A stretch of 64,000 nt of DNA from Nocardiopsis gilva YIM 90087 (GTDB lineage Bacteria; Actinomycetota; Actinomycetes; Streptosporangiales; Streptosporangiaceae). The position numbers and the translations under genes are program-made. This document shows, piece by piece, positions 1-64,000 of this stretch. The stretch spans positions 2,294,001-2,358,000 of the forward strand of contig NZ_CP022753.1 in assembly GCF_002263495.1 (NCBI RefSeq). The letters run 5' to 3'. The number at the start of each line of letters is the position of its first letter. Position 1 is the first letter of the stretch. Under the pieces are notes generated by a model that saw only the letters and a program-made list of their open reading frames with translations, ran no database searches and was not told the DNA's origin.

Positions 1-767
1 AGGCCCACCTCACCGTCCTCGTTGATGGTCACCGGCTGGGTGCCCAGCACGTAGGTCTCGAGGAAGTCCAGCGGGTCGTCCTGGTGCGGTAGCGCGCAGG
101 GTTCGAAGCCCTCGGGGACCTTCGCGCTCTTTCCCGCTTCCAGCTTCTGCTGGAACTTGTGCGCGTCGGGGTCGGCCCAGCAGGACATGTAGGACCGGCT
201 GACCTCGTGGTAGAAGTTGTTGGCCAGCGCGTGGCTGCGGATGCGGACGACGTCCTCCGGCTTCCACTTGGCGGGCGTGTAGCCGAGGTCGCGGAACTCC
301 TTCGGCAGGGCGTCGGGGTCGTCCTTGATCACGTCGATGTAGGCGTTGATGCCCTCGGTGAACCGCGTGGCCGCCATCTTGGTCTCGGGGCCGTAGCTGG
401 CCCACTCCTCGTCCATGTCCCCGCGGTAGAGGAAGAGCCGGGCGGCGCGGTCCTGCTTGACGTACTTCTCCCCGAGGACCTCCGAGAGTCGGCCCAGGCC
501 GCGCCGCCGCCACAGGTCGATCTGGAAGAGGCGGTCCTGCGCGACGGCATAGCCCTGCGCGAGGAACAGGTCCTCGGTGTTCTTCGCGTAGATGTGCGGC
601 ACACCCCACGTGTCCCGCAGGATCCGCACCGGCTCACGCAGGCCGGAGATCTTCGGCGAGCGGTGGTGGGGCGCCGGGGCCGCCCCCGCCGTCATGGTGG
701 TCAGCGTCGTCGCGATCAGGGCGACACCGGTGAGCAGCGTCGCCGCGAGCAGTCCCTTTGGTCGCAT
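1..767 (-). CDS. Penicillin acylase family protein, secreted, N-terminal part only
   Basis: This is the first ~255 residues of a penicillin-amidase (Ntn-hydrolase) family enzyme; the C-terminal part, including the beta-subunit Ser nucleophile expected for the family, lies beyond the left edge. The start is ATG at 767 with AGGAG just upstream. The N-terminus is a Sec-type signal peptide (MRPKG, a Leu/Ala/Thr hydrophobic stretch, then AGAAPAP). Family landmarks are a Val-Arg-Ile-Leu-Arg-Asp stretch followed by TWGVPHIYAKNTEDLF, then YAVAQDRLFQIDLWRRRGLGRLSE, split here by a few residues of linker. Members hydrolyse amide bonds of acylated amines, such as penicillins or acyl-homoserine lactones. 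The substrate cannot be read from this portion. It is transcribed away from the neighbouring EEP gene. Confidence 0.85.
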   Translation of the reverse strand, partial: MRPKGLLAATLLTGVALIATTLTTMTAGAAPAPHHRSPKISGLREPVRILRDTWGVPHIYAKNTEDLFLAQGYAVAQDRLFQIDLWRRRGLGRLSEVLGEKYVKQDRAARLFLYRGDMDEEWASYGPETKMAATRFTEGINAYIDVIKDDPDALPKEFRDLGYTPAKWKPEDVVRIRSHALANNFYHEVSRSYMSCWADPDAHKFQQKLEAGKSAKVPEGFEPCALPHQDDPLDFLETYVLGTQPVTINEDGEVG

Positions 768-1219
768 GCGTCTCCTAGTCGAGGGGGTGGTGGGGAATGG
801 GGGAGTGGGGGAATGGGCGTGCAGGTGGCTGTGTGGGAGGAAGAGGGCGCGGCGGGGCGCTCGCCTGCCGCCGTGCGCGGTCGGCCCCTGGCTCGCGCTC
901 GGCCCGTTCCCACGAGGTGCCGTCCGCCAGCGCACAGCATGCGTCCGTCGATGGTGCTGAATTGGAGCGACCCTTTTCGGACAGTGCCAGGTGGCGACAC
1001 ACCGGCACCACCCGTACCTGCCCCTGAGTCGGCGCGATGCTTCAGCCACCGGACATAAGGGGTGGCCTGCCCGATCACCGTGGTCACGGCCGGGACGAGC
1101 ACTGTTCACCCCTTGGTGGGGGATAGGCCGGACAGAGTTGGGCATATCGGGTGGCTGGGGCTTGCAGAGTCATGAGTCACAGCCCCGATGTCCCCCAACC
1201 GAGAGGCAGACCAAGAGAA
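768..1219. other. Divergent intergenic region, no gene seen
   Basis: About 450 bases separate the divergently transcribed penicillin-acylase and EEP-family genes. It must hold both promoters. I see no convincing ORF with its own ribosome site, no long palindrome and no RNA gene. Confidence 0.5.
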
Positions 1220-2764
1220 ATGCGCGACTGGCAGCGCCGCGTCCTGGCGGCCGTATCCGTCGGCATGCTGGCCCTGTCTGCGGCACCCGCCGCAGCGGGC
1301 ACCGAAGATTCCCCCGAGTCCTCCGGCTCGCTGGCCGCGTCCGCGGAGGCGGTCGTGGCGGGCGAGTCGATCTCCTTCGACTACGCCACCGCCGAGCCGC
1401 ACGACACCAACTGGATCGGGCTCTACGACGCCAACGGCGGCGGCCCGGTCGACGAGGAGTACGTCTCCCCGTCCCTCGACTGGCAGTACACGCCCGGCAC
1501 CGAGGGAACCGCGGAGTTCGCCACCTCCTCCCTGGAGCCGGGCGCCTACACCGCGTTCTACCTGGCGCGGGACGGCTACACCTGGCTGGCCGACCCCGTG
1601 GACTTCCAGGTCCACTCCGATGGTGAGATCTCCTTCCCCGTCGACGAGGCCACCCTGCGCAACGCCCGCGTGGGCGACCCCTACGAGGCGCGGCTGGGCG
1701 GTCTGGCCACTGATGGCGGCCCCGGCACGGTGTTCCGCCGCGTCGACGGCGACGACTGGATCGACGTCGCCGAGGACGGCACCATCAGCGGGACGCCGGA
1801 CGGGACCGGCGGCGACGCCCGGGTGACCGTCGAGGCGACCGGCGCCAACGGCTCCACGGCCCGCCTGACCGCCGTCGTCCCGGTGCGGGAGCGCGGCCAG
1901 CCACTCGTCGACGAGGTGAGCGTGCTCAGCTACAACACCTGGCACGGTGGCACGCAGGTGAACGGCTACCACGACAAGCAGGTCCGCTTCCTGCTGGAGA
2001 GCGGCGCCGACATCGTGGGCCTCCAGGAGACGGAGGGACGGCACGCCGCCCGGCTGGCCGACGCCCTGGGCTGGTACCACTGGCAGAGCTCCGGCAGCCT
2101 GGGCGTCGTCAGCCGCTACCCCATCGTGGAGGAATACGGGCAGGTGAACGCCTCGGCCGGCGTGCGGGTCGCGCTCGACGGCCCGGACTCCCAGGTCAAT
2201 GTGTGGAACGCGCACCTGGGCTACACGCCCTACGGCCCCTACGACGCCTGTTTCAGCGGGATGAGCGTGGACGAGATCCTCGCGCGTGAGGCGAAGTCGG
2301 GACGTACCCAGCAGATCACCGACACCCTGGAGGCGATGTCCGGCCAGGTCGAGGCGGCCGACGAGACACCGGTCCTGCTCATGGGCGACTTCAACGCGCC
2401 CTCCCACCTGGACTGGACCGAGGAGCTGCGGGAGAAGAACTGCGGCTACGCCGACGTGCCGTGGCCGACCGCTGTGCGGCCCACCGAAGCCGGGCTGACC
2501 GACACCTACCGTGCGGCCAACCCCGACCCGGTCGCCACGCCGGGCACGACCTGGTCGCCCCTGTACCCGTTCCACGACGGCTCGACCGGTCGCGATGAGC
2601 CGCAGGACCGGATCGACTTCATCTACCAGGCGGGTAACGGTCTGACCGTGCGGGACTCGCGCGAGATGGTCGTGGGCGAACCGCGGCCGGTGCCGGACCA
2701 TGCGGACAACGAATGGACCAGCGACCACGCCGCCGTGTTGACCCGGTTCTCGGTGTCGGGCTGA
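1220..2764 (+). CDS. Secreted endonuclease/exonuclease/phosphatase-fold hydrolase
   Basis: The protein has about 514 residues. A signal peptide (MRDWQRRVLAAVSVGMLALS, then AAPAAAG) supports ATG at 1220; ATG at 1172 would put a polar extension before it. An N-terminal beta-rich region contains TNWIGLYD and an aromatic WLADPVDF segment. It resembles the leading domain of secreted actinobacterial phosphoesterases. The catalytic EEP domain follows: SYNTWHGG (Asn), GLQETE (metal-binding Glu), NVWNAHLGY, LMGDFNAPSHLD (Asp/Asn pair) and a terminal SDHAAVL (catalytic Asp-His). All key residues are present. The fold covers nucleases, sphingomyelinases and inositol phosphatases, so the substrate is open. 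A strong hairpin follows downstream. Confidence 0.85.
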   Translation: MRDWQRRVLAAVSVGMLALSAAPAAAGTEDSPESSGSLAASAEAVVAGESISFDYATAEPHDTNWIGLYDANGGGPVDEEYVSPSLDWQYTPGTEGTAEFATSSLEPGAYTAFYLARDGYTWLADPVDFQVHSDGEISFPVDEATLRNARVGDPYEARLGGLATDGGPGTVFRRVDGDDWIDVAEDGTISGTPDGTGGDARVTVEATGANGSTARLTAVVPVRERGQPLVDEVSVLSYNTWHGGTQVNGYHDKQVRFLLESGADIVGLQETEGRHAARLADALGWYHWQSSGSLGVVSRYPIVEEYGQVNASAGVRVALDGPDSQVNVWNAHLGYTPYGPYDACFSGMSVDEILAREAKSGRTQQITDTLEAMSGQVEAADETPVLLMGDFNAPSHLDWTEELREKNCGYADVPWPTAVRPTEAGLTDTYRAANPDPVATPGTTWSPLYPFHDGSTGRDEPQDRIDFIYQAGNGLTVRDSREMVVGEPRPVPDHADNEWTSDHAAVLTRFSVSG

Positions 2765-2923
2765 GCGCCCTTTCGCGTCTCCATTCCGGTTCCTGCCAAA
2801 GAATGGCGGGAATTGGAAATGAGGCGTTTTCGACCCGCCTAATGACAAACGAAAAATATCCCTGCTCGGGAGCTGCGCGTAGCTGCGTTTCTCCGTTCTT
2901 CGCAGGTGCTGGGCGGTGAACAG

Positions 2924-2954
2924 CACGGGGCCGGAGATAATCTCCGGCCCCGTG
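2924..2954. terminator. Perfect hairpin downstream of the EEP gene
   Basis: Two perfect 14-base arms (CACGGGGCCGGAGA and its complement) flank a TAA loop. No T-run follows. It lies 160 bases after the EEP stop codon. Confidence 0.7.
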
Positions 2955-3633
2955 CCGTGTCGTGGGCGGATATACAGACACAGGGGACGCGCCTGTGGCC
3001 AGTGTGGAAACGCGTGCCATTTCCCGTTGGGTCGGATCCGATGTCCGGTGGAGGCGCGTCAATCGGCTCCTGTTCTCCTTGGGGAAGGCGGGGAGAGCGG
3101 GCGGCCGGGGCGTGGGGTGCCGGGTTACGGGCGGTGCGCCAACGTCGGGTGGGGACTTCCGGAAAACACCCGCGCGTGTGGTGTGGACGCCGGGATGACG
3201 GCTGTGCCGCCCGGTTCGCGCGCCCGTCCCAGGCGCCTCGGCCGCTTCGTGGGTGAGGAATCGGAGCACCTCGCGTGATCCACGCTTCCGGGTCGATTTC
3301 CGTCAAACCGCCGCGAGTTTCTACGCCTCCGACCACTCCGTGACGAACGGGTGGAATCCCCTACATTGCGGCATTGAACAGCATCGACGGATATCCGGAG
3401 TACTACCGTCGAACAGATCCGCGAAGCGGTGGAGACCGGCGGGGACGCCTCGATCGTGCAATTCCAGGCCCGTGACCGTTCCTCGGGCGCTATGGTGCCT
3501 AAGGTACAAACATTCGGCCAGCGTCGTCGCACCGGTCGCTTGACCGAGGGACGCAGATCAGGGTCGGCCGCCTCCCCATGGCTCGACCCAGCCCACAGTG
3601 CCCAATCCATCGCCCGGGAAAGTAATTTCTTCG
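2955..3633. other. Intergenic region before the styA-like gene
   Basis: About 680 bases without a believable gene. Open frames here are short, lack ribosome sites and have no recognisable domain. The promoter of the flavoenzyme gene should lie in the last 300 bases, which are less GC-rich than the surroundings. Confidence 0.45.
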
Positions 3634-4889
3634 ATGCGCAAGATCCTTATCGTCGGTGCCGGCCAGTCGGGCCTCCACCTCGCCCACGGTCTGCTCAGCC
3701 ACGGGTACGACGTCACGGTGATTACGGGCCAGACCTCGACGGAGATCCGTACGGGCCGGCCGGCGGTCACCCAGCTCACCTATCCCACCGTGTTGGAGTA
3801 CGAACGCGAGCTCAACATCGACTTCTGGAGTTCGCAGGCCCCGCACATCGAGATGTCCAAGCTGCACGCCTACCCGACCCCGGGTCCCGCCGCTCTGACG
3901 GTCGTGGGCTCCTTCGCCGACAACAGCTACGCGGTGTCGGTCGACCGGCGGGTGAAGATGGCCGACTGGTTGGAGTACTTCGAGGACAGCGGGGGCAAAG
4001 TCGTCATCCACGGCGTCACCCTCAGCGACCTGGACTACTTCTCGCGGATGTTCGACCTCGTCGTGGTCGCCGTCGGCCACGGCGAGCTGGGGCGCTGTTC
4101 GAGCCCGATCCGAACCGCTTCACCGGCGCCCGGCCGCGCATGCTCGTCCAGGCCAACATCTACGACGTCGCCAACGATCCCGGCTTCCCCGAGGCCGTCG
4201 GCTGGTGCGGTTCGGCAGCCAAGGCGGGCAACATCTGGTTCTTCCCCATCCTCACCGCCGAAGGCCCCTGCCACTCCCTGTTCATCGGCGACAAGCTCGC
4301 CGGCCCCATCGGGGCCTGGATCGACAAGCCCACGCCCGCTGAGCTGTGGCGGCGAATGGTGGAGCTGATGCGCCGCAATACCCCCGAGTACTACGACCGT
4401 GTACGCGACGCCGAACTGGTCGACGACAAGAGCACGCTCATCAAGACCCTCACGCCGCAGGTGCGCAAGCCGGTGGCCGAACTGCCCTCCGGTGGCCATG
4501 TCCTGGGCATCGCCGACGTCGTGATCACCTCCGACCCCTTTGCCGCGCAGGGGTGGAACAACTCCACCCGCTGCGCGAAGAGCTACCTGGAGAGCATCCT
4601 GGAGCGCGGCGACCGTCCCTTCGACGCCGAGTTCCTCGACAGCATGTTCGAGCGGTTCTGGAAGTACGGTTACGACGCCGAGCTGTGGGCGGAGACGGTC
4701 TCGGAGTACTGGGAGAGCGAGCCCCCGGAGTTCTTCAACGACGTCCTCGGCGCCGCGGCGACGTACCGGGAGGCCGGTGATCGCTGGATCCAGGGCTGGA
4801 ACAACCCGTCCAGCTATCGCGAATGGCTTTATGACCCCGAAGGTGCACGCGCTTACCTGGCCGAACTTTCGGCCCGACATGAATCCTGA
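3634..4889 (+). CDS. Styrene-monooxygenase-like FAD oxygenase (StyA family), one frameshift
   Basis: The first 150 codons read MRKILIVGAGQSGLHLAHGL (Rossmann FAD motif), GRPAVTQ and VVAVGHGELG. The frame then breaks in the GGGG run at 4089-4092. The sequence resumes in another frame with ALFEPDPNRFTG, through GWNNSTRCAKSY, to a stop at 4889. Adding one G gives one continuous ORF of 418 residues, about the normal StyA length. StyA proteins are two-component monooxygenases that epoxidise styrene or indole using FADH2 from a separate reductase (StyB). No reductase gene is nearby. Lying directly upstream of the PKS on the same strand, it may tailor the polyketide (inference). The break is probably a base undercall, but it could be a true recent pseudogene. 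Confidence 0.75.
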
Positions 4890-4921
4890 AATGCGCTGTC
4901 GGTTATATGTATTCGCAGGTC

Positions 4922-4957
4922 ACGGCCTGGGTGCTTCGTGGGAAGTGTCCAGGCCGT
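4922..4957 (+). terminator. Terminator hairpin after the styA-like gene
   Basis: Arms ACGGCCTGG and CCAGGCCGT are 18 bases apart and are followed by TTTCG. It begins 33 bases after the stop codon, which suggests the flavoenzyme gene and the PKS are separate transcripts. Confidence 0.6.
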
Positions 4958-5508
4958 TTCGTATCTCGCGCAACATGCGTCACACTGTGACCGTAATCCC
5001 AGGTCCCCGCGGTGGTCTCCCGTGGCCTAAATGAATTTGCGTATTGCCGTGCTTATGCACGGGAGTTACGATCATTGGGATGTCGTCGCCTAAGAGATTT
5101 ATGTTGCGTCCTGTGTCACCCGTCGTTTACCGTGATGCTCTTCTTTCCCCTGTGTGCGTCTCGTCCCGTGGGCTCCACGGCCCAGGGGGCCGCGTCCCTC
5201 GGCGGATGCGAGGGTGGGCTGCCCAGATGTGGAGAGTCCATCCGTTCTCCGTGCCGATTCGCGCGGCACGCAGGCTCCGCGCCGCAGGATCGGTTCCCGG
5301 CCCACGAATGACACGCAGTCCGCGCGCGAGAACATGGACGTTCCCTAGAGGGACGCTGCTGTTTCCCTTTTCGTAGGAAAGCAGACGCAACGGAGCGCCA
5401 TTGTTCACAGCTAGCGGCTTGTGTCGAAAACGGGCGTAATGCGCATGGTCCCGTGTCGCATACGGCCGGGCCGGTGGTTGTCAACTGCAAAGGGGGGAGA
5501 GGATCGAC
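4958..5508. other. Upstream region of the PKS operon
   Basis: About 550 bases, partly AT-richer than the surroundings, with no gene I can support. It holds a 13-base palindrome, GTCACACTGTGAC, at 4979-4991 that could be an operator. The ribosome site AGGGGGGAGAGG lies just before the GTG start of the first PKS gene. Confidence 0.4.
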
Positions 5509-14877
<9,369 letters not shown>

Positions 14878-14878
14878 C

Positions 14879-17800
14879 ATGGAGATGGACAACACGAAGC
14901 TGGTCGAAGCGCTGCGATCCGCCCTCAAGGAGAACGAACGACTGCGCGACCAGAACCGCCGCTTGGTGCACCGGGCCGGGGAGCCGGTGGCGGTGGTGGG
15001 TGTGGGGTGTCGTTTCCCGGGTGGTGTGACCTCGGCGGAGAGCCTGTGGGGTGTGGTGTCGGGGGGTGTGGACGCGGTCGGGGATTTTCCGGCCGATCGT
15101 GGCTGGGACCTGGAAGGACTCTTCAGCCAGGACCCGGATTCGGCTGGAACGTCGTACGTACGGGAGGGCGGCTTCGTTGAGAACGCCGGAGGCTTCGACG
15201 CGGGGTTCTTTGGAATCAGTCCGCGTGAGGCGGTGGCGATGGATCCGCAGCAGCGGTTGCTGTTGGAGACGTCGTGGGAGGCGGTCGAGTCCGGCGGGAT
15301 CGATCCGCAGTCGTTGCGGAGGTCGGGGACGGGGGTGTTCGTCGGTGTGGTCGCCCAGGACTACGGCCCCCGTGTGGCGGATGCCCCACCCGGCCTGGAC
15401 GACCTGACCCTCACCGGTGGTATGTCCGGGGTCGCTTCCGGCAGGATCGCCTACAACCTCGGCCTGGAAGGGCCCGCCATGACCGTGGACACGGCGTGCT
15501 CGTCGTCGCTGGTGGCATTGCATCTGGCGGTGCGGTCGCTGCGTGCGGGGGAGTGCTCGCTGGCGCTGGCCGGGGGCGCCACCGTCATGGCGACACCGGG
15601 GATGTACATCCAGTTCAGCCGTCAGCGGGGGTTGGCGAGCGACGGCCGGTGCAAGGCGTTCGCGGCCGCTGCGGATGGCACGGGGTGGGCGGAGGGTGCG
15701 GGCGTTCTGCTGCTGGAGCGGCTGTCCGATGCTCGGGCCAACGGACATCGGATCCTGGGCGTCGTGCGCGGCAGCGCCATCAACCAGGACGGTGCGTCGA
15801 ACGGACTGACCGCCCCCAGCGGCCCGGCGCAGGAGCGCGTCATTCGCGAGGCGCTCGCCGACGCCCGGCTGGCCGCCGCCGAGATCGATGCGGTTGAGGC
15901 GCATGGCACTGGCACGCGGTTGGGTGATCCGATCGAGGCCAATGCGTTGCTGTCCACCTACGGCCGGGAGCACTCTGCCGATGGCCCGCTCTGGTTGGGG
16001 TCGTTGAAGTCGAATATCGGTCATGCGGTGGCAGCAGCGGGTGTCGGTGGTGTCATCAAGACGCTCATGGCATTGCGTCAGGGGGTGTTGCCGCCGACGC
16101 TGCACGTGGATGCGCCGACCCCGGAGGTGGACTGGTCGTCCGGAGCGGTCCGGTTGCTGACCGAGGCCCGCGAGTGGCATCGAGAAGGACGCCCGCGCCG
16201 CGCCGGGGTCTCCTCCTTCGGCATCAGCGGCACCAACGCCCACGCCATCATCGAGGAACCGCCCGCCGACGACACTCGGACAACGTTCACCGTCTCGTCA
16301 CCACCCACGTCCACCCCCCGCACCCTCGCCTGGCCGGTCTCCGGCCACAGCGAGACCGCCCTGCGCGCCCAAGCTCAGCGGTTGCGCGACTTCGTCCCCC
16401 AGAACGCGGACATGGCGGATGTCGGGTGGTCGCTGGCAACGGGTCGTGCGCACCTGGAGCACCGAGGGGTCGTAGTCGGCTCGGGGCGCGAGGACCTGCT
16501 GCGCGGTCTTGACGAACTCGCCGTCGGCACCCCCGGCATCGCGTCCGTGCAGGGCCGGGCCGTTCGTGGCACCACCATGACCGCCTACCTGTTCGCCGGT
16601 CAGGGGGCACAGCGCGTGGGCATGGGACGTGGGCTGTATGGGGCGTGGCCGGTGTTCGCGGAGGCGTTCGATGAGGTGTGTGCGGGGTTCGGGGGCTGTT
16701 GGAGCGGCCACTGCATGAGGTGGTGTTCGCGGATGCGGGGTCGGCGGATGCGGAGCTGCTGGACCTGACCGAGTACACGCAGCCGGCGCTGTTCGCGGTG
16801 GAGACGGCTCTGTTCCGGTTGTTGGAGTCGTTCGGGTACGGCCCGACCTCCTGCTCGGGCATTCGGTGGGGGAGTTGGCGGCGGTCCATGCGGCGGGTGG
16901 GGTGCCGCTGTCGGATGCGTGCGCGCTGGTGGCGGCGCGGGGCCGGTTGATGGGCCGTGTCGGGCACGGGGCGATGGTGGCGGTCGGCGCCCCAGAGGAG
17001 CAGGTGGCGGGGTCGTTGCCGGATGGGGTCGTGGTGGCGGCGGTGAACGGCCCGTCGTCAGTGGTGGTGTCCGGGACGAGCGCGGCGTGGCCCAGGTCGA
17101 GGGGGAGTGGCGCGGTCGGGGAAACGGGTGCGCCGGCTGCGCGTGGGGTGCGGCTTCCATTCGCCGTGCGTGGACGGGGTGCTTGCAGAACTGGCTGAAG
17201 CCGCGGGGCTGTGTCGTGGGGCGACCTTGAGGTGGGTGTGGTGTCGGGGGTGTCGGGGCGGTTGTTGGGTGCGGGGGAGGTGGGTGATGCGGGGTATTGG
17301 GTGCGTCAGGCGCGGGATGCGGTGCGGTTCGGTGACGGTGTGAGGTGGCTGCTGGGTGAAGGGGTCACCACCTTCATCGAGCTCGGACCGGGCAGTGAAC
17401 TGTCCGGGCTCGCTGCGGAGACCCTCGCGTTGCACAACGGGCCGAACACCCCCGCGATGATCCCGCTCATGAGTGCGGACCGCCCCGAAACCGAACAGTG
17501 GGTGCGGGCGCTGGCCGAGGTGCACGCCTCGGGTGTGGATGTCGACTGGGCCCTGCTGTTCCCGGGGGCGCGGTGGACGGAGCTGCCGACCTACGCCTTC
17601 CAGCACCGCCACTACTGGCTCGACGCCACCGGAACCACGGCGAACCGGGCCACCGACGGCGCACCGGCACCGGTGCCCAAGACCCCCGACTTCGCCGCTC
17701 TCGACCCCGCCGAACGCGAACGGCAGCTGCTCGATACCGTTCGCGCGGCCACAGCTGCGGTCCTCGGCCACACCGATCCCGCCGAGATCGATGACGACCG

Positions 17801-18191
17801 GGGGTTTCTCGACGCGGGCGGCGACTCCCTCAGCGCGGTCCGACTCCGCGACCGCCTGCGGGCGGTCACCGGGCTGGACCTGCCCACGACGGTCGCCTTC
17901 GACCACCCGACCCCGGCCGGCCTCGCTCGCCACCTCGCTGACCGGTTCTTCGACAACGCAGCCGGATCCGTCCTGGGCGAGGTCGAGCGCATCGAAGCCG
18001 CGATGGTCACCGATGCCCTGCCCGACACTGTCCGCACCACCGCCATCACCCGCCTGCGGGCGCTGCTGGACCGGCTCGGCGACGGCGATCTCGCCGATCA
18101 CCGTGCGGCCGCCTCTGCGGATGACGATCTGCGTGACGCCTCCGATGAGGAACTCCTCGCCTACATCGACAAGGAGTTCGGGATTTCCTGA
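14879..18191 (+). CDS. Type I PKS module 2 (KS-AT-ACP), AT interrupted by five one-base G losses
   Basis: The ATG at 14879 follows GGAGG and the previous stop. The N-terminal coiled-coil docking helix ([20 protein letters not shown]) precedes a KS with Cys207 in VDTACSSSL. The AT then loses frame. Compared with the near-identical AT of the next gene, it lacks one G in each of the runs at 16691, 16834, 17073, 17118 and 17205. Restoring five bases gives a single ORF of 1105 residues. The repaired AT carries GHSVGE and GFHS, typical of malonyl-CoA. No KR, DH or ER is present, so the keto group stays. The ACP has [10 protein letters not shown]. The C-terminus [15 protein letters not shown] is a docking tail for the third PKS. 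Undercalling is the likeliest cause of the breaks; a real pseudogene would kill the pathway. Confidence 0.88.
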
Positions 18192-18249
18192 CCGTCAGCC
18201 GTAGGAACGCCGGAGCACCGTGACGCCTGAGGGGAGAAGTGGGTCAGCG

Positions 18250-21200
18250 ATGACGAACGAGGACAAGCTCCGCGACGTGCTGAAGCAGGTCACCACCGAT
18301 CTGCGGCGGGTCCGCGAGCAGAACCGTCGTCTGCTGTACAAGGCGGGGGAGCCGGTGGCGGTGGTGGGTGTGGGGTGTCGTTTCCCGGGTGGTGTGACCT
18401 CGGCGGAGGGCCTGTGGGGTGTGGTGTCGGGGGGTGTGGACGCGGTCGGGGACTTTCCGGCCGATCGTGGCTGGGACCTGGAAGGACTCTTTAGCCAGGA
18501 CCCGGATTCGGCTGGGACCTCATACGTACGTGAGGGCGGCTTCGTTGAGAACGCCGGAGGCTTCGACGCGGGGTTCTTTGGAATCAGTCCGCGTGAGGCG
18601 GTGGCGATGGATCCGCAGCAGCGGTTGCTGTTGGAGACGTCGTGGGAGGCGGTGGAGAGCGGCGGGATCGACCCGCTGTCGTTGCGGGGGGCGGGGACGG
18701 GGGTGTTCGTGGGCGTCGTCGCCCAGGACTATGGCCCCCGGCTGCACGAAGCCGCTGACGGTGTGGACGCCCACCTGCTGACGGGCAACGCGGCGAGCGT
18801 CGCTGCCGGACGCGTCTCCTACATCTTCGGCTTTGAAGGCCCCGCCATGACTGTGGACACGGCGTGCTCGTCGTCGCTGGTGGCGCTGCATTTGGCGGTG
18901 CGGTCGCTGCGTGCGGGGGAGTGCTCGCTGGCGCTGGCCGGGGGCGCCACCGTCATGGCTGGTCCCGGTGCGTTCACCGCCTTCAGCCGTCAGCGGGGGT
19001 TGGCGCGTGATGGGCGGTGCAAGGCGTTCGCGGCCGCTGCGGATGGCACGGGGTGGGCGGAGGGTGCGGGCGTTCTGCTGCTGGAGCGGCTGTCCGATGC
19101 TCGGGCCAATGGGCGTCGGATCCTGGGCGTCGTGCGCGGTACCGCCATCAACCACGACGGCATCAGCAGCGGCCTGACCGTTCCCAACGGCACCTCCCAG
19201 CAGCGTGTGATCGGGCGTGCGCTGGCCGATGCGGGGTTGTCGGCCGGGGACGTCGATGCGGTTGAGGCGCATGGCACTGGCACGCGGTTGGGTGATCCGA
19301 TCGAGGCCAATGCGTTGCTGGCGACTTACGGCCGGGAGCACTCTGCCGACGGCCCGCTCTGGTTGGGGTCGTTGAAGTCGAATATCGGTCATGCGGTGGC
19401 AGCAGCGGGTGTCGGTGGTGTCATCAAGACGCTCATGGCATTGCGTCAGGGGGTGTTGCCGCCGACGCTGCACGTGGATGCGCCGACCCCGGAGGTGGAC
19501 TGGTCGTCCGGAGCGGTCCGGTTGCTGACCGAGGCCCGCGAGTGGCATCGAGAAGGACGCCCGCGCCGCGCCGGGGTCTCCTCCTTCGGCATGAGCGGCA
19601 CCAACGCCCACGTGATCCTGGAGGAGGCACCTGAGGAACCCGCCATCACACGGATCCCCACCTCCCGCCAGGCGGAATGGCCGAGCCACCCGGTCCTGCC
19701 CTGGGTGCTGTCCGCCCGCACTCCCGAAGCCCTCGGCAAGCAGGCCGAGCGGTTGCGCGACTTCGTTCCCCAGAACGCGGACATGGCGGATGTCGGGTGG
19801 TCGCTGGCAACAGGTCGGGCGCGCATGGAACACCGCGGCGTCGTGGTGGGTGCGGAACGTCAGGACTTCCTCCGCGGCCTCGACGCGTTGGCCCGCGGCG
19901 CAGACGACACCACGGTGATCCGCGGAGACGGCAACCACCGGCCCGGCCGACTCGCTGTGCTCTTCTCCGGTCAGGGGGCCCAGCGTGTGGGGATGGGGCG
20001 GGGGTTGTATCGGGCGTGGCCGGTGTTCGCGGAGGCGTTCGATGAGGTGTGTGCGGGGTTCGGGGGGCTGTTGGAGCGGCCACTGCATGAGGTGGTGTTC
20101 GCGGATGCGGGGTCGGCGGATGCGGAGCTGCTGGACCTGACCGAGTACACGCAGCCGGCGCTGTTCGCGGTGGAGACGGCTCTGTTCCGGTTGTTGGAGT
20201 CGTTCGGGGTACGGCCCGACCTCCTGCTCGGGCATTCGGTGGGGGAGTTGGCGGCGGTCCATGCGGCGGGTGGGGTGCCGCTGTCGGATGCGTGCGCGCT
20301 GGTGGCGGCGCGGGGCCGGTTGATGGGCCGTGTCGGGCACGGGGCGATGGTGGCGGTCGGCGCCCCAGAGGAGCAGGTGGCGGGGTCGTTGCCGGATGGG
20401 GTCGTGGTGGCGGCGGTGAACGGCCCGTCGTCAGTGGTGGTGTCCGGGGACGAGCGCGGCGTGGCCCAGGTCGAGGGGGAGTGGCGCGGTCGGGGGAAAC
20501 GGGTGCGCCGGCTGCGCGTGGGGTGCGGCTTCCATTCGCCGTGCGTGGACGGGGTGCTTGCAGAACTGGCTGAAGCCGCGGGGGCTGTGTCGTGGGGCGA
20601 CCTTGAGGTGGGTGTGGTGTCGGGGGTGTCGGGGCGGTTGTTGGGTGCGGGGGAGGTGGGTGATGCGGGGTATTGGGTGCGTCAGGCGCGGGATGCGGTG
20701 CGGTTCGGTGACGGTGTGGGGTGGCTGCTGGAGCAGGGCGTGTCCACTTTCATCGAACTCGGACCCGACGGATCACTCACGGCCATGGCGGCCGAATGCT
20801 CCGAGGCGCACCGCGAAAGAGACGGCGGAGAGAACGGCCGGGTCAGCCTGATTCCCTCGATGCGGCCCGGGCAAGCGGAGCCCGAGCGGTGGGTGCGGGC
20901 GTTGGCCGAGGTACATGCGTCGGGTGTGGATGTCGACTGGGCCCCGCTGTTCCCGGGGGCGCGGCGGACGGAGCTGCCGACCTACGCCTTCCAGCACCGC
21001 CACTACTGGCTCGACAGCGAAGAGACGCGTGTGGGGCACACGGTCAACGGAGCCACACCCGCCGATCACCCCTTCTTGAAAGCAGTGATTCCGCTCCCCG
21101 GGACCGACGGGACCCTCTTCACCGGCCGCATCTCCCTTCGCAGTCACCCCTGGCTCGCCGACCACGCCGTGGGCGGTACCGCCCTGCTGCCGGGCACCGC

Positions 21201-24200
21201 GATCGTCGGCCTCGCGCTCCACGCGGGCGACCACACCGGCGCACCGCACCTCGACGAACTCACCCTGCACGCCCCTCTGTCCATTCCCGCGGACGGGGCC
21301 ACCGCTGTTCAGGTCACCGTCGGTCCCGCTGACGATGACGATCGCCGACCCGTCACGGTCCACTCCCGCCCCGCGCGGGCATCCGGCGACACCGGCACCT
21401 CCTCGTGGACCCTGCACGCGGAAGGGACGCTGACCCGGCACACCACACCCGGGGCATCCGCCCCCAGCGCCTGGCCGCCGCCGAACGCCGAGTCCATCGA
21501 CATTGATGGAACCTACGAGCGGCTCGCGGGTCTCGGCTACGAGTACGGCCCGGCATTCCAGGGTCTGCAGGCGGTCTGGCGCGTCGGCGACGAAATCCTG
21601 GCCGAGGTGTGCCTCCCCACCGACCGCCACTCCGAGGCGATCCCCTTCGGCCTGCACCCCGCCCTCCTGGACGCCGCACAGCACGGCATCGCCATCGGCG
21701 ACGGCGCCATCCCAGATGAGGAGATCGCGCTCCCGTTCTCCTGGTCCGGTGTCACCCTGCACGCCGACGGCGCCACCGACCTGAGGGTGCGGCTGTCGCG
21801 CACCGGCCCGAGCACCTTCTCCCTCACCGCGACTGACCCTGCGGGCGCACCCGTCGTGACGATCGGCGCGCTGACGCTACGGCCGATGAACCCCAGCCGT
21901 GCCGCCACCACCGACGACCTCTTCATCCTCGACTGGGCGCCATTGCCGGACTCCCCAGCCACGCGCGAAACCGACAGGTGGGCCCTCCTCGACTCCAACG
22001 GGACCCTCGGATCAGTAGACCTCACCGTCACCACCCACCCGGACCTCGCATCCCTGCGTGCGTCGATCAGCGCGGGAGCCCCCGTCCCCCAGGCAGTGGT
22101 CTTACCCTGCCTCCCTGACCCGGACGGCCCGCATCACGTCGCCGACGAAGCGCGCACCGCCCTGCACGCGATGCTCGACCTGCTCCACGACTGGCTGGAC
22201 GACGATCGCCTGGAAAGTACGCAGCTGGTAGTCGTCACCAGCGGCGCGGTGGCGGCCCACGCCGACGACGACATCACCGACCTCGCCCACGCACCGCTGT
22301 GGGGGATGCTCCGCACCGCCCAGACCGAGCATCCTGGTCGGCTGGTCGCCATCGATGTCGACGACGTCGACGCCGCGCTGCCCCTTCTTCCGGACGCCGT
22401 CGCCAGCGGAGAACCGGGGATCGCCATTCGCGACGGTCACATGCTGGCCCCCCGCCTGGCCCGCCCCCCGGAGCCCAGGGGCACCTCGCTGCCCGCGCTA
22501 CCCGCCGATGGGACCGTTCTGATCACGGGCGCCACGGGAACGCTCGGTGGGGAGGTTGCCCGGCACCTGGTCACCTCCTACGGCGTTCGGCACCTGCTCC
22601 TGCTCGGCCGCAGTGGGGGCAGGAGCGCGGCAGCCGCCGAACTCGCCGCAGACCTGACAGAACTGGGCGCCGAGGTCTCGTTCGCGGCCTGCGATGCCGC
22701 CGACCTCCCGTCGGTCGAACGCGCGCTGGATGGCATCCCTGCAGAGCACCCGCTGTCCGCGGTCGTGCACATCGCCGGCGTCCTCGACGACGGCGTGCTC
22801 ACCTCGCTCACACCTGAGCGCATCGACCGGGTGATCCGCCCCAAGATCGACGCCGCATGGAACCTGCACAAACTCACCGGGGGCCACGACCTCTCGGCCT
22901 TCGTGATGTTCTCATCCGCTGCCGGACTCCTGGGTGCGCCCGGCCAGGCCAACTACGCTGCGGCCAACACCTTCCTGGACGCCCTCGCCCACCACCGTCG
23001 TGCGGCCGGCCTACCCGCGACCTCGCTGTCGTGGGGGCTGTGGGGTCAGCGCACCGGCATGACCGGACACCTCGACGCGACCGACCTGAACCGGATGACC
23101 CGCATGGGCATGGCCGCGCCCCTGGACACCGAGCAGGGCCTGGCGCACGTGGACACCGCTCTGCGCTCCGGCGTGCCGCACATGGTGCCGCTGCCCCTGG
23201 ACCTCCCCGGTGTGCGCGGACGTGCGTCTCGTGCGGGTGAGGTGCCTCCGCTGTTCCGCGGCCTTGTCCGCCCACCACGCCGTCGGGCTGCGGGGGCGGC
23301 GGGAACCGGCGAGGGAGCGTTGCGCGAGCAGGTCGCCGACCTGTCCGCGGACGCCGCCGAACAGATCCTTACCAATCTGGTACGGGCGCGGGCCGCCGAC
23401 GTCCTCGGCCACGCCGACGCCGACAAGATCGACCCCGAGCGCGAATTCCTGGAGGCGGGGTTCGACTCCCTCACCGCCGTCGAACTCCGCAACCAGCTCA
23501 ATGACGCCTCCGGTCTCCGCCTGCCCCCAGCACTGATCTTCACCTACCCGACGCCCCAGGACCTGGGCCGCCACCTGGCCGGAGAACTGACCCGCAACGG
23601 CCCCAGCGCAGAGGACGCTTCGATGGCGTCGCAACAGGACGAACCTGCGGACGCCGTCCTCCCTGACAGCCTCGTGACCCTGTTCCGCCAGACCTGCCAA
23701 CTGGGCCGCATCGACGACGGCATCCGGATGGTCGAGGCCGCCGCCCAGGTCCGGCCCACCTTCGGCCACGACGGCGACCCGGACGGCGTGCCCGCCCCGG
23801 TACGCCTGGCACAGGGTGATGCCCAACCAGCGCTGATGTGCTTCGCCTCGCTGGTGATGATCTCCGGCAGCCAGGAGTACGCGCGCTTCGCCGCCCCTCT
23901 GCGTGGGGCGCGCGACGTCACCGTCCTCCCCGAGCCCGGATTCCGGCCTGGCGAACGCCTGCCGGAGGACGCCGACGTCGCGATCGAGTCCCAAGTGCGC
24001 GCCGTCCTGAGCTGCATCGGTGAATCCGGGCAGCCGCCGTTCTGCTTGGTCGGCAGGTCATCGGGCGGCTGGATCGCCCACGCCGTCGCCGCCCGTCTGG
24101 AAGCGCGGGGCGTCTTCCCACACTCCGTCGTTCTGATCGACACCCCACTCCCGGATGCTTCGGCGACCCTCCCCGTCATCGAAACCGCGGTACTCCACCG

Positions 24201-24498
24201 CGAACAACAACTCGGGCTGATGGACACGGCCCGTGTCACCGCCATGGGCGGCTACCTGCGCATGTTCGCCGACTGGAAGCCCGAGCCCATCACGACCCCG
24301 ACCCTCCTCGTCCGCCCTGAGGGCCCGGTCACCGGCCCCTCGGGCGAACCCTTGGGCGGCCCCAACTGGCGCTTCGCCTGGCACCTCCCGCACACCGTGC
24401 TCGACGTCCCCGGCAACCACCTCACCATGATGGAAGAACACGCCGAGGCCACCGCCCGCGCGCTCGACGCCTGGCTTACCGAGTCGCGAGTGCGGTGA
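18250..24498 (+). CDS. Type I PKS module 3 (KS-AT-DH-KR-ACP) with terminal thioesterase
   Basis: ATG at 18250 is preferred: GGGGAGA lies upstream and the docking helix begins MTNEDKLRDVLKQ. An in-frame GTG at 18220 would add ten residues. The protein has 2082 residues. KS Cys206; AT with GHSVGE (Ser663) and GFHS (761-763), so malonyl-CoA; DH with His972 in HxxxGxxxxP and Asp1141; KR with HIAGVLDD (1512-1514, B-type) and Tyr1569; ACP Ser1740 in GFDSLTAVEL. The thioesterase has GRSSG (Ser1937), Asp1964 and His2057, a full triad, with Arg in place of the usual His before the Ser. No ER is present, so the final condensation should leave an alpha,beta double bond. Large blocks are near-identical to module 2. 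Confidence 0.95.
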   Translation: MTNEDKLRDVLKQVTTDLRRVREQNRRLLYKAGEPVAVVGVGCRFPGGVTSAEGLWGVVSGGVDAVGDFPADRGWDLEGLFSQDPDSAGTSYVREGGFVENAGGFDAGFFGISPREAVAMDPQQRLLLETSWEAVESGGIDPLSLRGAGTGVFVGVVAQDYGPRLHEAADGVDAHLLTGNAASVAAGRVSYIFGFEGPAMTVDTACSSSLVALHLAVRSLRAGECSLALAGGATVMAGPGAFTAFSRQRGLARDGRCKAFAAAADGTGWAEGAGVLLLERLSDARANGRRILGVVRGTAINHDGISSGLTVPNGTSQQRVIGRALADAGLSAGDVDAVEAHGTGTRLGDPIEANALLATYGREHSADGPLWLGSLKSNIGHAVAAAGVGGVIKTLMALRQGVLPPTLHVDAPTPEVDWSSGAVRLLTEAREWHREGRPRRAGVSSFGMSGTNAHVILEEAPEEPAITRIPTSRQAEWPSHPVLPWVLSARTPEALGKQAERLRDFVPQNADMADVGWSLATGRARMEHRGVVVGAERQDFLRGLDALARGADDTTVIRGDGNHRPGRLAVLFSGQGAQRVGMGRGLYRAWPVFAEAFDEVCAGFGGLLERPLHEVVFADAGSADAELLDLTEYTQPALFAVETALFRLLESFGVRPDLLLGHSVGELAAVHAAGGVPLSDACALVAARGRLMGRVGHGAMVAVGAPEEQVAGSLPDGVVVAAVNGPSSVVVSGDERGVAQVEGEWRGRGKRVRRLRVGCGFHSPCVDGVLAELAEAAGAVSWGDLEVGVVSGVSGRLLGAGEVGDAGYWVRQARDAVRFGDGVGWLLEQGVSTFIELGPDGSLTAMAAECSEAHRERDGGENGRVSLIPSMRPGQAEPERWVRALAEVHASGVDVDWAPLFPGARRTELPTYAFQHRHYWLDSEETRVGHTVNGATPADHPFLKAVIPLPGTDGTLFTGRISLRSHPWLADHAVGGTALLPGTAIVGLALHAGDHTGAPHLDELTLHAPLSIPADGATAVQVTVGPADDDDRRPVTVHSRPARASGDTGTSSWTLHAEGTLTRHTTPGASAPSAWPPPNAESIDIDGTYERLAGLGYEYGPAFQGLQAVWRVGDEILAEVCLPTDRHSEAIPFGLHPALLDAAQHGIAIGDGAIPDEEIALPFSWSGVTLHADGATDLRVRLSRTGPSTFSLTATDPAGAPVVTIGALTLRPMNPSRAATTDDLFILDWAPLPDSPATRETDRWALLDSNGTLGSVDLTVTTHPDLASLRASISAGAPVPQAVVLPCLPDPDGPHHVADEARTALHAMLDLLHDWLDDDRLESTQLVVVTSGAVAAHADDDITDLAHAPLWGMLRTAQTEHPGRLVAIDVDDVDAALPLLPDAVASGEPGIAIRDGHMLAPRLARPPEPRGTSLPALPADGTVLITGATGTLGGEVARHLVTSYGVRHLLLLGRSGGRSAAAAELAADLTELGAEVSFAACDAADLPSVERALDGIPAEHPLSAVVHIAGVLDDGVLTSLTPERIDRVIRPKIDAAWNLHKLTGGHDLSAFVMFSSAAGLLGAPGQANYAAANTFLDALAHHRRAAGLPATSLSWGLWGQRTGMTGHLDATDLNRMTRMGMAAPLDTEQGLAHVDTALRSGVPHMVPLPLDLPGVRGRASRAGEVPPLFRGLVRPPRRRAAGAAGTGEGALREQVADLSADAAEQILTNLVRARAADVLGHADADKIDPEREFLEAGFDSLTAVELRNQLNDASGLRLPPALIFTYPTPQDLGRHLAGELTRNGPSAEDASMASQQDEPADAVLPDSLVTLFRQTCQLGRIDDGIRMVEAAAQVRPTFGHDGDPDGVPAPVRLAQGDAQPALMCFASLVMISGSQEYARFAAPLRGARDVTVLPEPGFRPGERLPEDADVAIESQVRAVLSCIGESGQPPFCLVGRSSGGWIAHAVAARLEARGVFPHSVVLIDTPLPDASATLPVIETAVLHREQQLGLMDTARVTAMGGYLRMFADWKPEPITTPTLLVRPEGPVTGPSGEPLGGPNWRFAWHLPHTVLDVPGNHLTMMEEHAEATARALDAWLTESRVR

Positions 24499-24525
24499 AC
24501 TCACCCGGGTGGACCCATGAGAAGT

Positions 24526-24543
24526 GGGGCCCGCGAGGGCCCC
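24526..24543 (+). terminator. Terminator at the end of the PKS operon
   Basis: Arms GGGGCCC and GGGCCCC flank GCGA, 28 bases after the thioesterase stop. It can also serve the convergent lipoprotein gene. A related hairpin sits at 27582-27607. Confidence 0.65.
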
Positions 24544-24604
24544 TCATCAGGGATTCTGAGTGCATCTGTACGCGCGTACGCCGCGTCGACAGGATCGGCG
24601 GGGG

Positions 24605-24976
24605 TTACTGGGTGAACTCGAACTTGGCGCCTTCGTCGGTGTTGGAGACGTATTCGACCGTGTAACGGTGCAACGTGGCGGATTCCCCCAGCTTCACCGA
24701 GGTCTCCTCCCTGTCGTCCACCGCCCCGGAGGTTTCCCGCTCCACCATAACTTTGGCGCTTTTGTCCTTGTTTAGGACGATTCGATACTCGTACTCGGTG
24801 ACGCCGATGTCGGCCAGATCACCAGAACCGCCAGTGCCCTTGATGGTGACGGTGCAGTTCCCGTCCCGGCACGACGTGCTGCTGGTCCCGGAGTAGGAGG
24901 TGGACTCGCACGACCCCGACGCGGCGAGTACCACCAGCGCGCTCATGCCGTACAAGGAGAAGCTCCGCACGTCCAT
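24605..24976 (-). CDS. Small lipoprotein of unknown function, copy 1
   Basis: The protein has 123 residues. MDVRSFSLYGMSALVVLAAS is followed by GSC, giving a signal peptide with a lipobox ending in Cys (LAASGSC is not ideal but fits type II processing). The mature part is Ser/Thr-rich, then beta-like, with CRDGNCTVTIKGTGGSGDLA and EYEYRIVLNKDKSAKV. Two Cys in CRDGNC could form a disulfide. It is clearly paralogous to the gene at 27665-28054. I do not recognise the family. It faces the PKS across a terminator. Confidence 0.7.
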   Translation of the reverse strand: MDVRSFSLYGMSALVVLAASGSCESTSYSGTSSTSCRDGNCTVTIKGTGGSGDLADIGVTEYEYRIVLNKDKSAKVMVERETSGAVDDREETSVKLGESATLHRYTVEYVSNTDEGAKFEFTQ

Positions 24977-25178
24977 GCGTTATTGCCTTTCTGAGTCGGC
25001 CACCGACGATCTTGGTATTCGCGGTCCGGCAGCGTAGCAGGCGCGCAAGGAACGTGAACGGGACGGCCCCGCCATATGGAGGACCTTGCCTGACGAATCC
25101 AGCGGCTTCCGCTCAATTTTCGTCGTAGGTCGCTACGTTCGGTGCGTATATATGACCAGAGGGTTCTAATAGAAAGCT

Positions 25179-25330
25179 ATGTCTTACACAGCTGTCGTCG
25201 CTTTCTATCGAACGCTAGGAACGGGCCTCGACCGGAAAATAGAACGGCTCATGGGCCGAAACGCCTACGAATATCGGTACGTCGACCGGGTCGGCGACGT
25301 TGGTTCGTCTACCTCAGCGTCCATTTCTGA
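25179..25330 (+). pseudogene. Deletion remnant of the hypothetical gene found intact at 28294
   Basis: The first ~35 codons (MSYTAVVAFYRTLGTGLDRK, then IERLMG) match the N-terminus of the 28294 gene (MYKPVVVALNRELSLDLERQ, LERIM). The last ~17 (VDRVGDV, then in a shifted frame WFVYLSVHF) match its C-terminus (IDKLDDDAWLVCLTVHF). About 150 central codons are gone and one frameshift lies near 25308. Upstream sequence (GCTACGTTCGGTGCG) is also shared with the intact copy. Confidence 0.6.
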
Positions 25331-25360
25331 TCCCGGCGTCGAGACCGTCCCGGACTGCGT

Positions 25361-26290
25361 TTAGGCCGATGCGCCGCCTTCCGGTGGCGGAGTGGTGGGT
25401 TCAGGCTGCGGCAGTTGCCGTCGGGCCATGGTGAGGAAGGCCCGACCAGCGGGGCTTCCGTGCTGCGGGCGGGTGGCGAGGACGATGCGGCGTTCCAGAC
25501 TCGGCTTGGTCAGCGGGACCTGCGCGGTTCGAGGTGGCCCGGCGAAGGCGGACACGGGAAGTACCGCGACCCCGATCCGCTGCAGTACGAGCTGGCGGAT
25601 CAGGCTGAGGTCACGGGTTTCGGCCACGACGTTCGGGGTGAACCCGGCGTCCCGGCAGGCGCGTTCGAGGTTGGTGCGTAGCTTGCTACCGCGAGGGGCG
25701 GTGACGATGGGCTCGTCGCGAATCCCCGACAGGGAGAGCGACTCCCTGCGCGCGAGCGGGTGGTCGGGATGCAGGGCGACGCCGACGCCTTCGCGGGCGA
25801 TGACGTGCGGGCGCATCTCGTCGGGCAGGGGCGGATCCGCCGGGCCCTGACCGATGACGGCGATGTCCAGCATGCCCGTGGCCAGCGCGTTCAGCAGGGC
25901 GTCGGTCTCGTCTTCGCGCAGGCTGAGCCGGATCTGCGGGTGTCGGCGGTGGAAAGCGCCGAGCAACTCCAGCACCCGCTGGTCGGGCAACGGCTGGACC
26001 AGGCCGACCGCGAGACTGCCGGTGAGCAGGCCGGAGAGTGCGCTGATCGATTCCTTGGCGTTGGTGGCCTCCCCGAGTATGGCCCGCGCGTGCGGCAGCA
26101 GCGCCTCGCCCGCTGCGGTCAGCGAGACCGAGCGGCGGTCTCTACGGAACAGTGGCTCGCCCAGCTCGGCCTCCAGGCGCCGAATCTGCTGGCTGATCGC
26201 GGGCTGGGCCACCAGGACCCGCTCGGCGGCGCGGGTGAAGTGGCGTTCCTCTGCAACCGCGATGAAGTAGTCGAGCTGGCGGAGTTCCAT
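25361..26290 (-). CDS. LysR-family transcriptional regulator
   Basis: The protein has 309 residues, normal for the family. The N-terminal winged helix (MELRQLDYFIAVAEERHFTR, AAERVLVAQPAISQQIRRLE) is followed by a periplasmic-binding-like effector domain (~90-295). It is divergent from the RibD-fold gene, 107 bases away, with a perfect T-N11-A palindrome between them at 26300-26314. It therefore probably controls itself and that gene. The effector is unknown. Confidence 0.92.
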   Translation of the reverse strand: MELRQLDYFIAVAEERHFTRAAERVLVAQPAISQQIRRLEAELGEPLFRRDRRSVSLTAAGEALLPHARAILGEATNAKESISALSGLLTGSLAVGLVQPLPDQRVLELLGAFHRRHPQIRLSLREDETDALLNALATGMLDIAVIGQGPADPPLPDEMRPHVIAREGVGVALHPDHPLARRESLSLSGIRDEPIVTAPRGSKLRTNLERACRDAGFTPNVVAETRDLSLIRQLVLQRIGVAVLPVSAFAGPPRTAQVPLTKPSLERRIVLATRPQHGSPAGRAFLTMARRQLPQPEPTTPPPEGGASA

Positions 26291-26299
26291 AAGGAAAGC

Positions 26300-26314
26300 T
26301 TCTCATAGTGAGAA
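26300..26314. promoter_or_regulatory. LysR-type operator
   Basis: TTCTCATAGTGAGAA is a perfect inverted repeat (TTCTCA, TAG, TGAGAA). It contains the T-N11-A core known for LysR proteins and lies 10 bases before the LysR start codon in the divergent intergenic region. Confidence 0.65.
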
Positions 26315-26397
26315 TAAAGAGATTCTGGACTTATCACCATGGCCCCATATAGCGTCCCTCACATCACCGAAACCAATCCAAGCGAGAGGGGATCGCC

Positions 26398-26940
26398 ATG
26401 GGCAAGCTGGTGGTGTCGGAGTTCATGACCCTCAACGGCGTGATCGAGTCGCCGGAAAAGTGGTCGCTGGACTACTTCGGCAGCGACATCGCGGACTTCA
26501 AGCTGGCCGAACTACAGGCCAGCGACGCGCTGCTGCTCGGCCGAACGACCTACAACGGCTTCGCGGCCGCATGGCCGGGCCGCACGGACGAGACCGGCTT
26601 CGCGGACAGGATCAACACGATGCCGAAGTACGTGGTCTCGTCCAACGGTGACGCACCCTGGGAGAACACCACGGTACTCGGATCGGACTTCACCGAACGG
26701 ATCGCCAGACTGAAGGAGGAGGTCGACGGCGACATCCTGGTCAACGGCAGCGGCGAGCTGGTGAACGGCCTGCTTTCAGCCGCCCTGGTCGACCAGTTCA
26801 CCCTGATCACCTATCCGGTGGTGGTGCCGTCCGGACAGCGATTGTTCGCCGACGGTACGACGGTGTCCCTGGACCTGATCGAGACCCGTCCCTTCGCCAC
26901 CGGCCCCATTCTCACCCAGTACGCGGTGACGAAGTCCTAA
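26398..26940 (+). CDS. Dihydrofolate-reductase-like (RibD C-terminal fold) protein
   Basis: The protein has 180 residues and starts at ATG after GAGAGGGG. It opens MGKLVVSEFMTLNGVIESPE, then has DALLLGRTTYNGFAAAWPG and DILVNGSGELVNGLLSAALV, the pattern of the RibD C-terminal/YwjB-YyaP family. These are single-domain NADPH-binding reductases of mostly unknown substrate. Despite the usual annotation it is not the housekeeping FolA. It is divergent from and probably regulated by the adjacent LysR protein. Confidence 0.85.
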   Translation: MGKLVVSEFMTLNGVIESPEKWSLDYFGSDIADFKLAELQASDALLLGRTTYNGFAAAWPGRTDETGFADRINTMPKYVVSSNGDAPWENTTVLGSDFTERIARLKEEVDGDILVNGSGELVNGLLSAALVDQFTLITYPVVVPSGQRLFADGTTVSLDLIETRPFATGPILTQYAVTKS

Positions 26941-27096
26941 GCAGACCAGTCCGGGCCCGGGTCGCGACCACACTCGCGGCCTAGGTGTACTGACCACTGA
27001 GGTTGGTGACATACCGGGACAAGTTGGACATAAAAGGAGGGCCTTCGGTATCGGTGTGGATGTCTGACGTCCGCCCCGAGCACCGCAAGGCCCTCA

Positions 27097-27492
27097 ATGC
27101 CTCACGCTACCCACACCAACGCCAAACTCGCACCCGCCGGCCGCCTCGCGCTGGCCCGCTGCATCGTCGATGCCCACTGGCCCCTGCGCCGGGCCGCCGA
27201 GCGCTTCCAGGTCAGCCCCACCACCGCCCAACGCTGGGCCGCCCGCTACCGCCAACACGGACCGGCCGGGATGGCCGACGCCTCCAGCCGCCCGCACCAC
27301 TCGCCCCGACGCACCCCCACCCGCCGCGAACGCCGCGTCATCAAACTCCGCGCCACCCGCCGGTGGGGCCCGGCCCGCATCGCCGGACACCTGGGCATGC
27401 ACGCCTCCACCGTCCACCGCATCCTGACCCGCTACCCAATGCCCCGCCTGGCCCACACCGACCGGGCCACCCGGCGACCACCTCGCCCCTGA
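27097..27492 (+). mobile_element. IS481-type transposase fragment (N-terminal part)
   Basis: 131 codons start MPHATHTNAKLAPAGRLALA. Helix-turn-helix segments follow (RRAAERFQVSPTTAQRWAAR, then RRWGPARIAGHLGMHASTVH), matching the N-terminus of IS481-family transposases. The DDE catalytic core is absent. The frame runs into PRLAHTDRATRRPPRP and stops where a thioesterase remnant begins. I cannot define the element's terminal repeats. The fragment probably marks an IS-associated deletion joining it to a PKS 3' end. Confidence 0.75.
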
Positions 27493-27560
27493 TGGAAGAG
27501 CACGCCGAGGCCACCGCCCGCCCGCTGGATGTCTGGCTCGCCGAGTCTCTCGTCGACTGA
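27475..27560 (+). pseudogene. Remnant of a PKS thioesterase C-terminus
   Basis: The segment encodes MEEHAEATARPLDVWLAESL and stops. It matches MEEHAEATARALDAWLTESR at the end of the third PKS gene. Homology continues through the bases before it (GACCACCTCGCC against AACCACCTCACC) and past the stop into ACTCACCCGG. It is therefore the last ~28 codons of a second, otherwise deleted, PKS thioesterase. Confidence 0.8.
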
Positions 27561-27581
27561 ACTCACCCGGACGGAAGCACG

Positions 27582-27607
27582 AAAAAGGGGCCCGCGAGGC
27601 CCCCTTT
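27582..27607 (+). terminator. Terminator, copy of the PKS-end hairpin
   Basis: AAAAAGGGGCC, CGCGA, GGCCCCCTTT form a stem flanked by A and T runs, so it can act in both directions. It corresponds in position and core (GGGGCCCGCGAGG) to the hairpin at 24526. Confidence 0.65.
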
Positions 27608-27664
27608 CGACATATGCCGTGTGTTTCTGTTGCGCGCGCATTGCGTCGGTGCGGTCAGCGGCGC

Positions 27665-28054
27665 TTACTTCGGGCCTTTGAACTCGAACTTGGCGACCTT
27701 CTTGGAGTTGGAAACGTATTTAACCCTGTATCCCTGCAACGTGACGGACTTCCCCAGCTTCACCGTGGCCTCGTCCTCGGCGTCTTCTCTCCCGTACCTT
27801 TCCCGTCCGACTCTGATATCGGCGCTCTTGTTCTTCTTGTCCTTGTTCAGGACGATTCGGTAGTCGTACTCGACGTTGTCGATGTCCGCCAGGTCACCCT
27901 GGCTTCCGGTGCCCTTCAAGGTCACGGTGCAATTACTGTTGGTGCACTTGACCCTTTCCCAGGAGCCGGACGAACCGGAACCGCCGCACGCCACCGCTGC
28001 GGTGAGCACCACCAGCGCGCTCGCGCCATACAGGGAGAATCTCCGCAAATCCAT
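27665..28054 (-). CDS. Small lipoprotein of unknown function, copy 2
   Basis: The protein has 129 residues. The signal MDLRRFSLYGASALVVLTAA is followed by VACGG, a good lipobox. The mature part has a Gly/Ser linker, CTNSNCTVTLKGTGSQGDLA, EYDYRIVLNKDKKNKSADI and a basic C-terminus. It shares the whole architecture of the gene at 24605-24976 at roughly half identity by eye. It faces the thioesterase remnant across a terminator, exactly as copy 1 faces the intact thioesterase. The family is not recognised. Confidence 0.75.
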   Translation of the reverse strand: MDLRRFSLYGASALVVLTAAVACGGSGSSGSWERVKCTNSNCTVTLKGTGSQGDLADIDNVEYDYRIVLNKDKKNKSADIRVGRERYGREDAEDEATVKLGKSVTLQGYRVKYVSNSKKVAKFEFKGPK

Positions 28055-28293
28055 ACGGTGTTGAGCCTTTCTGTGTCAATCCTCGACAATCCGGGTAACC
28101 GCAGTCCGGCAGCGTAGCAGTGCCGGGTTCCAAGCGGCAGGCGGCGTAGGCGCGGCTTCTCCGTATCTGCGGGCGTTTACGCTTCGGCCACACGCAGGCC
28201 ACGCGCCCCGCGGCCAACGGCCCGTGCCCGAATGTCGTTGTCGGCCGCTACGTTCGGTGCGCATAAGTGATCGCAGAGTCTTGAGGGGAATTT

Positions 28294-28908
28294 GTGTACA
28301 AGCCAGTGGTCGTCGCCCTTAATCGGGAGCTGAGCCTGGACCTCGAACGGCAACTCGAGAGGATCATGCACCCCTTCACCCACGAACCCTGGTATGTAGA
28401 ACCGGCGGATGACGAGTGTTCGCCTACGCATCGGTGCGACGGCTGGCGTATTGGCGGGCGCTGGAGCGGCCGCTATCTGAGTTCGGTGGTTGATGACCCG
28501 GACCTGGTCAACTCGCTGTGTTTTCCCAAGGACAGCCCTTTGGCAGGGTATGTGGCTTGCGACGGTGGCCCCAAGCGGCTGTTGGATCTGGAACGTGTGC
28601 GCCGGACCGCCGGGGAGGAGGCCTGGCTACGGTGGCCCCGCTTCGTCGCTGAGCGCAGGGGCGGTCCTGGTTTCTGGACACCGCGGAAAGAGGAGCCCCT
28701 CCACGTCATCCGAGCCGAGTTCGACGAGTACGTCGAGGTGGAACGGGCGCGAGCTGTTACCGGAGCCGACCTGGTCACCCACGATGGCGAGTGGATCGAT
28801 GGAGACGGCGGCCCGGGCAAGGCCGACGAATACTTCCGGCGTGCGGGGGAGTACATCGACAAACTCGATGACGATGCCTGGCTCGTGTGCCTCACGGTTC
28901 ACTTCTGA
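28294..28908 (+). CDS. Hypothetical protein, intact copy
   Basis: The protein has 204 residues. GTG at 28294 follows TTGAGGGGAA. It is soluble and acidic, with CDGWRIGGRWSGRYLSSVV near residue 50, WLRWPRFVAERRGGPGFW in the middle, and a DDDAWLVCLTVHF terminus. No known domain is recognised. It is divergent from lipoprotein copy 2. A shrunken relative sits in the same place beside lipoprotein copy 1, so the two genes seem to travel together. A terminator separates it from the tRNA array. Confidence 0.65.
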   Translation: MYKPVVVALNRELSLDLERQLERIMHPFTHEPWYVEPADDECSPTHRCDGWRIGGRWSGRYLSSVVDDPDLVNSLCFPKDSPLAGYVACDGGPKRLLDLERVRRTAGEEAWLRWPRFVAERRGGPGFWTPRKEEPLHVIRAEFDEYVEVERARAVTGADLVTHDGEWIDGDGGPGKADEYFRRAGEYIDKLDDDAWLVCLTVHF

Positions 28909-28952
28909 GCGGTTTGCTCGCGATCGGGAGCGGAACGGCGTGAAGGCAAATA

Positions 28953-28986
28953 AGCCCAGGTCAGGACCGAAGACCTGACCTGGGCT
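28953..28986. terminator. Bidirectional terminator
   Basis: Perfect 13-base arms AGCCCAGGTCAGG and CCTGACCTGGGCT flank an 8-base loop. It lies between the hypothetical gene (plus) and the 3' end of the tRNA array (minus) and suits both. Confidence 0.8.
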
Positions 28987-28989
28987 CTA

Positions 28990-29066
28990 TGGTGGGCGAT
29001 ACAGGATTCGAACCTGTGACCTCTACCGTGTCAAGGTAGCGCTCTAACCAACTGAGCTAACCGCCC
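28990..29066 (-). tRNA. tRNA-Val (anticodon GAC)
   Basis: A full cloverleaf with encoded CCA. The acceptor GGGCGGT pairs with ATCGCCC, the anticodon loop is TTGACAC, and the T-loop is GGTTCGAATCC. It is last in a Gly-Cys-Val array on the minus strand. Confidence 0.96.
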
Positions 29067-29077
29067 CGCTGCGATGT

Positions 29078-29151
29078 TGGAGGTGGAGACGGGATTTGAA
29101 CCCGTGTAGACGGCTTTGCAGGCCGCTGCCTCGCCTCTCGGCCACTCCACC
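29078..29151 (-). tRNA. tRNA-Cys (anticodon GCA)
   Basis: 74 bases with encoded CCA. The acceptor GGTGGAG pairs with CTCCACC, and the anticodon loop is CTGCAAA. It differs strongly from the second tRNA-Cys at 57105 in the D arm, anticodon stem and T-loop (GGTTCAAATCC). Confidence 0.95.
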
Positions 29152-29191
29152 GGACTCCGAGTAGGGAAGCGAGATCCCCCTGGTGTCTCCG

Positions 29192-29264
29192 AGCGGACGA
29201 CGGGATTCGAACCCGCGACCCTCACCTTGGCAAGGTGATGCTCTACCAGCTGAGCCACGTCCGC
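29192..29264 (-). tRNA. tRNA-Gly (anticodon GCC)
   Basis: 73 bases, CCA not encoded. The acceptor is GCGGACG/CGTCCGC and the anticodon loop TTGCCAA. It is identical to the two copies at 57225 and 57338 and is the first gene of this array. Confidence 0.96.
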
Positions 29265-29481
29265 GCGCTTCTCGGGTCCGGGGCCGTCTGTGTTGGCCCC
29301 TTCGCCGTGGCGCAGTAAGAACTTTAGCGGAAAGTCGGCATTCGGCAAATCGGCGGTCGCGTGGGCCGGGCACGGCATCGGCGGATCGGGGGTGGTCGTG
29401 GTGCCGGTGCCGGTCGGGACGTGTGTCGGGGATATACAGGGACACGTGGGAATCGAGGTCAGCGGGAAGTGGAGAGGCGCC

Positions 29482-30753
29482 ATGGCGGGCGAGGCGATGG
29501 TGCCGTGGGAGACGGCGAGACAGACCGCATGGGACCTCGGTGTGCGCTGTCCCGCTGTGGTGCGCCACGTGGCGTTGAGGGACACGCTCGGGGCGACGCT
29601 GGCCGCTGACCTGGTCGCGTTGGTCGGTGTCCCCGCATATGACACCGCCGCGATGGACGGCTACGCCGTCGCCGGGCGTGGGCCGTGGGTGGTGCGCGGT
29701 CGTGTGTTGGCCGGGGCCACCGAGCGTCTGGGCGACCTGCAGCCAGGGGAGGCCGTGGAGATCGCGACCGGGGCGCCGGTGCCCGGCGGGACCGAGGCCG
29801 TCGTGCCGTATGAGGCCGCGCTGACGGAAGAGGTCGTCGGTTCCGCTGATGACGCCCGTGCCGATGAGGGTCGTGTGGGGTCGGCCACGGACGCCGGGTC
29901 GGTCACCTGGGTCCGGGGTGAGATCGACCCCGGGCGGCACGTGCGGCGCGTGGGCGAGGACACCCCAGCTGGGGCGGCCGTTGCGGCTGAAGGGACGATC
30001 ATCACACCCGCCGTGGTCGGGCTGGCCGCGAGTCTCGGCCATGACACCCTCACGGTCCGCCGCCCGAAGGTCGACGTCCTGGTCAGCGGGGACGAGATCA
30101 CCGACATCGGCATTCCGGCGCCGGGCCAGGTGCGCGACGCGATCGGCCCGGTGCTGCCCGGCCTGGTGGAGTGGGGCGGGGGTGCGACGGGCGGTGTCGT
30201 CCGAGTCCGCGACACGTTCGCCGAGATGATGTCCGCTCTGCGCGCCTCCGCCGACTCTGGGGCCGACGTCATCGCCGTGTGCGGGGCCTCGTCGAAGGGC
30301 CCCGCCGACCACCTGCGCGACGCCCTAGCGACGCTGGGCGCGACCCCCGTCGTGGATGGTGTCGCCTGTCGGCCCGGCCATCCGCAGTTGCTCGCGCACC
30401 TGGGCGATCCGTCAAGCCCCGGGCCGGTGGTCGTGGGGCTGCCTGGTAACCCCAACGCCGCACTGGTGGCGGCCGCGACCCTGCTGGTGCCGCTCCTCGC
30501 CGCCATGGCGGACCGCCCGGACCCCTGCTCCGATTCCGCGCTTCCCAGCTGCCTTCCGATCGAGGGAAGAATCCGCCCGCACTACCGGGACACCCGGTTG
30601 GCGGCGGTGCGGGTCGAGAGGGGAGCGGTTGCTCACGTTGTCGGACACGACCGGCCCGGAAGCTTGCGTGGCGCGGCCATGGCCGACGCCCTCGCCGTCA
30701 TCCCGCCTGACTGGCGAGGCCCCTCGGCCCGCCTCTTGTGGCTGCCGCGGTGA
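29482..30753 (+). CDS. moeA: Molybdopterin molybdenumtransferase (MoeA)
   Basis: The protein has 423 residues from ATG 29482, preceded by GGAGAGG. It inserts molybdate into adenylylated molybdopterin in the cytoplasm to form the molybdenum cofactor. Family marks are PAYDTAAMDGYAV, GEAVEIATGAPVPGGTEAVV, the MoCF-binding domain with VLVSGDEITD, CGASSKGPADHLRDAL in place of the commoner GGxS motif, and VVGLPGNPNAALVA, then domain IV. No molybdoenzyme lies nearby. It diverges from the tRNA array. Confidence 0.9.
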   Translation: MAGEAMVPWETARQTAWDLGVRCPAVVRHVALRDTLGATLAADLVALVGVPAYDTAAMDGYAVAGRGPWVVRGRVLAGATERLGDLQPGEAVEIATGAPVPGGTEAVVPYEAALTEEVVGSADDARADEGRVGSATDAGSVTWVRGEIDPGRHVRRVGEDTPAGAAVAAEGTIITPAVVGLAASLGHDTLTVRRPKVDVLVSGDEITDIGIPAPGQVRDAIGPVLPGLVEWGGGATGGVVRVRDTFAEMMSALRASADSGADVIAVCGASSKGPADHLRDALATLGATPVVDGVACRPGHPQLLAHLGDPSSPGPVVVGLPGNPNAALVAAATLLVPLLAAMADRPDPCSDSALPSCLPIEGRIRPHYRDTRLAAVRVERGAVAHVVGHDRPGSLRGAAMADALAVIPPDWRGPSARLLWLPR

Positions 30754-31089
30754 GGCGCTGTTCACCTCTTTTCTCTTCGCTCACTTCGCCACCATTCCGG
30801 CGGCGCTGCGCATCGCTCCAGTCACCCAGCTCGACCTGGGATTACAGCGCCGGCGCGCCGGTCTGGGACGGCCCCGTCGGGAACGACGACGGCCGCTGGC
30901 GGCATGTGGCCACCAGCGGCCGAATTTGCTCTGGATCTCCCAGAAGCTCTGGCGCGGGTCCGGTGTGAGACAGCAGAATGTGTGACTGGCCTCTCATTCA
31001 GGCCGCTGTGCCGCCGGGGCCGGACTACCCCTGGGTTCGGCTCCGGCTGGCTCGGTTCGCTGTGATCTTGCGCCGATCTCTCACGTTTT
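30754..31089. other. Intergenic region, no gene seen
   Basis: 336 bases between the converging ends of moeA and the MFS gene. I find no supported ORF, RNA gene or clear hairpin with a T-run. Confidence 0.4.
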
Positions 31090-32688
31090 TCAGCAGCGCA
31101 CGTCGTGGTGCTCTGCGTCCTTCGGTCCACGCTGCGGGGTTTCCCCTGCCGCCGGAGTGGGCCTGCGCAGCAGCCTCCACGCCATCGCCGCGGTCGCGAC
31201 GACCAGCAGTGCGGCGATCGCGCTGGTCAGATGCATCCCGTCGGTGAACGCCGTCCGTGCCGCGTCCAGCAGGGCCGAAGCCGTGTCCGACGGGAGGTCC
31301 GCCGCGACATTCACGGCCCCGCCGAGGGTGTCCTGGGCGGCGTTCATCGAATCGGCGGGGACACCGGCGACGTCGCCGAGCTGAAGTCGGTACACCGCCG
31401 TCAGCACGCTGCCGAGGAGCGCCACACCGAGCGCACCGCCCAGCTCATAGGCGGTTTCGGAGATCGCCGACGCCGCGCCCGCGCGCTCGGGCGGGGCCGC
31501 GGTGAGGATCGCGTCGTTGGTCAGCGTCTCGGCCAGCCCCGCGCCCACGCAGATCAGCGCGAACGCGACGACCACCAGGAGCACCCCGCTGTGTGTGGGC
31601 GCCTGCGTCAGCGCCAGGTACCCCGTGGCGACGAACGCCAGCGCGATCGCGATGACCGCGCGCAGGCTCAGCTGACGCGCCGCCGCCACGGCCACGAAGC
31701 TCATGACCACGGACAGCACCAGCCCCGGAAGCAGCAGCAGTCCGGCCTTCATCGGGCTGATGCCCAGCACCAGCTGCAGGTACTGGGTGAGGAAGAACAG
31801 CGAGGACACCATGGCGAACACGAGCATGAGGTTCGTGGCCACGCCCACACTGAACTTCCGAACGGCGAACAGGCGCACGTCGATCATCGGGTCTGCCAGC
31901 CGCAGCTGGCGCTGGACGAAGGCGACGCCCAGCGCTGCGCCTACCGCGATCGCGGCCACCGAGGTGACCGAGAAACCGTGCTCGGCCAGGCTCTTGACGC
32001 CGTAGACGGAGGGCAGCATGGCTCCCATCGACAGCGCGACACTGGCCCAGTCCAGCCGCCCGGGCGTGGGGTTGCGCGACTCGCGCACCAGCAGCGGGAC
32101 GCCGACGAGGGTCAGCGCCATCACGGGGAGGTTGATCAGGAAGACCGAGCCCCACCAGTAGTGCTCCAGCAGCCAGCCACCGATGACCGGGCCGAGCGCC
32201 GCTCCCGCCGAGAACCCGGACGCCCAGATCGCGACCGCGAGCAGACGCTGGCGCGGGTTGAGGAAGATGTTGCGCAGCAGCGACATCGTCGAGGGCATCA
32301 GGGTCGCGCCCGCCAGCCCGAGGAGCGCGCGGGCGGCGATCAGAATCTCCGGTGTGGGAGCGAAAGCCGCCAGCAGCGACGCCACGCCGAACCCGGCCGA
32401 ACCGATCAGCAGCAGCTTGCGGCGGCCGATGCGGTCGCCCAGCGACCCCATCGTGACGAGCAGCCCGGCGAGAACGAAGCCGTAGATGTCGACGATCCAC
32501 AGCAGCTGGCCGGCGCTGGGGGAGAGGTCTTCGCTGAGGTAAGGAACGGCGAAGCCGAGCACCGTCATGTCGACGGAGATCAGCAGCACCGGGAGTGTCA
32601 GTACGGCGAGGGCGGCCCATTCACGGGGTCCTGCCGTGGGGGCGCCTCCGCTTCCGGGCGTGGTGAGCCTGGCTTCGGCGGAACTCAT
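31090..32688 (-). CDS. MFS drug exporter, DHA2 (14-helix) type
   Basis: The protein has 532 residues with about 14 hydrophobic helices. The start ATG at 32688 gives a short polar N-terminus before PREWAALAVLTLPVLLISVD. DHA2 marks are ISVDMTVLGFAVPYL (helix 1), GSLGDRIGRRKLLLIG (motif A, loop 2-3) and GFSAGAALGPVIGGWLLEH (motif C, antiporters). It probably exports hydrophobic or cationic toxic compounds by proton antiport. It is divergent from a TetR regulator with a palindromic operator, so it is probably induced by its own substrate. It might export the polyketide, but 7 kb and a tRNA array lie between. Confidence 0.92.
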   Translation of the reverse strand: MSSAEARLTTPGSGGAPTAGPREWAALAVLTLPVLLISVDMTVLGFAVPYLSEDLSPSAGQLLWIVDIYGFVLAGLLVTMGSLGDRIGRRKLLLIGSAGFGVASLLAAFAPTPEILIAARALLGLAGATLMPSTMSLLRNIFLNPRQRLLAVAIWASGFSAGAALGPVIGGWLLEHYWWGSVFLINLPVMALTLVGVPLLVRESRNPTPGRLDWASVALSMGAMLPSVYGVKSLAEHGFSVTSVAAIAVGAALGVAFVQRQLRLADPMIDVRLFAVRKFSVGVATNLMLVFAMVSSLFFLTQYLQLVLGISPMKAGLLLLPGLVLSVVMSFVAVAAARQLSLRAVIAIALAFVATGYLALTQAPTHSGVLLVVVAFALICVGAGLAETLTNDAILTAAPPERAGAASAISETAYELGGALGVALLGSVLTAVYRLQLGDVAGVPADSMNAAQDTLGGAVNVAADLPSDTASALLDAARTAFTDGMHLTSAIAALLVVATAAMAWRLLRRPTPAAGETPQRGPKDAEHHDVRC

Positions 32689-32831
32689 TGTCACTCTCGT
32701 TCGGGTCGGTGGGTGGGCCGCCCTCGGTTTTCGACGGGCGGGGATGGGTGGACGGCGATGGCGGATGACGCGGAAGGCGTCCGGTGAACCGATGTTCGGT
32801 CGATAGGGGTTCCCTATCCTGAACCGTCCAG

Positions 32832-32846
32832 ACGGTACAGTACCGT
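32832..32846. promoter_or_regulatory. TetR operator
   Basis: ACGGTACAGTACCGT is a palindrome with 7-base arms. A partial copy (CCGTCCGGCCGGTA) follows it. It lies 13 bases before the GTG of the TetR gene and in the divergent promoter region of the MFS gene. Confidence 0.65.
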
Positions 32847-32858
32847 CCGGCCGGTATA

Positions 32859-33419
32859 GTGTCAATCGTGAAGACATCTCCCACCCGTGACCGCATCCTC
32901 GACGCGTTGCAGGACATCCTGATCGAGGAGGGCAACTCCGCCGTGACCCTGGAGGCCGTGGCCGCCGCCGCGGGCGTCTCCAAGGGCGGGCTGCTCTACC
33001 ACTTCCCGTCCAAGGCCGCCCTGATGACCGGCCTGGTCAAGCGCCTGGCCGACCGCGCCCAGGACGAGTTCCACGAAGCCACCGAGAGCGAGGAGGGCGT
33101 CGTCCGCACCTTCCTGCGCACATCGATCCCCGAATCGCGCGAGGAGGCCGAGCTCTACTGGTCGATCATCGCGGCCCTGCGCAGCAAGGAGGACATGTCC
33201 GAGGAGTCCGAGCGCCTCGTGCGCCAGCTCTTCGACGAGTGGTCCCGGCTCCTGCACGAGGAGGTCGGCGACCCCGTTCTCGCCGAAACGATCCGCCTCG
33301 TCGGCGACGGCCTCTACCTCAGCAGCATCGCCGGCCTCTCACTCCCCGACACCGAGGTCCTCACGCAGCTCACCGAGCGGCTCATCACGCAGGCGGAGGC
33401 GTCGCGGAGCCGCGACTGA
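32859..33419 (+). CDS. TetR-family repressor
   Basis: The protein has 186 residues if GTG 32859 is used; GTG 32868 is equally possible. The N-terminal helix-turn-helix contains TRDRILDALQDILIEEGN, VTLEAVAAAAGVSKGGLLYH and FPSKAAL. The C-terminal half is a helical ligand and dimer domain. No good ribosome site precedes either start, and the palindrome is so close that translation may be leaderless or the operator may overlap the promoter. It is the probable repressor of the adjacent exporter. Confidence 0.9.
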   Translation: MSIVKTSPTRDRILDALQDILIEEGNSAVTLEAVAAAAGVSKGGLLYHFPSKAALMTGLVKRLADRAQDEFHEATESEEGVVRTFLRTSIPESREEAELYWSIIAALRSKEDMSEESERLVRQLFDEWSRLLHEEVGDPVLAETIRLVGDGLYLSSIAGLSLPDTEVLTQLTERLITQAEASRSRD

Positions 33420-33446
33420 GCCCAGTGCGGGCTCCCACGTGTCAGG

Positions 33447-34178
33447 TCATGCCGTCCGGCACACCCACAGCGCGAGCTGGGTCCGGTCCCGCAGGCCGAG
33501 CTTGCGCAGGATGCTGGTGACATGGTTCTTCGCCGTCCCCTCGGTGATGAACAGCCGACGGGAGATCTCGCGGTTCGAAGCGCCGTCGCCGACCAGCCGG
33601 GCGACCTCCACTTCGCGCTCCGAGAGCGTGCTGTCCCCGTGGCCGAGCGATGGCCGGGTGGCGTCGGTGGTAGGCGCCGCGTCGGACACCTCCGCACGAC
33701 GCGGGTCCGGCCCGGCACGGAGAGCGGCGACAACGCGCTCCGCCGCCGGTCCGCCCAGGACGGTCTCGCCGCGGGCGGCCCGCCGGATCGCCGCGACCAG
33801 GTCATCGGGCGGGGTGTCCTTGAGCAGGTACCCCTTGGCTCCCGCGCGCAGGCCGCCGAAGATGTAGTCGTCATCGTCGAACGTGGTGAGAACGACCGCC
33901 GCGACGCGCGGGTACTCCGCCTCCAGGCGGCCGATCAGGGTCACCCCGTCCATCCGCGGCATGCGCGCGTCGACCAGCGCGACATCGGGTTTCCGGTCCG
34001 AAGGCGCGGCCGCCAGGAACCGGAGTGCCTCGATCCCGTCGGCGGCGTCCCCGACGATCTCGATGCCGTCCTCGATCTCCAGCAGCTTGCGCAGCCCCTG
34101 GCGGAGCAGGATCTGGTCGTCGACGATCAGCACCCGCACAGCGGACGCGATCCCGCTGATCTGATCGTTGTCCGTCAC
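33447..34178 (-). CDS. Response regulator, NarL/LuxR type
   Basis: The protein has 243 residues. The receiver domain has the acidic pair Asp20-Asp21, phospho-acceptor Asp70 (VALVDARMPRMDG) and LLKDTPPDD around the conserved Lys. After a ~30-residue linker a LuxR helix-turn-helix follows (LSEREVEVARLVGDGASNRE, then LFITEGTAKNHVTSILRKLG). Its ATG overlaps the kinase stop by four bases, so the two are co-translated. Confidence 0.95.
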   Translation of the reverse strand: MTDNDQISGIASAVRVLIVDDQILLRQGLRKLLEIEDGIEIVGDAADGIEALRFLAAAPSDRKPDVALVDARMPRMDGVTLIGRLEAEYPRVAAVVLTTFDDDDYIFGGLRAGAKGYLLKDTPPDDLVAAIRRAARGETVLGGPAAERVVAALRAGPDPRRAEVSDAAPTTDATRPSLGHGDSTLSEREVEVARLVGDGASNREISRRLFITEGTAKNHVTSILRKLGLRDRTQLALWVCRTA

Positions 34179-35476
34179 GACCTCGCCCCCGCCACTCGCG
34201 CGCCCGTGTCACTCCCGACCGGCGTCGACGCGCGCCGCGCGGGAACGCTCGCCCGCACGGCGAAGCCCACGCCCGCGCGTCGGGCCGCGTCCATAGTGCC
34301 ACCGACCGCCTCGACGCGCTCTCGCAGTTCGCGCAGTCCGAACCCGTGCGTGGCGGCCTGGTCGTCCGCGCCCTGCCCGTTGTCGGACACGACCACGGTG
34401 ATCCGGTCGGCCGTGCAGGTCACGTCGATCTCGATCCGGTCGGCCGCCGAATGGCGCAGCGCGTTGGTGATTCCTTCCTGCAGCACGCGATAGCAGACCA
34501 GCTCGGTCTCCTCGTCGGTGTCCGGCCACGCGCCGTCGATGCCGAACACCACTTGGGGGCCGATGCCCGAGAACGACTCCGCCAGTGCCCGCATGGCCTC
34601 CGGTCCGGCCCGCCCCTCCAGACGCAGCGGTTTGAGGGCCCGCACCCAGCGGCGGGTATCGGCCAGTGCCTCCTGGGTGAGCCGCTGGGCGTCGGCGACC
34701 TCGTCCCATGCGGCGTCGGGGCGGGCTGTACGGAAGCGCAGGGCGTTGGCCAGCCCCATGTTGATGACGGTCAGGTAATGGCCGACCGAATCGTGCATCT
34801 CCCGAGCCATCCGCGCCCGTTCCTCGGCCACCGTCAACTCGCGGGTGCGCTCGGCATAGCGGCGCAGCTCAGCGTGGGCGGCTTCCAGGTCGGCGAGCAG
34901 TCCCCGAGTCTCCTCGGCACGCTGTCGAGCCTCCAGCAGGGAGAGGAAGAACTTGATCATGGCCAGGCCCAGGGTGGCGAGCAAGGCACCCTCGAAGAGA
35001 CCGGTCCACGGGTCTGCCCTGGGTCCGGACGAGAACAGTGCTACGGCGAGGGTGGCGGTGACGGCCGTGTAGGCGATCGCGCTCCGTGACCCGAAGACGA
35101 GGATCGTGTTGCCCACCGCCAGGCAGAAGAGCATGAAGACCGCGGCCCCGCCGCCGGTGAGGATGACCAGCATGATGGCCGGGAGGAAGAGGAGGGTCAG
35201 GCCTTTGCGGGGTCGCGAGGCCGTGGACGCCCAGGGGAGGAAAGGCCACAGGACACCGGCCAGGACAAGACCGCCCGCCTGAGACAGAGCGATGGCCCAC
35301 GTAGAGGGGGAGGGGTATCCGGGCGTCAGGGATACGTCGGCGAAGCGGAGCAGAGCGACGCTGTTCGCCGCCACCGCGACCCAGAAGAGCAGCGAGAGCG
35401 TCGACGGGGGTCGGTCTCCGGTGAACTCGACCCAGTGTCGCGGGTTACGTCGAGATCCGCTCCTGGCCGTACCCAT
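34175..35476 (-). CDS. Histidine kinase, NarL-partner (HisKA_3) type
   Basis: The protein has 433 residues. Membrane segments fill ~28-180 and a coiled coil ~185-225 (LEARQRAEETRGLLADLEAA). The dimerisation helix carries the phospho-acceptor His228 in REMHDSVGHYLTV. An ATPase domain has ITNALRHSAA (N box), VVVSDNGQGADDQAATHGFG and LRELRERVEAVGG. No periplasmic sensor domain is visible, so it probably senses the membrane or a small membrane-soluble signal. It is divergent from a CPBP protease gene, a layout typical of cell-envelope stress systems. Confidence 0.94.
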   Translation of the reverse strand: MGTARSGSRRNPRHWVEFTGDRPPSTLSLLFWVAVAANSVALLRFADVSLTPGYPSPSTWAIALSQAGGLVLAGVLWPFLPWASTASRPRKGLTLLFLPAIMLVILTGGGAAVFMLFCLAVGNTILVFGSRSAIAYTAVTATLAVALFSSGPRADPWTGLFEGALLATLGLAMIKFFLSLLEARQRAEETRGLLADLEAAHAELRRYAERTRELTVAEERARMAREMHDSVGHYLTVINMGLANALRFRTARPDAAWDEVADAQRLTQEALADTRRWVRALKPLRLEGRAGPEAMRALAESFSGIGPQVVFGIDGAWPDTDEETELVCYRVLQEGITNALRHSAADRIEIDVTCTADRITVVVSDNGQGADDQAATHGFGLRELRERVEAVGGTMDAARRAGVGFAVRASVPARRASTPVGSDTGARVAGARS

Positions 35477-35666
35477 GCGGAGAAGCTAGCACCGCCGCGC
35501 GCCCGGCGAACCGGGCGCGGAGGCACATTCGGGTCATGTGTCGAGGGCATGACCAGAGGCATGGTCACCCGCCTGCGCGGCTCGTCCTGGCCCGATGGGA
35601 GAACATGACCGGTCACGTGCCAGAAGCCGGATGTGTGGGGCGCCCTCCCGTCCGTAGCTTCCGAGC

Positions 35667-36758
35667 ATGCTGAACAAGCTGAAGACAGCGATCGGACCCG
35701 CCGCCGAGGCCCATCCGTTCATTGCGGCCGGGGCGAGCGGGAGACGGGTGACCCATCCGCTGCTCGTCATCGTGTTGGCGCAGGTCCTCTATGTGATCGG
35801 ACTTCTGCCGAGTCTGTTCTTGATCGGTCCGCTGCTGGAGTGGATCCCCCAGATCTCGGGGAGCAACCTCGTCGTCGCGGCCCTGGTCGGCATCGCGCGG
35901 CCGATCGTGGGCTTCCTCCCCTTCTACGCGGTGCTCTGGCTGTGGCTGCGGTTCTACGAGCGCCGGACCTTCTCCTCCACCGGTTTCGCCTTCGACCGCA
36001 CTCTGGTGACCGGATTGCTCGCTGGATTCGCGCTGGCGGTCGCGTTCGTCGCCGCGCTGATCGGCGTCGGCTTGGCGGCGGGCACCGTCCGGTGGCACGG
36101 CGCCGTGATCTTCGGTCAGGAGGGGGCGGCGGTGGTCCTTCTCTTCGCCCTCGTGTTCACGGTGGCGAAGGTCGTCGAGATCGGTATCGAGGAACAGCTC
36201 TACCGAGGATGGATGCTGCAGGCGGTCGGCGCGCGCTGGGGTAAGGCGGCGGGCGTCCTCGTCTCCTCCTTCTTCTTCGCTCTCTTTCACTTCTTCTTCA
36301 TCGGCTACTTCGTGCTTCCTGGACTGAGGAGCCACGAGGCCCACTGGGTGCTGATGCTCAACATCTTCCTGTGGGCCGTGTTCGCGGCGCTGGTGACCCT
36401 GCGCACCCGGTCGCTGTGGACGGCGGTGGGCTTTCACGCGGCGGCACTGACCATTCCCGTCCTCCTGCTGACGCTGGCCACACCGGACACCGTCGACGGG
36501 GCGGCGGGCCTGCTGGTGTTCGTCATCGAGAACCCGAGCCACTACACGGGCGGTGTCGGATTCGCGGGGCCGTTCGAAGGGCTGGCGGCCACGGTGGTGC
36601 TGCTCGTGCTCGTGGCGGTGGCCGCGGTGCTGGAGTGGAGGTCGTCGCGTCGCACGGACCGTCAGTGCGGTCAGACCGCCAGGGCGTTGCCCTCCGGTGC
36701 GCTGCGGACCGTGGGGAGTCCCAGGTCGGAGCAGAGACGGCCGAGGGCGTCGTCGTGA
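35667..36758 (+). CDS. CPBP-family intramembrane metalloprotease
   Basis: The protein has 363 residues and about eight membrane helices. CPBP/Rce1 motifs are Glu175-Glu176 with Arg180 (IEEQLYRGWMLQAVG), FFFALFHFFF with His208, and LWTAVGFHA with His257. Bacterial members process or protect peptides such as bacteriocins, or cleave anti-sigma factors. The partner here is unknown. The basic tail after the last helix runs 88 bases into the convergent metF-like gene. It is probably controlled by the divergent two-component system. Confidence 0.88.
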   Translation: MLNKLKTAIGPAAEAHPFIAAGASGRRVTHPLLVIVLAQVLYVIGLLPSLFLIGPLLEWIPQISGSNLVVAALVGIARPIVGFLPFYAVLWLWLRFYERRTFSSTGFAFDRTLVTGLLAGFALAVAFVAALIGVGLAAGTVRWHGAVIFGQEGAAVVLLFALVFTVAKVVEIGIEEQLYRGWMLQAVGARWGKAAGVLVSSFFFALFHFFFIGYFVLPGLRSHEAHWVLMLNIFLWAVFAALVTLRTRSLWTAVGFHAAALTIPVLLLTLATPDTVDGAAGLLVFVIENPSHYTGGVGFAGPFEGLAATVVLLVLVAVAAVLEWRSSRRTDRQCGQTARALPSGALRTVGSPRSEQRRPRASS

Positions 36759-37609
36759 CGGAAGTCGATGAAGTGCAGGCCGCGCACGCCCTCCAGGGAG
36801 AGGGCGTGGGTGGCCTGTTCCAGGGCCAGCTGGTAGGCGGCCTCGCGCTGGTCGGGGGCGGCGGCCAGCCGGTCGATCAGCTCGTCGGGCACATGGATGC
36901 CGGGAACGCGTTTGTTCATGTAGCGCAGGGAGCGCGCGCCCTTAACCAGGACGATGCTCGGCAGCAGGGCGACTTTCGGGGTCAGGCCGGTGGCCGCGCC
37001 GATGCGGGTGAACTCGGCGAGGCGGTCGGGGTGGTAGCAGATCTGCAGCTGGAGGAAGCGCGCACCGGCCGCGGCCTTCTTCAGGGCGCGGCGGACGCGG
37101 TAGGCGTGCGGGGGCGCCGCAGGGTTCTCGACCGCCCCGATCAGCAGCTTGGGGGCCGGGTCGATCGGGCGGCCGGAGAGGTAGTGGCCCTTGGCCAGCC
37201 CGGCGGCGACCCGGATGAGCTGGACCGCGTCGAGGTCGAAGACCCGGCGTGCCTCGGGTTCGTCCCCGGCGGTGACGTCGTCGCCCGTCATGCAGGACAC
37301 GGCCGTGATGCCGTGCAGCGCCGCGCCCATGATGTCGGCCTCCAGCGCGAGCCGGTTCTTGTCGCGGCACACCAGCTGCAGCACCGGCTCGACGCCGTAC
37401 TGCTGTATTGCGATCGCGAGGGCGACATTGGACACGTGGGCGTGCGCGGACGCGTTGTCCGTGGCGTTGACCGCGTCCACGTAGGGCGTGAGACATGCCA
37501 GTTTGGCGGCGATCTCGGGTAGGCCCCCGCCGTCCATCACGGGGAACTCCGCGGTGATGACGGGGCGGGACGGCTCGGGGCTGGTGAGGAGGTCGGCGAA
37601 GTTGGGCAC
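36671..37609 (-). CDS. Methylenetetrahydrofolate reductase family protein (MetF-like)
   Basis: The protein has 312 residues. GTG at 37609 is chosen because an excellent GGAAGGAG lies upstream. The TIM barrel is recognisable from VITAEFPVMDGGGLPEIAAK, DAVNATDNASAHAHVSNVAL, a GDDVTAGDEPEARRVFDLDA segment and FLQLQICYHPDRLAEFTR. MetF interconverts 5,10-methylene- and 5-methyl-tetrahydrofolate with a flavin. It follows the Cys-rich MetV-like gene by 93 bases and diverges from a tetrahydrofolate-dependent demethylase. I infer that it runs oxidatively, returning methyl-folate to the C1 pool, rather than serving methionine synthesis. Confidence 0.9.
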   Translation of the reverse strand: MPNFADLLTSPEPSRPVITAEFPVMDGGGLPEIAAKLACLTPYVDAVNATDNASAHAHVSNVALAIAIQQYGVEPVLQLVCRDKNRLALEADIMGAALHGITAVSCMTGDDVTAGDEPEARRVFDLDAVQLIRVAAGLAKGHYLSGRPIDPAPKLLIGAVENPAAPPHAYRVRRALKKAAAGARFLQLQICYHPDRLAEFTRIGAATGLTPKVALLPSIVLVKGARSLRYMNKRVPGIHVPDELIDRLAAAPDQREAAYQLALEQATHALSLEGVRGLHFIDFRHDDALGRLCSDLGLPTVRSAPEGNALAV

Positions 37610-37702
37610 CCTGGGCTCCTTCCGGATCGTCCTGCTGCGTCGTGTTCTCATCCGGTGGGCCGGTGGGGCCCGTCGGTGTGGTGGGAGCTGGTTGGTGCGC
37701 CG

Positions 37703-38077
37703 CTAGTCGGCGGGTGGTTCCTCGGATTCCCACCCCGCCGGAACGACCTTGTCGCGGCCGGTCAGCAGGTTGATCCAGGAGGACGTGCCCTGGAGGCGGT
37801 TGTCGACGGGTGGTCGCAGGTCGTCGAACTCTTCACGCCATGGGCGCGGCATCTTCTCCGAGCGGTCCTGCGCCTTGAGCCACACGCAGGTCATGGTCGG
37901 GTCGACCTCGCAGGTGCCGTCCTCGCGCACCCCGCCGCACGGCCCGTTGCGCAGGGACTTGGGACAGGTCATGGGGCAGGTGAGGCCCGTGGAGTGCAGA
38001 ACGCACTGCCCGCACATGCGGCAGTCCCAGATGGGCTTCTTGACGGCGTGTTCGATGGTTGCGAGCAAGCGGGCCAT
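37703..38077 (-). CDS. MTHFR C-terminal-domain protein (MetV-like, Cys-rich)
   Basis: The protein has 124 residues. It contains CRMCGQCVLHSTGLTCPMTC, then PKSLRNGPCGGVREDGTCEV and DPTMTCVWLKA. This is the stand-alone 'MTHFR C-terminal' domain known in acetogens as MetV, which partners MetF and probably carries metal or Fe-S through its Cys. At least eight conserved-looking Cys are present. First gene of a two-gene operon with the metF-like gene. The pairing suggests a MetFV-type complex able to use an electron carrier other than NADH. Confidence 0.85.
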   Translation of the reverse strand: MARLLATIEHAVKKPIWDCRMCGQCVLHSTGLTCPMTCPKSLRNGPCGGVREDGTCEVDPTMTCVWLKAQDRSEKMPRPWREEFDDLRPPVDNRLQGTSSWINLLTGRDKVVPAGWESEEPPAD

Positions 38078-38098
38078 GGGTCCACCCCAACCTCGACT

Positions 38099-38115
38099 GT
38101 TGCAAACTATGCAAC
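38099..38115. promoter_or_regulatory. Putative IclR operator 1
   Basis: GTTGCAAACTATGCAAC is an inverted repeat (GTTGCA, AACTA, TGCAAC). It lies 22 bases upstream of the MetV-like start in the divergent promoter. Its reverse complement matches the site at 39941-39957 at 16 of 17 positions. Further GTTGCG half-sites lie at 38171-38270. Confidence 0.65.
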
Positions 38116-38302
38116 TACAATCGTATTGAGAAACGCTACCGCGTGACCACAGGCTAAATCCGGCGGTTTCGTTGCGTCAATGGATATCAGTTGCGCAAGA
38201 CGAAACTTATGGCCCCTCGATCTCTTGACACCGATGCCGCCAGCGAGGGACGCTCTGTTGCGCATGGCGATCCTCGTTGCGTATCAAGTGATGGAGGACC
38301 CG

Positions 38303-39508
38303 ATGGCCGTCATCGAGAACCCGGAGATCCTGCTCTACTCGCGGATCAGGAAGTCGCCGTACTTCTATGCCTCACGCCGCCACGGCGTGGCCAAGTACAG
38401 CGTGTACAACCACACCTACCACCCGCGCCACTACGGCGACCCCGTGGCCGAGTACTGGCACCTGCTCAACGGCGTCACCCTCTGGGATGTCGGCGTGGAA
38501 CGCCAGGTCGAGATCACCGGCCCCGACGCGTTCACCTTCACGAACATGCTCGTCCCGCGCGACCTCACCAAGTGCAAGGTCGGGCAGTGCAAGTACGTGT
38601 TCATCACCGCGCCCGACGGCGGCATTATCAACGATCCGGTCCTACTGCGTCTCGGTGAGAACCACTTCTGGCTGTCCCTCGCCGACAGCGACGTCCTGCT
38701 GTGGGCCCAGGGCCTGGCCTACAACAGCGGGCTCGACGTCACGATCCGCGAGGCCGACGTCGGCCCGGTGCAGGTCCAGGGGCCGAAGTCGCGCGATGTG
38801 ATGGTCGACCTCTTCGGTGAGCGGATCCTGGACATCGGCTACTACTACTGCGCCGAGTTCGAGCTCGACGGCATGCGGGTGGTCGTCTCGCGCACGGGCT
38901 ACACCTCCGAGCTGGGCTTCGAGATCTACCTGCGCAACGCCTCGCGCGACGGCGTCCGGCTGTGGGACCGGGTGATCGAGGCCGGGACCCCGCACGGGAT
39001 CGAGGTGATCGGTCCGTGCCACATCCGCCGCATCGAGGGCGGCATCCTCGCCTGGGGCTGCGACATCGGGCTCGACACCAACCCCTTCGAGGTCGGCTAC
39101 GGCTACGAGGTGAGCTGGATGGTCGACCTGAAGCAGGAGGCCGACTTCATCGGCAAGGAGGCGCTGCGCCGCATCCGCGACAACGGCATCGACCGCAAGC
39201 TCGTCGGCGTGGAGATCGGCGGCATGCCGCTGGGCAGCTTCAACGACGGCTCGATGATCGACCCGTTCCCGGTGTATGCGCCCGGCGGCACGGAGCCGAT
39301 CGGCAAGGTCACCTCCGCCTGCTTCTCGCCGCGGCTGGAGCAGAACATCGGGTTCGCCATGGTGCCGATCGAGCTGGCCGGACCGGGCACGGATCTGGCC
39401 ATCGAGCGGCCCGGCGGGCTCGTGCCCGCCACGGTGGTCGAGAAGCCGTTCATCGACCCCAAGAAGTACGTGCCCAAGCAGGACCTGCACCAGCTCGCCA
39501 CGGGCTGA
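38303..39508 (+). CDS. GcvT-family tetrahydrofolate-dependent demethylase, DmdA-like
   Basis: The protein has 401 residues. ATG 38303 follows GGAGG. A GcvT fold is shown by VTLWDVGVERQVEITGPDAF, GIINDPVLLRLGENHFWLSL, VQVQGPKSRDVM, the folate-site segment SRTGYTSELGFEIYL, and NPFEVGYGYEV with FIGKEALRRI in the barrel domain. The layout follows DMSP demethylase DmdA more than the glycine cleavage T protein; there are no gcvP or gcvH genes here. Such enzymes pass a methyl from sulfonium, amine or aryl ether to tetrahydrofolate. The divergent metF/metV pair could oxidise the product. The substrate is unknown; betaine feeding the adjacent dimethylglycine oxidase is one possibility. Confidence 0.8.
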   Translation: MAVIENPEILLYSRIRKSPYFYASRRHGVAKYSVYNHTYHPRHYGDPVAEYWHLLNGVTLWDVGVERQVEITGPDAFTFTNMLVPRDLTKCKVGQCKYVFITAPDGGIINDPVLLRLGENHFWLSLADSDVLLWAQGLAYNSGLDVTIREADVGPVQVQGPKSRDVMVDLFGERILDIGYYYCAEFELDGMRVVVSRTGYTSELGFEIYLRNASRDGVRLWDRVIEAGTPHGIEVIGPCHIRRIEGGILAWGCDIGLDTNPFEVGYGYEVSWMVDLKQEADFIGKEALRRIRDNGIDRKLVGVEIGGMPLGSFNDGSMIDPFPVYAPGGTEPIGKVTSACFSPRLEQNIGFAMVPIELAGPGTDLAIERPGGLVPATVVEKPFIDPKKYVPKQDLHQLATG

Positions 39509-39726
39509 GCGTACCCGGTGCGGGTGCCGGCGGCCGCGCGGCACCGACGGCGGTGAGCGGCGGGTGACGGCGCGCCGCGGGGTGCGGGGGTGCCACCCCG
39601 CGCCCCGCGGCTGCGCCCTGTGCTGTCTCGTGGGGCACAACTGGCGCCGCGCCCCGGACCTGCCCTGGTGTCCGGGGCGCGGGCTGCGTTGTCCTCCTGC
39701 GCCGTCGCGCTGATCAGCCGCGGCGG

Positions 39727-39864
39727 CTCCGCCTCCGCTTTGGTGTCCCGGGTGACCGGGATGTGCCGGAACTCCGCGCGGTAGGAGGCGGCCAGCGTCG
39801 CGGCGTCGGGATGGCTGGAGACCACCAGCGGGACCTCAATGCCGAGCGTGCCCCACCGGCGTCG
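39727..39864 (-). pseudogene. Remnant of formyltetrahydrofolate deformylase (purU)
   Basis: In frame on the minus strand it reads RRRWGTLGIEVPLVVSSHPD, then AATLAASYRAEFRHIPVTRD, then TKAEAE. This matches the central PurU segment (LGIEIPLVVSNHPD ... FHHIPVTxDTKAEAE). Only about 46 of roughly 285 codons survive, with unrelated sequence on both sides. PurU genes are common in sarcosine oxidase clusters, where they release tetrahydrofolate. Confidence 0.75.
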
Positions 39865-39940
39865 GGACGTCGGGGTGGCGCGGGATGAGCGGGACCCCTG
39901 CCCGTGACCGCGCGCCGGGCAGGAGTCGCCGCCGGAGACT

Positions 39941-39957
39941 GTTGCATAGTTAGCAAC
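39941..39957. promoter_or_regulatory. Putative IclR operator 2
   Basis: GTTGCATAGTTAGCAAC has arms GTTGC and GCAAC. It differs at one base from the reverse complement of the 38099 site. It lies about 180 bases before the dimethylglycine oxidase start, so one regulator could act on both operons. Confidence 0.65.
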
Positions 39958-40133
39958 TCATCCCTGTATATGAAACACTGAGAGCTCGCGTGGTGTTCCG
40001 TCGCGGGGCGTGCGGCATGCGAAAAGAGGCGAGAATCCGCCCCTTGACAGCGCGCCTCGGTGCGTCGGACCCTGTTGCGTAACACGCTGGTTGTTGCGCT
40101 GATAGAAACTCCGACGGTGAAGGTAGGGCTGCC

Positions 40134-42617
40134 ATGGCCGCACCTCGTCCCGCCCCTCGGACCGTCCCCCGAATCGTGATCATCGGCGCGGGTATCGTCG
40201 GCTGCGCGCTCGCCGACGAACTCACCGTGCGCGGCTACACCGACGTCACCGTGGTCGACCAGGGCGATCTCTACCGCACCGGAGGCTCCACCTCCCACGC
40301 TCCCGGCCTGGTGTTCCAGACCAACGGCGCCAAGACCATGTCCGACTTCGCCGACTACACCGTGCGCAAGTACGGCGCGCTGCGCACGGCCGACGACCGC
40401 CCCTGCTTCAACCCCGTCGGCGGACTGGAACTGGCCGCCACCCCCGAACGCCTCGACGAGCTGCACCGCCGCTGTGGCTGGGCGCGCTCCTGGGGGATCG
40501 AGGCCCAGGTGCTCGACCCGGACGCCTGCGCCGCCGCCCACCCCCTCGTCCACGCCGACCGCGTCCTCGGCGGCCTGCACACGCCCACCGACGGCCTGGC
40601 CGCGGCGCTCCCGGCCGCGCGCGCCCAGGGCGAGGCCGCCATCCTGCGCGGGGCGCGCTTCCTGGCCCGGCACCGCGTCCTCGACGTCGAGACCACCGGT
40701 GGGCGGGTCACCGGCGTCGTCACCGACCAGGGCAACATCCCCGCCGACCTGGTGGTCTGCTGCGCGGGGATGTGGGGCCCGCGCATCACCCGCATGGTCG
40801 GGATGACGCTTCCGCTCACCCCCCTCGCGCACCAGTTCGGCTGGACCGGCCCGGTCCCCGCGCTCGCCGGGGCCCCGGCCGAGGCCGTCCACCCGATCCT
40901 GCGCCACCAGGAACACGACCTGTACTACCGGGAGAAGTTCGACCGCGTCGGCGTCGGCTACTACGGCCACCGGCCCATGCCCGTCGACCCCGACGCCATC
41001 GGCGCCCCCGGCCCGGCGGACGACGAGGGCATGCCCTCGGAGCAGCCGTTCACCCCCGTCGACTTCGACCCGGCGTGGACCGCCACCCTCGACCTGCTCC
41101 CCGACCTCGCCGAGACCAAGCTCGACGAGGGCATCAACGGGCTGTTCTCCTTTACCCCCGACAACATGCCGCTGCTCGGGGAGTCGCCCGACGTCGCGGG
41201 GTTCTGGGTGGCCGAGGCCGTCTGGATCACCCACTCTGCCGGGGTCGCACGCGCCGTGGCCGAGTGGATCGTCGACGGCACCTCCACCTTCGACCTGCAC
41301 GCTTGCGACATCAACCGGTTCCAGCGCCACCAGCTCGCCCCCGGCTACCTGCTCGAACGCGACTGCCAGAACTTCGTGGAGGTCTACGACGCCCTCCACC
41401 CGCTCCAGCCGATGGAGGAGCCCCGCCCGCTGCGCGTCGCCCCCTTCCACTCCCGCCAGCACGAGCTCGGCGCCTTCTTCCTGGAAGCCAACGGCTGGGA
41501 GCGCCCGCACTGGTACGAGGCCAACGCCGACCTGGTCGAGGGGCGCGGCATCACCCCGCCCGGGCCGTGGGCCGCGCGCTACTGGTCGCCGATCGTCGGC
41601 GCCGAGGCCCAGGTCACCCGCGAGCGCGTGGCGATGTACGACATGTCCTCGCTGATGCGGCTGGAGGTCACCGGCCCCGGCGCCGCCGCGTTCCTCAACC
41701 GCATGACCACCGGCCGCGCCGAGCGCACCCCCGGCTTCGTCGCCTACTGCCTGCTGCTCGACGCCACCGGGCGGCTGCGCGGCGACATCACGATGGCCCG
41801 GATCACCCACGACCACTACCAGCTGGGCGTCAACAGCCCCCTGGACCTGGACTGGCTCCGCCGCCACCTGCCGTCCGACGGCTCCGTCCAGGTGCAGGAC
41901 ATCACCGCCCGCACCACCTGCATCGGGCTGTGGGGGCCGCGCGCCCGCCAGCTCATGCAGCCGCTGGCCGACCACGACCTGTCCAACCACGGCCTGCGCT
42001 ACTTCCGCTGCGCGCGCATGCACGTGGGCGAGGTGCCGGTGCTGGCGATGCGCGTCTCCTATGTCGGTGAACTGGGCTGGGAGCTCTACACCACGCCCGA
42101 CCTGGGCCTGCGGCTCTGGGACACGCTCTGGCGGGCCGGGCGGCCGCTCGGGGTCATCGCCGCCGGGCGCGGCGCCTTCAACAGCCTCCGGCTGGAGAAG
42201 GGCTACCGCGCGTTCGGCGTGGAGATGACCGACGAGCACGACCCCTACGAGGCCGGACTCGGCTTCGCCCTGCGCATGGCCAAGGACGACTTCCTCGGGC
42301 GCGACGCCCTGGCGGCGCGCGACCCGGGCGCGGTCCAGCGCCGGTTGTGCTGCCTGACCACCACGCCCGATCCCGCCGACACCGTCATGGGCGGCGAACC
42401 CGTCTACCTCCCCGGCGAGGACGGCACCGCCGCCGGGTACGTCACCAGCGCCGCCTACGGCCACACGCTCGGCACCGGCATCGCCTACGCCTGGCTGCCC
42501 GCCGACCGCGCCGAGCCCGGCACCCAGCTGGAGATCGGCTACTTCGACCGGCGCATCCCGGCCACCGTGGCCACCGACCCCCTGTTCGACCCCGAGATGG
42601 CGAGGCTGCGCGCATGA
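40134..42617 (+). CDS. Dimethylglycine oxidase (FAD and tetrahydrofolate domains)
   Basis: The protein has 827 residues, matching the ~830 of Arthrobacter dimethylglycine oxidase. The N-terminal DAO domain starts [20 protein letters not shown] and has [35 protein letters not shown] and [13 protein letters not shown]. The C-terminal GcvT-like domain has [33 protein letters not shown]-type sequence ([15 protein letters not shown]), and ends [13 protein letters not shown]. The flavin half oxidises dimethylglycine to sarcosine; the iminium product passes to the folate half, giving methylenetetrahydrofolate. First gene of an operon with soxBDAG; its stop overlaps the soxB start (ATGA). Confidence 0.93.
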
Positions 42618-43816
42618 TCGGCGACGCATCCCTGTGGCGGAAGCGCGACCCGGACGACCACTACGACGTGGTCATCGTCGGCTCGGGCGGGCACGGCCTG
42701 GCCACCGCCTACTACCTGGCGCGCGAACACGGCATCCGCGACGTCGCGGTGCTGGAGCGCGGCTGGCTGGCCGGCGGCAACATGGCCCGCAACACGGCCA
42801 TCATCCGCTCCAACTACCTGTGGGACGCCAGCGCCGGGATCTACGAGCACGCGCTGGGCCTGTGGGAGGGGCTGGAGGAGGAGCTCGGCCGCCCCATGCT
42901 GCTCAGCCAGCGCGGCGTGCTCAACCTCGCGCACACCACCCACGACGTCCGCGAGTCCGTGCGGCGGGTCAACGCCAACCGGCTCAACGGCATCGACGCC
43001 GAATGGCTGGGGCCCGAGGAGGTCAAGAAGCTCGTCCCCATCATCGACACCACCCCCGCCCTGCGCTACCCGGTGCTGGGCGCCACCTACCAGCCGCGCG
43101 CCGGTATCGCCAAGCACGACCTCGTGGCCTGGGCGTTCGCAGCTGCGGCCGACGCGCTCGGCGTCCACATGATCGAGGACTGCGAGGTCACCGGCTTCCA
43201 GCGGAGCGGCGACCGCGTCGTCGGCGTGCACACGAGCCGCGGCCCCATCGGCGCGGGCAAGGTCGCGCTGTGCGCCGCCGGGCACACCTCCGTCCTGGCC
43301 GAGCGCCTGGGCCTGCGCCTGCCGGTGCAGAGCCACCCGCTGCAGGCCATGGTCACCCAGCTGCTGGAACCGGTCATCGACACGGTGGTCATGTCCAGCG
43401 CCGTGCACGTCTACGTCAGCCAGGCCGACAAGGGAGAGCTCGTCCTGGGCGCCGGTATCGACGCCTACAACGGCTACGGCCAGCGCGGCTCGTTCTGCAC
43501 CATCGAGCACCAGGTCGCGGCGGCCGTCGCGCTCTTCCCGATCCTCGAGCACGCCCAGCTGCTGCGCACCTGGGGCGGCATCGTCGACGTCACCCCCGAC
43601 GCCTCACCCATCATCGGCCCCACCCCGTTCGAGGGCCTCTACCTGAACTGCGGGTGGGGCACGGGCGGGTTCAAGGCCACCCCCGGCGCGGGGCACGTCT
43701 TCGCCGACACCATCGCCAACGACCGCCCGCATCCGCTGGCCGCGCCCTTCGGGCTGGAGCGGTTCACCACGGGGGCACTGGTCGACGAACACGGCGCCGC
43801 GGCCGTCGCCCATTGA
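42614..43816 (+). CDS. soxB: Sarcosine oxidase beta subunit
   Basis: The protein has 400 residues. The DAO fold has [60 protein letters not shown] and [20 protein letters not shown], the hallmarks of heterotetrameric SoxB. It binds substrate, FAD and (with the alpha subunit) FMN. It oxidises sarcosine to glycine with formation of methylenetetrahydrofolate and H2O2. Its start overlaps the preceding stop by four bases. Confidence 0.95.
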
Positions 43817-43860
43817 CCCGGCACACACCCACCCGGCACACCACGAAGGAGGAACCTCGG

Positions 43861-44211
43861 ATGCTGCTCATCCCCTGCCCCTGGTGCGGCCCCCGGGACG
43901 AGGCCGAATTCCGCTACGGCGGCCAGGCGGGCGTCGCCTACCCGCGCGATCCCTGGGCCCTGGACGACGGCGCCTGGGCCGAGTTCCTGTTCGTCCGGGA
44001 CAACCCCAAGGGATGGTTCGCCGAGCGCTGGTTCCACACCGCCGGGTGCCGCCGCTGGTGCCACGTCCTGCGCGACACCCTCGACAACCGCATCGCCGCC
44101 TCCGGCCCGGCCGGGACCCAGCTGCCGGAACCCGATACCGGCGATGTCGACGAACCCGCCGATCCGGCCACGGCGAATCCGGCCCGCCCGGCCCCGGGGA
44201 GCCGGGCATGA
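43861..44211 (+). CDS. soxD: Sarcosine oxidase delta subunit
   Basis: The protein has 116 residues, with ATG at 43861 behind GAAGGAGGA. The zinc-binding pattern is CPWCGPRDEAEF near the N-terminus and WFHTAGCRRW (His, Cys) near residue 60. The C-terminal Pro/Ala/Asp-rich tail of ~30 residues looks disordered. It stabilises the alpha-beta-gamma assembly. Overlaps soxA by four bases. Confidence 0.94.
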   Translation: MLLIPCPWCGPRDEAEFRYGGQAGVAYPRDPWALDDGAWAEFLFVRDNPKGWFAERWFHTAGCRRWCHVLRDTLDNRIAASGPAGTQLPEPDTGDVDEPADPATANPARPAPGSRA

Positions 44212-47189
44212 GCGGGCGACGGCGCCCCGCGTGGACCGACCCCAGCGGGGCCGAGGCACCGGAGGTCGGCGTCGTCTTCGACGGCCGGCCCCTGACCGCG
44301 CGCGCCGGGGAGCCGCTGTCCGCCGCGCTGCTGGCCGCCGGGGTGCGCACCGTGAGCACCTCCATCTCCACCGGGCGCCCGCGCGGCGTGTACGCCGTCG
44401 ACTCCGCCGAGCCGTGCGCCTATGTGCGGGTGGACTCGCCCCCGGGCGAGGCCATGGCGCAGGCCACCCGTGTCGAGGCCCACGACGGACTGCGCGCCGC
44501 CGGGCTGGCCGGATACGCCCGCCTGCCCGACGACCGCGAACCCGCCCGCTCCGACAAGTCCTGGGCGCACTGCGACGTCCTCGTCGTCGGCGCCGGCCCG
44601 GCCGGACTCGCCGCGGCTCTGGCCGCCGCCCGTGCCGGGGCGCGGGTCATCCTCGCCGACGAGCGCCCGCACCCCGGCGGCGACCTGCTGGGATCGCGGC
44701 GCGACATCGACGGGACACCGGCCGCCGAGTGGATCGAGGCGGCCATCGCCGAGCTCCGCGCCCACCCCGAGGCGCGCGTGTTCACCCGCACCGCCGTCAC
44801 CGGCCACTACGACCACGGCGAGCACATCGCGCTGGAGCGCCGACCGCGGCAGGAGGCGACCGGCGACGGCGCGTCGGACGAGCGGTCCCGGCCCGTCTCC
44901 TACCGGCTGTGGCGCATCCGGACCCGCCGCACCGTCCTGACCACCGGCGCCGGGGAGCGGCCGTTCGCCTTCCAGGGAAACGACCGCCCCGGCGTCATGC
45001 TCGCGGGCGCCGCCGCCCGGTACGCCTGGCGCTACGGTGTCCTGCCCGGACGCCGCGCCGTCGTCTCCGGCTGCCACGACGAGGCGCTGTGGGCCGCCGT
45101 CGACCTGCACGACGCCGGGATCGAGCTCGCCGCCGTCGCCGACGCCCGACCCGCCCCCGGAACCGCGCCCGTCGCCGCGCTGCGGGAGCGCGGCATCGAC
45201 GTCCTGACCGAACACGCCGCCACCCGGACCGTGGCCACCGCCGACGGGGTGCTGTCCGACGCCGCGCTGGCCCCCGTCGACCGCCAGGGCCGCGTCATCG
45301 GACCGGACCAGACCTTCGCCTGCGACCTCCTCGCGGTCTCCGGCGGCCACGATCCCGCGATCGCGCTCGCCGCCCACACCGGCATGCGGCCCCGCTGGTC
45401 GCCGCCGCACGCCGCCTTCCTGCCCGGACCCCTGCCCGACGCGACGCACTGCGTAGGGGCGGCGGCCGGAACCCGCGGCGCCGACGCCGCCCGCGCCGCC
45501 GGACAGCAGGCGGGCCACGCGGCCGCCGTCGCGGCGCTGCGCACCGACGGCGGCGTCCCGGCACCGCGGGCCGGGAACGGCGCCCACGGGCAGGCGAGCG
45601 GGGAACACGGGGCCGGCGACGCGGCGGGCGGCACGCCGCCCATGGCGCTGTGGGCGGTCACCGCCCCGCACAGCGACGACGCGCTGACCTTCGTCGACCT
45701 GCACCGGGACGTCACGCTCGCCGACCTCCGCGCCGCCATCGAGGCCGGGATGACCTCCATCGAGCACATCAAGCGCTTCACCACCATCGGCACCGGCCCC
45801 GACCAGGGGCGCACCTCGGGCGTCCTCACCGCCGGGATCGTCGCCCAGTGGCTCGGCCGGTCCATGGACCAGGTCGGCGGCACACAGCAGCGCCCGCCGG
45901 CCGTGCCCATCCCGTTCGCCGCCCTGGCCGGGCCGGACCGCGGGGACCTGCTCTACCCGGCGCGCCGGACACCCATGCACGACTGGCACGTGGCCCGCGG
46001 GGCGGTCTTCGAGGACGTCGGGCAGTGGAAGCGCGCCCGCTACTATCCCCGGGGCGGGGAGGACATGCGCGCGGCGGTGCTGCGCGAGTGCCGGGCCGCC
46101 CGGGAGGGCGTGGCGGTCCTCGACGCCTCCACCCTCGGCAAGATCATCGTGGCCGGCCACGACGCCCCGGTGTTCCTCGACCGCGTTTACACCGGAAAGT
46201 TCTCCAGCCTGGGCGTGGGCCGCTGCCGCTACGGCGTCATGTGCGGCGCCGACGGCATGGTCCTCGACGACGGTGTCGCCGTGCGCCTGTCCGACCACCG
46301 CTACCTGGTCACCACGACGTCGGGCAACGCCGAGACGGTGCTCGCCTGGCTGGAGGAGTGGGCCCAGGAGGAGTGGCCGGACCTCTGCGTGCACTTCACC
46401 CACGCCACCGACCACTTCGCCACGGTCAGCGTGGTCGGCCCGCGCTCCCGCGACGTGATGGCGCGCATCGCCCCCGACCTGGACGTCTCCGCCGAGGGCT
46501 TCCCGTTCATGAGGTTCCGCGACGCCACCGTTGCTGGGGTCCCCGCCCGCGTGCTGCGCGTCAGCTTCACCGGCGAGCTCACCTTCGAGATCTACGTCTG
46601 CTCCTGGTACGGGCGCGCCGTGTGGGAGGCGGTCATGGCGGCCGGGGAGCCCCACGGAATCACCCCGTACGGCACCGAGACCATGCACGTGCTGCGGGCG
46701 GAGAAGGGGTTCATCGTCGTCGGGCATGAGACCGATGGCAGCGTCACCCCGCTCGACCTCGGCATGGGGTGGGCGGTCTCCAAACGCAAGGACTTCGTCG
46801 GCAAGCGGTCGCTGAGCCGCCCCGACACCGCGCGCGACGACCGGGAGCAGCTGGTCGGACTGCTTCCCGACGACACGGGGCACGTTCTCGCCGAGGGAGC
46901 GCAGCTGGTGGCCGGGCCACCGGGTGCCGCGAGCGGTGCCGCGTCCGGCGCCCCCGCGGCGTGGCCGATGCCGGTCGCGCCCCCACCGCGCCCGGCTCCG
47001 ACCCAGGGCCGCGTCACCTCCGCCTACGACAGTGCGGCGCTGGGCCGCACCTTCGGGCTCGGCCTGCTGCGCGGTGGCCACGAGCGGCACGGCGAACGGC
47101 TCTACGCCGTGCACCTGGACCGGATCGTCCCGGTGACCGTGACCGATCCGGTGTTCTACGACAAGGAGGGCCTGCGCCGTGATGGATGA
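44208..47189 (+). CDS. soxA: Sarcosine oxidase alpha subunit
   Basis: The protein has 993 residues. It begins with a small ferredoxin-like 2Fe-2S-fold region, here without a cluster, followed by an NAD/FAD Rossmann domain (CDVLVVGAGPAGLAAALAAA). An Ala/Gly-rich insertion lies at ~455-480 and LWAVTAPHSDDALTFVDLHR follows. The C-terminal GcvT domain has GAVFEDVGQWKRARYYPRGG, VDDGVAVRL-type sequence, RVSFTGELTFEIYV and VGHETDGSVTPLDLGMGWAV. It supplies the folate site and channels the C1 unit. The Pro/Ala stretch near 915-935 is unusually long. Its stop lies inside the start of soxG. Confidence 0.95.
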   Translation: MSGRRRPAWTDPSGAEAPEVGVVFDGRPLTARAGEPLSAALLAAGVRTVSTSISTGRPRGVYAVDSAEPCAYVRVDSPPGEAMAQATRVEAHDGLRAAGLAGYARLPDDREPARSDKSWAHCDVLVVGAGPAGLAAALAAARAGARVILADERPHPGGDLLGSRRDIDGTPAAEWIEAAIAELRAHPEARVFTRTAVTGHYDHGEHIALERRPRQEATGDGASDERSRPVSYRLWRIRTRRTVLTTGAGERPFAFQGNDRPGVMLAGAAARYAWRYGVLPGRRAVVSGCHDEALWAAVDLHDAGIELAAVADARPAPGTAPVAALRERGIDVLTEHAATRTVATADGVLSDAALAPVDRQGRVIGPDQTFACDLLAVSGGHDPAIALAAHTGMRPRWSPPHAAFLPGPLPDATHCVGAAAGTRGADAARAAGQQAGHAAAVAALRTDGGVPAPRAGNGAHGQASGEHGAGDAAGGTPPMALWAVTAPHSDDALTFVDLHRDVTLADLRAAIEAGMTSIEHIKRFTTIGTGPDQGRTSGVLTAGIVAQWLGRSMDQVGGTQQRPPAVPIPFAALAGPDRGDLLYPARRTPMHDWHVARGAVFEDVGQWKRARYYPRGGEDMRAAVLRECRAAREGVAVLDASTLGKIIVAGHDAPVFLDRVYTGKFSSLGVGRCRYGVMCGADGMVLDDGVAVRLSDHRYLVTTTSGNAETVLAWLEEWAQEEWPDLCVHFTHATDHFATVSVVGPRSRDVMARIAPDLDVSAEGFPFMRFRDATVAGVPARVLRVSFTGELTFEIYVCSWYGRAVWEAVMAAGEPHGITPYGTETMHVLRAEKGFIVVGHETDGSVTPLDLGMGWAVSKRKDFVGKRSLSRPDTARDDREQLVGLLPDDTGHVLAEGAQLVAGPPGAASGAASGAPAAWPMPVAPPPRPAPTQGRVTSAYDSAALGRTFGLGLLRGGHERHGERLYAVHLDRIVPVTVTDPVFYDKEGLRRDG

Positions 47190-47877
47190 GACGACGACGG
47201 CCGAGGTTCCGGCCCCGCGCGCCGAACCGCGCAGCCCGGTCGCCCACCTGGCCGACCGCATCGGCGGAGCCGGCTCCGCCGACACCGCGCTCCTGCGGGA
47301 GCTGCCGTTCCTCGCCCAGGTCGAGCTGCGCGTCGACGCCGACGAGGAGCAGGCCGCCTCCCGCCTGGCCGGGGAGTTCCTGGGCTGCCCGTTGCCCGAG
47401 GCCGGCCGCGTGTCGGGGGGCGGGCACCCCTACGTGCTGTGGTGCGGCCCGGGCTGGTACCTGGTCGTGGACGGCGGTGCCACCGGGCGCGGGCTGGCCG
47501 CCGGGCTGTGCGCGGCGCTGGGCGGCGAGTACGGCGCGGTGTGCGGCAGCGTCGTCGACGTCTCCGGGCAGCGCACGGTGCTGGAACTGCGCGGCCCGCG
47601 CGCCCGCGACGTGCTGGCCCAGGGCTGCCCCCTGGACCTGCACCCGCGTGTCTTCGCGGCGGGAGCCTACGCGCAGACGCTGTTCGCCACGACCAACATC
47701 GGCATCCACCACACGGGGATGCATAGCAACGGAAACGGGGTAAGGGAGAAGGAGGGATCGGAGAACGGCGTACCGGTGTTCCGCATCCTCGTACGCGCGT
47801 CGTTCGCCGACCACCTCACGCGGCGGCTGCTCGATGCGATGGAAACCGAGACCCGGGGGAGTGCCACCACGAGCTGA
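47182..47877 (+). CDS. soxG: Sarcosine oxidase gamma subunit
   Basis: The protein has 231 residues from ATG 47182 (GTG 47179 is an alternative) and overlaps the soxA stop. Gamma-subunit marks are a PFLAQVELRVDA segment, WCGPGWYLVV, GAVCGSVVDVSGQRTVLELR, the GPRARDVLAQGCPLDLHPRV motif and a terminal VRASFADHLTRRLLDAM. A Gly/Asn/Glu insertion at ~175-195 is less typical. Last gene of the oxidase operon. Confidence 0.93.
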   Translation: MDETTTAEVPAPRAEPRSPVAHLADRIGGAGSADTALLRELPFLAQVELRVDADEEQAASRLAGEFLGCPLPEAGRVSGGGHPYVLWCGPGWYLVVDGGATGRGLAAGLCAALGGEYGAVCGSVVDVSGQRTVLELRGPRARDVLAQGCPLDLHPRVFAAGAYAQTLFATTNIGIHHTGMHSNGNGVREKEGSENGVPVFRILVRASFADHLTRRLLDAMETETRGSATTS

Positions 47878-47978
47878 CGCCGGACTGTAGAGCCCAAAAA
47901 ACCGCTCTGACCTGCGTGGATGACAGAACGGCCGCGCCTGTCCAGGGAGCGCTGACTCTCCCCCACTATCGTAGGACC

Positions 47979-48851
47979 ATGGCTTCCAACGACCACCGCG
48001 CAGAGAAGATTCGGAACACACCACGAGGGGAACGGTCCGAGCGGGGGTCGGGTGGTGAAGCGGAGGCGACCAGGACAGCCTCCGGTAAGGATGGTGCGCC
48101 GGTGCAATCGGTGGACCGCGCCATCACCGTCCTGGAGATTTTGGCGCAGCACGGTGAGGCCGGAGTCACGGAGATCGCCGCGGAACTGGGAGTCCACAAA
48201 TCGACGGCCTTCCGCCTGGTCGGCGCGCTGGAACGGCGCGGCCTGGTGGAGCAGCCGGGGCTGCGCGGAAAATACCAGCTCGGTTTCGGCATCATCCGGC
48301 TGGCCGGGACGATGGCAGCGGGGCTCGACCTCACCCAGCAGAGCCGTCAGGTCTGCGAGGACCTCGCCGCCGACCTCGGCGAAACGGTCAACATCGCGAT
48401 CCCCAGCGGCGACATGGTCGTCAACATCGACCAGGTGCGCGGCTCCTCCGCCGTGGTCAGCCAGAACTGGATCGGCCGCCAGAACCCCCTGCACTCCACG
48501 TCGAGCGGCAAGGTGCTGCTCGCCTTCATGACCCGGCCCGAGCAGCGGCGGATCATGCGCGGGCACCTGGAGGAACTCACCCCCCGAACCATCACCGACC
48601 CCGACGCCCTGCGCGAGGAGTTCGACAAAATCCTGCGGCACGGGTACGCCACGGCCGTGGAGGAGCTGGAAGTCGGCCTCAACGCGGTCGCCGCCCCCAT
48701 CCGCGGGCTGACCGGCGAGGTAATCGCGGCGGTCAGCGCCTCGGGCCCCTCGTACCGGATGGAGGAGTGCCGCCTCGACGTCATCGGTGAGACAGTCCTG
48801 AAGGCCGCCGAGGAGATCTCCGCCCGCATGGGGCATATGGCCTCCGCCTGA
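47979..48851 (+). CDS. IclR-family regulator of the methyl-catabolism island
   Basis: The protein has 290 residues from ATG 47979; an in-frame GTG at 47916 is less likely. After a charged 40-residue leader it has VQSVDRAITVLEILAQHGEA and a winged helix (VTEIAAELGVHKSTAFRLVG). The effector domain has PLHSTSSGKVLLAFM and GYATAVEELEVGLNAVAAPI, with SASGPSYRM near the end. It follows soxG by 101 bases on the same strand. It is the obvious candidate to bind the GTTGC-N7-GCAAC sites at 38099 and 39941 (inference). Confidence 0.92.
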   Translation: MASNDHRAEKIRNTPRGERSERGSGGEAEATRTASGKDGAPVQSVDRAITVLEILAQHGEAGVTEIAAELGVHKSTAFRLVGALERRGLVEQPGLRGKYQLGFGIIRLAGTMAAGLDLTQQSRQVCEDLAADLGETVNIAIPSGDMVVNIDQVRGSSAVVSQNWIGRQNPLHSTSSGKVLLAFMTRPEQRRIMRGHLEELTPRTITDPDALREEFDKILRHGYATAVEELEVGLNAVAAPIRGLTGEVIAAVSASGPSYRMEECRLDVIGETVLKAAEEISARMGHMASA

Positions 48852-48943
48852 GACGCCTCACCACCCTCCCTCCCGCCCACCACCACCCACCATCGCCCAC
48901 CCGATCCTGCCGGGCCACCGGCGCCCGCCCTACCCCTTCGGGG

Positions 48944-49468
48944 TCAGCCGCGGGCGCCCGGGACCCGCCCCAGACCCGCGGCGACGATGCCGACGACGCG
49001 CTCGACGAGGACGTCGGGTGTGGCTGCGATGTCCAGGGTGACGCCCTGCTCGTCGCGCTCCAGCGGTTCCAGGGCCTCCAGCTGGGAGTCGAGCAGCGCG
49101 GGCGGCATGAAGTGGTCCGAGCGCTCCGCCAGCCGCTGCGCGAGCAGGGATCGCGGACCGTGGAGGTGGAGGAACCGGATATCGGGCGCCCCCGTGCGCA
49201 GGATGTCCCGGTAAGCGCGCTTGAGTGCGGAGCAGGCCACGAGCGTCGGCTCACCGCGCCGCTCGTGCTCGGCGATCCACTCCGCCAGCGAGGCCAGCCA
49301 GGGGCGGCGGTCCTCGTCGGTCAGCGGCGCCCCTGCCGACATCTTCGCGATGTTGGCGGCCGGGTGGAACCGGTCCGCCTCGGCCAACGGCAGCCCCAGC
49401 CGCTCGGCGGCCCGCAGCGCGACCGTACTCTTGCCGCTGCCTGACACACCCATGACGACAAAGTGCAT
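48944..49468 (-). CDS. gntK: Gluconokinase
   Basis: The protein has 174 residues, with ATG at 49468 behind GGAGGG. The P-loop is MGVSGSGKSTVALRAAERLG. DRFHPAANIAKMSAGAPLTD and the DEDRRPWLASLAEWI and CSALKRAYRDILR segments are diagnostic of GntK. It phosphorylates gluconate for the pentose phosphate pathway. Divergent from the GntR regulator, with an operator-like site between. Confidence 0.95.
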   Translation of the reverse strand: MHFVVMGVSGSGKSTVALRAAERLGLPLAEADRFHPAANIAKMSAGAPLTDEDRRPWLASLAEWIAEHERRGEPTLVACSALKRAYRDILRTGAPDIRFLHLHGPRSLLAQRLAERSDHFMPPALLDSQLEALEPLERDEQGVTLDIAATPDVLVERVVGIVAAGLGRVPGARG

Positions 49469-49523
49469 GGTTTCCCTCCCCGTGTGCGGGCACGCGACAA
49501 TGTGACGTCCGCGCGCCCCGCGT

Positions 49524-49543
49524 ACTAATAGTGTTACCAATGA
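49524..49543. promoter_or_regulatory. Putative GntR operator between gntK and the regulator
   Basis: The sequence around AATAGTGTTACCAATGA is an imperfect dyad (AGTGTTACCA). It resembles the better palindrome CAATGGTAATACCATTG in front of gntP. FadR-subfamily GntR proteins often bind GGTNNNACC-like sites. Confidence 0.5.
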
Positions 49544-49605
49544 TTCGGCCCGGAGCATCGGCGCCCCCCGCGTTCGGCGCCGGTCCGGCCACAGCGAGGA
49601 GCCCG

Positions 49606-50373
49606 ATGAGCGCCCACGCCGACCACGGCGGCTCGGCCCGCCGCACCCTGCACAACCGCGTTCTGGCGGAACTGGGCCCGGCGATCGCGGCCGGCGAGGT
49701 CGAGCCCGGCCACGTGTTCACGCTCGACCGCCTGGAGCGCGACTACGGGGTCTCGCGCACCGTGGCCCGCGAGGCGGTGCGGGTGCTGGAGTCCATGCGC
49801 CTGGTCGTCAGCCGTCCCCGCACCGGCGTCCGGGTCCGCCCGCAGGGGGAGTGGAGCGTCTACGACCCCCAGCTCATCCGGTGGCGGCTGGCCGGCCCCG
49901 GCCGCATGGCGCAGTTGCGGTCGCTGAACGAGCTGCGCGCCGCCGTCGAGCCTCCGGCCGCGGCCTCCGCCGCCCGCCGCGCCCGGCAGGAGGAGCGCGA
50001 CGCGCTGGTCGAGGTGAACCGGCGGATGGCCGAGGAGGGCGAGCGCGGCGACCTGGCGGCCTTCCTCGACCTGGACATCGAGTTCCACCGGCGCATCCTG
50101 CTGCTGTCCGGCAACGAGATGTTCGCGGGGCTCTCCGACGTCGTCGCCGAGGTGCTCACCGGCCGCACGGCCTACCAGCTGATGCCGCACCGGCCCCGAC
50201 CCCACGCGCTGCGCCTGCACGCCCACGTCGCCTCGGCGATCCACAGCGGCCTGCCCGAGGTCGCGGAGGCCGCCATGCGCGCCATCGTCACCGAGGTCGT
50301 GGCGGCCCTGGACGAGGCCGACACGGGTGCGGCGGGACCGGCGGACGCTCCAGGACTCACAGAACCAGGCTGA
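49606..50373 (+). CDS. GntR-family (FadR type) regulator of gluconate genes
   Basis: The protein has 255 residues. ATG 49606 follows GCGAGGAG; an upstream ATG at 49540 would place the operator inside the gene. A winged helix (LDRLERDYGVSRTVAREAVR, VLESMRLVVSRPRTGVRV) is followed by an FCD domain with DLDIEFHRRILLLSGNEMF and LHAHVASAIHSGLPEVAEAA metal and ligand residues. It is flanked by gntK and gntP and probably represses both, released by gluconate or its 6-phosphate. Its 3' end overlaps gntP by 17 bases. Confidence 0.92.
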   Translation: MSAHADHGGSARRTLHNRVLAELGPAIAAGEVEPGHVFTLDRLERDYGVSRTVAREAVRVLESMRLVVSRPRTGVRVRPQGEWSVYDPQLIRWRLAGPGRMAQLRSLNELRAAVEPPAAASAARRARQEERDALVEVNRRMAEEGERGDLAAFLDLDIEFHRRILLLSGNEMFAGLSDVVAEVLTGRTAYQLMPHRPRPHALRLHAHVASAIHSGLPEVAEAAMRAIVTEVVAALDEADTGAAGPADAPGLTEPG

Positions 50374-51730
50374 GCAGGAAGGCGAAGCCGAAGCCGATCA
50401 CGCCGATCAGCGTCTCCATCACCGTCCAGGTGCGCAGCGTGGTCCGCACGTCCATGCCGAGGAAGCGGCCGACCAGCCAGAACCCCGAGTCGTTGACGTG
50501 CGAGAGCACCGTGGAGCCGCAGGCGATCGCGATGACGATCAGCGACAGGTCGAGCGTGGACAGCCCGCTGGTCGCCGCGACCGTGGGCGCGATGAGCGCC
50601 GCCGTGGTGGTCAGCGCGACCGTGGCCGAGCCCTGGGCCACGCGCAGCGCCGTCGCGACGACGAACGCCGCCACGATGACCGGCAGGCCGGTGGACTCCA
50701 GGCTGTGCGCCAGGGCCTCCCCGATGCCGCCGGCCCGCAGCACGCCGCCGAACATGCCCCCGGCACCGGTGATCAGGATGATCGAGCACACCGGCCCCAG
50801 GGCCTCGTTGCTGATCTGCTCGATGCGCTGGCGCGGGTGCCGCCCGCGGCCGAGCACCACCATGGCCGTGATCGCGGTGATGAGCAGCGCGACGGGCGTC
50901 TGCCCGAGGAGGACCAGCACCCGCACCCACGCCGCGTCGCCATCGACGGCCCCGATGGTGGAGAGCGTGGTCAGGCCGGTGTTGCCGAAAATCAGCAGCA
51001 TCGGCAGCAGCAGGATTGCCAGGACGGTCGACAGGCGGGGCGGGTCGTCGTGGGCTGTGCCGTCGCCGAGGACGTCGTCGGGCACCGGGAGCTGCAACCG
51101 CCGCCCGGTGAACAGCGCGAACAGGTAGGAGGCCAGGTACCAGGTGGGAACGGCCAGCAGCAGCCCGACGACCAGCGTGGCGCCCATGTCGGCGCCGATG
51201 AGGCCGGTGGCGGCGACCGGCCCCGGGTGCGGTGGCACGAAGGCGTGCATGACGGCGAAGGCTCCCGCCACGGGCAGGGCGTAGAGCAGGACCGAGCCGC
51301 CCAGGCGGCGGGCGACGCTGAACACGATCGGCAGCATCACGATCAGCCCGGCGTCGAAGAAGATGGGGAAGCCGAAGAGCAGTGAGGCGACGCCGAGCGC
51401 CAGGGGTGCCCGCTGCTCACCGAAGGCCCTGATCAGCGTGTTCGCCAGGACCGCGGCACCCCCGGTGACCTCCATCAGGCGGCCGATCATCACGCCGAGC
51501 CCGACCAGCAGGGCGACACTGGCCAACGTGTCGCCGAACCCGTCGAGCATGGTCGGCACGATCTCGTCCGCGGGGATCCGGGTGGCCACCGCCACCAGCA
51601 GGCTGACCAGGGTCAGCGAGACGAAGGCGTGCAGGCGCACCTTCATCACCAGGAAGAGCAGGACGGCGACGGCGCCGACCGCTATGGCCAGCAGCGGCCC
51701 GGTGCCGTAGGCGGGTTCGATGGCTTCCAC
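50357..51730 (-). CDS. gntP: Gluconate:H+ symporter (GntP family)
   Basis: The protein has 457 residues with about 12-14 hydrophobic helices. GTG at 51730 is chosen for the GGGAGG just upstream. Family signs are LLFGFPIFFDAGLIVMLPIV, AFVPPHPGPVAATGLIGADM, ITGAGGMFGGVLRAGGIGEA, RVAQGSATVALTTTAALIAP and SHVNDSGFWLVGRFLGMDV. It imports gluconate for GntK. A palindromic operator lies about 110 bases upstream. Confidence 0.95.
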   Translation of the reverse strand: MEAIEPAYGTGPLLAIAVGAVAVLLFLVMKVRLHAFVSLTLVSLLVAVATRIPADEIVPTMLDGFGDTLASVALLVGLGVMIGRLMEVTGGAAVLANTLIRAFGEQRAPLALGVASLLFGFPIFFDAGLIVMLPIVFSVARRLGGSVLLYALPVAGAFAVMHAFVPPHPGPVAATGLIGADMGATLVVGLLLAVPTWYLASYLFALFTGRRLQLPVPDDVLGDGTAHDDPPRLSTVLAILLLPMLLIFGNTGLTTLSTIGAVDGDAAWVRVLVLLGQTPVALLITAITAMVVLGRGRHPRQRIEQISNEALGPVCSIILITGAGGMFGGVLRAGGIGEALAHSLESTGLPVIVAAFVVATALRVAQGSATVALTTTAALIAPTVAATSGLSTLDLSLIVIAIACGSTVLSHVNDSGFWLVGRFLGMDVRTTLRTWTVMETLIGVIGFGFAFLLSLVL

Positions 51731-51840
51731 GAGGTGCCTCCCGAATGGTGCGCGCCGCGATCGGCGCGCGGTTGGGGTGATGCGGGGTGGTGAGTGGGGG
51801 TGGGCAGGCCTATCTGCTGTGCTCAGCGGCACATGGGAGG

Positions 51841-51857
51841 CAATGGTAATACCATTG
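51841..51857. promoter_or_regulatory. Putative GntR operator upstream of gntP
   Basis: CAATGGTAATACCATTG is palindromic at all but the central positions (CAATGGTA / TACCATTG overlap). It lies in the gntP upstream region and resembles the site at 49524. Confidence 0.6.
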
Positions 51858-52040
51858 TGAACCGCTGTGATCCGCCCCGTTCGGAATTGTTATCTCCTGT
51901 CCCGCCGCCGGTCGGCAGCGGACACGCCGGGTGGCCCGCCGTGTGCGCCCCGCTCGCGTCCCGCCGACCTTCCGACGATCGCGGTCCCCTCGTGCGAGGC
52001 GGACGGAAACCAGGGCTTGCACCGTGATCAGGGGGTACGG

Positions 52041-52150
52041 AGTTCGGTGTCTGCTGGGCGGCCTTGTCGGAGTTCTTCCTTTCCGATGTTCGGTGGTGAA
52101 AAGCGGCACCGACGAGGGCAGGGAGCTGGGGGCGCCGGTCGTCTGGCGGG
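52041..52150 (+). repeat. Repeat unit A, copy 1
   Basis: It contains GTCTGCTGGGCGGCCTTGTC at 52049-52068 and GAAAAGCGGCACCGA at 52098-52112. It begins TGATCAGGGGGTACGGAGTT, which is also mirrored at the outer end of copy 3. Confidence 0.8.
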
Positions 52151-52164
52151 TGCGGCCGGGCGGG

Positions 52165-52275
52165 GGCAGGGGTCTGCTGGGCGGCCTTGTCCGCGGTCGT
52201 CCTTTCCCATGTCCTTGGGCGAAAAGCGGCACCGACGCGGAGGCAGGGGTGGGCGTCGCCTGTCGGCTCCCGGAC
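52165..52275 (+). repeat. Repeat unit A, copy 2
   Basis: The same two cores lie at 52172-52191 and 52221-52235, 123 bases after copy 1 and in the same orientation. The right part (CCTGTCGGCTC...GACGGGCCC-like) also matches copy 3. Confidence 0.8.
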
Positions 52276-52351
52276 GGGCCCTGCGGGCGGCCCGGAACCC
52301 GCCTTGCGGCCCGCCGTGCGTCGGTTATGCCCGGATTGCCACAAGTTCCCC

Positions 52352-52415
52352 GCGATGATCATGGGGAATACTCCGGCAAAACGGACATCATCAGATGCAC
52401 CCCCATGATCATCGC
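52352..52415. repeat. Stem-loop with 15-base perfect arms
   Basis: GCGATGATCATGGGG pairs with CCCCATGATCATCGC across a 34-base loop. Adjacent CCCC and GGGGG could extend the stem past a short bulge. Confidence 0.75.
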
Positions 52416-52532
52416 CAGCGGGGGCCTGCGGCGGGGGGTGCTCCCGTATCGCGGAAGCGGCTTCACGTCCAGCGGAAACGCGGCCTTCCGGCCCGCCCCC
52501 ACTGCCGTTTCACCACCGCACCCACTCCTCTC

Positions 52533-52600
52533 TCCGTTGATCTCGGCGATATCGACCGAATACTCGCCGGTATTCGGTCGATATCGCCGAGATCAACGGA
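52533..52600. repeat. Stem-loop with 31-base perfect arms
   Basis: The left arm 52533-52563 begins TCCGTTGATCTCGGCGATAT and is perfectly complementary to 52570-52600, with a six-base TCGCCG loop. No base of the 31 is mismatched. The stem is far longer than a terminator needs and no T-run follows. Confidence 0.9.
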
Positions 52601-52649
52601 AGGACAGGACGGAGAGCGCTTTCCCGCTGCCCGACGCCGGTCCGGGCCC

Positions 52650-52770
52650 GTCCCGCCTGCGAGCCGACAGGGGCGCCCCAGCCCCCACCGCCCTCGGTGC
52701 CGCTTTTCACCCGAGAACGCCGGACAGGGCGACCGCCGACAAGGCCGCCCAGCAGACACCGGACTCCGCG
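52650..52770 (-). repeat. Repeat unit A, copy 3 (inverted)
   Basis: The reverse complements of the two cores are at 52738-52757 and 52694-52708. Its outer end mirrors that of copy 1, so the whole 52.03-52.78 kb block is bounded by inverted repeats. Confidence 0.8.
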
Positions 52771-53132
52771 CCCCGCTGATCACGGAAACCATCCGGCCGA
52801 CCGGCCGGAACCAGAGGAAGCGCGTGATCACCGGCGCCATGGGAGCAGGCGACTCCCTCTATGGGGCCCTCCGCCATGAGCAGGGCGGATGAGAACGAAC
52901 CGGAGAAGCCAGGCGACACCGCGGACCCCGGACTGTCACGATGAACTGGACAGCACAACCGGTTTGCAGATAAACCAGTCGGTAACATCGCCGGAACGTG
53001 TCGTCGGGTCGGTGGTGGTAGAGCAGGCACCACCCCGTCCTGTGGCGGTGCCGCTGCCGACGCGGCGATGACCCGTCCGCGAGACTGAGGGCTCCAGCGG
53101 TCCGACGAGGCGGGATGGGAAGAACAGAGCGG

Positions 53133-54326
53133 ATGCACAGGCTGACCAACCAAGTACGCCCGTACGCGTGGGGATCGACGGTCGCCATCCCACGCCTGCT
53201 CGGCCGCGAGCCCGACGGCCAACCGCAGGCCGAGCTGTGGCTCGGCGCCCACCACGGCGCCCCCAGCACCCTGCGCACCGCCAACGGCGACATCAGCTTC
53301 GACGAGCTCATCGCCTCCGCCCCGAAAGACGTTCTCGGCAAGCAGGCCGTCAGCCGGTTTGGTGAACGCCTGCCCTTCCTGCTGAAGGTGCTGGCCGCCG
53401 AGGAACCGCTCTCCCTCCAGGCCCACCCGGACGCCGCGCGCGCCCGCGCCGGGTTCGCGGCCGAGGAGGCCGCGGGCATTCCCCTCGACGCTCCGCACCG
53501 CAACTACCGGGACCCCCACCACAAGCCCGAACTCGTGCTGGCCCTGGAGCCGTTCGAGGCGCTGTGCGGCTTCCGCGACCCGGACGACGCCCGCGAGGAC
53601 CTCGACGGCCTCGTCAGCGAGCTGGCGGGCGCTCTGCGTGAGGACCTGTCCGCCCCCGACCCGCACCGCGCCCTGCGCGCCGCGCTGACGCGCGTCCTGA
53701 CCCTGCCCTGCGAGGAGCGGGAACGGCTCGTCGGCGGGTTCATCGCCGAGTGCGAGCAGCGCGCCGCCGCCGGTGTCGCGACCGGGCGGCACAGCGACAC
53801 CGTCATCGAACTCGCGCGGCGCTACCCCGGCGACCCCGGGGCGGTGGCCGCGCTGCTGCTCAACCGCATCACACTGCGTCCCGGCGAGGCCCTGTTCCTC
53901 CCGGCCGGCAACGTCCACGCCTACCTGCGCGGCACGGCCGTCGAGGTGATGGCCAGCTCGGACAACGTCCTGCGCGCCGGGCTTACCGGCAAGCACGTGG
54001 ACGTTCCGGAACTCCTGGAGGTCGTCGACTTCTCCGTCCTCCCCGTCCCCTACTCCCAGCCGGTCGCAGCGGACGGGCGGACCGAGTTCCGGCCGGGCGT
54101 GGGCGAGTTCGCCCTCGCCGTGCTCGGCCCCGGCAGCATCGACTCACGCCTCCCCGACGGCTCGCCCGCCGTCGTCCTCGCCCTCGACGGCGCCGCCGAA
54201 CTGCGCGCCGGGAACGGGTCCCGGCTCACCCTGGAGCGGGGCGAGTCGGTGTTCGTCCCTGCCGACTCCGGTGCCATCGCCGTCCAGGGCCGCGGTCACC
54301 TGGTCGCCGCCACGATCGGCGACTGA
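53133..54326 (+). CDS. manA: Mannose-6-phosphate isomerase, class I
   Basis: The protein has 397 residues. ATG 53133 (GGGAAG upstream) gives the family start MHRLTNQVRPYAWGSTVAIP; ATG 53115 is possible. Zinc ligands are in LSLQAHPDAARARAGF (Gln, His) and in YRDPHHKPELVLALEPFEAL (His, Glu). GEALFLPAGNVHAYLRGTAV carries the last His. It interconverts fructose-6-P and mannose-6-P for GDP-mannose and glycan synthesis. Confidence 0.95.
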   Translation: MHRLTNQVRPYAWGSTVAIPRLLGREPDGQPQAELWLGAHHGAPSTLRTANGDISFDELIASAPKDVLGKQAVSRFGERLPFLLKVLAAEEPLSLQAHPDAARARAGFAAEEAAGIPLDAPHRNYRDPHHKPELVLALEPFEALCGFRDPDDAREDLDGLVSELAGALREDLSAPDPHRALRAALTRVLTLPCEERERLVGGFIAECEQRAAAGVATGRHSDTVIELARRYPGDPGAVAALLLNRITLRPGEALFLPAGNVHAYLRGTAVEVMASSDNVLRAGLTGKHVDVPELLEVVDFSVLPVPYSQPVAADGRTEFRPGVGEFALAVLGPGSIDSRLPDGSPAVVLALDGAAELRAGNGSRLTLERGESVFVPADSGAIAVQGRGHLVAATIGD

Positions 54327-54476
54327 CCCGCCGCACCCTCCGAGGGGCCCCGTGTCCCCCGCGCCGGTTTCCCGTTTCCCGCTGTCGGCGAACACGCGGT
54401 CGCACGGCGCCTGCCTGCGGCCACCGCCGATACCCTGAGGTGCTCATCTGTAGAGATCATCCTGAGGGGTAGCGAT

Positions 54477-54848
54477 ATGGCGCTCGAGCGTCCCGAGATC
54501 GACTTCATCGACGGCCCGCCTCCGGCGGACCTGGAGACCACCGACATCACCGTCGGGGAGGGCACGCAGGCCGGGCACGGCTCCCTCGTGGCGCTGCACT
54601 ACGTCGGCGTCGCCCACTCCTCCGGCGAGGAGTTCGACGCCTCCTGGAACCGCGGCGAGCCGCTGCGCTTCAAGCTGGGCGCCGGCCAGGTCATCGCCGG
54701 ATGGGAGCAGGGCGTGATGGGTATGCGCGTCGGCGGTCGGCGCCGCCTCGTCATCCCGCCGCACCTTGCCTACGGCGACCGCGGCGTGGGCCCGATCAAG
54801 CCGGGGGAGACCCTGGTCTTCGTCGTCGACCTGGTCGAGGTCGCCTAG
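54477..54848 (+). CDS. FKBP-type peptidyl-prolyl isomerase
   Basis: The protein has 123 residues, a single cytoplasmic FKBP domain with no signal peptide. Active-site residues lie in VALHYVGV, EEFDASWNRGEPLRFKLGAG, QVIAGWEQGVMGMRVGGRRR and LVIPPHLAYGDRG. ATG follows CTGAGGGGTAG. It speeds cis-trans isomerisation of proline peptide bonds during folding. Confidence 0.95.
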   Translation: MALERPEIDFIDGPPPADLETTDITVGEGTQAGHGSLVALHYVGVAHSSGEEFDASWNRGEPLRFKLGAGQVIAGWEQGVMGMRVGGRRRLVIPPHLAYGDRGVGPIKPGETLVFVVDLVEVA

Positions 54849-54880
54849 CCGGGTCTGCGGCGCGACGCCGCGCGGGACCG

Positions 54881-55699
54881 CTAGGCGACCACACGCTGAC
54901 CGAGGTCCCGCGCGGCGCCCGTTGTCCGGAGGATCTCCGCCGTCACGGCGCGCGGGTTATCGGACATCGGGATGTGCCCGCACCCCAGCAGCGTGACCTG
55001 CCGGGCGTGCGGGATCCTGCGCAGGGCGCGCCGGGCGCCGCTGGGCGGGAGCAGGCGGTCGCGATCGCCCCAGGCGACGGTCACCGGGCAGGGGACCATC
55101 GACGCGGAGAACGTGTAGGCCGCCACGTGCGGAGCGAGCCGCACATAGGGCGACCCGGCCGCGATCGCGCTCGCGTCGAAGGCGAAGTGCCGGTCGGCGG
55201 GGTCGGACGGATCGCCGCGCAGCGCCCGCCGCGCGAGCGCGCGTCCCGCCGGGCTGTGCGTCGCGGCCCGCAGCACCGACGGCGGCACGAACGCCGCCAC
55301 CTGGGCAGCGCCCGCGAGCAGCCGCGCACCGGCCTCAGCGGGCGGGGTGTTGAAGCCGATGGGCGAGAGGGCCGTCACCGACGCCGCCGCACCGGACGCG
55401 CCCAGCTCCAGCGCGATCGCCCCGCCCAGGGAGTTGCCCACGAGATGCGGCCGGTCGAGCCCGAGGTCGTCGCAGGTCCGCCGCACTGTGTCGACGAGCG
55501 AACCGACGTCGTAGGCGCGTTCCCCGCCCGGAGCGGGGGAGTCGCCGAACCCCGGCAGGTCGAGGGCGACGACCTCGTGCCGCTCCATCAGGTCGGCCAT
55601 GACCGGATACCACGCCTGGCGCCGATGCCCCAGCCCGTGCAGCAGGACCACGGGGGTGCCGCTACCCCCGCGCTCGTAGACGATGCGTGTCGTGTCCAT
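54881..55699 (-). CDS. Alpha/beta hydrolase
   Basis: The protein has 272 residues from ATG 55699 (GTG 55705 possible). The oxyanion region is VVLLHGLGHRRQAWYPVMAD and the nucleophile elbow is VGNSLGGAIALELGA (Ser). The acid is in AWGDRDRLLPPSGA and the catalytic His in LLGCGHIPMSDNP. The cap is Ala/Arg-rich. The substrate cannot be assigned. It converges on the FKBP gene. Confidence 0.9.
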   Translation of the reverse strand: MDTTRIVYERGGSGTPVVLLHGLGHRRQAWYPVMADLMERHEVVALDLPGFGDSPAPGGERAYDVGSLVDTVRRTCDDLGLDRPHLVGNSLGGAIALELGASGAAASVTALSPIGFNTPPAEAGARLLAGAAQVAAFVPPSVLRAATHSPAGRALARRALRGDPSDPADRHFAFDASAIAAGSPYVRLAPHVAAYTFSASMVPCPVTVAWGDRDRLLPPSGARRALRRIPHARQVTLLGCGHIPMSDNPRAVTAEILRTTGAARDLGQRVVA

Positions 55700-55705
55700 G
55701 AACAC

Positions 55706-56203
55706 CAGGTGTACCCGATGCGGACGCTTTTCGGCCTCGCCAAGTGGCGCTGTTGTGGGGGCCGCCGCGCGCGTGTCTGCGTTTTTCCAGATCAGTGCGT
55801 GTCGGCGGCCGCCAGGAAGTCATGGATGAGACCGTTCACAGCCTCTGGGCGCTTCGGCGCCGGAGATACGCGTGGTCTCGGGGAGACATCGTGTCGGCAG
55901 CCGAGGCGACGTAGAACCACCGATCACTCTGGGGCGGGGGTTAGATGTGACCGAATCCGGCCGCACATACGACGGCGTCTCGGGAACTCGACGCGAACCC
56001 CGTGGTCAAACAGGCGAACGCCAGGTCATGCGGTCAGCGTAGAGGCCGCGGCGACGCCACGGGCAGTCTCTTCTTCCGTCGGCTCGCGCTATCTTTGTGC
56101 TGATTTCCATCCACTGATGGATTCAGTGACCGGCATAACATCCGATGACAGGTTGAAAGTCAGCATCGTTCCGAGAACCGATGAACGGAAGGCGTCCATT
56201 ACC
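55706..56203. other. Intergenic region
   Basis: About 500 bases. A short hydrolase-like C-terminal fragment sits at 55792-55860 (separate entry). Otherwise I see nothing definite. Confidence 0.4.
55792..55860 (-). pseudogene. Possible C-terminal fragment of another alpha/beta hydrolase
   Basis: The minus strand reads APKRPEAVNGLIHDFLAAAD, TH, stop. This resembles the usual end of alpha/beta hydrolases (rPeavN..l.dFLa). Nothing upstream continues it in frame. It is short, so a chance match is possible. Confidence 0.35.
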
Positions 56204-56797
56204 GTGAACACCTCCGACGTCCGTCTCGCCACGCACGCCGACGTGCCCGCCGCAGTCCGAACGCTGTGCCGTGCCTACGCGACGTACCCCTTCACCCGCC
56301 ACACCATTGCCGACGACGACAATGGTGGACGCCTTCAGCGGTTCAACGAGCTGTTCATCTCCCGAATCGGCCTCGAGCACGGGCGAGTCTGGATCGCGGA
56401 CGGCGGTGCCGCGGTGGCTGTGGACGACCCCCGAAATTGCGGAGGCGGGCGACGTCTTCGCTGAACTCGCTCCGAAGTTCGCCGAGATCTCCGGTGACCG
56501 GGCGGAGGCCGCCGCACAGGCTGAAGCCGCGATGGCCCCGCACCGGCCGACCGAGCCGGTGTGGTTCCTCTGCTCGCTCGGTGTCGATCCGGACCGACAG
56601 GGATCCGGCCTGGGTCGCGCAGTGATCCGTCCCGGGCTCGAAGCCGCCGACTCGGCCGGGCTGTCCTCCTTCCTCGAGACCTCCGACAAACGCAATGTGC
56701 GGTTCTACCGGAATTTCGGCTTCGAGGTCAGCGCCGAGTACTCGCTTCCTGGCGGTGGGCCCGAACCTGGGCCATGGCACGCAGACCCGGAGCGTGA
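56204..56797 (+). CDS. GNAT-family N-acetyltransferase, two frameshifts
   Basis: It starts at GTG 56204 (MNTSDVRLATHADVPAAVRT). The first frame runs to RVWIADGGAAVAV near 56418. The sequence then continues in a second frame as WTTPEIAEAGDVFAELAPKF, with the acetyl-CoA loop FLCSLGVDPDRQGSGLGRAV and SDKRNVRFYRNFGFEVSAEY. In the CCC run at 56760 one missing C would return it to the first frame, ending RTWAMARRPGA at 56797. The total (197 residues) and order are normal for GNAT proteins that end in PGGGPRTW. The substrate is unknown. Undercalled bases or a young pseudogene are both possible. Confidence 0.7.
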
Positions 56798-56925
56798 ATT
56801 GCTGGGGCAGCGCCGTCGGCTCGCTCCAGTTGCGCGGCGCAAGGGCGTCTACGAGGGCCTGGAAGACGGCAGGATTGCCCTGACCGGGGACGTGGGGCGA
56901 GCCACCGAGGTCCGCGTCCACGAGA

Positions 56926-56959
56926 AAGCCCCCAGGGCGCTGTGCGCCGCTGGGGGCTT
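56926..56959 (-). terminator. Terminator of the second tRNA array
   Basis: Arms AAGCCCCCAG and CTGGGGGCTT, with inner GGCG/CGCC pairs, lie just past tRNA-Val. T residues follow the stem in the minus direction (CTTT). Confidence 0.75.
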
Positions 56960-57015
56960 GTCGTCCGTACACTCGGCCCTCTTACGAGGAACCGAGGATA
57001 CGAATGCGTTCGGTC

Positions 57016-57092
57016 TGGTGCGCGATACAGGATTCGAACCTGTGACCTCTACCGTGTCAAGGTAGCGCTCTAACCAACTGAGCTAACCGCGC
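57016..57092 (-). tRNA. tRNA-Val (anticodon GAC), second copy
   Basis: 77 bases with encoded CCA. It matches the copy at 28990 except for a swapped acceptor pair 2:71 (GCGCGGT/ATCGCGC here against GGGCGGT/ATCGCCC), so the stem is kept. Confidence 0.96.
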
Positions 57093-57104
57093 CGATGCGA
57101 AGCA

Positions 57105-57179
57105 TGGAGGCGGAGACGGGAATCGAACCCGTGTACAGGGATTTGCAGTCCCTTGCCTAAGCCACTCGGCCACTCCGCC
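57105..57179 (-). tRNA. tRNA-Cys (anticodon GCA), second type
   Basis: 75 bases with encoded CCA. The acceptor is GGCGGAG/CTCCGCC, the anticodon stem-loop is GGGACTGCAAATCCC and the T-loop is standard GGTTCGATTCC. It looks more canonical than the copy at 29078. Confidence 0.96.
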
Positions 57180-57224
57180 ACGAGCCGCGCTCGAGCCCGT
57201 GAGTGAACCCATGCGGCCTCTCCG

Positions 57225-57297
57225 AGCGGACGACGGGATTCGAACCCGCGACCCTCACCTTGGCAAGGTGATGCTCTACCAGCTGAGCCACGTCCGC
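57225..57297 (-). tRNA. tRNA-Gly (anticodon GCC), second copy
   Basis: 73 bases, identical to the copy at 29192. CCA is not encoded. Confidence 0.96.
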
Positions 57298-57337
57298 GTG
57301 CTGCGGGGCTTGCGCCCGACAACCGTTTTTTACTGCG

Positions 57338-57410
57338 AGCGGACGACGGGATTCGAACCCGCGACCCTCACCTTGGCAAGGTGATGCTCTACCAGCTGAG
57401 CCACGTCCGC
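57338..57410 (-). tRNA. tRNA-Gly (anticodon GCC), third copy
   Basis: 73 bases, identical to the other two. It is the first gene of the Gly-Gly-Cys-Val array. GTTAAGAACTCTAGCGG upstream resembles AGTAAGAACTTTAGCGG before the first array, a likely shared promoter. Confidence 0.96.
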
Positions 57411-57632
57411 GCGGAGAGGGGTTCGTCCGGCCCGGTTTCCCGGGGCGTTGCCCCCTCGCTGCGTTAAGAACTCTAGCGGATATCGGCGCATGCGCGAAAT
57501 CGAATGACCGACGGTGATGCCACGCGCTCCGGCGACCGGGATGCCCGAACCTCCGCACGGCCCGCTCACGCGGGCGGGCCGTGCCGACAGGGAACCGCCG
57601 ACGCTGCCCCGAGGTGTGGGGCCTCGGGGCCG

Positions 57633-58064
57633 TCAGCGCTCCACATGCGCGGGCGTGGTGGGCATGTCCGGGCGCGGAGGCGCGGACAGGTACTCCCCGA
57701 CGCGTTCGATCACCTTGTGCATCTCGAAGGCGACGGCGCCGACATCGCAGTCGGTGTCGGAGATCAGCGCCATGCAGGCACCCTCCCCGGCGGCCGCGAC
57801 GAAGAGGAAGGCTTCGTCCATCTCGATGATGCTCTGCCGGATGCCGCCGGCTCCGAACTGTTTGCTGGCGCCTCCGGCCAGGCTGTGCAGCCCCGAGGTG
57901 ATGGCCGCCAGGTGTTCGGCGGCCGAGCGGTCGAGTCTGCTGGATGAGGCCATCAGCAGGCCGTCGGTCGACAGCACGATGGCATGCTGCGTGCCTTGCG
58001 CGCGCGTGAGCAGGTCATCGAGCAACCAGCTCAGTTCGCCAGGGGCGGTGCTCTGTGAGGTCAT
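57633..58064 (-). CDS. Roadblock/LC7-domain protein
   Basis: The protein has 143 residues from ATG 58064 (AAGAGAG upstream). It opens MTSQSTAPGELSWLLDDLLT, then has AIVLSTDGLLMASSSRLDRS and AAEHLAAITSGLHSLAGGAS, the pattern of MglB-like Roadblock proteins in actinobacterial conservons (CvnB). These normally sit with a sensor kinase (CvnA), a DUF742 protein and a small GTPase (CvnD); none of these is adjacent here, so it is an orphan. It probably modulates a GTPase encoded elsewhere. Confidence 0.88.
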   Translation of the reverse strand: MTSQSTAPGELSWLLDDLLTRAQGTQHAIVLSTDGLLMASSSRLDRSAAEHLAAITSGLHSLAGGASKQFGAGGIRQSIIEMDEAFLFVAAAGEGACMALISDTDCDVGAVAFEMHKVIERVGEYLSAPPRPDMPTTPAHVER

Positions 58065-58473
58065 AGCTCTCTTGATCTGTGTTCGTCCGGGTGGGCGGCG
58101 GCCGGCGACTGCGACCGGACCAGCCCACACATGGCCCACCGAGAGGCTCCGTGTATACGGGGCTCCCATAAGCGTTGCCCAGATGATAGCCATTCGTAAC
58201 ACATGTGTCCGGTTCCCCAGGGTCAGCCGGGAGTGGCGCGTCGGCGAACGGAGTGGAGATCACCGGCCGCGTCGTAACGGTACCCATCCGTAAGGTGCCT
58301 CTACAGGGATCGGCCAGAGTTGGTCACAGGACTTGCGTTCGGCCCCCGCGCCAACAGCCGCCCCGCCCGCGCCCCCGCGGCGCAATGCCTCCCGCGTGTC
58401 GCGACGCAGGTGGCAGGATCAGGGCTGAAGGTCAGTCCACGATGAGGAAAACCAGAACGAGGGGATGAGGACG
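58065..58473. other. Divergent promoter region
   Basis: About 400 bases between the Roadblock and aminotransferase genes. It contains a short palindrome, ACACATGTGT, at 58199-58208. No gene is recognised. Confidence 0.4.
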
Positions 58474-59314
58474 ATGCGGGTGTGGATCGCCGGTGCCGGA
58501 TTCGGCCGGGGCGCGTACTCGACGCGGACGACGCCCGGATTCCGGTGCTGGACCACGGGATCACGGTGGGCGACGGCGTGTTCGAGACGGTGAAGGGATC
58601 GGAGGGGAGCCGTTCGCCCTCAGCCGCCACCTGCGTCGGCTGGCCCGCTCGGCGACGGGTATCGGACTGCCCACCCCCGACCTCGACCTCGTCGCCGACG
58701 GCGTGCGTCAGGCGCTGGACGCCAATCCGGACGTGCCCTCGTCCCGGATCCGGATCACCGTGACCGGCGGGCCGGGGCCCCTCGGCTCCCACCGGACCGG
58801 GGGAGAGCTCACCTACATCGTCGCGATCGGGCCCTTCCCGCCCATCGCCGCCACGGACGACGTCGTGGTGGTGCCCTGGCGGCGCAACGAGCACGGCGCT
58901 CTGACGGGGATGAAGACGACCTCGTATGCCGAGAACGTGGTGGCCGTTGAGTACGCGCGCAAGCGGGGGGCGGGAGAGGCGATCTTCGCCAACACCGCGG
59001 GAAACCTGTGTGAGGGGACGGCCACCAATATCTTCGTGGTGCTCGGGGGGCGGTTGGTGACGCCGCCGCTGTCGGCCGGGCCGCTGGCCGGAATCACCCG
59101 GGAGCTGGTCCTGGAGTGGGCCGGGGGCGAGGAGACCGACGTGCCGATGTCGGCGCTGTCGGACATCACCGAGGCGTTCCTGACCTCCTCCGGCCGCGAC
59201 GTGCAGGCGATCCGCGCGATCGACGGCCGGGTGCTGCCCGGGGCACCGGGTCCGGTGACGTCGAAGGTCATCGACGTGTTCACCGAGCGCAGCGCCTCCG
59301 ACTTGGACCCGTGA
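58474..59314 (+). CDS. Class IV aminotransferase, aminodeoxychorismate-lyase-like, two frameshifts
   Basis: It starts MRVWIAGAGFGRG at ATG 58474. Continuing needs one extra G in the run at 58508-58511, giving RVLDADDARIPVLDHGITVG and DGVFETVKG. A second extra G at 58595-58597 then gives GGEPFALSRHLRRLARSATG, through to the stop at 59314. The repaired length is 280 residues. PLP-enzyme signatures are GMKTTSYAENVVAVEYARKR (catalytic Lys) and EAIFANTAGNLCEGTATNIF. It would release pyruvate from aminodeoxychorismate to give p-aminobenzoate for folate, or act as a D-/branched-chain aminotransferase. Both breaks are missing G's in G runs, which suggests undercalls. Confidence 0.8.
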
Positions 59315-59375
59315 TGGCGACGGCCGGGCGGCTGACCAGGCGTCACGGCGGATCACCGCAGGTCAGAAGGTAAGG

Positions 59376-59410
59376 AAAATGCCGCGGCTGCGAAGAGCCG
59401 CGGCATTTTT
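59376..59410 (+). terminator. Rho-independent terminator
   Basis: AAATGCCGCGGCT and AGCCGCGGCATTTTT flank GCGAAG. Perfect stem with A and T runs on both sides, so it works in both directions. Confidence 0.9.
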
Positions 59411-59613
59411 CTACGAATCCTGCCCATTACGGGTTTTGGTCCCAGGCCGTGGGGTAAACCAGCGACCGGAAACCTGTCTGTATCTCCGTATTTTCGGGCA
59501 TGGTGGGTCCTGCGGGTGTCGATCCGGTGACCATCGGTTGCCCGTACGGTCCGTGCCACACAGGGGACCCGGCGGGGTCAGGTGAATGCCGCGGCGCGAC
59601 CGCGGCCGACGCC

Positions 59614-60033
59614 TCAGGAGTAGAGGTGCCGCTCGATCTCGGAGTCCAGGTCGATGTAGTCGCCCTCCTGGCCCGCAGGCACGATCTCGTACGTGCGGTG
59701 CAGGAATTCCGCCAGCGGCGCGACCGGAGCGTCGAACTCGGCCTGCCCGAAGGGGGAGGAGAGCGCGATGTTGATGGTGCGCTCGCCCTCGCCGCGGGCG
59801 GGCCAGACCTTCACGTCGCCCTCGCCGACGGGGCGCACGATGCCCACCGTCAGGAGTTCGCGGGCGAAGATCCACTCGACGGGCTCGTCCTCGCCCGTGT
59901 GGAAGGCCACCTTGATGGCGTAGGGGTCATCGGCGGTGTAGTCGAGCCGCGCGACCAGAGGGACCGCCGTGCGGTCGGGGACCACGAGCCGAAGGCCCAG
60001 CTCGGCGCTGGCAGTGGTGCCGCTACTGTTCAT
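59614..60033 (-). CDS. ssgB: Sporulation/cell-division regulator SsgB
   Basis: The protein has 139 residues, like Streptomyces SsgB (~137). It reads MNSSGTTASAELGLRLVVPD, then VARLDYTADDPYAIKVAFHT, WIFARELLTVGIVRPVGEGD, SSPFGQAEFDAPVAPLAEFL and HRTYEIVPAGQE. SsgA-like proteins occur only in morphologically complex actinobacteria; SsgB localises FtsZ at sporulation septa. Monocistronic. Confidence 0.93.
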   Translation of the reverse strand: MNSSGTTASAELGLRLVVPDRTAVPLVARLDYTADDPYAIKVAFHTGEDEPVEWIFARELLTVGIVRPVGEGDVKVWPARGEGERTINIALSSPFGQAEFDAPVAPLAEFLHRTYEIVPAGQEGDYIDLDSEIERHLYS

Positions 60034-60475
60034 GTTCGCCGTACCTTTTCTCGTCCGGCCCCGCGAAGTGCGGGTCGGTTACCGTCACCCGCTCTAACGC
60101 GGCCGGTCCAGACCTATGACGCGGAAAACCGGGAAGAATTGTTCTCGGATCCGGAGGGGGCATCGTCGCCACAGCTTCTCCGATCCTCCGCCACTGTAAT
60201 GAGCTGGGGAAACCAGGAATTTCCGGATGATCTGTGTGCCGCGTCACGCACGACGGGGGGTCGGGGTGGGCCCCGTGTCCGCCAAGCGTCCAGACTCCCC
60301 GCCGCAGAGGGGATTCCACGTTGTGCGTGCTCTGGGACGACCCGACGAACCGTGCAATGAGACGTCGATCACAGCGCCGGACCCCTCCTGGGGAGCGGAT
60401 GGCGCGTCAACCACCCGTCGGATGCGCTAGAGTCTTACTTGTTCGCCCCGCAGGGCAAGGCGGGCCAACACAGCA
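60034..60475. other. Divergent region between ssgB and tRNA-Val
   Basis: About 440 bases, including a relatively AT-rich stretch near 60120-60240 that probably holds the ssgB promoter. No gene is seen. Confidence 0.4.
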
Positions 60476-60549
60476 GGGCGATTAGCTCAGTTGGCTAGAG
60501 CGCGTCGTTCACACCGACGAGGTCACTGGTTCGAGTCCAGTATCGCCCA
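60476..60549 (+). tRNA. tRNA-Val (anticodon CAC)
   Basis: 74 bases. The acceptor GGGCGAT pairs with ATCGCCC, the anticodon loop is TTCACAC and the T-loop GGTTCGAGTCC. CCA is not encoded. Single gene with its own terminator. Confidence 0.95.
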
Positions 60550-60558
60550 CTTGCTCAG

Positions 60559-60591
60559 GGCCGACTCCATTATTCAGGAGTCGGCCTTTTT
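60559..60591 (+). terminator. Terminator of tRNA-Val(CAC)
   Basis: GGCCGACTCC and GGAGTCGGCC flank ATTATTCA and are followed by TTTTT. Confidence 0.9.
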
Positions 60592-60830
60592 CGTTGCGTA
60601 TCGGCACGGTCCGCGCACCGCGCAGCGGCGGCCGCAGAGCGGCCCGTCCCCGCCGCGCGGCGACCGTTGATTCCGGCTGCGTCGCAGGTCAGGGCGGGTA
60701 GAGGGGGCGCGGGAGCCATGTCGGTCCGGGCGGCGGACCGAACGACAGGATGTCCGGATCTGGTTGGGGCAGTGCTCCGAATTCGTGCCGACCGAATCTC
60801 AAAACGGGGGAGAACCGCCCCCCGGGACAC

Positions 60831-61244
60831 CTACTTGCGGAAGCGCGACAGCAGTCCGTGGGGTCCCATGTGCCGCCGCTTCGCCCGCAGAGCGCGGTCC
60901 GTTGCCTTGACGGCCCAGCGTCGGGCGAGGCGAAGGGGGCGCCGCGCCCACGGGAACTCGGTGGCGAGGATCGCCAGCCCCATGATGATCCCGCCGATTC
61001 CCGGGCCGGGAGTGACGCACATGATGATGCCCGCGATCAGGACGACGGTGCCGACGACACCGACGAGGATCTGCCAGGTCCAGTGCAGGGCAGGGTGAGA
61101 GTGCATGCGCATCCGCCAGATCCGCAGGCGGGTGCGGAATCTGCGCCACCGCTTCGATCTACGTCGCGGTGGCGCGGAAAGGGAGGATGTCGCCGGGTCC
61201 GGATCCTCTGTTCTGGTCACGGTGCTCGGGGAACTCGGAGACAT
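60831..61244 (-). CDS. Small membrane protein, TIGR02611/PGPGW family
   Basis: The protein has 137 residues. A basic N-terminus (RRRSKRWRRFRTRLRIWRMR) precedes two hydrophobic segments (HWTWQILVGVVGTVVLIAGI, then VTPGPGIGGIIMGLAILATE) with the PGPG motif. The C-terminus is strongly basic. Function unknown; common near ssgB-type loci in actinobacteria as far as I recall. Confidence 0.8.
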   Translation of the reverse strand: MSPSSPSTVTRTEDPDPATSSLSAPPRRRSKRWRRFRTRLRIWRMRMHSHPALHWTWQILVGVVGTVVLIAGIIMCVTPGPGIGGIIMGLAILATEFPWARRPLRLARRWAVKATDRALRAKRRHMGPHGLLSRFRK

Positions 61245-61347
61245 GCGCTTACGATAGCCGCCCCCACTCGCTAGATCCGATGATGGATGGCCCTGGACCG
61301 GAAACTTTTACCAGAACCACGCCAGGGCCTGAATCGAGCACTCTCGG

Positions 61348-62553
61348 TTACATCCTGGGGTGAGTGGGCTGATTCCCGTTGGAGGAGGAGGTTGCGGTCG
61401 TTCCGCCGTCGTGATCGGGGTCGTAGCCGTAGATCCAGCCGGCGTTGGCCATCTCGGAGTCGGCGAGGATGCCGCGCCGCTCCTCGGGGGCGGCCTGCGC
61501 GAGGGCCAGCAGCGACGTGCAGATGCTGGTGTGCACCTCCTTGACGCGCTGACTGCGCACCGTCGCGTACTCGGCCAGCGACCCGCCCACGGTCAGCGCC
61601 GTCGCCCCGCGCAGCCGGTCGGCCAGCACGATGGCGTCCTCCACCGCCAGGTTGGTGCCCTGGGCGAAGAACGGGAGGGTCGGATGCGCGGCGTCGCCCA
61701 TCAACGCGATCCGGTCGGAGTGCCACACCGGCACCGCGGCGCGCTCCTGCAGCCCCCAGGCGCCGATCCACTCGGCCGCGGACAGCAGCGCGTGCACGTC
61801 GGAGTCCCAGCCGTGCAGCGCGCGCCCGAGGTCATCGATCCGCCCGGCGGCCGTCCACGACTCCGGATGGGGTTCCGCGGTCGGGATCAGCGCGTTGAAG
61901 CTGACCGTCTTCCCGCCCGAGACCGGGTAGCAGGAGAAGTACCGGTCCGATCCCATCCACACCCGCATCCGAGGCTCCGCCAGGTGCCCGGGGACGCGGT
62001 CCGACCGGATCAGGCCGCGGTAGATCACCCGCATTCCCGGATGTTGCCGCTCTTCGTTGAGCAGTGAGCGGATGATGGAGTGCACGCCGTCGGCGCCGAT
62101 GGCGACGTCGCCGTTGACCTCCTGCCCGTCGGCACACCGCAGGGTCACCACGTCGCTGTTCTCCAGCACGTCGGTGACGTAGCGCCCGCGCCGGACACAA
62201 TCGGGCGGAGCGGCATCCAGCAGGATGCCGTGCAGGTCGGAACGGAGCATGGTGTAGAAGGGGGCGCCGAAGCGCTTCTCGAACTCCGCGCCCATGGGGA
62301 TGGAGTGCAGCAGCGTGCCGTCGGCCCAGTGGAGCATGTCCCGACTCTCCAGGGGCACGCCCACCTCGGCGAGCTCCGCGCCCAAGCCCAGCCGCAGCAG
62401 CGGGCGGGCGGCGTTCGGTGCCAGCTGCAGGCCCCCGCCTACCGGCGTGACCTCCTGTGTCTGCTCCAGTAGGACGGTCTCCACTCCGCTGTCGCGCAGA
62501 GCGGACGCCAGCGTCACCCCCGCGATGCCGGCGCCCACGACGACGATCCGCAC
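61348..62553 (-). CDS. FAD-dependent aromatic-hydroxylase-type monooxygenase
   Basis: The protein has 401 residues, group A flavoprotein monooxygenase (salicylate-hydroxylase-like). FAD motif MRIVVVGAGIAGVTLASALR; DG motif GADGVHSIIR at ~153-162; GD motif LMGDAAHPTLPFFAQGTNLA at ~284-303. NAD(P)H and FAD are used to hydroxylate an aromatic or similar compound. No degradation genes are nearby, so the substrate is open. The Ser/Thr/Asn tail looks disordered. Confidence 0.9.
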   Translation of the reverse strand: MRIVVVGAGIAGVTLASALRDSGVETVLLEQTQEVTPVGGGLQLAPNAARPLLRLGLGAELAEVGVPLESRDMLHWADGTLLHSIPMGAEFEKRFGAPFYTMLRSDLHGILLDAAPPDCVRRGRYVTDVLENSDVVTLRCADGQEVNGDVAIGADGVHSIIRSLLNEERQHPGMRVIYRGLIRSDRVPGHLAEPRMRVWMGSDRYFSCYPVSGGKTVSFNALIPTAEPHPESWTAAGRIDDLGRALHGWDSDVHALLSAAEWIGAWGLQERAAVPVWHSDRIALMGDAAHPTLPFFAQGTNLAVEDAIVLADRLRGATALTVGGSLAEYATVRSQRVKEVHTSICTSLLALAQAAPEERRGILADSEMANAGWIYGYDPDHDGGTTATSSSNGNQPTHPRM

Positions 62554-62731
62554 GGAACCTCCTCGAGTTGTTCGACCCCACCCCGTGTAACTCCCCGGCT
62601 TGGGTTCCTACCCCGGCATCGCCGCGACGGCACCCTCGACTCCCCACTGTTCGTCGGGCAGCGGCTGCGAGCGCGGCTGTGCCCGCCTACGGATCGAGCG
62701 GGAACCCCTACGCCAGTAAGTACTATGAGGG

Positions 62732-62791
62732 GAGTCGGAGACCGTCCCTGGGCCAGGCTGACGTCGGCAAGGTCCGGCGGCGCTCCGACTC
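62732..62791 (+). promoter_or_regulatory. Hairpin in the thrS leader
   Basis: GAGTCGGAG (62732-62740) pairs with CTCCGACTC (62783-62791), followed by GTTCTTATTCG. It lies 49 bases before the thrS start and could be an attenuator or a translation-control stem. I found no T-box consensus. Confidence 0.4.
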
Positions 62792-62839
62792 GTTCTTATT
62801 CGCGTTGCAACATCCCCGATGTGCTCTGAAGGAGTCACT

Positions 62840-64000
62840 GTGTCTGCCGTGCCTGAGCTGCGTGTCACCCTCGACGGAACCGAGCGTGTGGTGGCGGCCC
62901 GGACGACGGCCGGGCAGGCGCTGGACGCCGATGGGCGCACCGTGATCGCCGCCCGCGTCAACGGCGAGCTGCGCGACCTCTACCGCGAGCTGGCCGACGG
63001 CGACGTCGTCGAGCCGGTCGCCATCGACTCCGAGGACGGCCGCGCCATCCTGCGGCACTCCACCGCGCACGTGCTGGCGCAGGCGGTGCAGGAGCTGTTT
63101 CCCGAGGCCAAGCTGGGCATCGGCCCGCCCGTGGACAACGGCTTCTACTACGACTTCGACGTCGACGAGCCGTTCACCCCTGCTGATCTGAAGAACATCG
63201 AGAAGAAGATGCAGCAGATCATCAAGCAGGGCCAGCGCTTCGACCGCCGCGCCGTGAGTGATGAGGAGGCGCGCGCCGAGCTGTCCACGGAGCCGTACAA
63301 GCTGGAGCTCATCGGCCTCAAGGGCGGCGCGGGCGACGCCGCCGAGGGCGCGGGCGTCGAGGTCGGCGGAGACGGGCTGACCATCTACGACAACGTGCAC
63401 CCGCGCACCGGGGAGCTGTGCTGGAAGGACCTCTGCCGCGGCCCGCACCTGCCGACCACCAAGGTCATCCCGGCGTTCAAGCTCATGCGTTCGGCGGCGG
63501 CCTACTGGCGCGGCAGCGAGCTCAACCCGCAGCTGCAGCGCATCTACGGCACCGCCTGGGAGACGAAGGACAAGCTCAAGGAGTACATCACCTTCCTGGA
63601 GGAAGCCGAGAAGCGCGACCACCGCAAGCTCGGTGCGGAGCTCGACCTGTTCTCCTTCCCCGACGAGCTGGGCTCGGGCCTGGCCGTGTTCCACCCCAAG
63701 GGCGGTGTGATCCGCAAGGAGATGGAGCAGTACTCGCGGCGCCGCCACGAGGAGGCGGGCTACGAGTTCGTCAACACCCCGCACATCACCAAGGCGAAGC
63801 TGTTCGAGACGTCGGGGCACCTGCCGAACTACGCCGACGCGATGTTCCCGCCCATGCAGTTCGACGGCCAGGACTACTACCTGAAGGCCATGAACTGCCC
63901 GATCCACAACCTGATCTTCCGGGCGCGCGGAAGGTCCTACCGCGAGCTGCCGCTGCGGCTGTTCGAGTTCGGCACGGTGTACCGGTACGAGAAGTCGGGT
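62840..64000 (+). CDS. thrS: Threonyl-tRNA synthetase, N-terminal part
   Basis: The GTG at 62840 follows GAAGGAG. 387 codons are in the window and the rest lies beyond the right edge. It starts with a TGS domain ([20 protein letters not shown]). The editing domain has [16 protein letters not shown] and [14 protein letters not shown]. The class II core begins with [32 protein letters not shown] holds the zinc Cys, and motif 2 appears as [13 protein letters not shown] at the edge. It charges tRNA-Thr. Confidence 0.97.

Follow-up and report, generated by a model that had tools for sequence, protein, structure and literature searches.

In saline soil, plants and algae, glycine betaine ranks with the most abundant osmolytes. 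This onium compound yields dimethylglycine on demethylation, the first step, through which its catabolism is entered. Three solutions for this step, Rieske-type, homocysteine-dependent and cobalamin-dependent, were named in a 2025 study (PMC12478193). The Rieske monooxygenase GbcAB needs O2 and an electron chain and releases formaldehyde. The BHMT route of SAR11 and Sinorhizobium is non-oxidative and uses homocysteine as the methyl acceptor. In Ruegeria pomeroyi, the three proteins of MtgBCD, which include a cobalamin carrier, bring the betaine methyl group to tetrahydrofolate (THF), and MetF2 provides a subsequent MetF-type oxidation (PMC12478193). In a betaine-growing Arthrobacter, the pathway has been recorded as incomplete (PMC3534580).

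THF-dependent demethylation by GcvT-fold proteins is described for other substrates. The DMSP:THF demethylase DmdA of Pelagibacter and roseobacters (structure 3tfh) is a stand-alone GcvT-type protein, and the LigM, DesA and BrdA aryl-ether and methylenedioxy demethylases act on aromatic ethers. Our search of the open-access literature found no description of a GcvT-type betaine demethylase. The nearest mentions are in SAR11, where a betaine role was postulated in 2011 for the GcvT-like SAR11_1303, located near opuA, and where SAR11_1265 lies beside metF (PMC3160333); betaine demethylation in SAR11 is assigned to BHMT, and the likeness of both genes to the one studied here is by description only.

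We analyzed a 64-kb stretch of the salt-tolerant actinobacterium Nocardiopsis gilva YIM 90087 (hereafter the window), which encodes a GcvT-fold protein named here DMT. As proposed below, DMT would share with BHMT (PF02574, a different family) a non-oxidative conversion of betaine to dimethylglycine, and with MtgBCD and MetF2 the transfer to THF followed by MetF-type oxidation, as one GcvT-fold protein in place of three.

Gene organization and proposed pathway

A sequence-only reading had described a demethylase gene divergent from genes for MetF and a MetV-like protein. Matches to PF02219, PF12225 and GCV_T/GCV_T_C confirmed all three genes in this layout between positions 36671 and 39508. The minus strand encodes a MetF-like methylene-THF reductase of 312 amino acids (36671..37609; start corrected from 37651 to 37609) and a MetV-like Fe-S partner of 124 amino acids (37703..38077). 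DMT (401 amino acids) lies on the plus strand at 38303..39508; its reading frame is open from 38180, but the start is probably at 38303, because a GGAGG motif is found at 38293 and the same start is present in the congeneric locus L018.

Downstream from DMT, the plus strand carries genes for N,N-dimethylglycine oxidase (DMGO, 40134..42617; domains DAO, FAO_M and GCV_T) and the four sarcosine oxidase subunits in the order soxBDAG. Over residues 2-812, the DMGO matches the Arthrobacter globiformis enzyme (1pj5) in full length with 953 bits, which identifies it as a dimethylglycine oxidase. The soxB product (42614..43816) exceeds the cut-off of its model (TIGR01373, 603 bits, cut-off 529), and that of soxA (44208..47189) reaches 1033 bits against a cut-off of 1164 (TIGR01372). 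The genes soxD (43861..44211) and soxG (47182..47877) were assigned by position and homology to the soxD and soxG genes of relatives. An IclR-family regulator (PF01614/PF09339) follows on the same strand at 48102..48851, with an uncertain start. The minus strand between DMT and DMGO carries a 53-codon relic of the formyl-THF deformylase gene purU (39712..39864), which shares 75% identity by tblastn with PurU residues 115-167 of a Murinocardiopsis locus; an intact purU occupies this place in loci L019-L022, L028 and L029. The whole arrangement, from MetF-MetV and the divergent DMT to DMGO, Sox and IclR, is kept in nine Nocardiopsaceae-type loci of a named-genome scan and in all seven genomes of the same family or genus that were inspected, and is therefore not due to chance.

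We consider it likely that this locus is a folate-linked unit for glycine betaine catabolism. DMT would transfer a methyl group of glycine betaine to N5 of THF, giving dimethylglycine and 5-methyl-THF, presumably by direct displacement as in DmdA, with neither cobalamin nor oxygen. The presence of MetF beside DMT implies a transfer to THF at the methyl level. MetF, with the Fe-S protein MetV, would oxidize methyl-THF to methylene-THF, as their families suggest. DMGO would then convert dimethylglycine to sarcosine, and SoxBDAG sarcosine to glycine, each step feeding one more methylene-THF; both conversions are established for these enzyme families. Oxidation of the C1 unit to formate would be completed in relatives by Fhs or PurU together with FolD/FchA; here purU is the relic.

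The rest of the genome (6.14 Mb, 100% complete) is consistent with this proposal. It carries a locus for choline import and oxidation to betaine and three BCCT transporters, and no ring-hydroxylating alpha subunit of the GbcA type (PF00848) was found in it. Two matches to the BHMT family (PF02574) were detected, one in a reading frame of MetH size and one in a 299-aa ORF that has no NCBIfam match; no protein matched a BHMT model.

Conserved neighbourhood, Rieske oxygenases and a common operator

Across about 90 relatives, DMT adjoins DMGO, MetF and usually formate-THF ligase (Fhs) or PurU. Among 80 named DMT loci, a range of about 10 kb contains DMGO in 65, MetF in 63, Fhs in 57 and SoxA in 33. 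Genes of choline and betaine transport or oxidation are also found close to DMT, namely an OpuAC-type binding protein with a choline/betaine ABC permease (L026, L035), betaine-aldehyde dehydrogenase (BADH; L025, L026), betA with a score above its cut-off (L083) and BetT/BCCT (L049, L088); glyA and sdaA occur near DMT in L061 and L097. In a panel of 297 genomes, DMGO-like genes were detected in all 12 genomes with DMT and in 91 overall. Many DMGO-like genes occur without any DMT, and the presence of DMGO alone was rejected as a diagnostic feature.

The loci that carry DMGO without DMT show what else can occupy the same slot. A Rieske oxygenase is found there in 17 of 20 such loci, a count that includes upstream windows extended for seven of them (11 of 20 without extension), as against one of 80 DMT loci. 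The two other markers run the opposite way: MetF in 1/20 and Fhs in 0/20 of these loci, compared with 63 and 57 of the 80. Some of the Rieske genes are GbcAB-like and part of the DMGO-sox operon (L122); others are of a three-component form and adjoin betA-BADH-OpuA-DMGO, and this form is inferred to act as a betaine demethylase. GbcAB shares with DMT the slot beside DMGO-soxBDAG in other actinobacteria and the proposed step from betaine to dimethylglycine, but its fold is unrelated and in L122 it has no MetF or Fhs companion. At the genome level, among panel members with a strict DMGO or DMT, Rieske genes were present in 1/12 genomes with DMT and 37/41 without; neither these counts nor those of loci are phylogenetically independent. 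Mutual exclusion of the two genes from whole genomes is only partly true, and the statement is sound for loci: at least five of 20 further DMT genomes carry a separate second locus with a three-component Rieske and DMGO, Sox or GlyA genes, and in Microbacterium suaedae both routes lie within one 20-kb stretch. One Rieske-type locus (L138) carries MetF2 without DMT. Both DMT and Rieske are missing from the DMGO-sox loci L147 and L150, and reading their neighbours by eye revealed no candidate demethylase.

A motif scan of the window revealed exactly two exact copies of the palindrome GTTGC-N7-GCAAC (0.06 expected in 64 kb), at 38099..38115 in the divergent metV/DMT promoter and at 39941..39957 in the DMGO promoter. 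Only four sites have at most one mismatch, the other two being at 38190..38206 and 40093..40109. The same putative operator precedes betA, BADH, DMGO, iclR and GbcA-like genes elsewhere, as well as BADH in this genome with one mismatch. Within 350 bp upstream, it was found for 9/9 MetV, 34/59 DMGO and 28/79 DMT genes, and for 27/924 other genes. Relatives of the IclR regulator (58-62% identity) are encoded in Rieske-type betaine loci with the same putative operator. Through the IclR-family protein, the candidate reader of this site, these operons are probably coupled to the oxidation of choline to betaine.

The conserved neighbourhood, the replacement of Rieske genes and the operator common to choline and betaine genes support the earlier suggestion of glycine betaine as the inferred donor. 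The lack of PF00848 in the genome and the association of MetF and Fhs with DMT rather than with the Rieske route are also in line with it. On balance, DMT probably represents a new family of single-protein, cobalamin-free and oxygen-free betaine:THF methyltransferases, a fourth route that would dominate in many halophilic actinobacteria and there take the place of the Rieske monooxygenase, controlled by the same operator. If so, a fourth demethylation chemistry would stand beside GbcAB, BHMT and the cobalamin-dependent Mtg, and a gap in the betaine catabolism of many actinobacteria would be filled. Such a direct folate enzyme would spare O2 and reductant and retain the methyl group as methyl-THF, with possible ATP recovery where Fhs is present. 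It would also offer a compact cobalamin-free tool for C1 engineering.

DMT could instead demethylate another onium osmolyte or betaine, such as carnitine, stachydrine, trigonelline or other N-methylated amino acid betaines, with DMGO and Sox handling the product. Those DMT genomes that already own a Rieske-type betaine locus are compatible with this, since where both routes coexist DMT might be dispensable for betaine or act on a different donor; so are the DMGO-like enzymes of DMT/EtfBA loci, only about 41% identical to the DMGO of the window, and the other neighbours of more distant DMT homologues (46-55%). However, the full-length relationship of the window's DMGO to a characterized enzyme, the choline and betaine genes adjoining DMT in several lineages and the operator common to betA and BADH make a different donor unlikely in this locus.

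The MetF and MetV-like proteins

Both partners of DMT scored well above the cut-offs of their families: 86.4 bits for the MetF-like protein (PF02219, cut-off 24), whose homologues in relatives likewise have 312 amino acids, and 89.6 bits for the MetV-like protein (PF12225/DUF5981, cut-off 23). In acetogen MetFV, metV lies upstream of metF and encodes a Cys-rich Fe-S subunit of 23.5 kDa with an NGPCGG motif (PMC8515935). The locus has the same gene order on the minus strand, with a median MetV-MetF gap of -4 bp in nine relatives. Its MetV-like protein contains NGPCGG and eight cysteines for predicted Fe-S clusters; these and two histidines are invariant in 17/17 homologues. This pair is predicted to be of the MetFV type, but its MetV has 124 amino acids, the locus is of an aerobe type and the proposed direction is oxidative. 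The claim that MetF and MetV together oxidize methyl-THF fits the genes and their order here and would hold for one lineage of DMT loci, to which MetV is limited. Most DMT loci encode a different single-subunit MetF-like protein, MetF2 (median gaps of 31 bp for DMT-MetF2 and -4 bp for MetF2-Fhs), and a few have no such protein. MetF1 and MetF2 were not treated as one family, as no MetF2 protein is detected by the profile and their similarity is remote.

GcvT-fold proteins also include accessory aminomethyl or methyl transferases, and DMGO and SoxA contain related folate domains. DMT might thus serve the C1 units of DMGO and Sox or folate repair, with a reductive MetF for methionine. This is very unlikely: DMGO and SoxA already own their folate domains, MetF is missing from most DMGO/Sox loci without DMT, and the first demethylation step would be left unexplained. 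Also against this reading, a canonical MetF (C1:2578327, 326 bits), which marks the locus copy as dedicated, and a separate strong GCV_T gene of the true GcvT family (C1:1782056, 397 aa) are present elsewhere in the genome. DMT itself reaches 152 bits against the gcvT equivalog TIGR00528, under its cut-off of 235.85, and is not assigned as a GcvT aminomethyltransferase.

Position of DMT among GcvT-fold demethylases

DMT contains the GCV_T and GCV_T_C domains of the GcvT-fold THF-dependent demethylase superfamily. Its closest solved structure by sequence is DmdA (3tfh, E 9e-69), which is also the top match by fold of a structure model (33% identity in the fold alignment). Confidence in this model is moderate (pLDDT 69.7) and is low for loops near the segments likely to form the pocket, so no pocket was read from it. 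DMT would share with DmdA the THF acceptor and an onium donor. Least probable of all is that DMT is itself a DMSP demethylase or acts on another sulfonium compound, as the structural matches and the best NCBIfam match (PRK12486) might suggest: the 335 bits fall under the curated cut-off of 410, the RSG[WY]SKQGG segment of four DmdA rows in the alignment reads RTGYTSELG or a close variant in DMT rows, the tree groups the DmdA rows by themselves (100/99) within a distinct 97/96 clade, with long branches, and dmdB, dmdC and dmdD are absent from the conserved neighbour families of DMT loci, which hold DMGO, Sox and choline/betaine genes. A Trp has been named as the DMSP-specific residue of DmdA (PMC7487153); Trp171 was dropped as a diagnostic residue, as three of the four annotated DmdA rows have Tyr there.

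Scores against the LigM and DesA models (48 and 60 bits) are far under their cut-offs of 580 and 800, and with the TMAO demethylase Tdm (NF053776, 217 bits, cut-off 1100) the C-terminal folate part alone aligns. The DMT family has more than 400 genomic matches, to which the proposed function would be assigned; "glycine cleavage T protein" is a frequent annotation of its members. Roseobacter homologues with 55% identity adjoin genes for an acyl-CoA synthetase and an enoyl-CoA hydratase, which suggests another donor there.

Gene content and conservation of the demethylase locus

Genes were called in this analysis on a complete 6.14-Mb actinobacterial chromosome (window: bases 2294001-2358000); among named organisms, Allosalinactinospora, Murinocardiopsis and Nocardiopsis are closest to it. 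All three genes that the sequence-only reading had proposed within 36671-39508 are present: a MetF-family gene (312 aa, minus strand), directly upstream of it a gene for a Cys-rich MetV-like protein (124 aa, minus strand) and, divergent from both, a gene encoding a GcvT-fold demethylase, hereafter named DMT (38303-39508, plus strand). The DMT start was placed at 38303 from a GGAGG at 38293 and from homologues. Downstream from DMT are found, in this order, genes for a dimethylglycine oxidase (DMGO), soxB, soxD, soxA and soxG (sarcosine oxidase) and an IclR regulator. DMGO matches the A. globiformis enzyme over its full length (953 bits), and the location of the trio beside dimethylglycine and sarcosine oxidases was read correctly. 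A canonical MetF and a separate, strong GcvT-family gene lie elsewhere in the same genome; the MetF and GcvT-type copies at the locus are therefore extra. A gluconate kinase, a GntR-type regulator and a GntP-like permease (48944-51730) follow the Sox operon, an adjacency kept in the family. Very large open frames at 5575-24498 (3100, 629 and 2082 aa) resemble modular polyketide synthase genes and are putatively assigned as such from their sequence.

The order MetF-MetV, divergent from DMT-[purU]-DMGO-soxBDAG-IclR, is maintained across the same family. purU, intact at this place in several relatives, is decayed in the window to 53 codons (39712-39864, minus strand) between DMT and DMGO, 75% identical to the intact purU of one relative; no trace of it was found in six further relatives checked. 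A scan with one genome per species found 406 DMT relatives, the best 80 of which were used as DMT loci. These 80 share 69-90% identity and come from Nocardiopsis, Saccharopolyspora, Actinopolyspora, Nesterenkonia, Microbacterium, Rubrobacter, Saccharomonospora, Haloechinothrix, Phytoactinopolyspora and uncultured lineages, many of the hosts being halophiles. In other families, the gene after DMT usually encodes another MetF-like protein (MetF2, about 280 aa) and the next one formate-THF ligase (Fhs), with median gaps of 31 bp and -4 bp, respectively. Near DMT, these best 80 of 406 loci carry DMGO (65/80), MetF of either kind (63/80) and Fhs (57/80), kinship being ignored; FchA, EtfBA, GlyA and SdaA are further members in some lineages.

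Glycine betaine as the candidate methyl donor

MetF adjoining a GcvT-type enzyme means, by analogy with DmdA, that a methyl and not a methylene group would be delivered to THF, and chemical reasoning then calls for an onium donor. The DMT product should feed DMGO. Glycine betaine is the onium compound that gives dimethylglycine. We infer that it is the DMT donor, as the earlier reading had suggested, four lines of evidence being in agreement: neighbour genes, replacement by Rieske oxygenases, genome content and a common operator. The assignment is restricted to the actinobacterial DMT clade.

Among gene neighbourhoods of other genomes (L-numbers), DMT is adjoined by an OpuAC-type binding protein and a choline/betaine permease in L026 and L035, by betaine-aldehyde dehydrogenase (BADH) in L026 and L025, by betA scoring above its cut-off in L083, and by BetT and a betaine BCCT carrier in L049 and L088. 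In actinobacterial DMGO loci without DMT, the slot is taken by a Rieske oxygenase, as in L122 (DMGO-GbcA-GbcB-soxBDAG-sdaA-IclR), while others carry a three-component Rieske system alongside betA, BADH, OpuA and DMGO. With kinship ignored, Rieske genes were found in 17/20 DMGO loci without DMT (11/20 without extended windows) versus 1/80 DMT loci, MetF in 1/20 versus 63/80 and Fhs in 0/20 versus 57/80. The Rieske route releases formaldehyde and yields no methyl-THF for oxidation, and the scarcity of MetF and Fhs in these loci fits this chemistry. Two DMGO-sox loci (L147, L150) have neither DMT nor Rieske close by, and L138, a Rieske-type betaine locus without DMT, has MetF2 between betA and purU.

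The three-component system (L136-L143, L177-L182; oxygenase of about 376 aa, Rieske ferredoxin of 120 aa, reductase of about 385 aa) adjoins betA-BADH-OpuA-DMGO in Streptomyces-like genomes. Since it scores only 216 bits against the GbcA model, it is probably, from its gene context, a betaine demethylase outside known assignments. Some DMT genomes carry a three-component Rieske in a second, separate DMGO/Sox/GlyA locus, so DMT may act on another donor there, or each route may serve under its own conditions, e.g. of oxygen or salt.

Genome content agrees with betaine as the donor. In a 297-genome panel, a DMGO-like gene was present in 12/12 DMT genomes versus 91/297 overall (p = 4e-7). Among panel genomes with strict DMGO or DMT, a GbcA-related Rieske protein was found in 1/12 with DMT versus 37/41 without (p = 2e-7, relatedness not corrected); the curated GbcA cut-off was reached by 0/297. 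The N. gilva genome lacks any PF00848 oxygenase but carries a locus of BADH, GMC oxidoreductase and choline/betaine ABC transporter, and three BCCT carriers.

A common operator

The exact palindrome GTTGC-N7-GCAAC occurs twice in the 64-kb window (0.06 expected): one copy (38099) lies between metV and DMT, the other (39941) precedes DMGO. The only sites with one mismatch in the window lie in the same two promoters (38190 and 40093). Copies of this palindrome stand before betA, BADH, DMGO, iclR and the gene for the Rieske ferredoxin in Streptomyces-type loci, and 88 bp before the GbcA-like gene of L124; a copy with one mismatch is found 135 bp ahead of BADH in the choline loci of N. gilva and its congener. 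The operator is strongly enriched upstream of MetV (9/9), DMGO (34/59), IclR (16/41) and DMT (28/79) compared with other genes (27/924). From this distribution, DMT appears to belong to a choline/betaine regulon whichever demethylase a species has, and the IclR regulator is the likely binder of the operator common to the choline, betaine, DMGO and demethylase promoters of various actinobacteria.

Proposed pathway and distant homologues

DMT would convert betaine and THF into dimethylglycine and 5-methyl-THF, which MetF/MetV, judging from their family, would oxidize to methylene-THF. The presence of an Fe-S subunit suggests ferredoxin or a similar carrier as electron acceptor, like that in acetogens (PMC8515935). 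The DMGO and Sox steps would follow the chemistry established for their families, and gene content in relatives points to C1 oxidation through Fhs or PurU, the latter a relic in the window.

Three betaine demethylation routes were listed in a 2025 study: Rieske GbcAB, BHMT, and cobalamin-dependent MtgBC(D) with MetF2 in Ruegeria (PMC12478193). A betaine role was postulated in 2011, without test, for a SAR11 GcvT-like protein near opuA (PMC3160333). The open-access literature yielded no description of a betaine:THF methyltransferase of the GcvT type. The novelty of DMT, as a GcvT-fold THF demethylase, would therefore lie in its substrate and pathway.

DMT has the predicted DmdA/GcvT fold but is not DmdA: it scores 335 bits against a cut-off of 410, has RTGYTSELG in place of the RSG[WY]SKQGG of the four DmdA sequences compared, and the DmdA sequences branch separately in the tree. 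More distant homologues have neighbours unlike those of DMT, and their donors may be other than betaine. Those on roseobacter plasmids (L172, L173; 55% identity) lie beside an Lrp regulator, OsmC, enoyl-CoA hydratase and acyl-CoA synthetase and possibly use a different, perhaps sulfonium, substrate. Those on haloarchaeal plasmids (L175, L198; 42-43%) have genes for methylene-THF reductase close by; DHFR or folate dehydrogenase/cyclohydrolase genes and either a BCCT carrier or an FAD oxidoreductase are also in the vicinity.

Follow-up and report, generated by a model that had tools for sequence, protein, structure and literature searches.

Composite locus in Nocardiopsis gilva

The window analyzed here, a stretch of 64,000 nucleotides (nt) from the chromosome of Nocardiopsis gilva YIM 90087 (NZ_CP022753.1, positions 2,294,001 to 2,358,000), contains a noncoding block between two divergent genes, 50357-51730 on the minus strand and 53133-54326 on the plus strand, as predicted by a home-made codon-based gene caller. 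We take these neighbors to be of the gluconate permease type and the mannose-6-phosphate isomerase type. Elsewhere in the window, the caller predicts two very long genes, 5569-14877 and 18250-24498, with ∼3,100 and ∼2,080 codons.

The block consists of a repeated unit, here termed U, and two palindromes, HP1 and HP2, located between the outer units (Table 1). An initial annotation of the sequence described three units of ∼110 bases, two direct and one inverted; their number, place, and orientation hold, but the conserved length is ∼95 nt. The direct copies share 83% identity over 72 nt at a spacing of 123, and the inverted copy forms arms of 133 nt with 74% complementarity or of 76 nt with 83%. 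Both stem-loops noted between the outer units are present, HP2 with a perfect stem of 15 bp (hairpin at 52352-52415) and HP1 with a perfect stem of 31 bp and a 6-nt loop (52533-52600). The outer ends had been described as mirroring each other from TGATCAG inward. Arms of 14 nt with 93% complementarity are indeed found there, but TGATCAG as the terminus of the element is rejected: conservation begins at about GGTCTGCTG, and TGATCA lies just outside U in only some of the other copies.

Table 1. Coordinates of the composite element and its parts in the window
Feature	Position	Strand	Basis or remark
Composite element, outermost U edge to outermost U edge	52049-52757		U profile matches; paralogue homology often ends nearby
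U1, left end, reading inward	52049-52143	+	Profile match L032:2550-2644, E = 1.1e-22; alignment
U2, second unit at left	52172-52266	+	Profile match L032:2673-2767, E = 4.2e-18; alignment
U3, right end, reading inward	52664-52757	-	Profile match L032:3165-3258, E = 1.1e-21; alignment
Palindrome HP2 (GATGATCATGGGG ... CCCATGATCATC)	52354-52413		Internally imperfect in the window copy
Palindrome HP1 (GTTGATCTCGG ... CCGAGATCAAC)	52536-52597		Stem perfect in the window copy
Left outer TGATCA arm	52022-52035		Not general in the U family
Right outer TGATCA arm	52772-52785		Not general in the U family
Stretch without alignment to the G001 ortholog, larger than the element	51895-52925		L032 versus L122

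The U unit and its distribution

Alignment of the copies defines U as ∼95 conserved nt composed of core 1 (GTCTGCTGGGCGGCCTTGTC), a spacer of ∼32 nt whose length varies by a few nucleotides, core 2 (GAAAAGCGGCACCGA), and a G-rich tail. The unit starts with GTCTGCTG and lacks a GTAG tag. Conservation is far higher in both cores than in the remainder of U. Protein coding was considered and rejected: some copies have an open frame on the reverse complement, but one-base length differences within U disrupt it from copy to copy.

The host genome, a single contig of 6.14 Mb, contains dozens of partial copies of the block; among the 40 host loci examined, 28 are composites and 12 carry the 62-nt HP1 on its own. 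With up to two mismatches allowed, 66 U cores are counted in the host, with ∼30 composites besides the solo hairpins, compared to 4 cores for the reversed pattern serving as the control. The corresponding counts are 30 and 6 in the congeneric genome G001, 78 and 5 in Murinocardiopsis flavida DSM 45312 (G008, Nocardiopsidaceae), 27 and 6 in G023, and 211 and 4 in G324. Loci of G008 of ∼3 kb show 100% identity to contigs named as M. flavida. A single occurrence with no structural conservation in relatives, named in the initial annotation as the finding that would speak against an element, is not what the search for the cores reveals: the block has many copies in the host, and four other family genomes contain 27 to 211 cores each.

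The distribution is patchy. Of 341 genomes of the family, 7 give a match to the U profile, among them G323 and G106 with one match each, that in G106 being weak; of 394 genomes in a class-wide sample, 1 does so, namely, the host. Both screens used stricter filters, which lose weak matches. Three pattern matches in Pseudomonas, Clostridiales, and Deltaproteobacteria MAGs look like chance and are weak against the U profile (E values of 0.04 for L113 and 0.005 for L119, with L115 not among the matches listed). Plasmid and phage collections give no match to the host sequence, one of these plasmid/phage searches using two U units only.

On the host chromosome, 1 of 35 loci lies outside 1.39 to 5.9 Mb, in the 26% of the chromosome that includes dnaA at 0.40 Mb (P = 0.0003, with the limits set post hoc after the data had been viewed). 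This count omits six single matches with two mismatches, and their inclusion gives 4 of 41 (P = 0.007). Origin depletion as a general rule is rejected, as G001 has copies near its dnaA.

Architecture of the composites

Clusters with U units in both orientations show a single geometry. All 50 such clusters in the host, G001, and G324 are directed inward, none outward, and none mixed, and their layout is always (U+)n ... (U-)m. They make up 21 of 30 clusters in the host, 10 of 13 in G001, and 19 of 21 in G324, the other 14 having a single orientation; the 21 clusters of G324 are a sample, taken from 20 stretches that were selected from a subset of its 211 cores. Our own count from the core list of M. 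flavida gives 11 inward and 0 outward neighbors. Most composite ends in the host are single U units, those in G324 are tandem arrays with n and m of up to 5 and a period of ∼138 nt, and G001 has one array of four U- units. At least one right arm in the host, that of L025, is degenerate. An additional sequence of ∼22 nt (GCCGTGTTTAAGAACGCCG), a cap just outside one terminal U array, produces an asymmetric end at some G324 loci (e.g., L164, L168, L170, L172, L174, L178, and L181).

The composites of the host lie between called genes, and no gene is called inside any of the 28. Near-full-length dispersed copies are found: L166 and L167 of G324 share 93.5% identity over 1,351 nt, the window copy and L060 share 84.7% over 705 nt, and L026 and L044 share 83.9% over 651 nt, a match bounded by U edges on both sides. 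Among paralogue matches of at least 300 nt, 111 of 328 ends in the host fall no more than 10 nt from the terminal U edge, 180 are internal, and 37 lie further out, 6 of these by more than 20 nt. The values for G001 are 25 of 72 ends at the U edge and 2 of 72 outside, and those for G324 are 240 of 2,336 at the edge and 426 of 2,336 outside; the extra cap that is common to several G324 ends may account for this.

The check for target duplications proposed in the initial annotation detects none: outside the U edges, direct repeats show no excess in three genomes at offsets of -4 to 12 and lengths of 4, 6, and 8, a range that a duplication of 2 to 3 nt would escape.

Palindromes between the arms

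The hairpin sequences between the U arms differ by genus. The host genus (N. gilva and G001) carries HP1 and HP2, which start with GTTGATC and GATGATC, respectively. G324 contains hairpins of the ATCG(C/T)GAACTTATGG... and CGAGTCTGTC... types, and M. flavida contains those of the CTGATCTTGACAAAACCG... type. Across the 40 host loci, HP1 measures 62 nt in 28 of 31 pattern matches, and HP2 measures 60 nt in 20 of 25. HP1-like palindromes without a U match are found in G009, a member of another genus (L073, L076, and L079), which indicates that the hairpin and U modules are distributed separately.

Covariation in HP1 was determined with all 40 distinct 62-nt sequences from the host and G001, excluding 61-nt variants. 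The 28 stem pairs are intact in 92.5% of cells, compared to 79.4% in shuffles, and 17 of them are changed on both sides, with a covariation score of 0.365 versus 0.128 (0 of 500 shuffles). The signal collapses on sliding the partner, a control that takes relatedness into account, unlike the shuffle control, which ignores it. The outer 11 bp are nearly invariant.

These properties bear on a structured noncoding RNA locus, in which a transcript of the element would fold through its hairpins and inverted arms into a functional RNA. The single strand of the window block has a far stronger fold than shuffled sequences (z = -12.6; none of 20 equal), and this as well as the covariation of HP1 and the fixed lengths of the hairpins agree with such a locus. 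Strong as the HP1 covariation is, however, a perfect palindrome covaries equally as DNA, so that DNA and RNA are not distinguished by it. The calculation for U yields no RNA consensus fold (5 pairs, -3.1 kcal/mol); U is conserved at the sequence level and not as an RNA structure. Within one element, the two arms show a similarity of 0.803, versus 0.780 between elements (7 of 2,000 permutations as high), and the own partner arm ranks first in 6 of 20 elements. This small excess implies that the elements do not strictly maintain a long arm-arm stem, and a long U-U' stem is weak as a conserved entity, with own arms barely more alike than foreign arms. The Rfam search gives no family above the gathering score, its subthreshold matches being mostly those of microRNA models to the perfect hairpin. 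A functional RNA is considered very improbable.

The solo copies of HP1 show a distinct position relative to genes. All 12 in the host have at least one adjoining gene whose stop codon is 6 to 43 nt away, and 7 of the 12 lie between convergent genes (e.g., L022:1617-1678, L034:1509-1570, and L055:1506-1567). A T-run after the hairpin is found in none of these 12 copies. Because of the proximity of the stop codons, the solo hairpins may plausibly act as dispersed bidirectional terminators.

Genic context and turnover of sites

Host composites are found in convergent gaps in 13 cases, in tandem gaps in 12, and in divergent gaps in 3 of 28, compared to 17, 67, and 29 of 113 background gene pairs from the host loci and the window. 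Convergent gaps are thus enriched (13/28 versus 17/113; P = 0.001). Divergent gaps are avoided when the host, G001, and G324 are pooled (5/60 versus 29/113; P = 0.008), with a background from the host only and with two G324 clusters excluded that have no called gene on one side.

Orthologous sites in G001 were located via joined gene slices, for which 22 of the 28 host composite loci were entered and 20 were obtained. A two-sided alignment is found at 19 of these 20, and 18 of the 19 sites lack a profile-detectable U in G001, which bears out the empty sites sought for the element, with diverged junctions. L026 is the single site whose ortholog (L140) keeps one U, with 74.8% identity over 103 nt; L045 aligns on one side only and has no U in G001. 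The reverse comparison, for which 13 G001 loci were entered, gives 9 loci, 8 of them two-sided, with 6 of these 8 lacking U in the host and 2 containing it. The absence of U at 18 of 19 and 6 of 8 sites in the other congener points to a fast turnover of copies. At the window locus, homology with G001 ends at 51894 and restarts at 52926, with 56 nt between these points in G001. On visual inspection, the site in G001 that corresponds to L060 has a remnant resembling core 1, and the one that corresponds to L052 has a solo HP1-type hairpin; an empty site in this sense is one without a profile-detectable U and not a pristine one. The junctions are not base precise because the intergenic flanks have diverged.

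The context of the copies is also what a cis element serving the host would show. U would here bind a chromosomal protein (a nucleoid, gyrase, termination, or partition factor), inward pairs around a hairpin would delimit transcription units or loops, and sites would turn over by recombination and local duplication. The strong conservation of two cores relative to the rest of U makes this a serious rival, and the variable spacer, the identical geometry in several genera despite differing hairpins, the enrichment in convergent gaps, and the placement of all 12 solo hairpins close to stop codons agree with it. It fits poorly, however, with sites that are mostly unshared between two congeneric genomes, with the low identity of the one orthologous U retained (L026/L140), and with presence in just 7 of 341 family genomes. 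On this evidence, a cis element is unlikely.

Search for a transposase and comparison with known systems

The host genome contains two matches to the Y1 transposase family (PF01797), L081 at 1.82 Mb and L082 at 2.12 Mb, each adjoining a TnpB-like open reading frame. Both have an IS605-type arrangement, in which the Y1 transposase gene is paired with a divergent neighbor that is TnpB-like as judged from its translation. Seven Y1 matches in four genomes have no U in the surrounding ∼3 kb, G023 carries U and yields no Y1 match, and no transposase gene bounded by U is present among the examined loci. A RAYT or IS200 enzyme as the mover is rejected, given that the two host Y1 genes adjoin TnpB-like frames and have no U nearby.

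REPINs and BIMEs are doublets of REP sequences moved by REP-associated tyrosine transposases (RAYTs), as outlined in PMC3116915 and PMC2817692. As far as these accounts go, the U composites resemble them as noncoding inverted doublets around hairpin-forming DNA that are intergenic and dispersed, with lone units that are probably remnants and with compensatory stem changes. The feature of inverted doublets in intergenic DNA is present, as seen in the 50 inward clusters, and the missing target duplication also agrees with REP proper. In contrast to REPINs and BIMEs as described there, U is ∼95 nt long, nonpalindromic, without GTAG, and tandem reiterable and has no linked RAYT. Both the short GTAG-tagged palindromic unit and a RAYT flanked by the repeat are absent. 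The strict REP assignment raised in the initial annotation fails on these two points, and together with the TnpB-like neighbors of the host Y1 genes and the case of G023, they leave movement of a true REP by a RAYT the least credible of the explanations considered.

The composites combine features of other element types. The terminal inverted repeats without coding sequence typical of MITEs are present, as are empty sites in a relative, but the target-site duplication that marks DDE-type MITEs is not seen. The long inverted ends of tandem subunits typical of foldback elements are present in G324. Pneumococcal BOX elements are modular intergenic repeats in which one module varies in number; their modules differ from U, and the composites here have inward inverted ends. 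TIR families and TIRtrons are likewise moderately abundant long inverted repeats unrelated to REPs, but according to the available account, they flank a tyrosine transposase gene (PMC3733652), and none is found with U. The BrickBuilt MITE of Porphyromonas gingivalis is similar in being intergenic and nonautonomous, with tandem units and inverted ends; as portrayed in PMC4596501, its small inverted ends enclose a 23-nt minisatellite, whereas here ∼95-nt units form the inward end arrays. The Drosophila elements Foldback and Galileo share long, internally repetitive inverted ends; Galileo, as characterized in PMC3573991, is eukaryotic and encodes a P-element-type transposase, in contrast to the lack of a coding element among the loci here. 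A description of the U repeat family was not found in a literature search, with subscription journals mostly beyond its reach.

Proposed interpretation

The best-supported reading of the U family is that of a new family of nonautonomous composite repeats with inward end modules. The window block is one copy of this dispersed noncoding composite, which is probably a nonautonomous mobile element of a foldback- or REPIN-like kind that is spreading or has recently spread. Of the mobile element or REP/BIME composite suggested in the initial annotation, the nonautonomous or BIME-like nature is supported by the copies, the inward U units, the empty sites, and the lack of a gene, and REP proper is not supported.

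Paired or tandem inward U units of ∼95 nt form both ends, with two fixed-length palindromes between them. In the proposed mechanism, an enzyme encoded elsewhere would recognize the inverted U units as ends, so that U would be a putative recognition site. Copies would be inserted into intergenic DNA without target duplication and may survive best downstream of genes. The hairpins would act as DNA structures or as bidirectional terminators. Movement of the U elements, the mobilizing enzyme, and any transcript are all putative, and from the compared sites, we infer that insertion, rather than repeated loss, probably lies behind the site differences.

Mobility is supported by the excess of cores in the host (66 versus 4), the inward orientation in 50 of 50 clusters, and the sites without U in the other congener (18/19 and 6/8), as well as by the near-full-length dispersed copies, the match ends at the U edge (111/328), the tandem arrays of G324, and the avoidance of divergent gaps. 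Several points weigh against it. The sites compared are all between species, and lineage loss could look identical, with at least one U-like remnant in G001. The 180 of 328 internal ends in the host and the 426 of 2,336 outside ends in G324 are what mosaics would give. Neither a target duplication nor a candidate enzyme was found in the searches described above, and the junctions lack base precision. Core conservation far above that of the rest of U is also explicable by a selected host function.

A more far-reaching proposal, advanced tentatively and with more doubt than confidence, is a new prokaryotic class of foldback-like mobile DNA, defined by inward tandem ends of ∼95-nt nonpalindromic units, two exchangeable fixed-length palindromes, the lack of target duplication, and an enzyme other than Y1/RAYT.

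To our knowledge, small dispersed repeats outside the proteobacteria are poorly explained. Across genera, the U family retains its end unit and the inward arrangement of that unit but exchanges its hairpins; a genome may hold as many as 211 U cores, and no RAYT is linked to them. What moves or keeps the U elements is directly testable in a named, culturable organism, Murinocardiopsis flavida.
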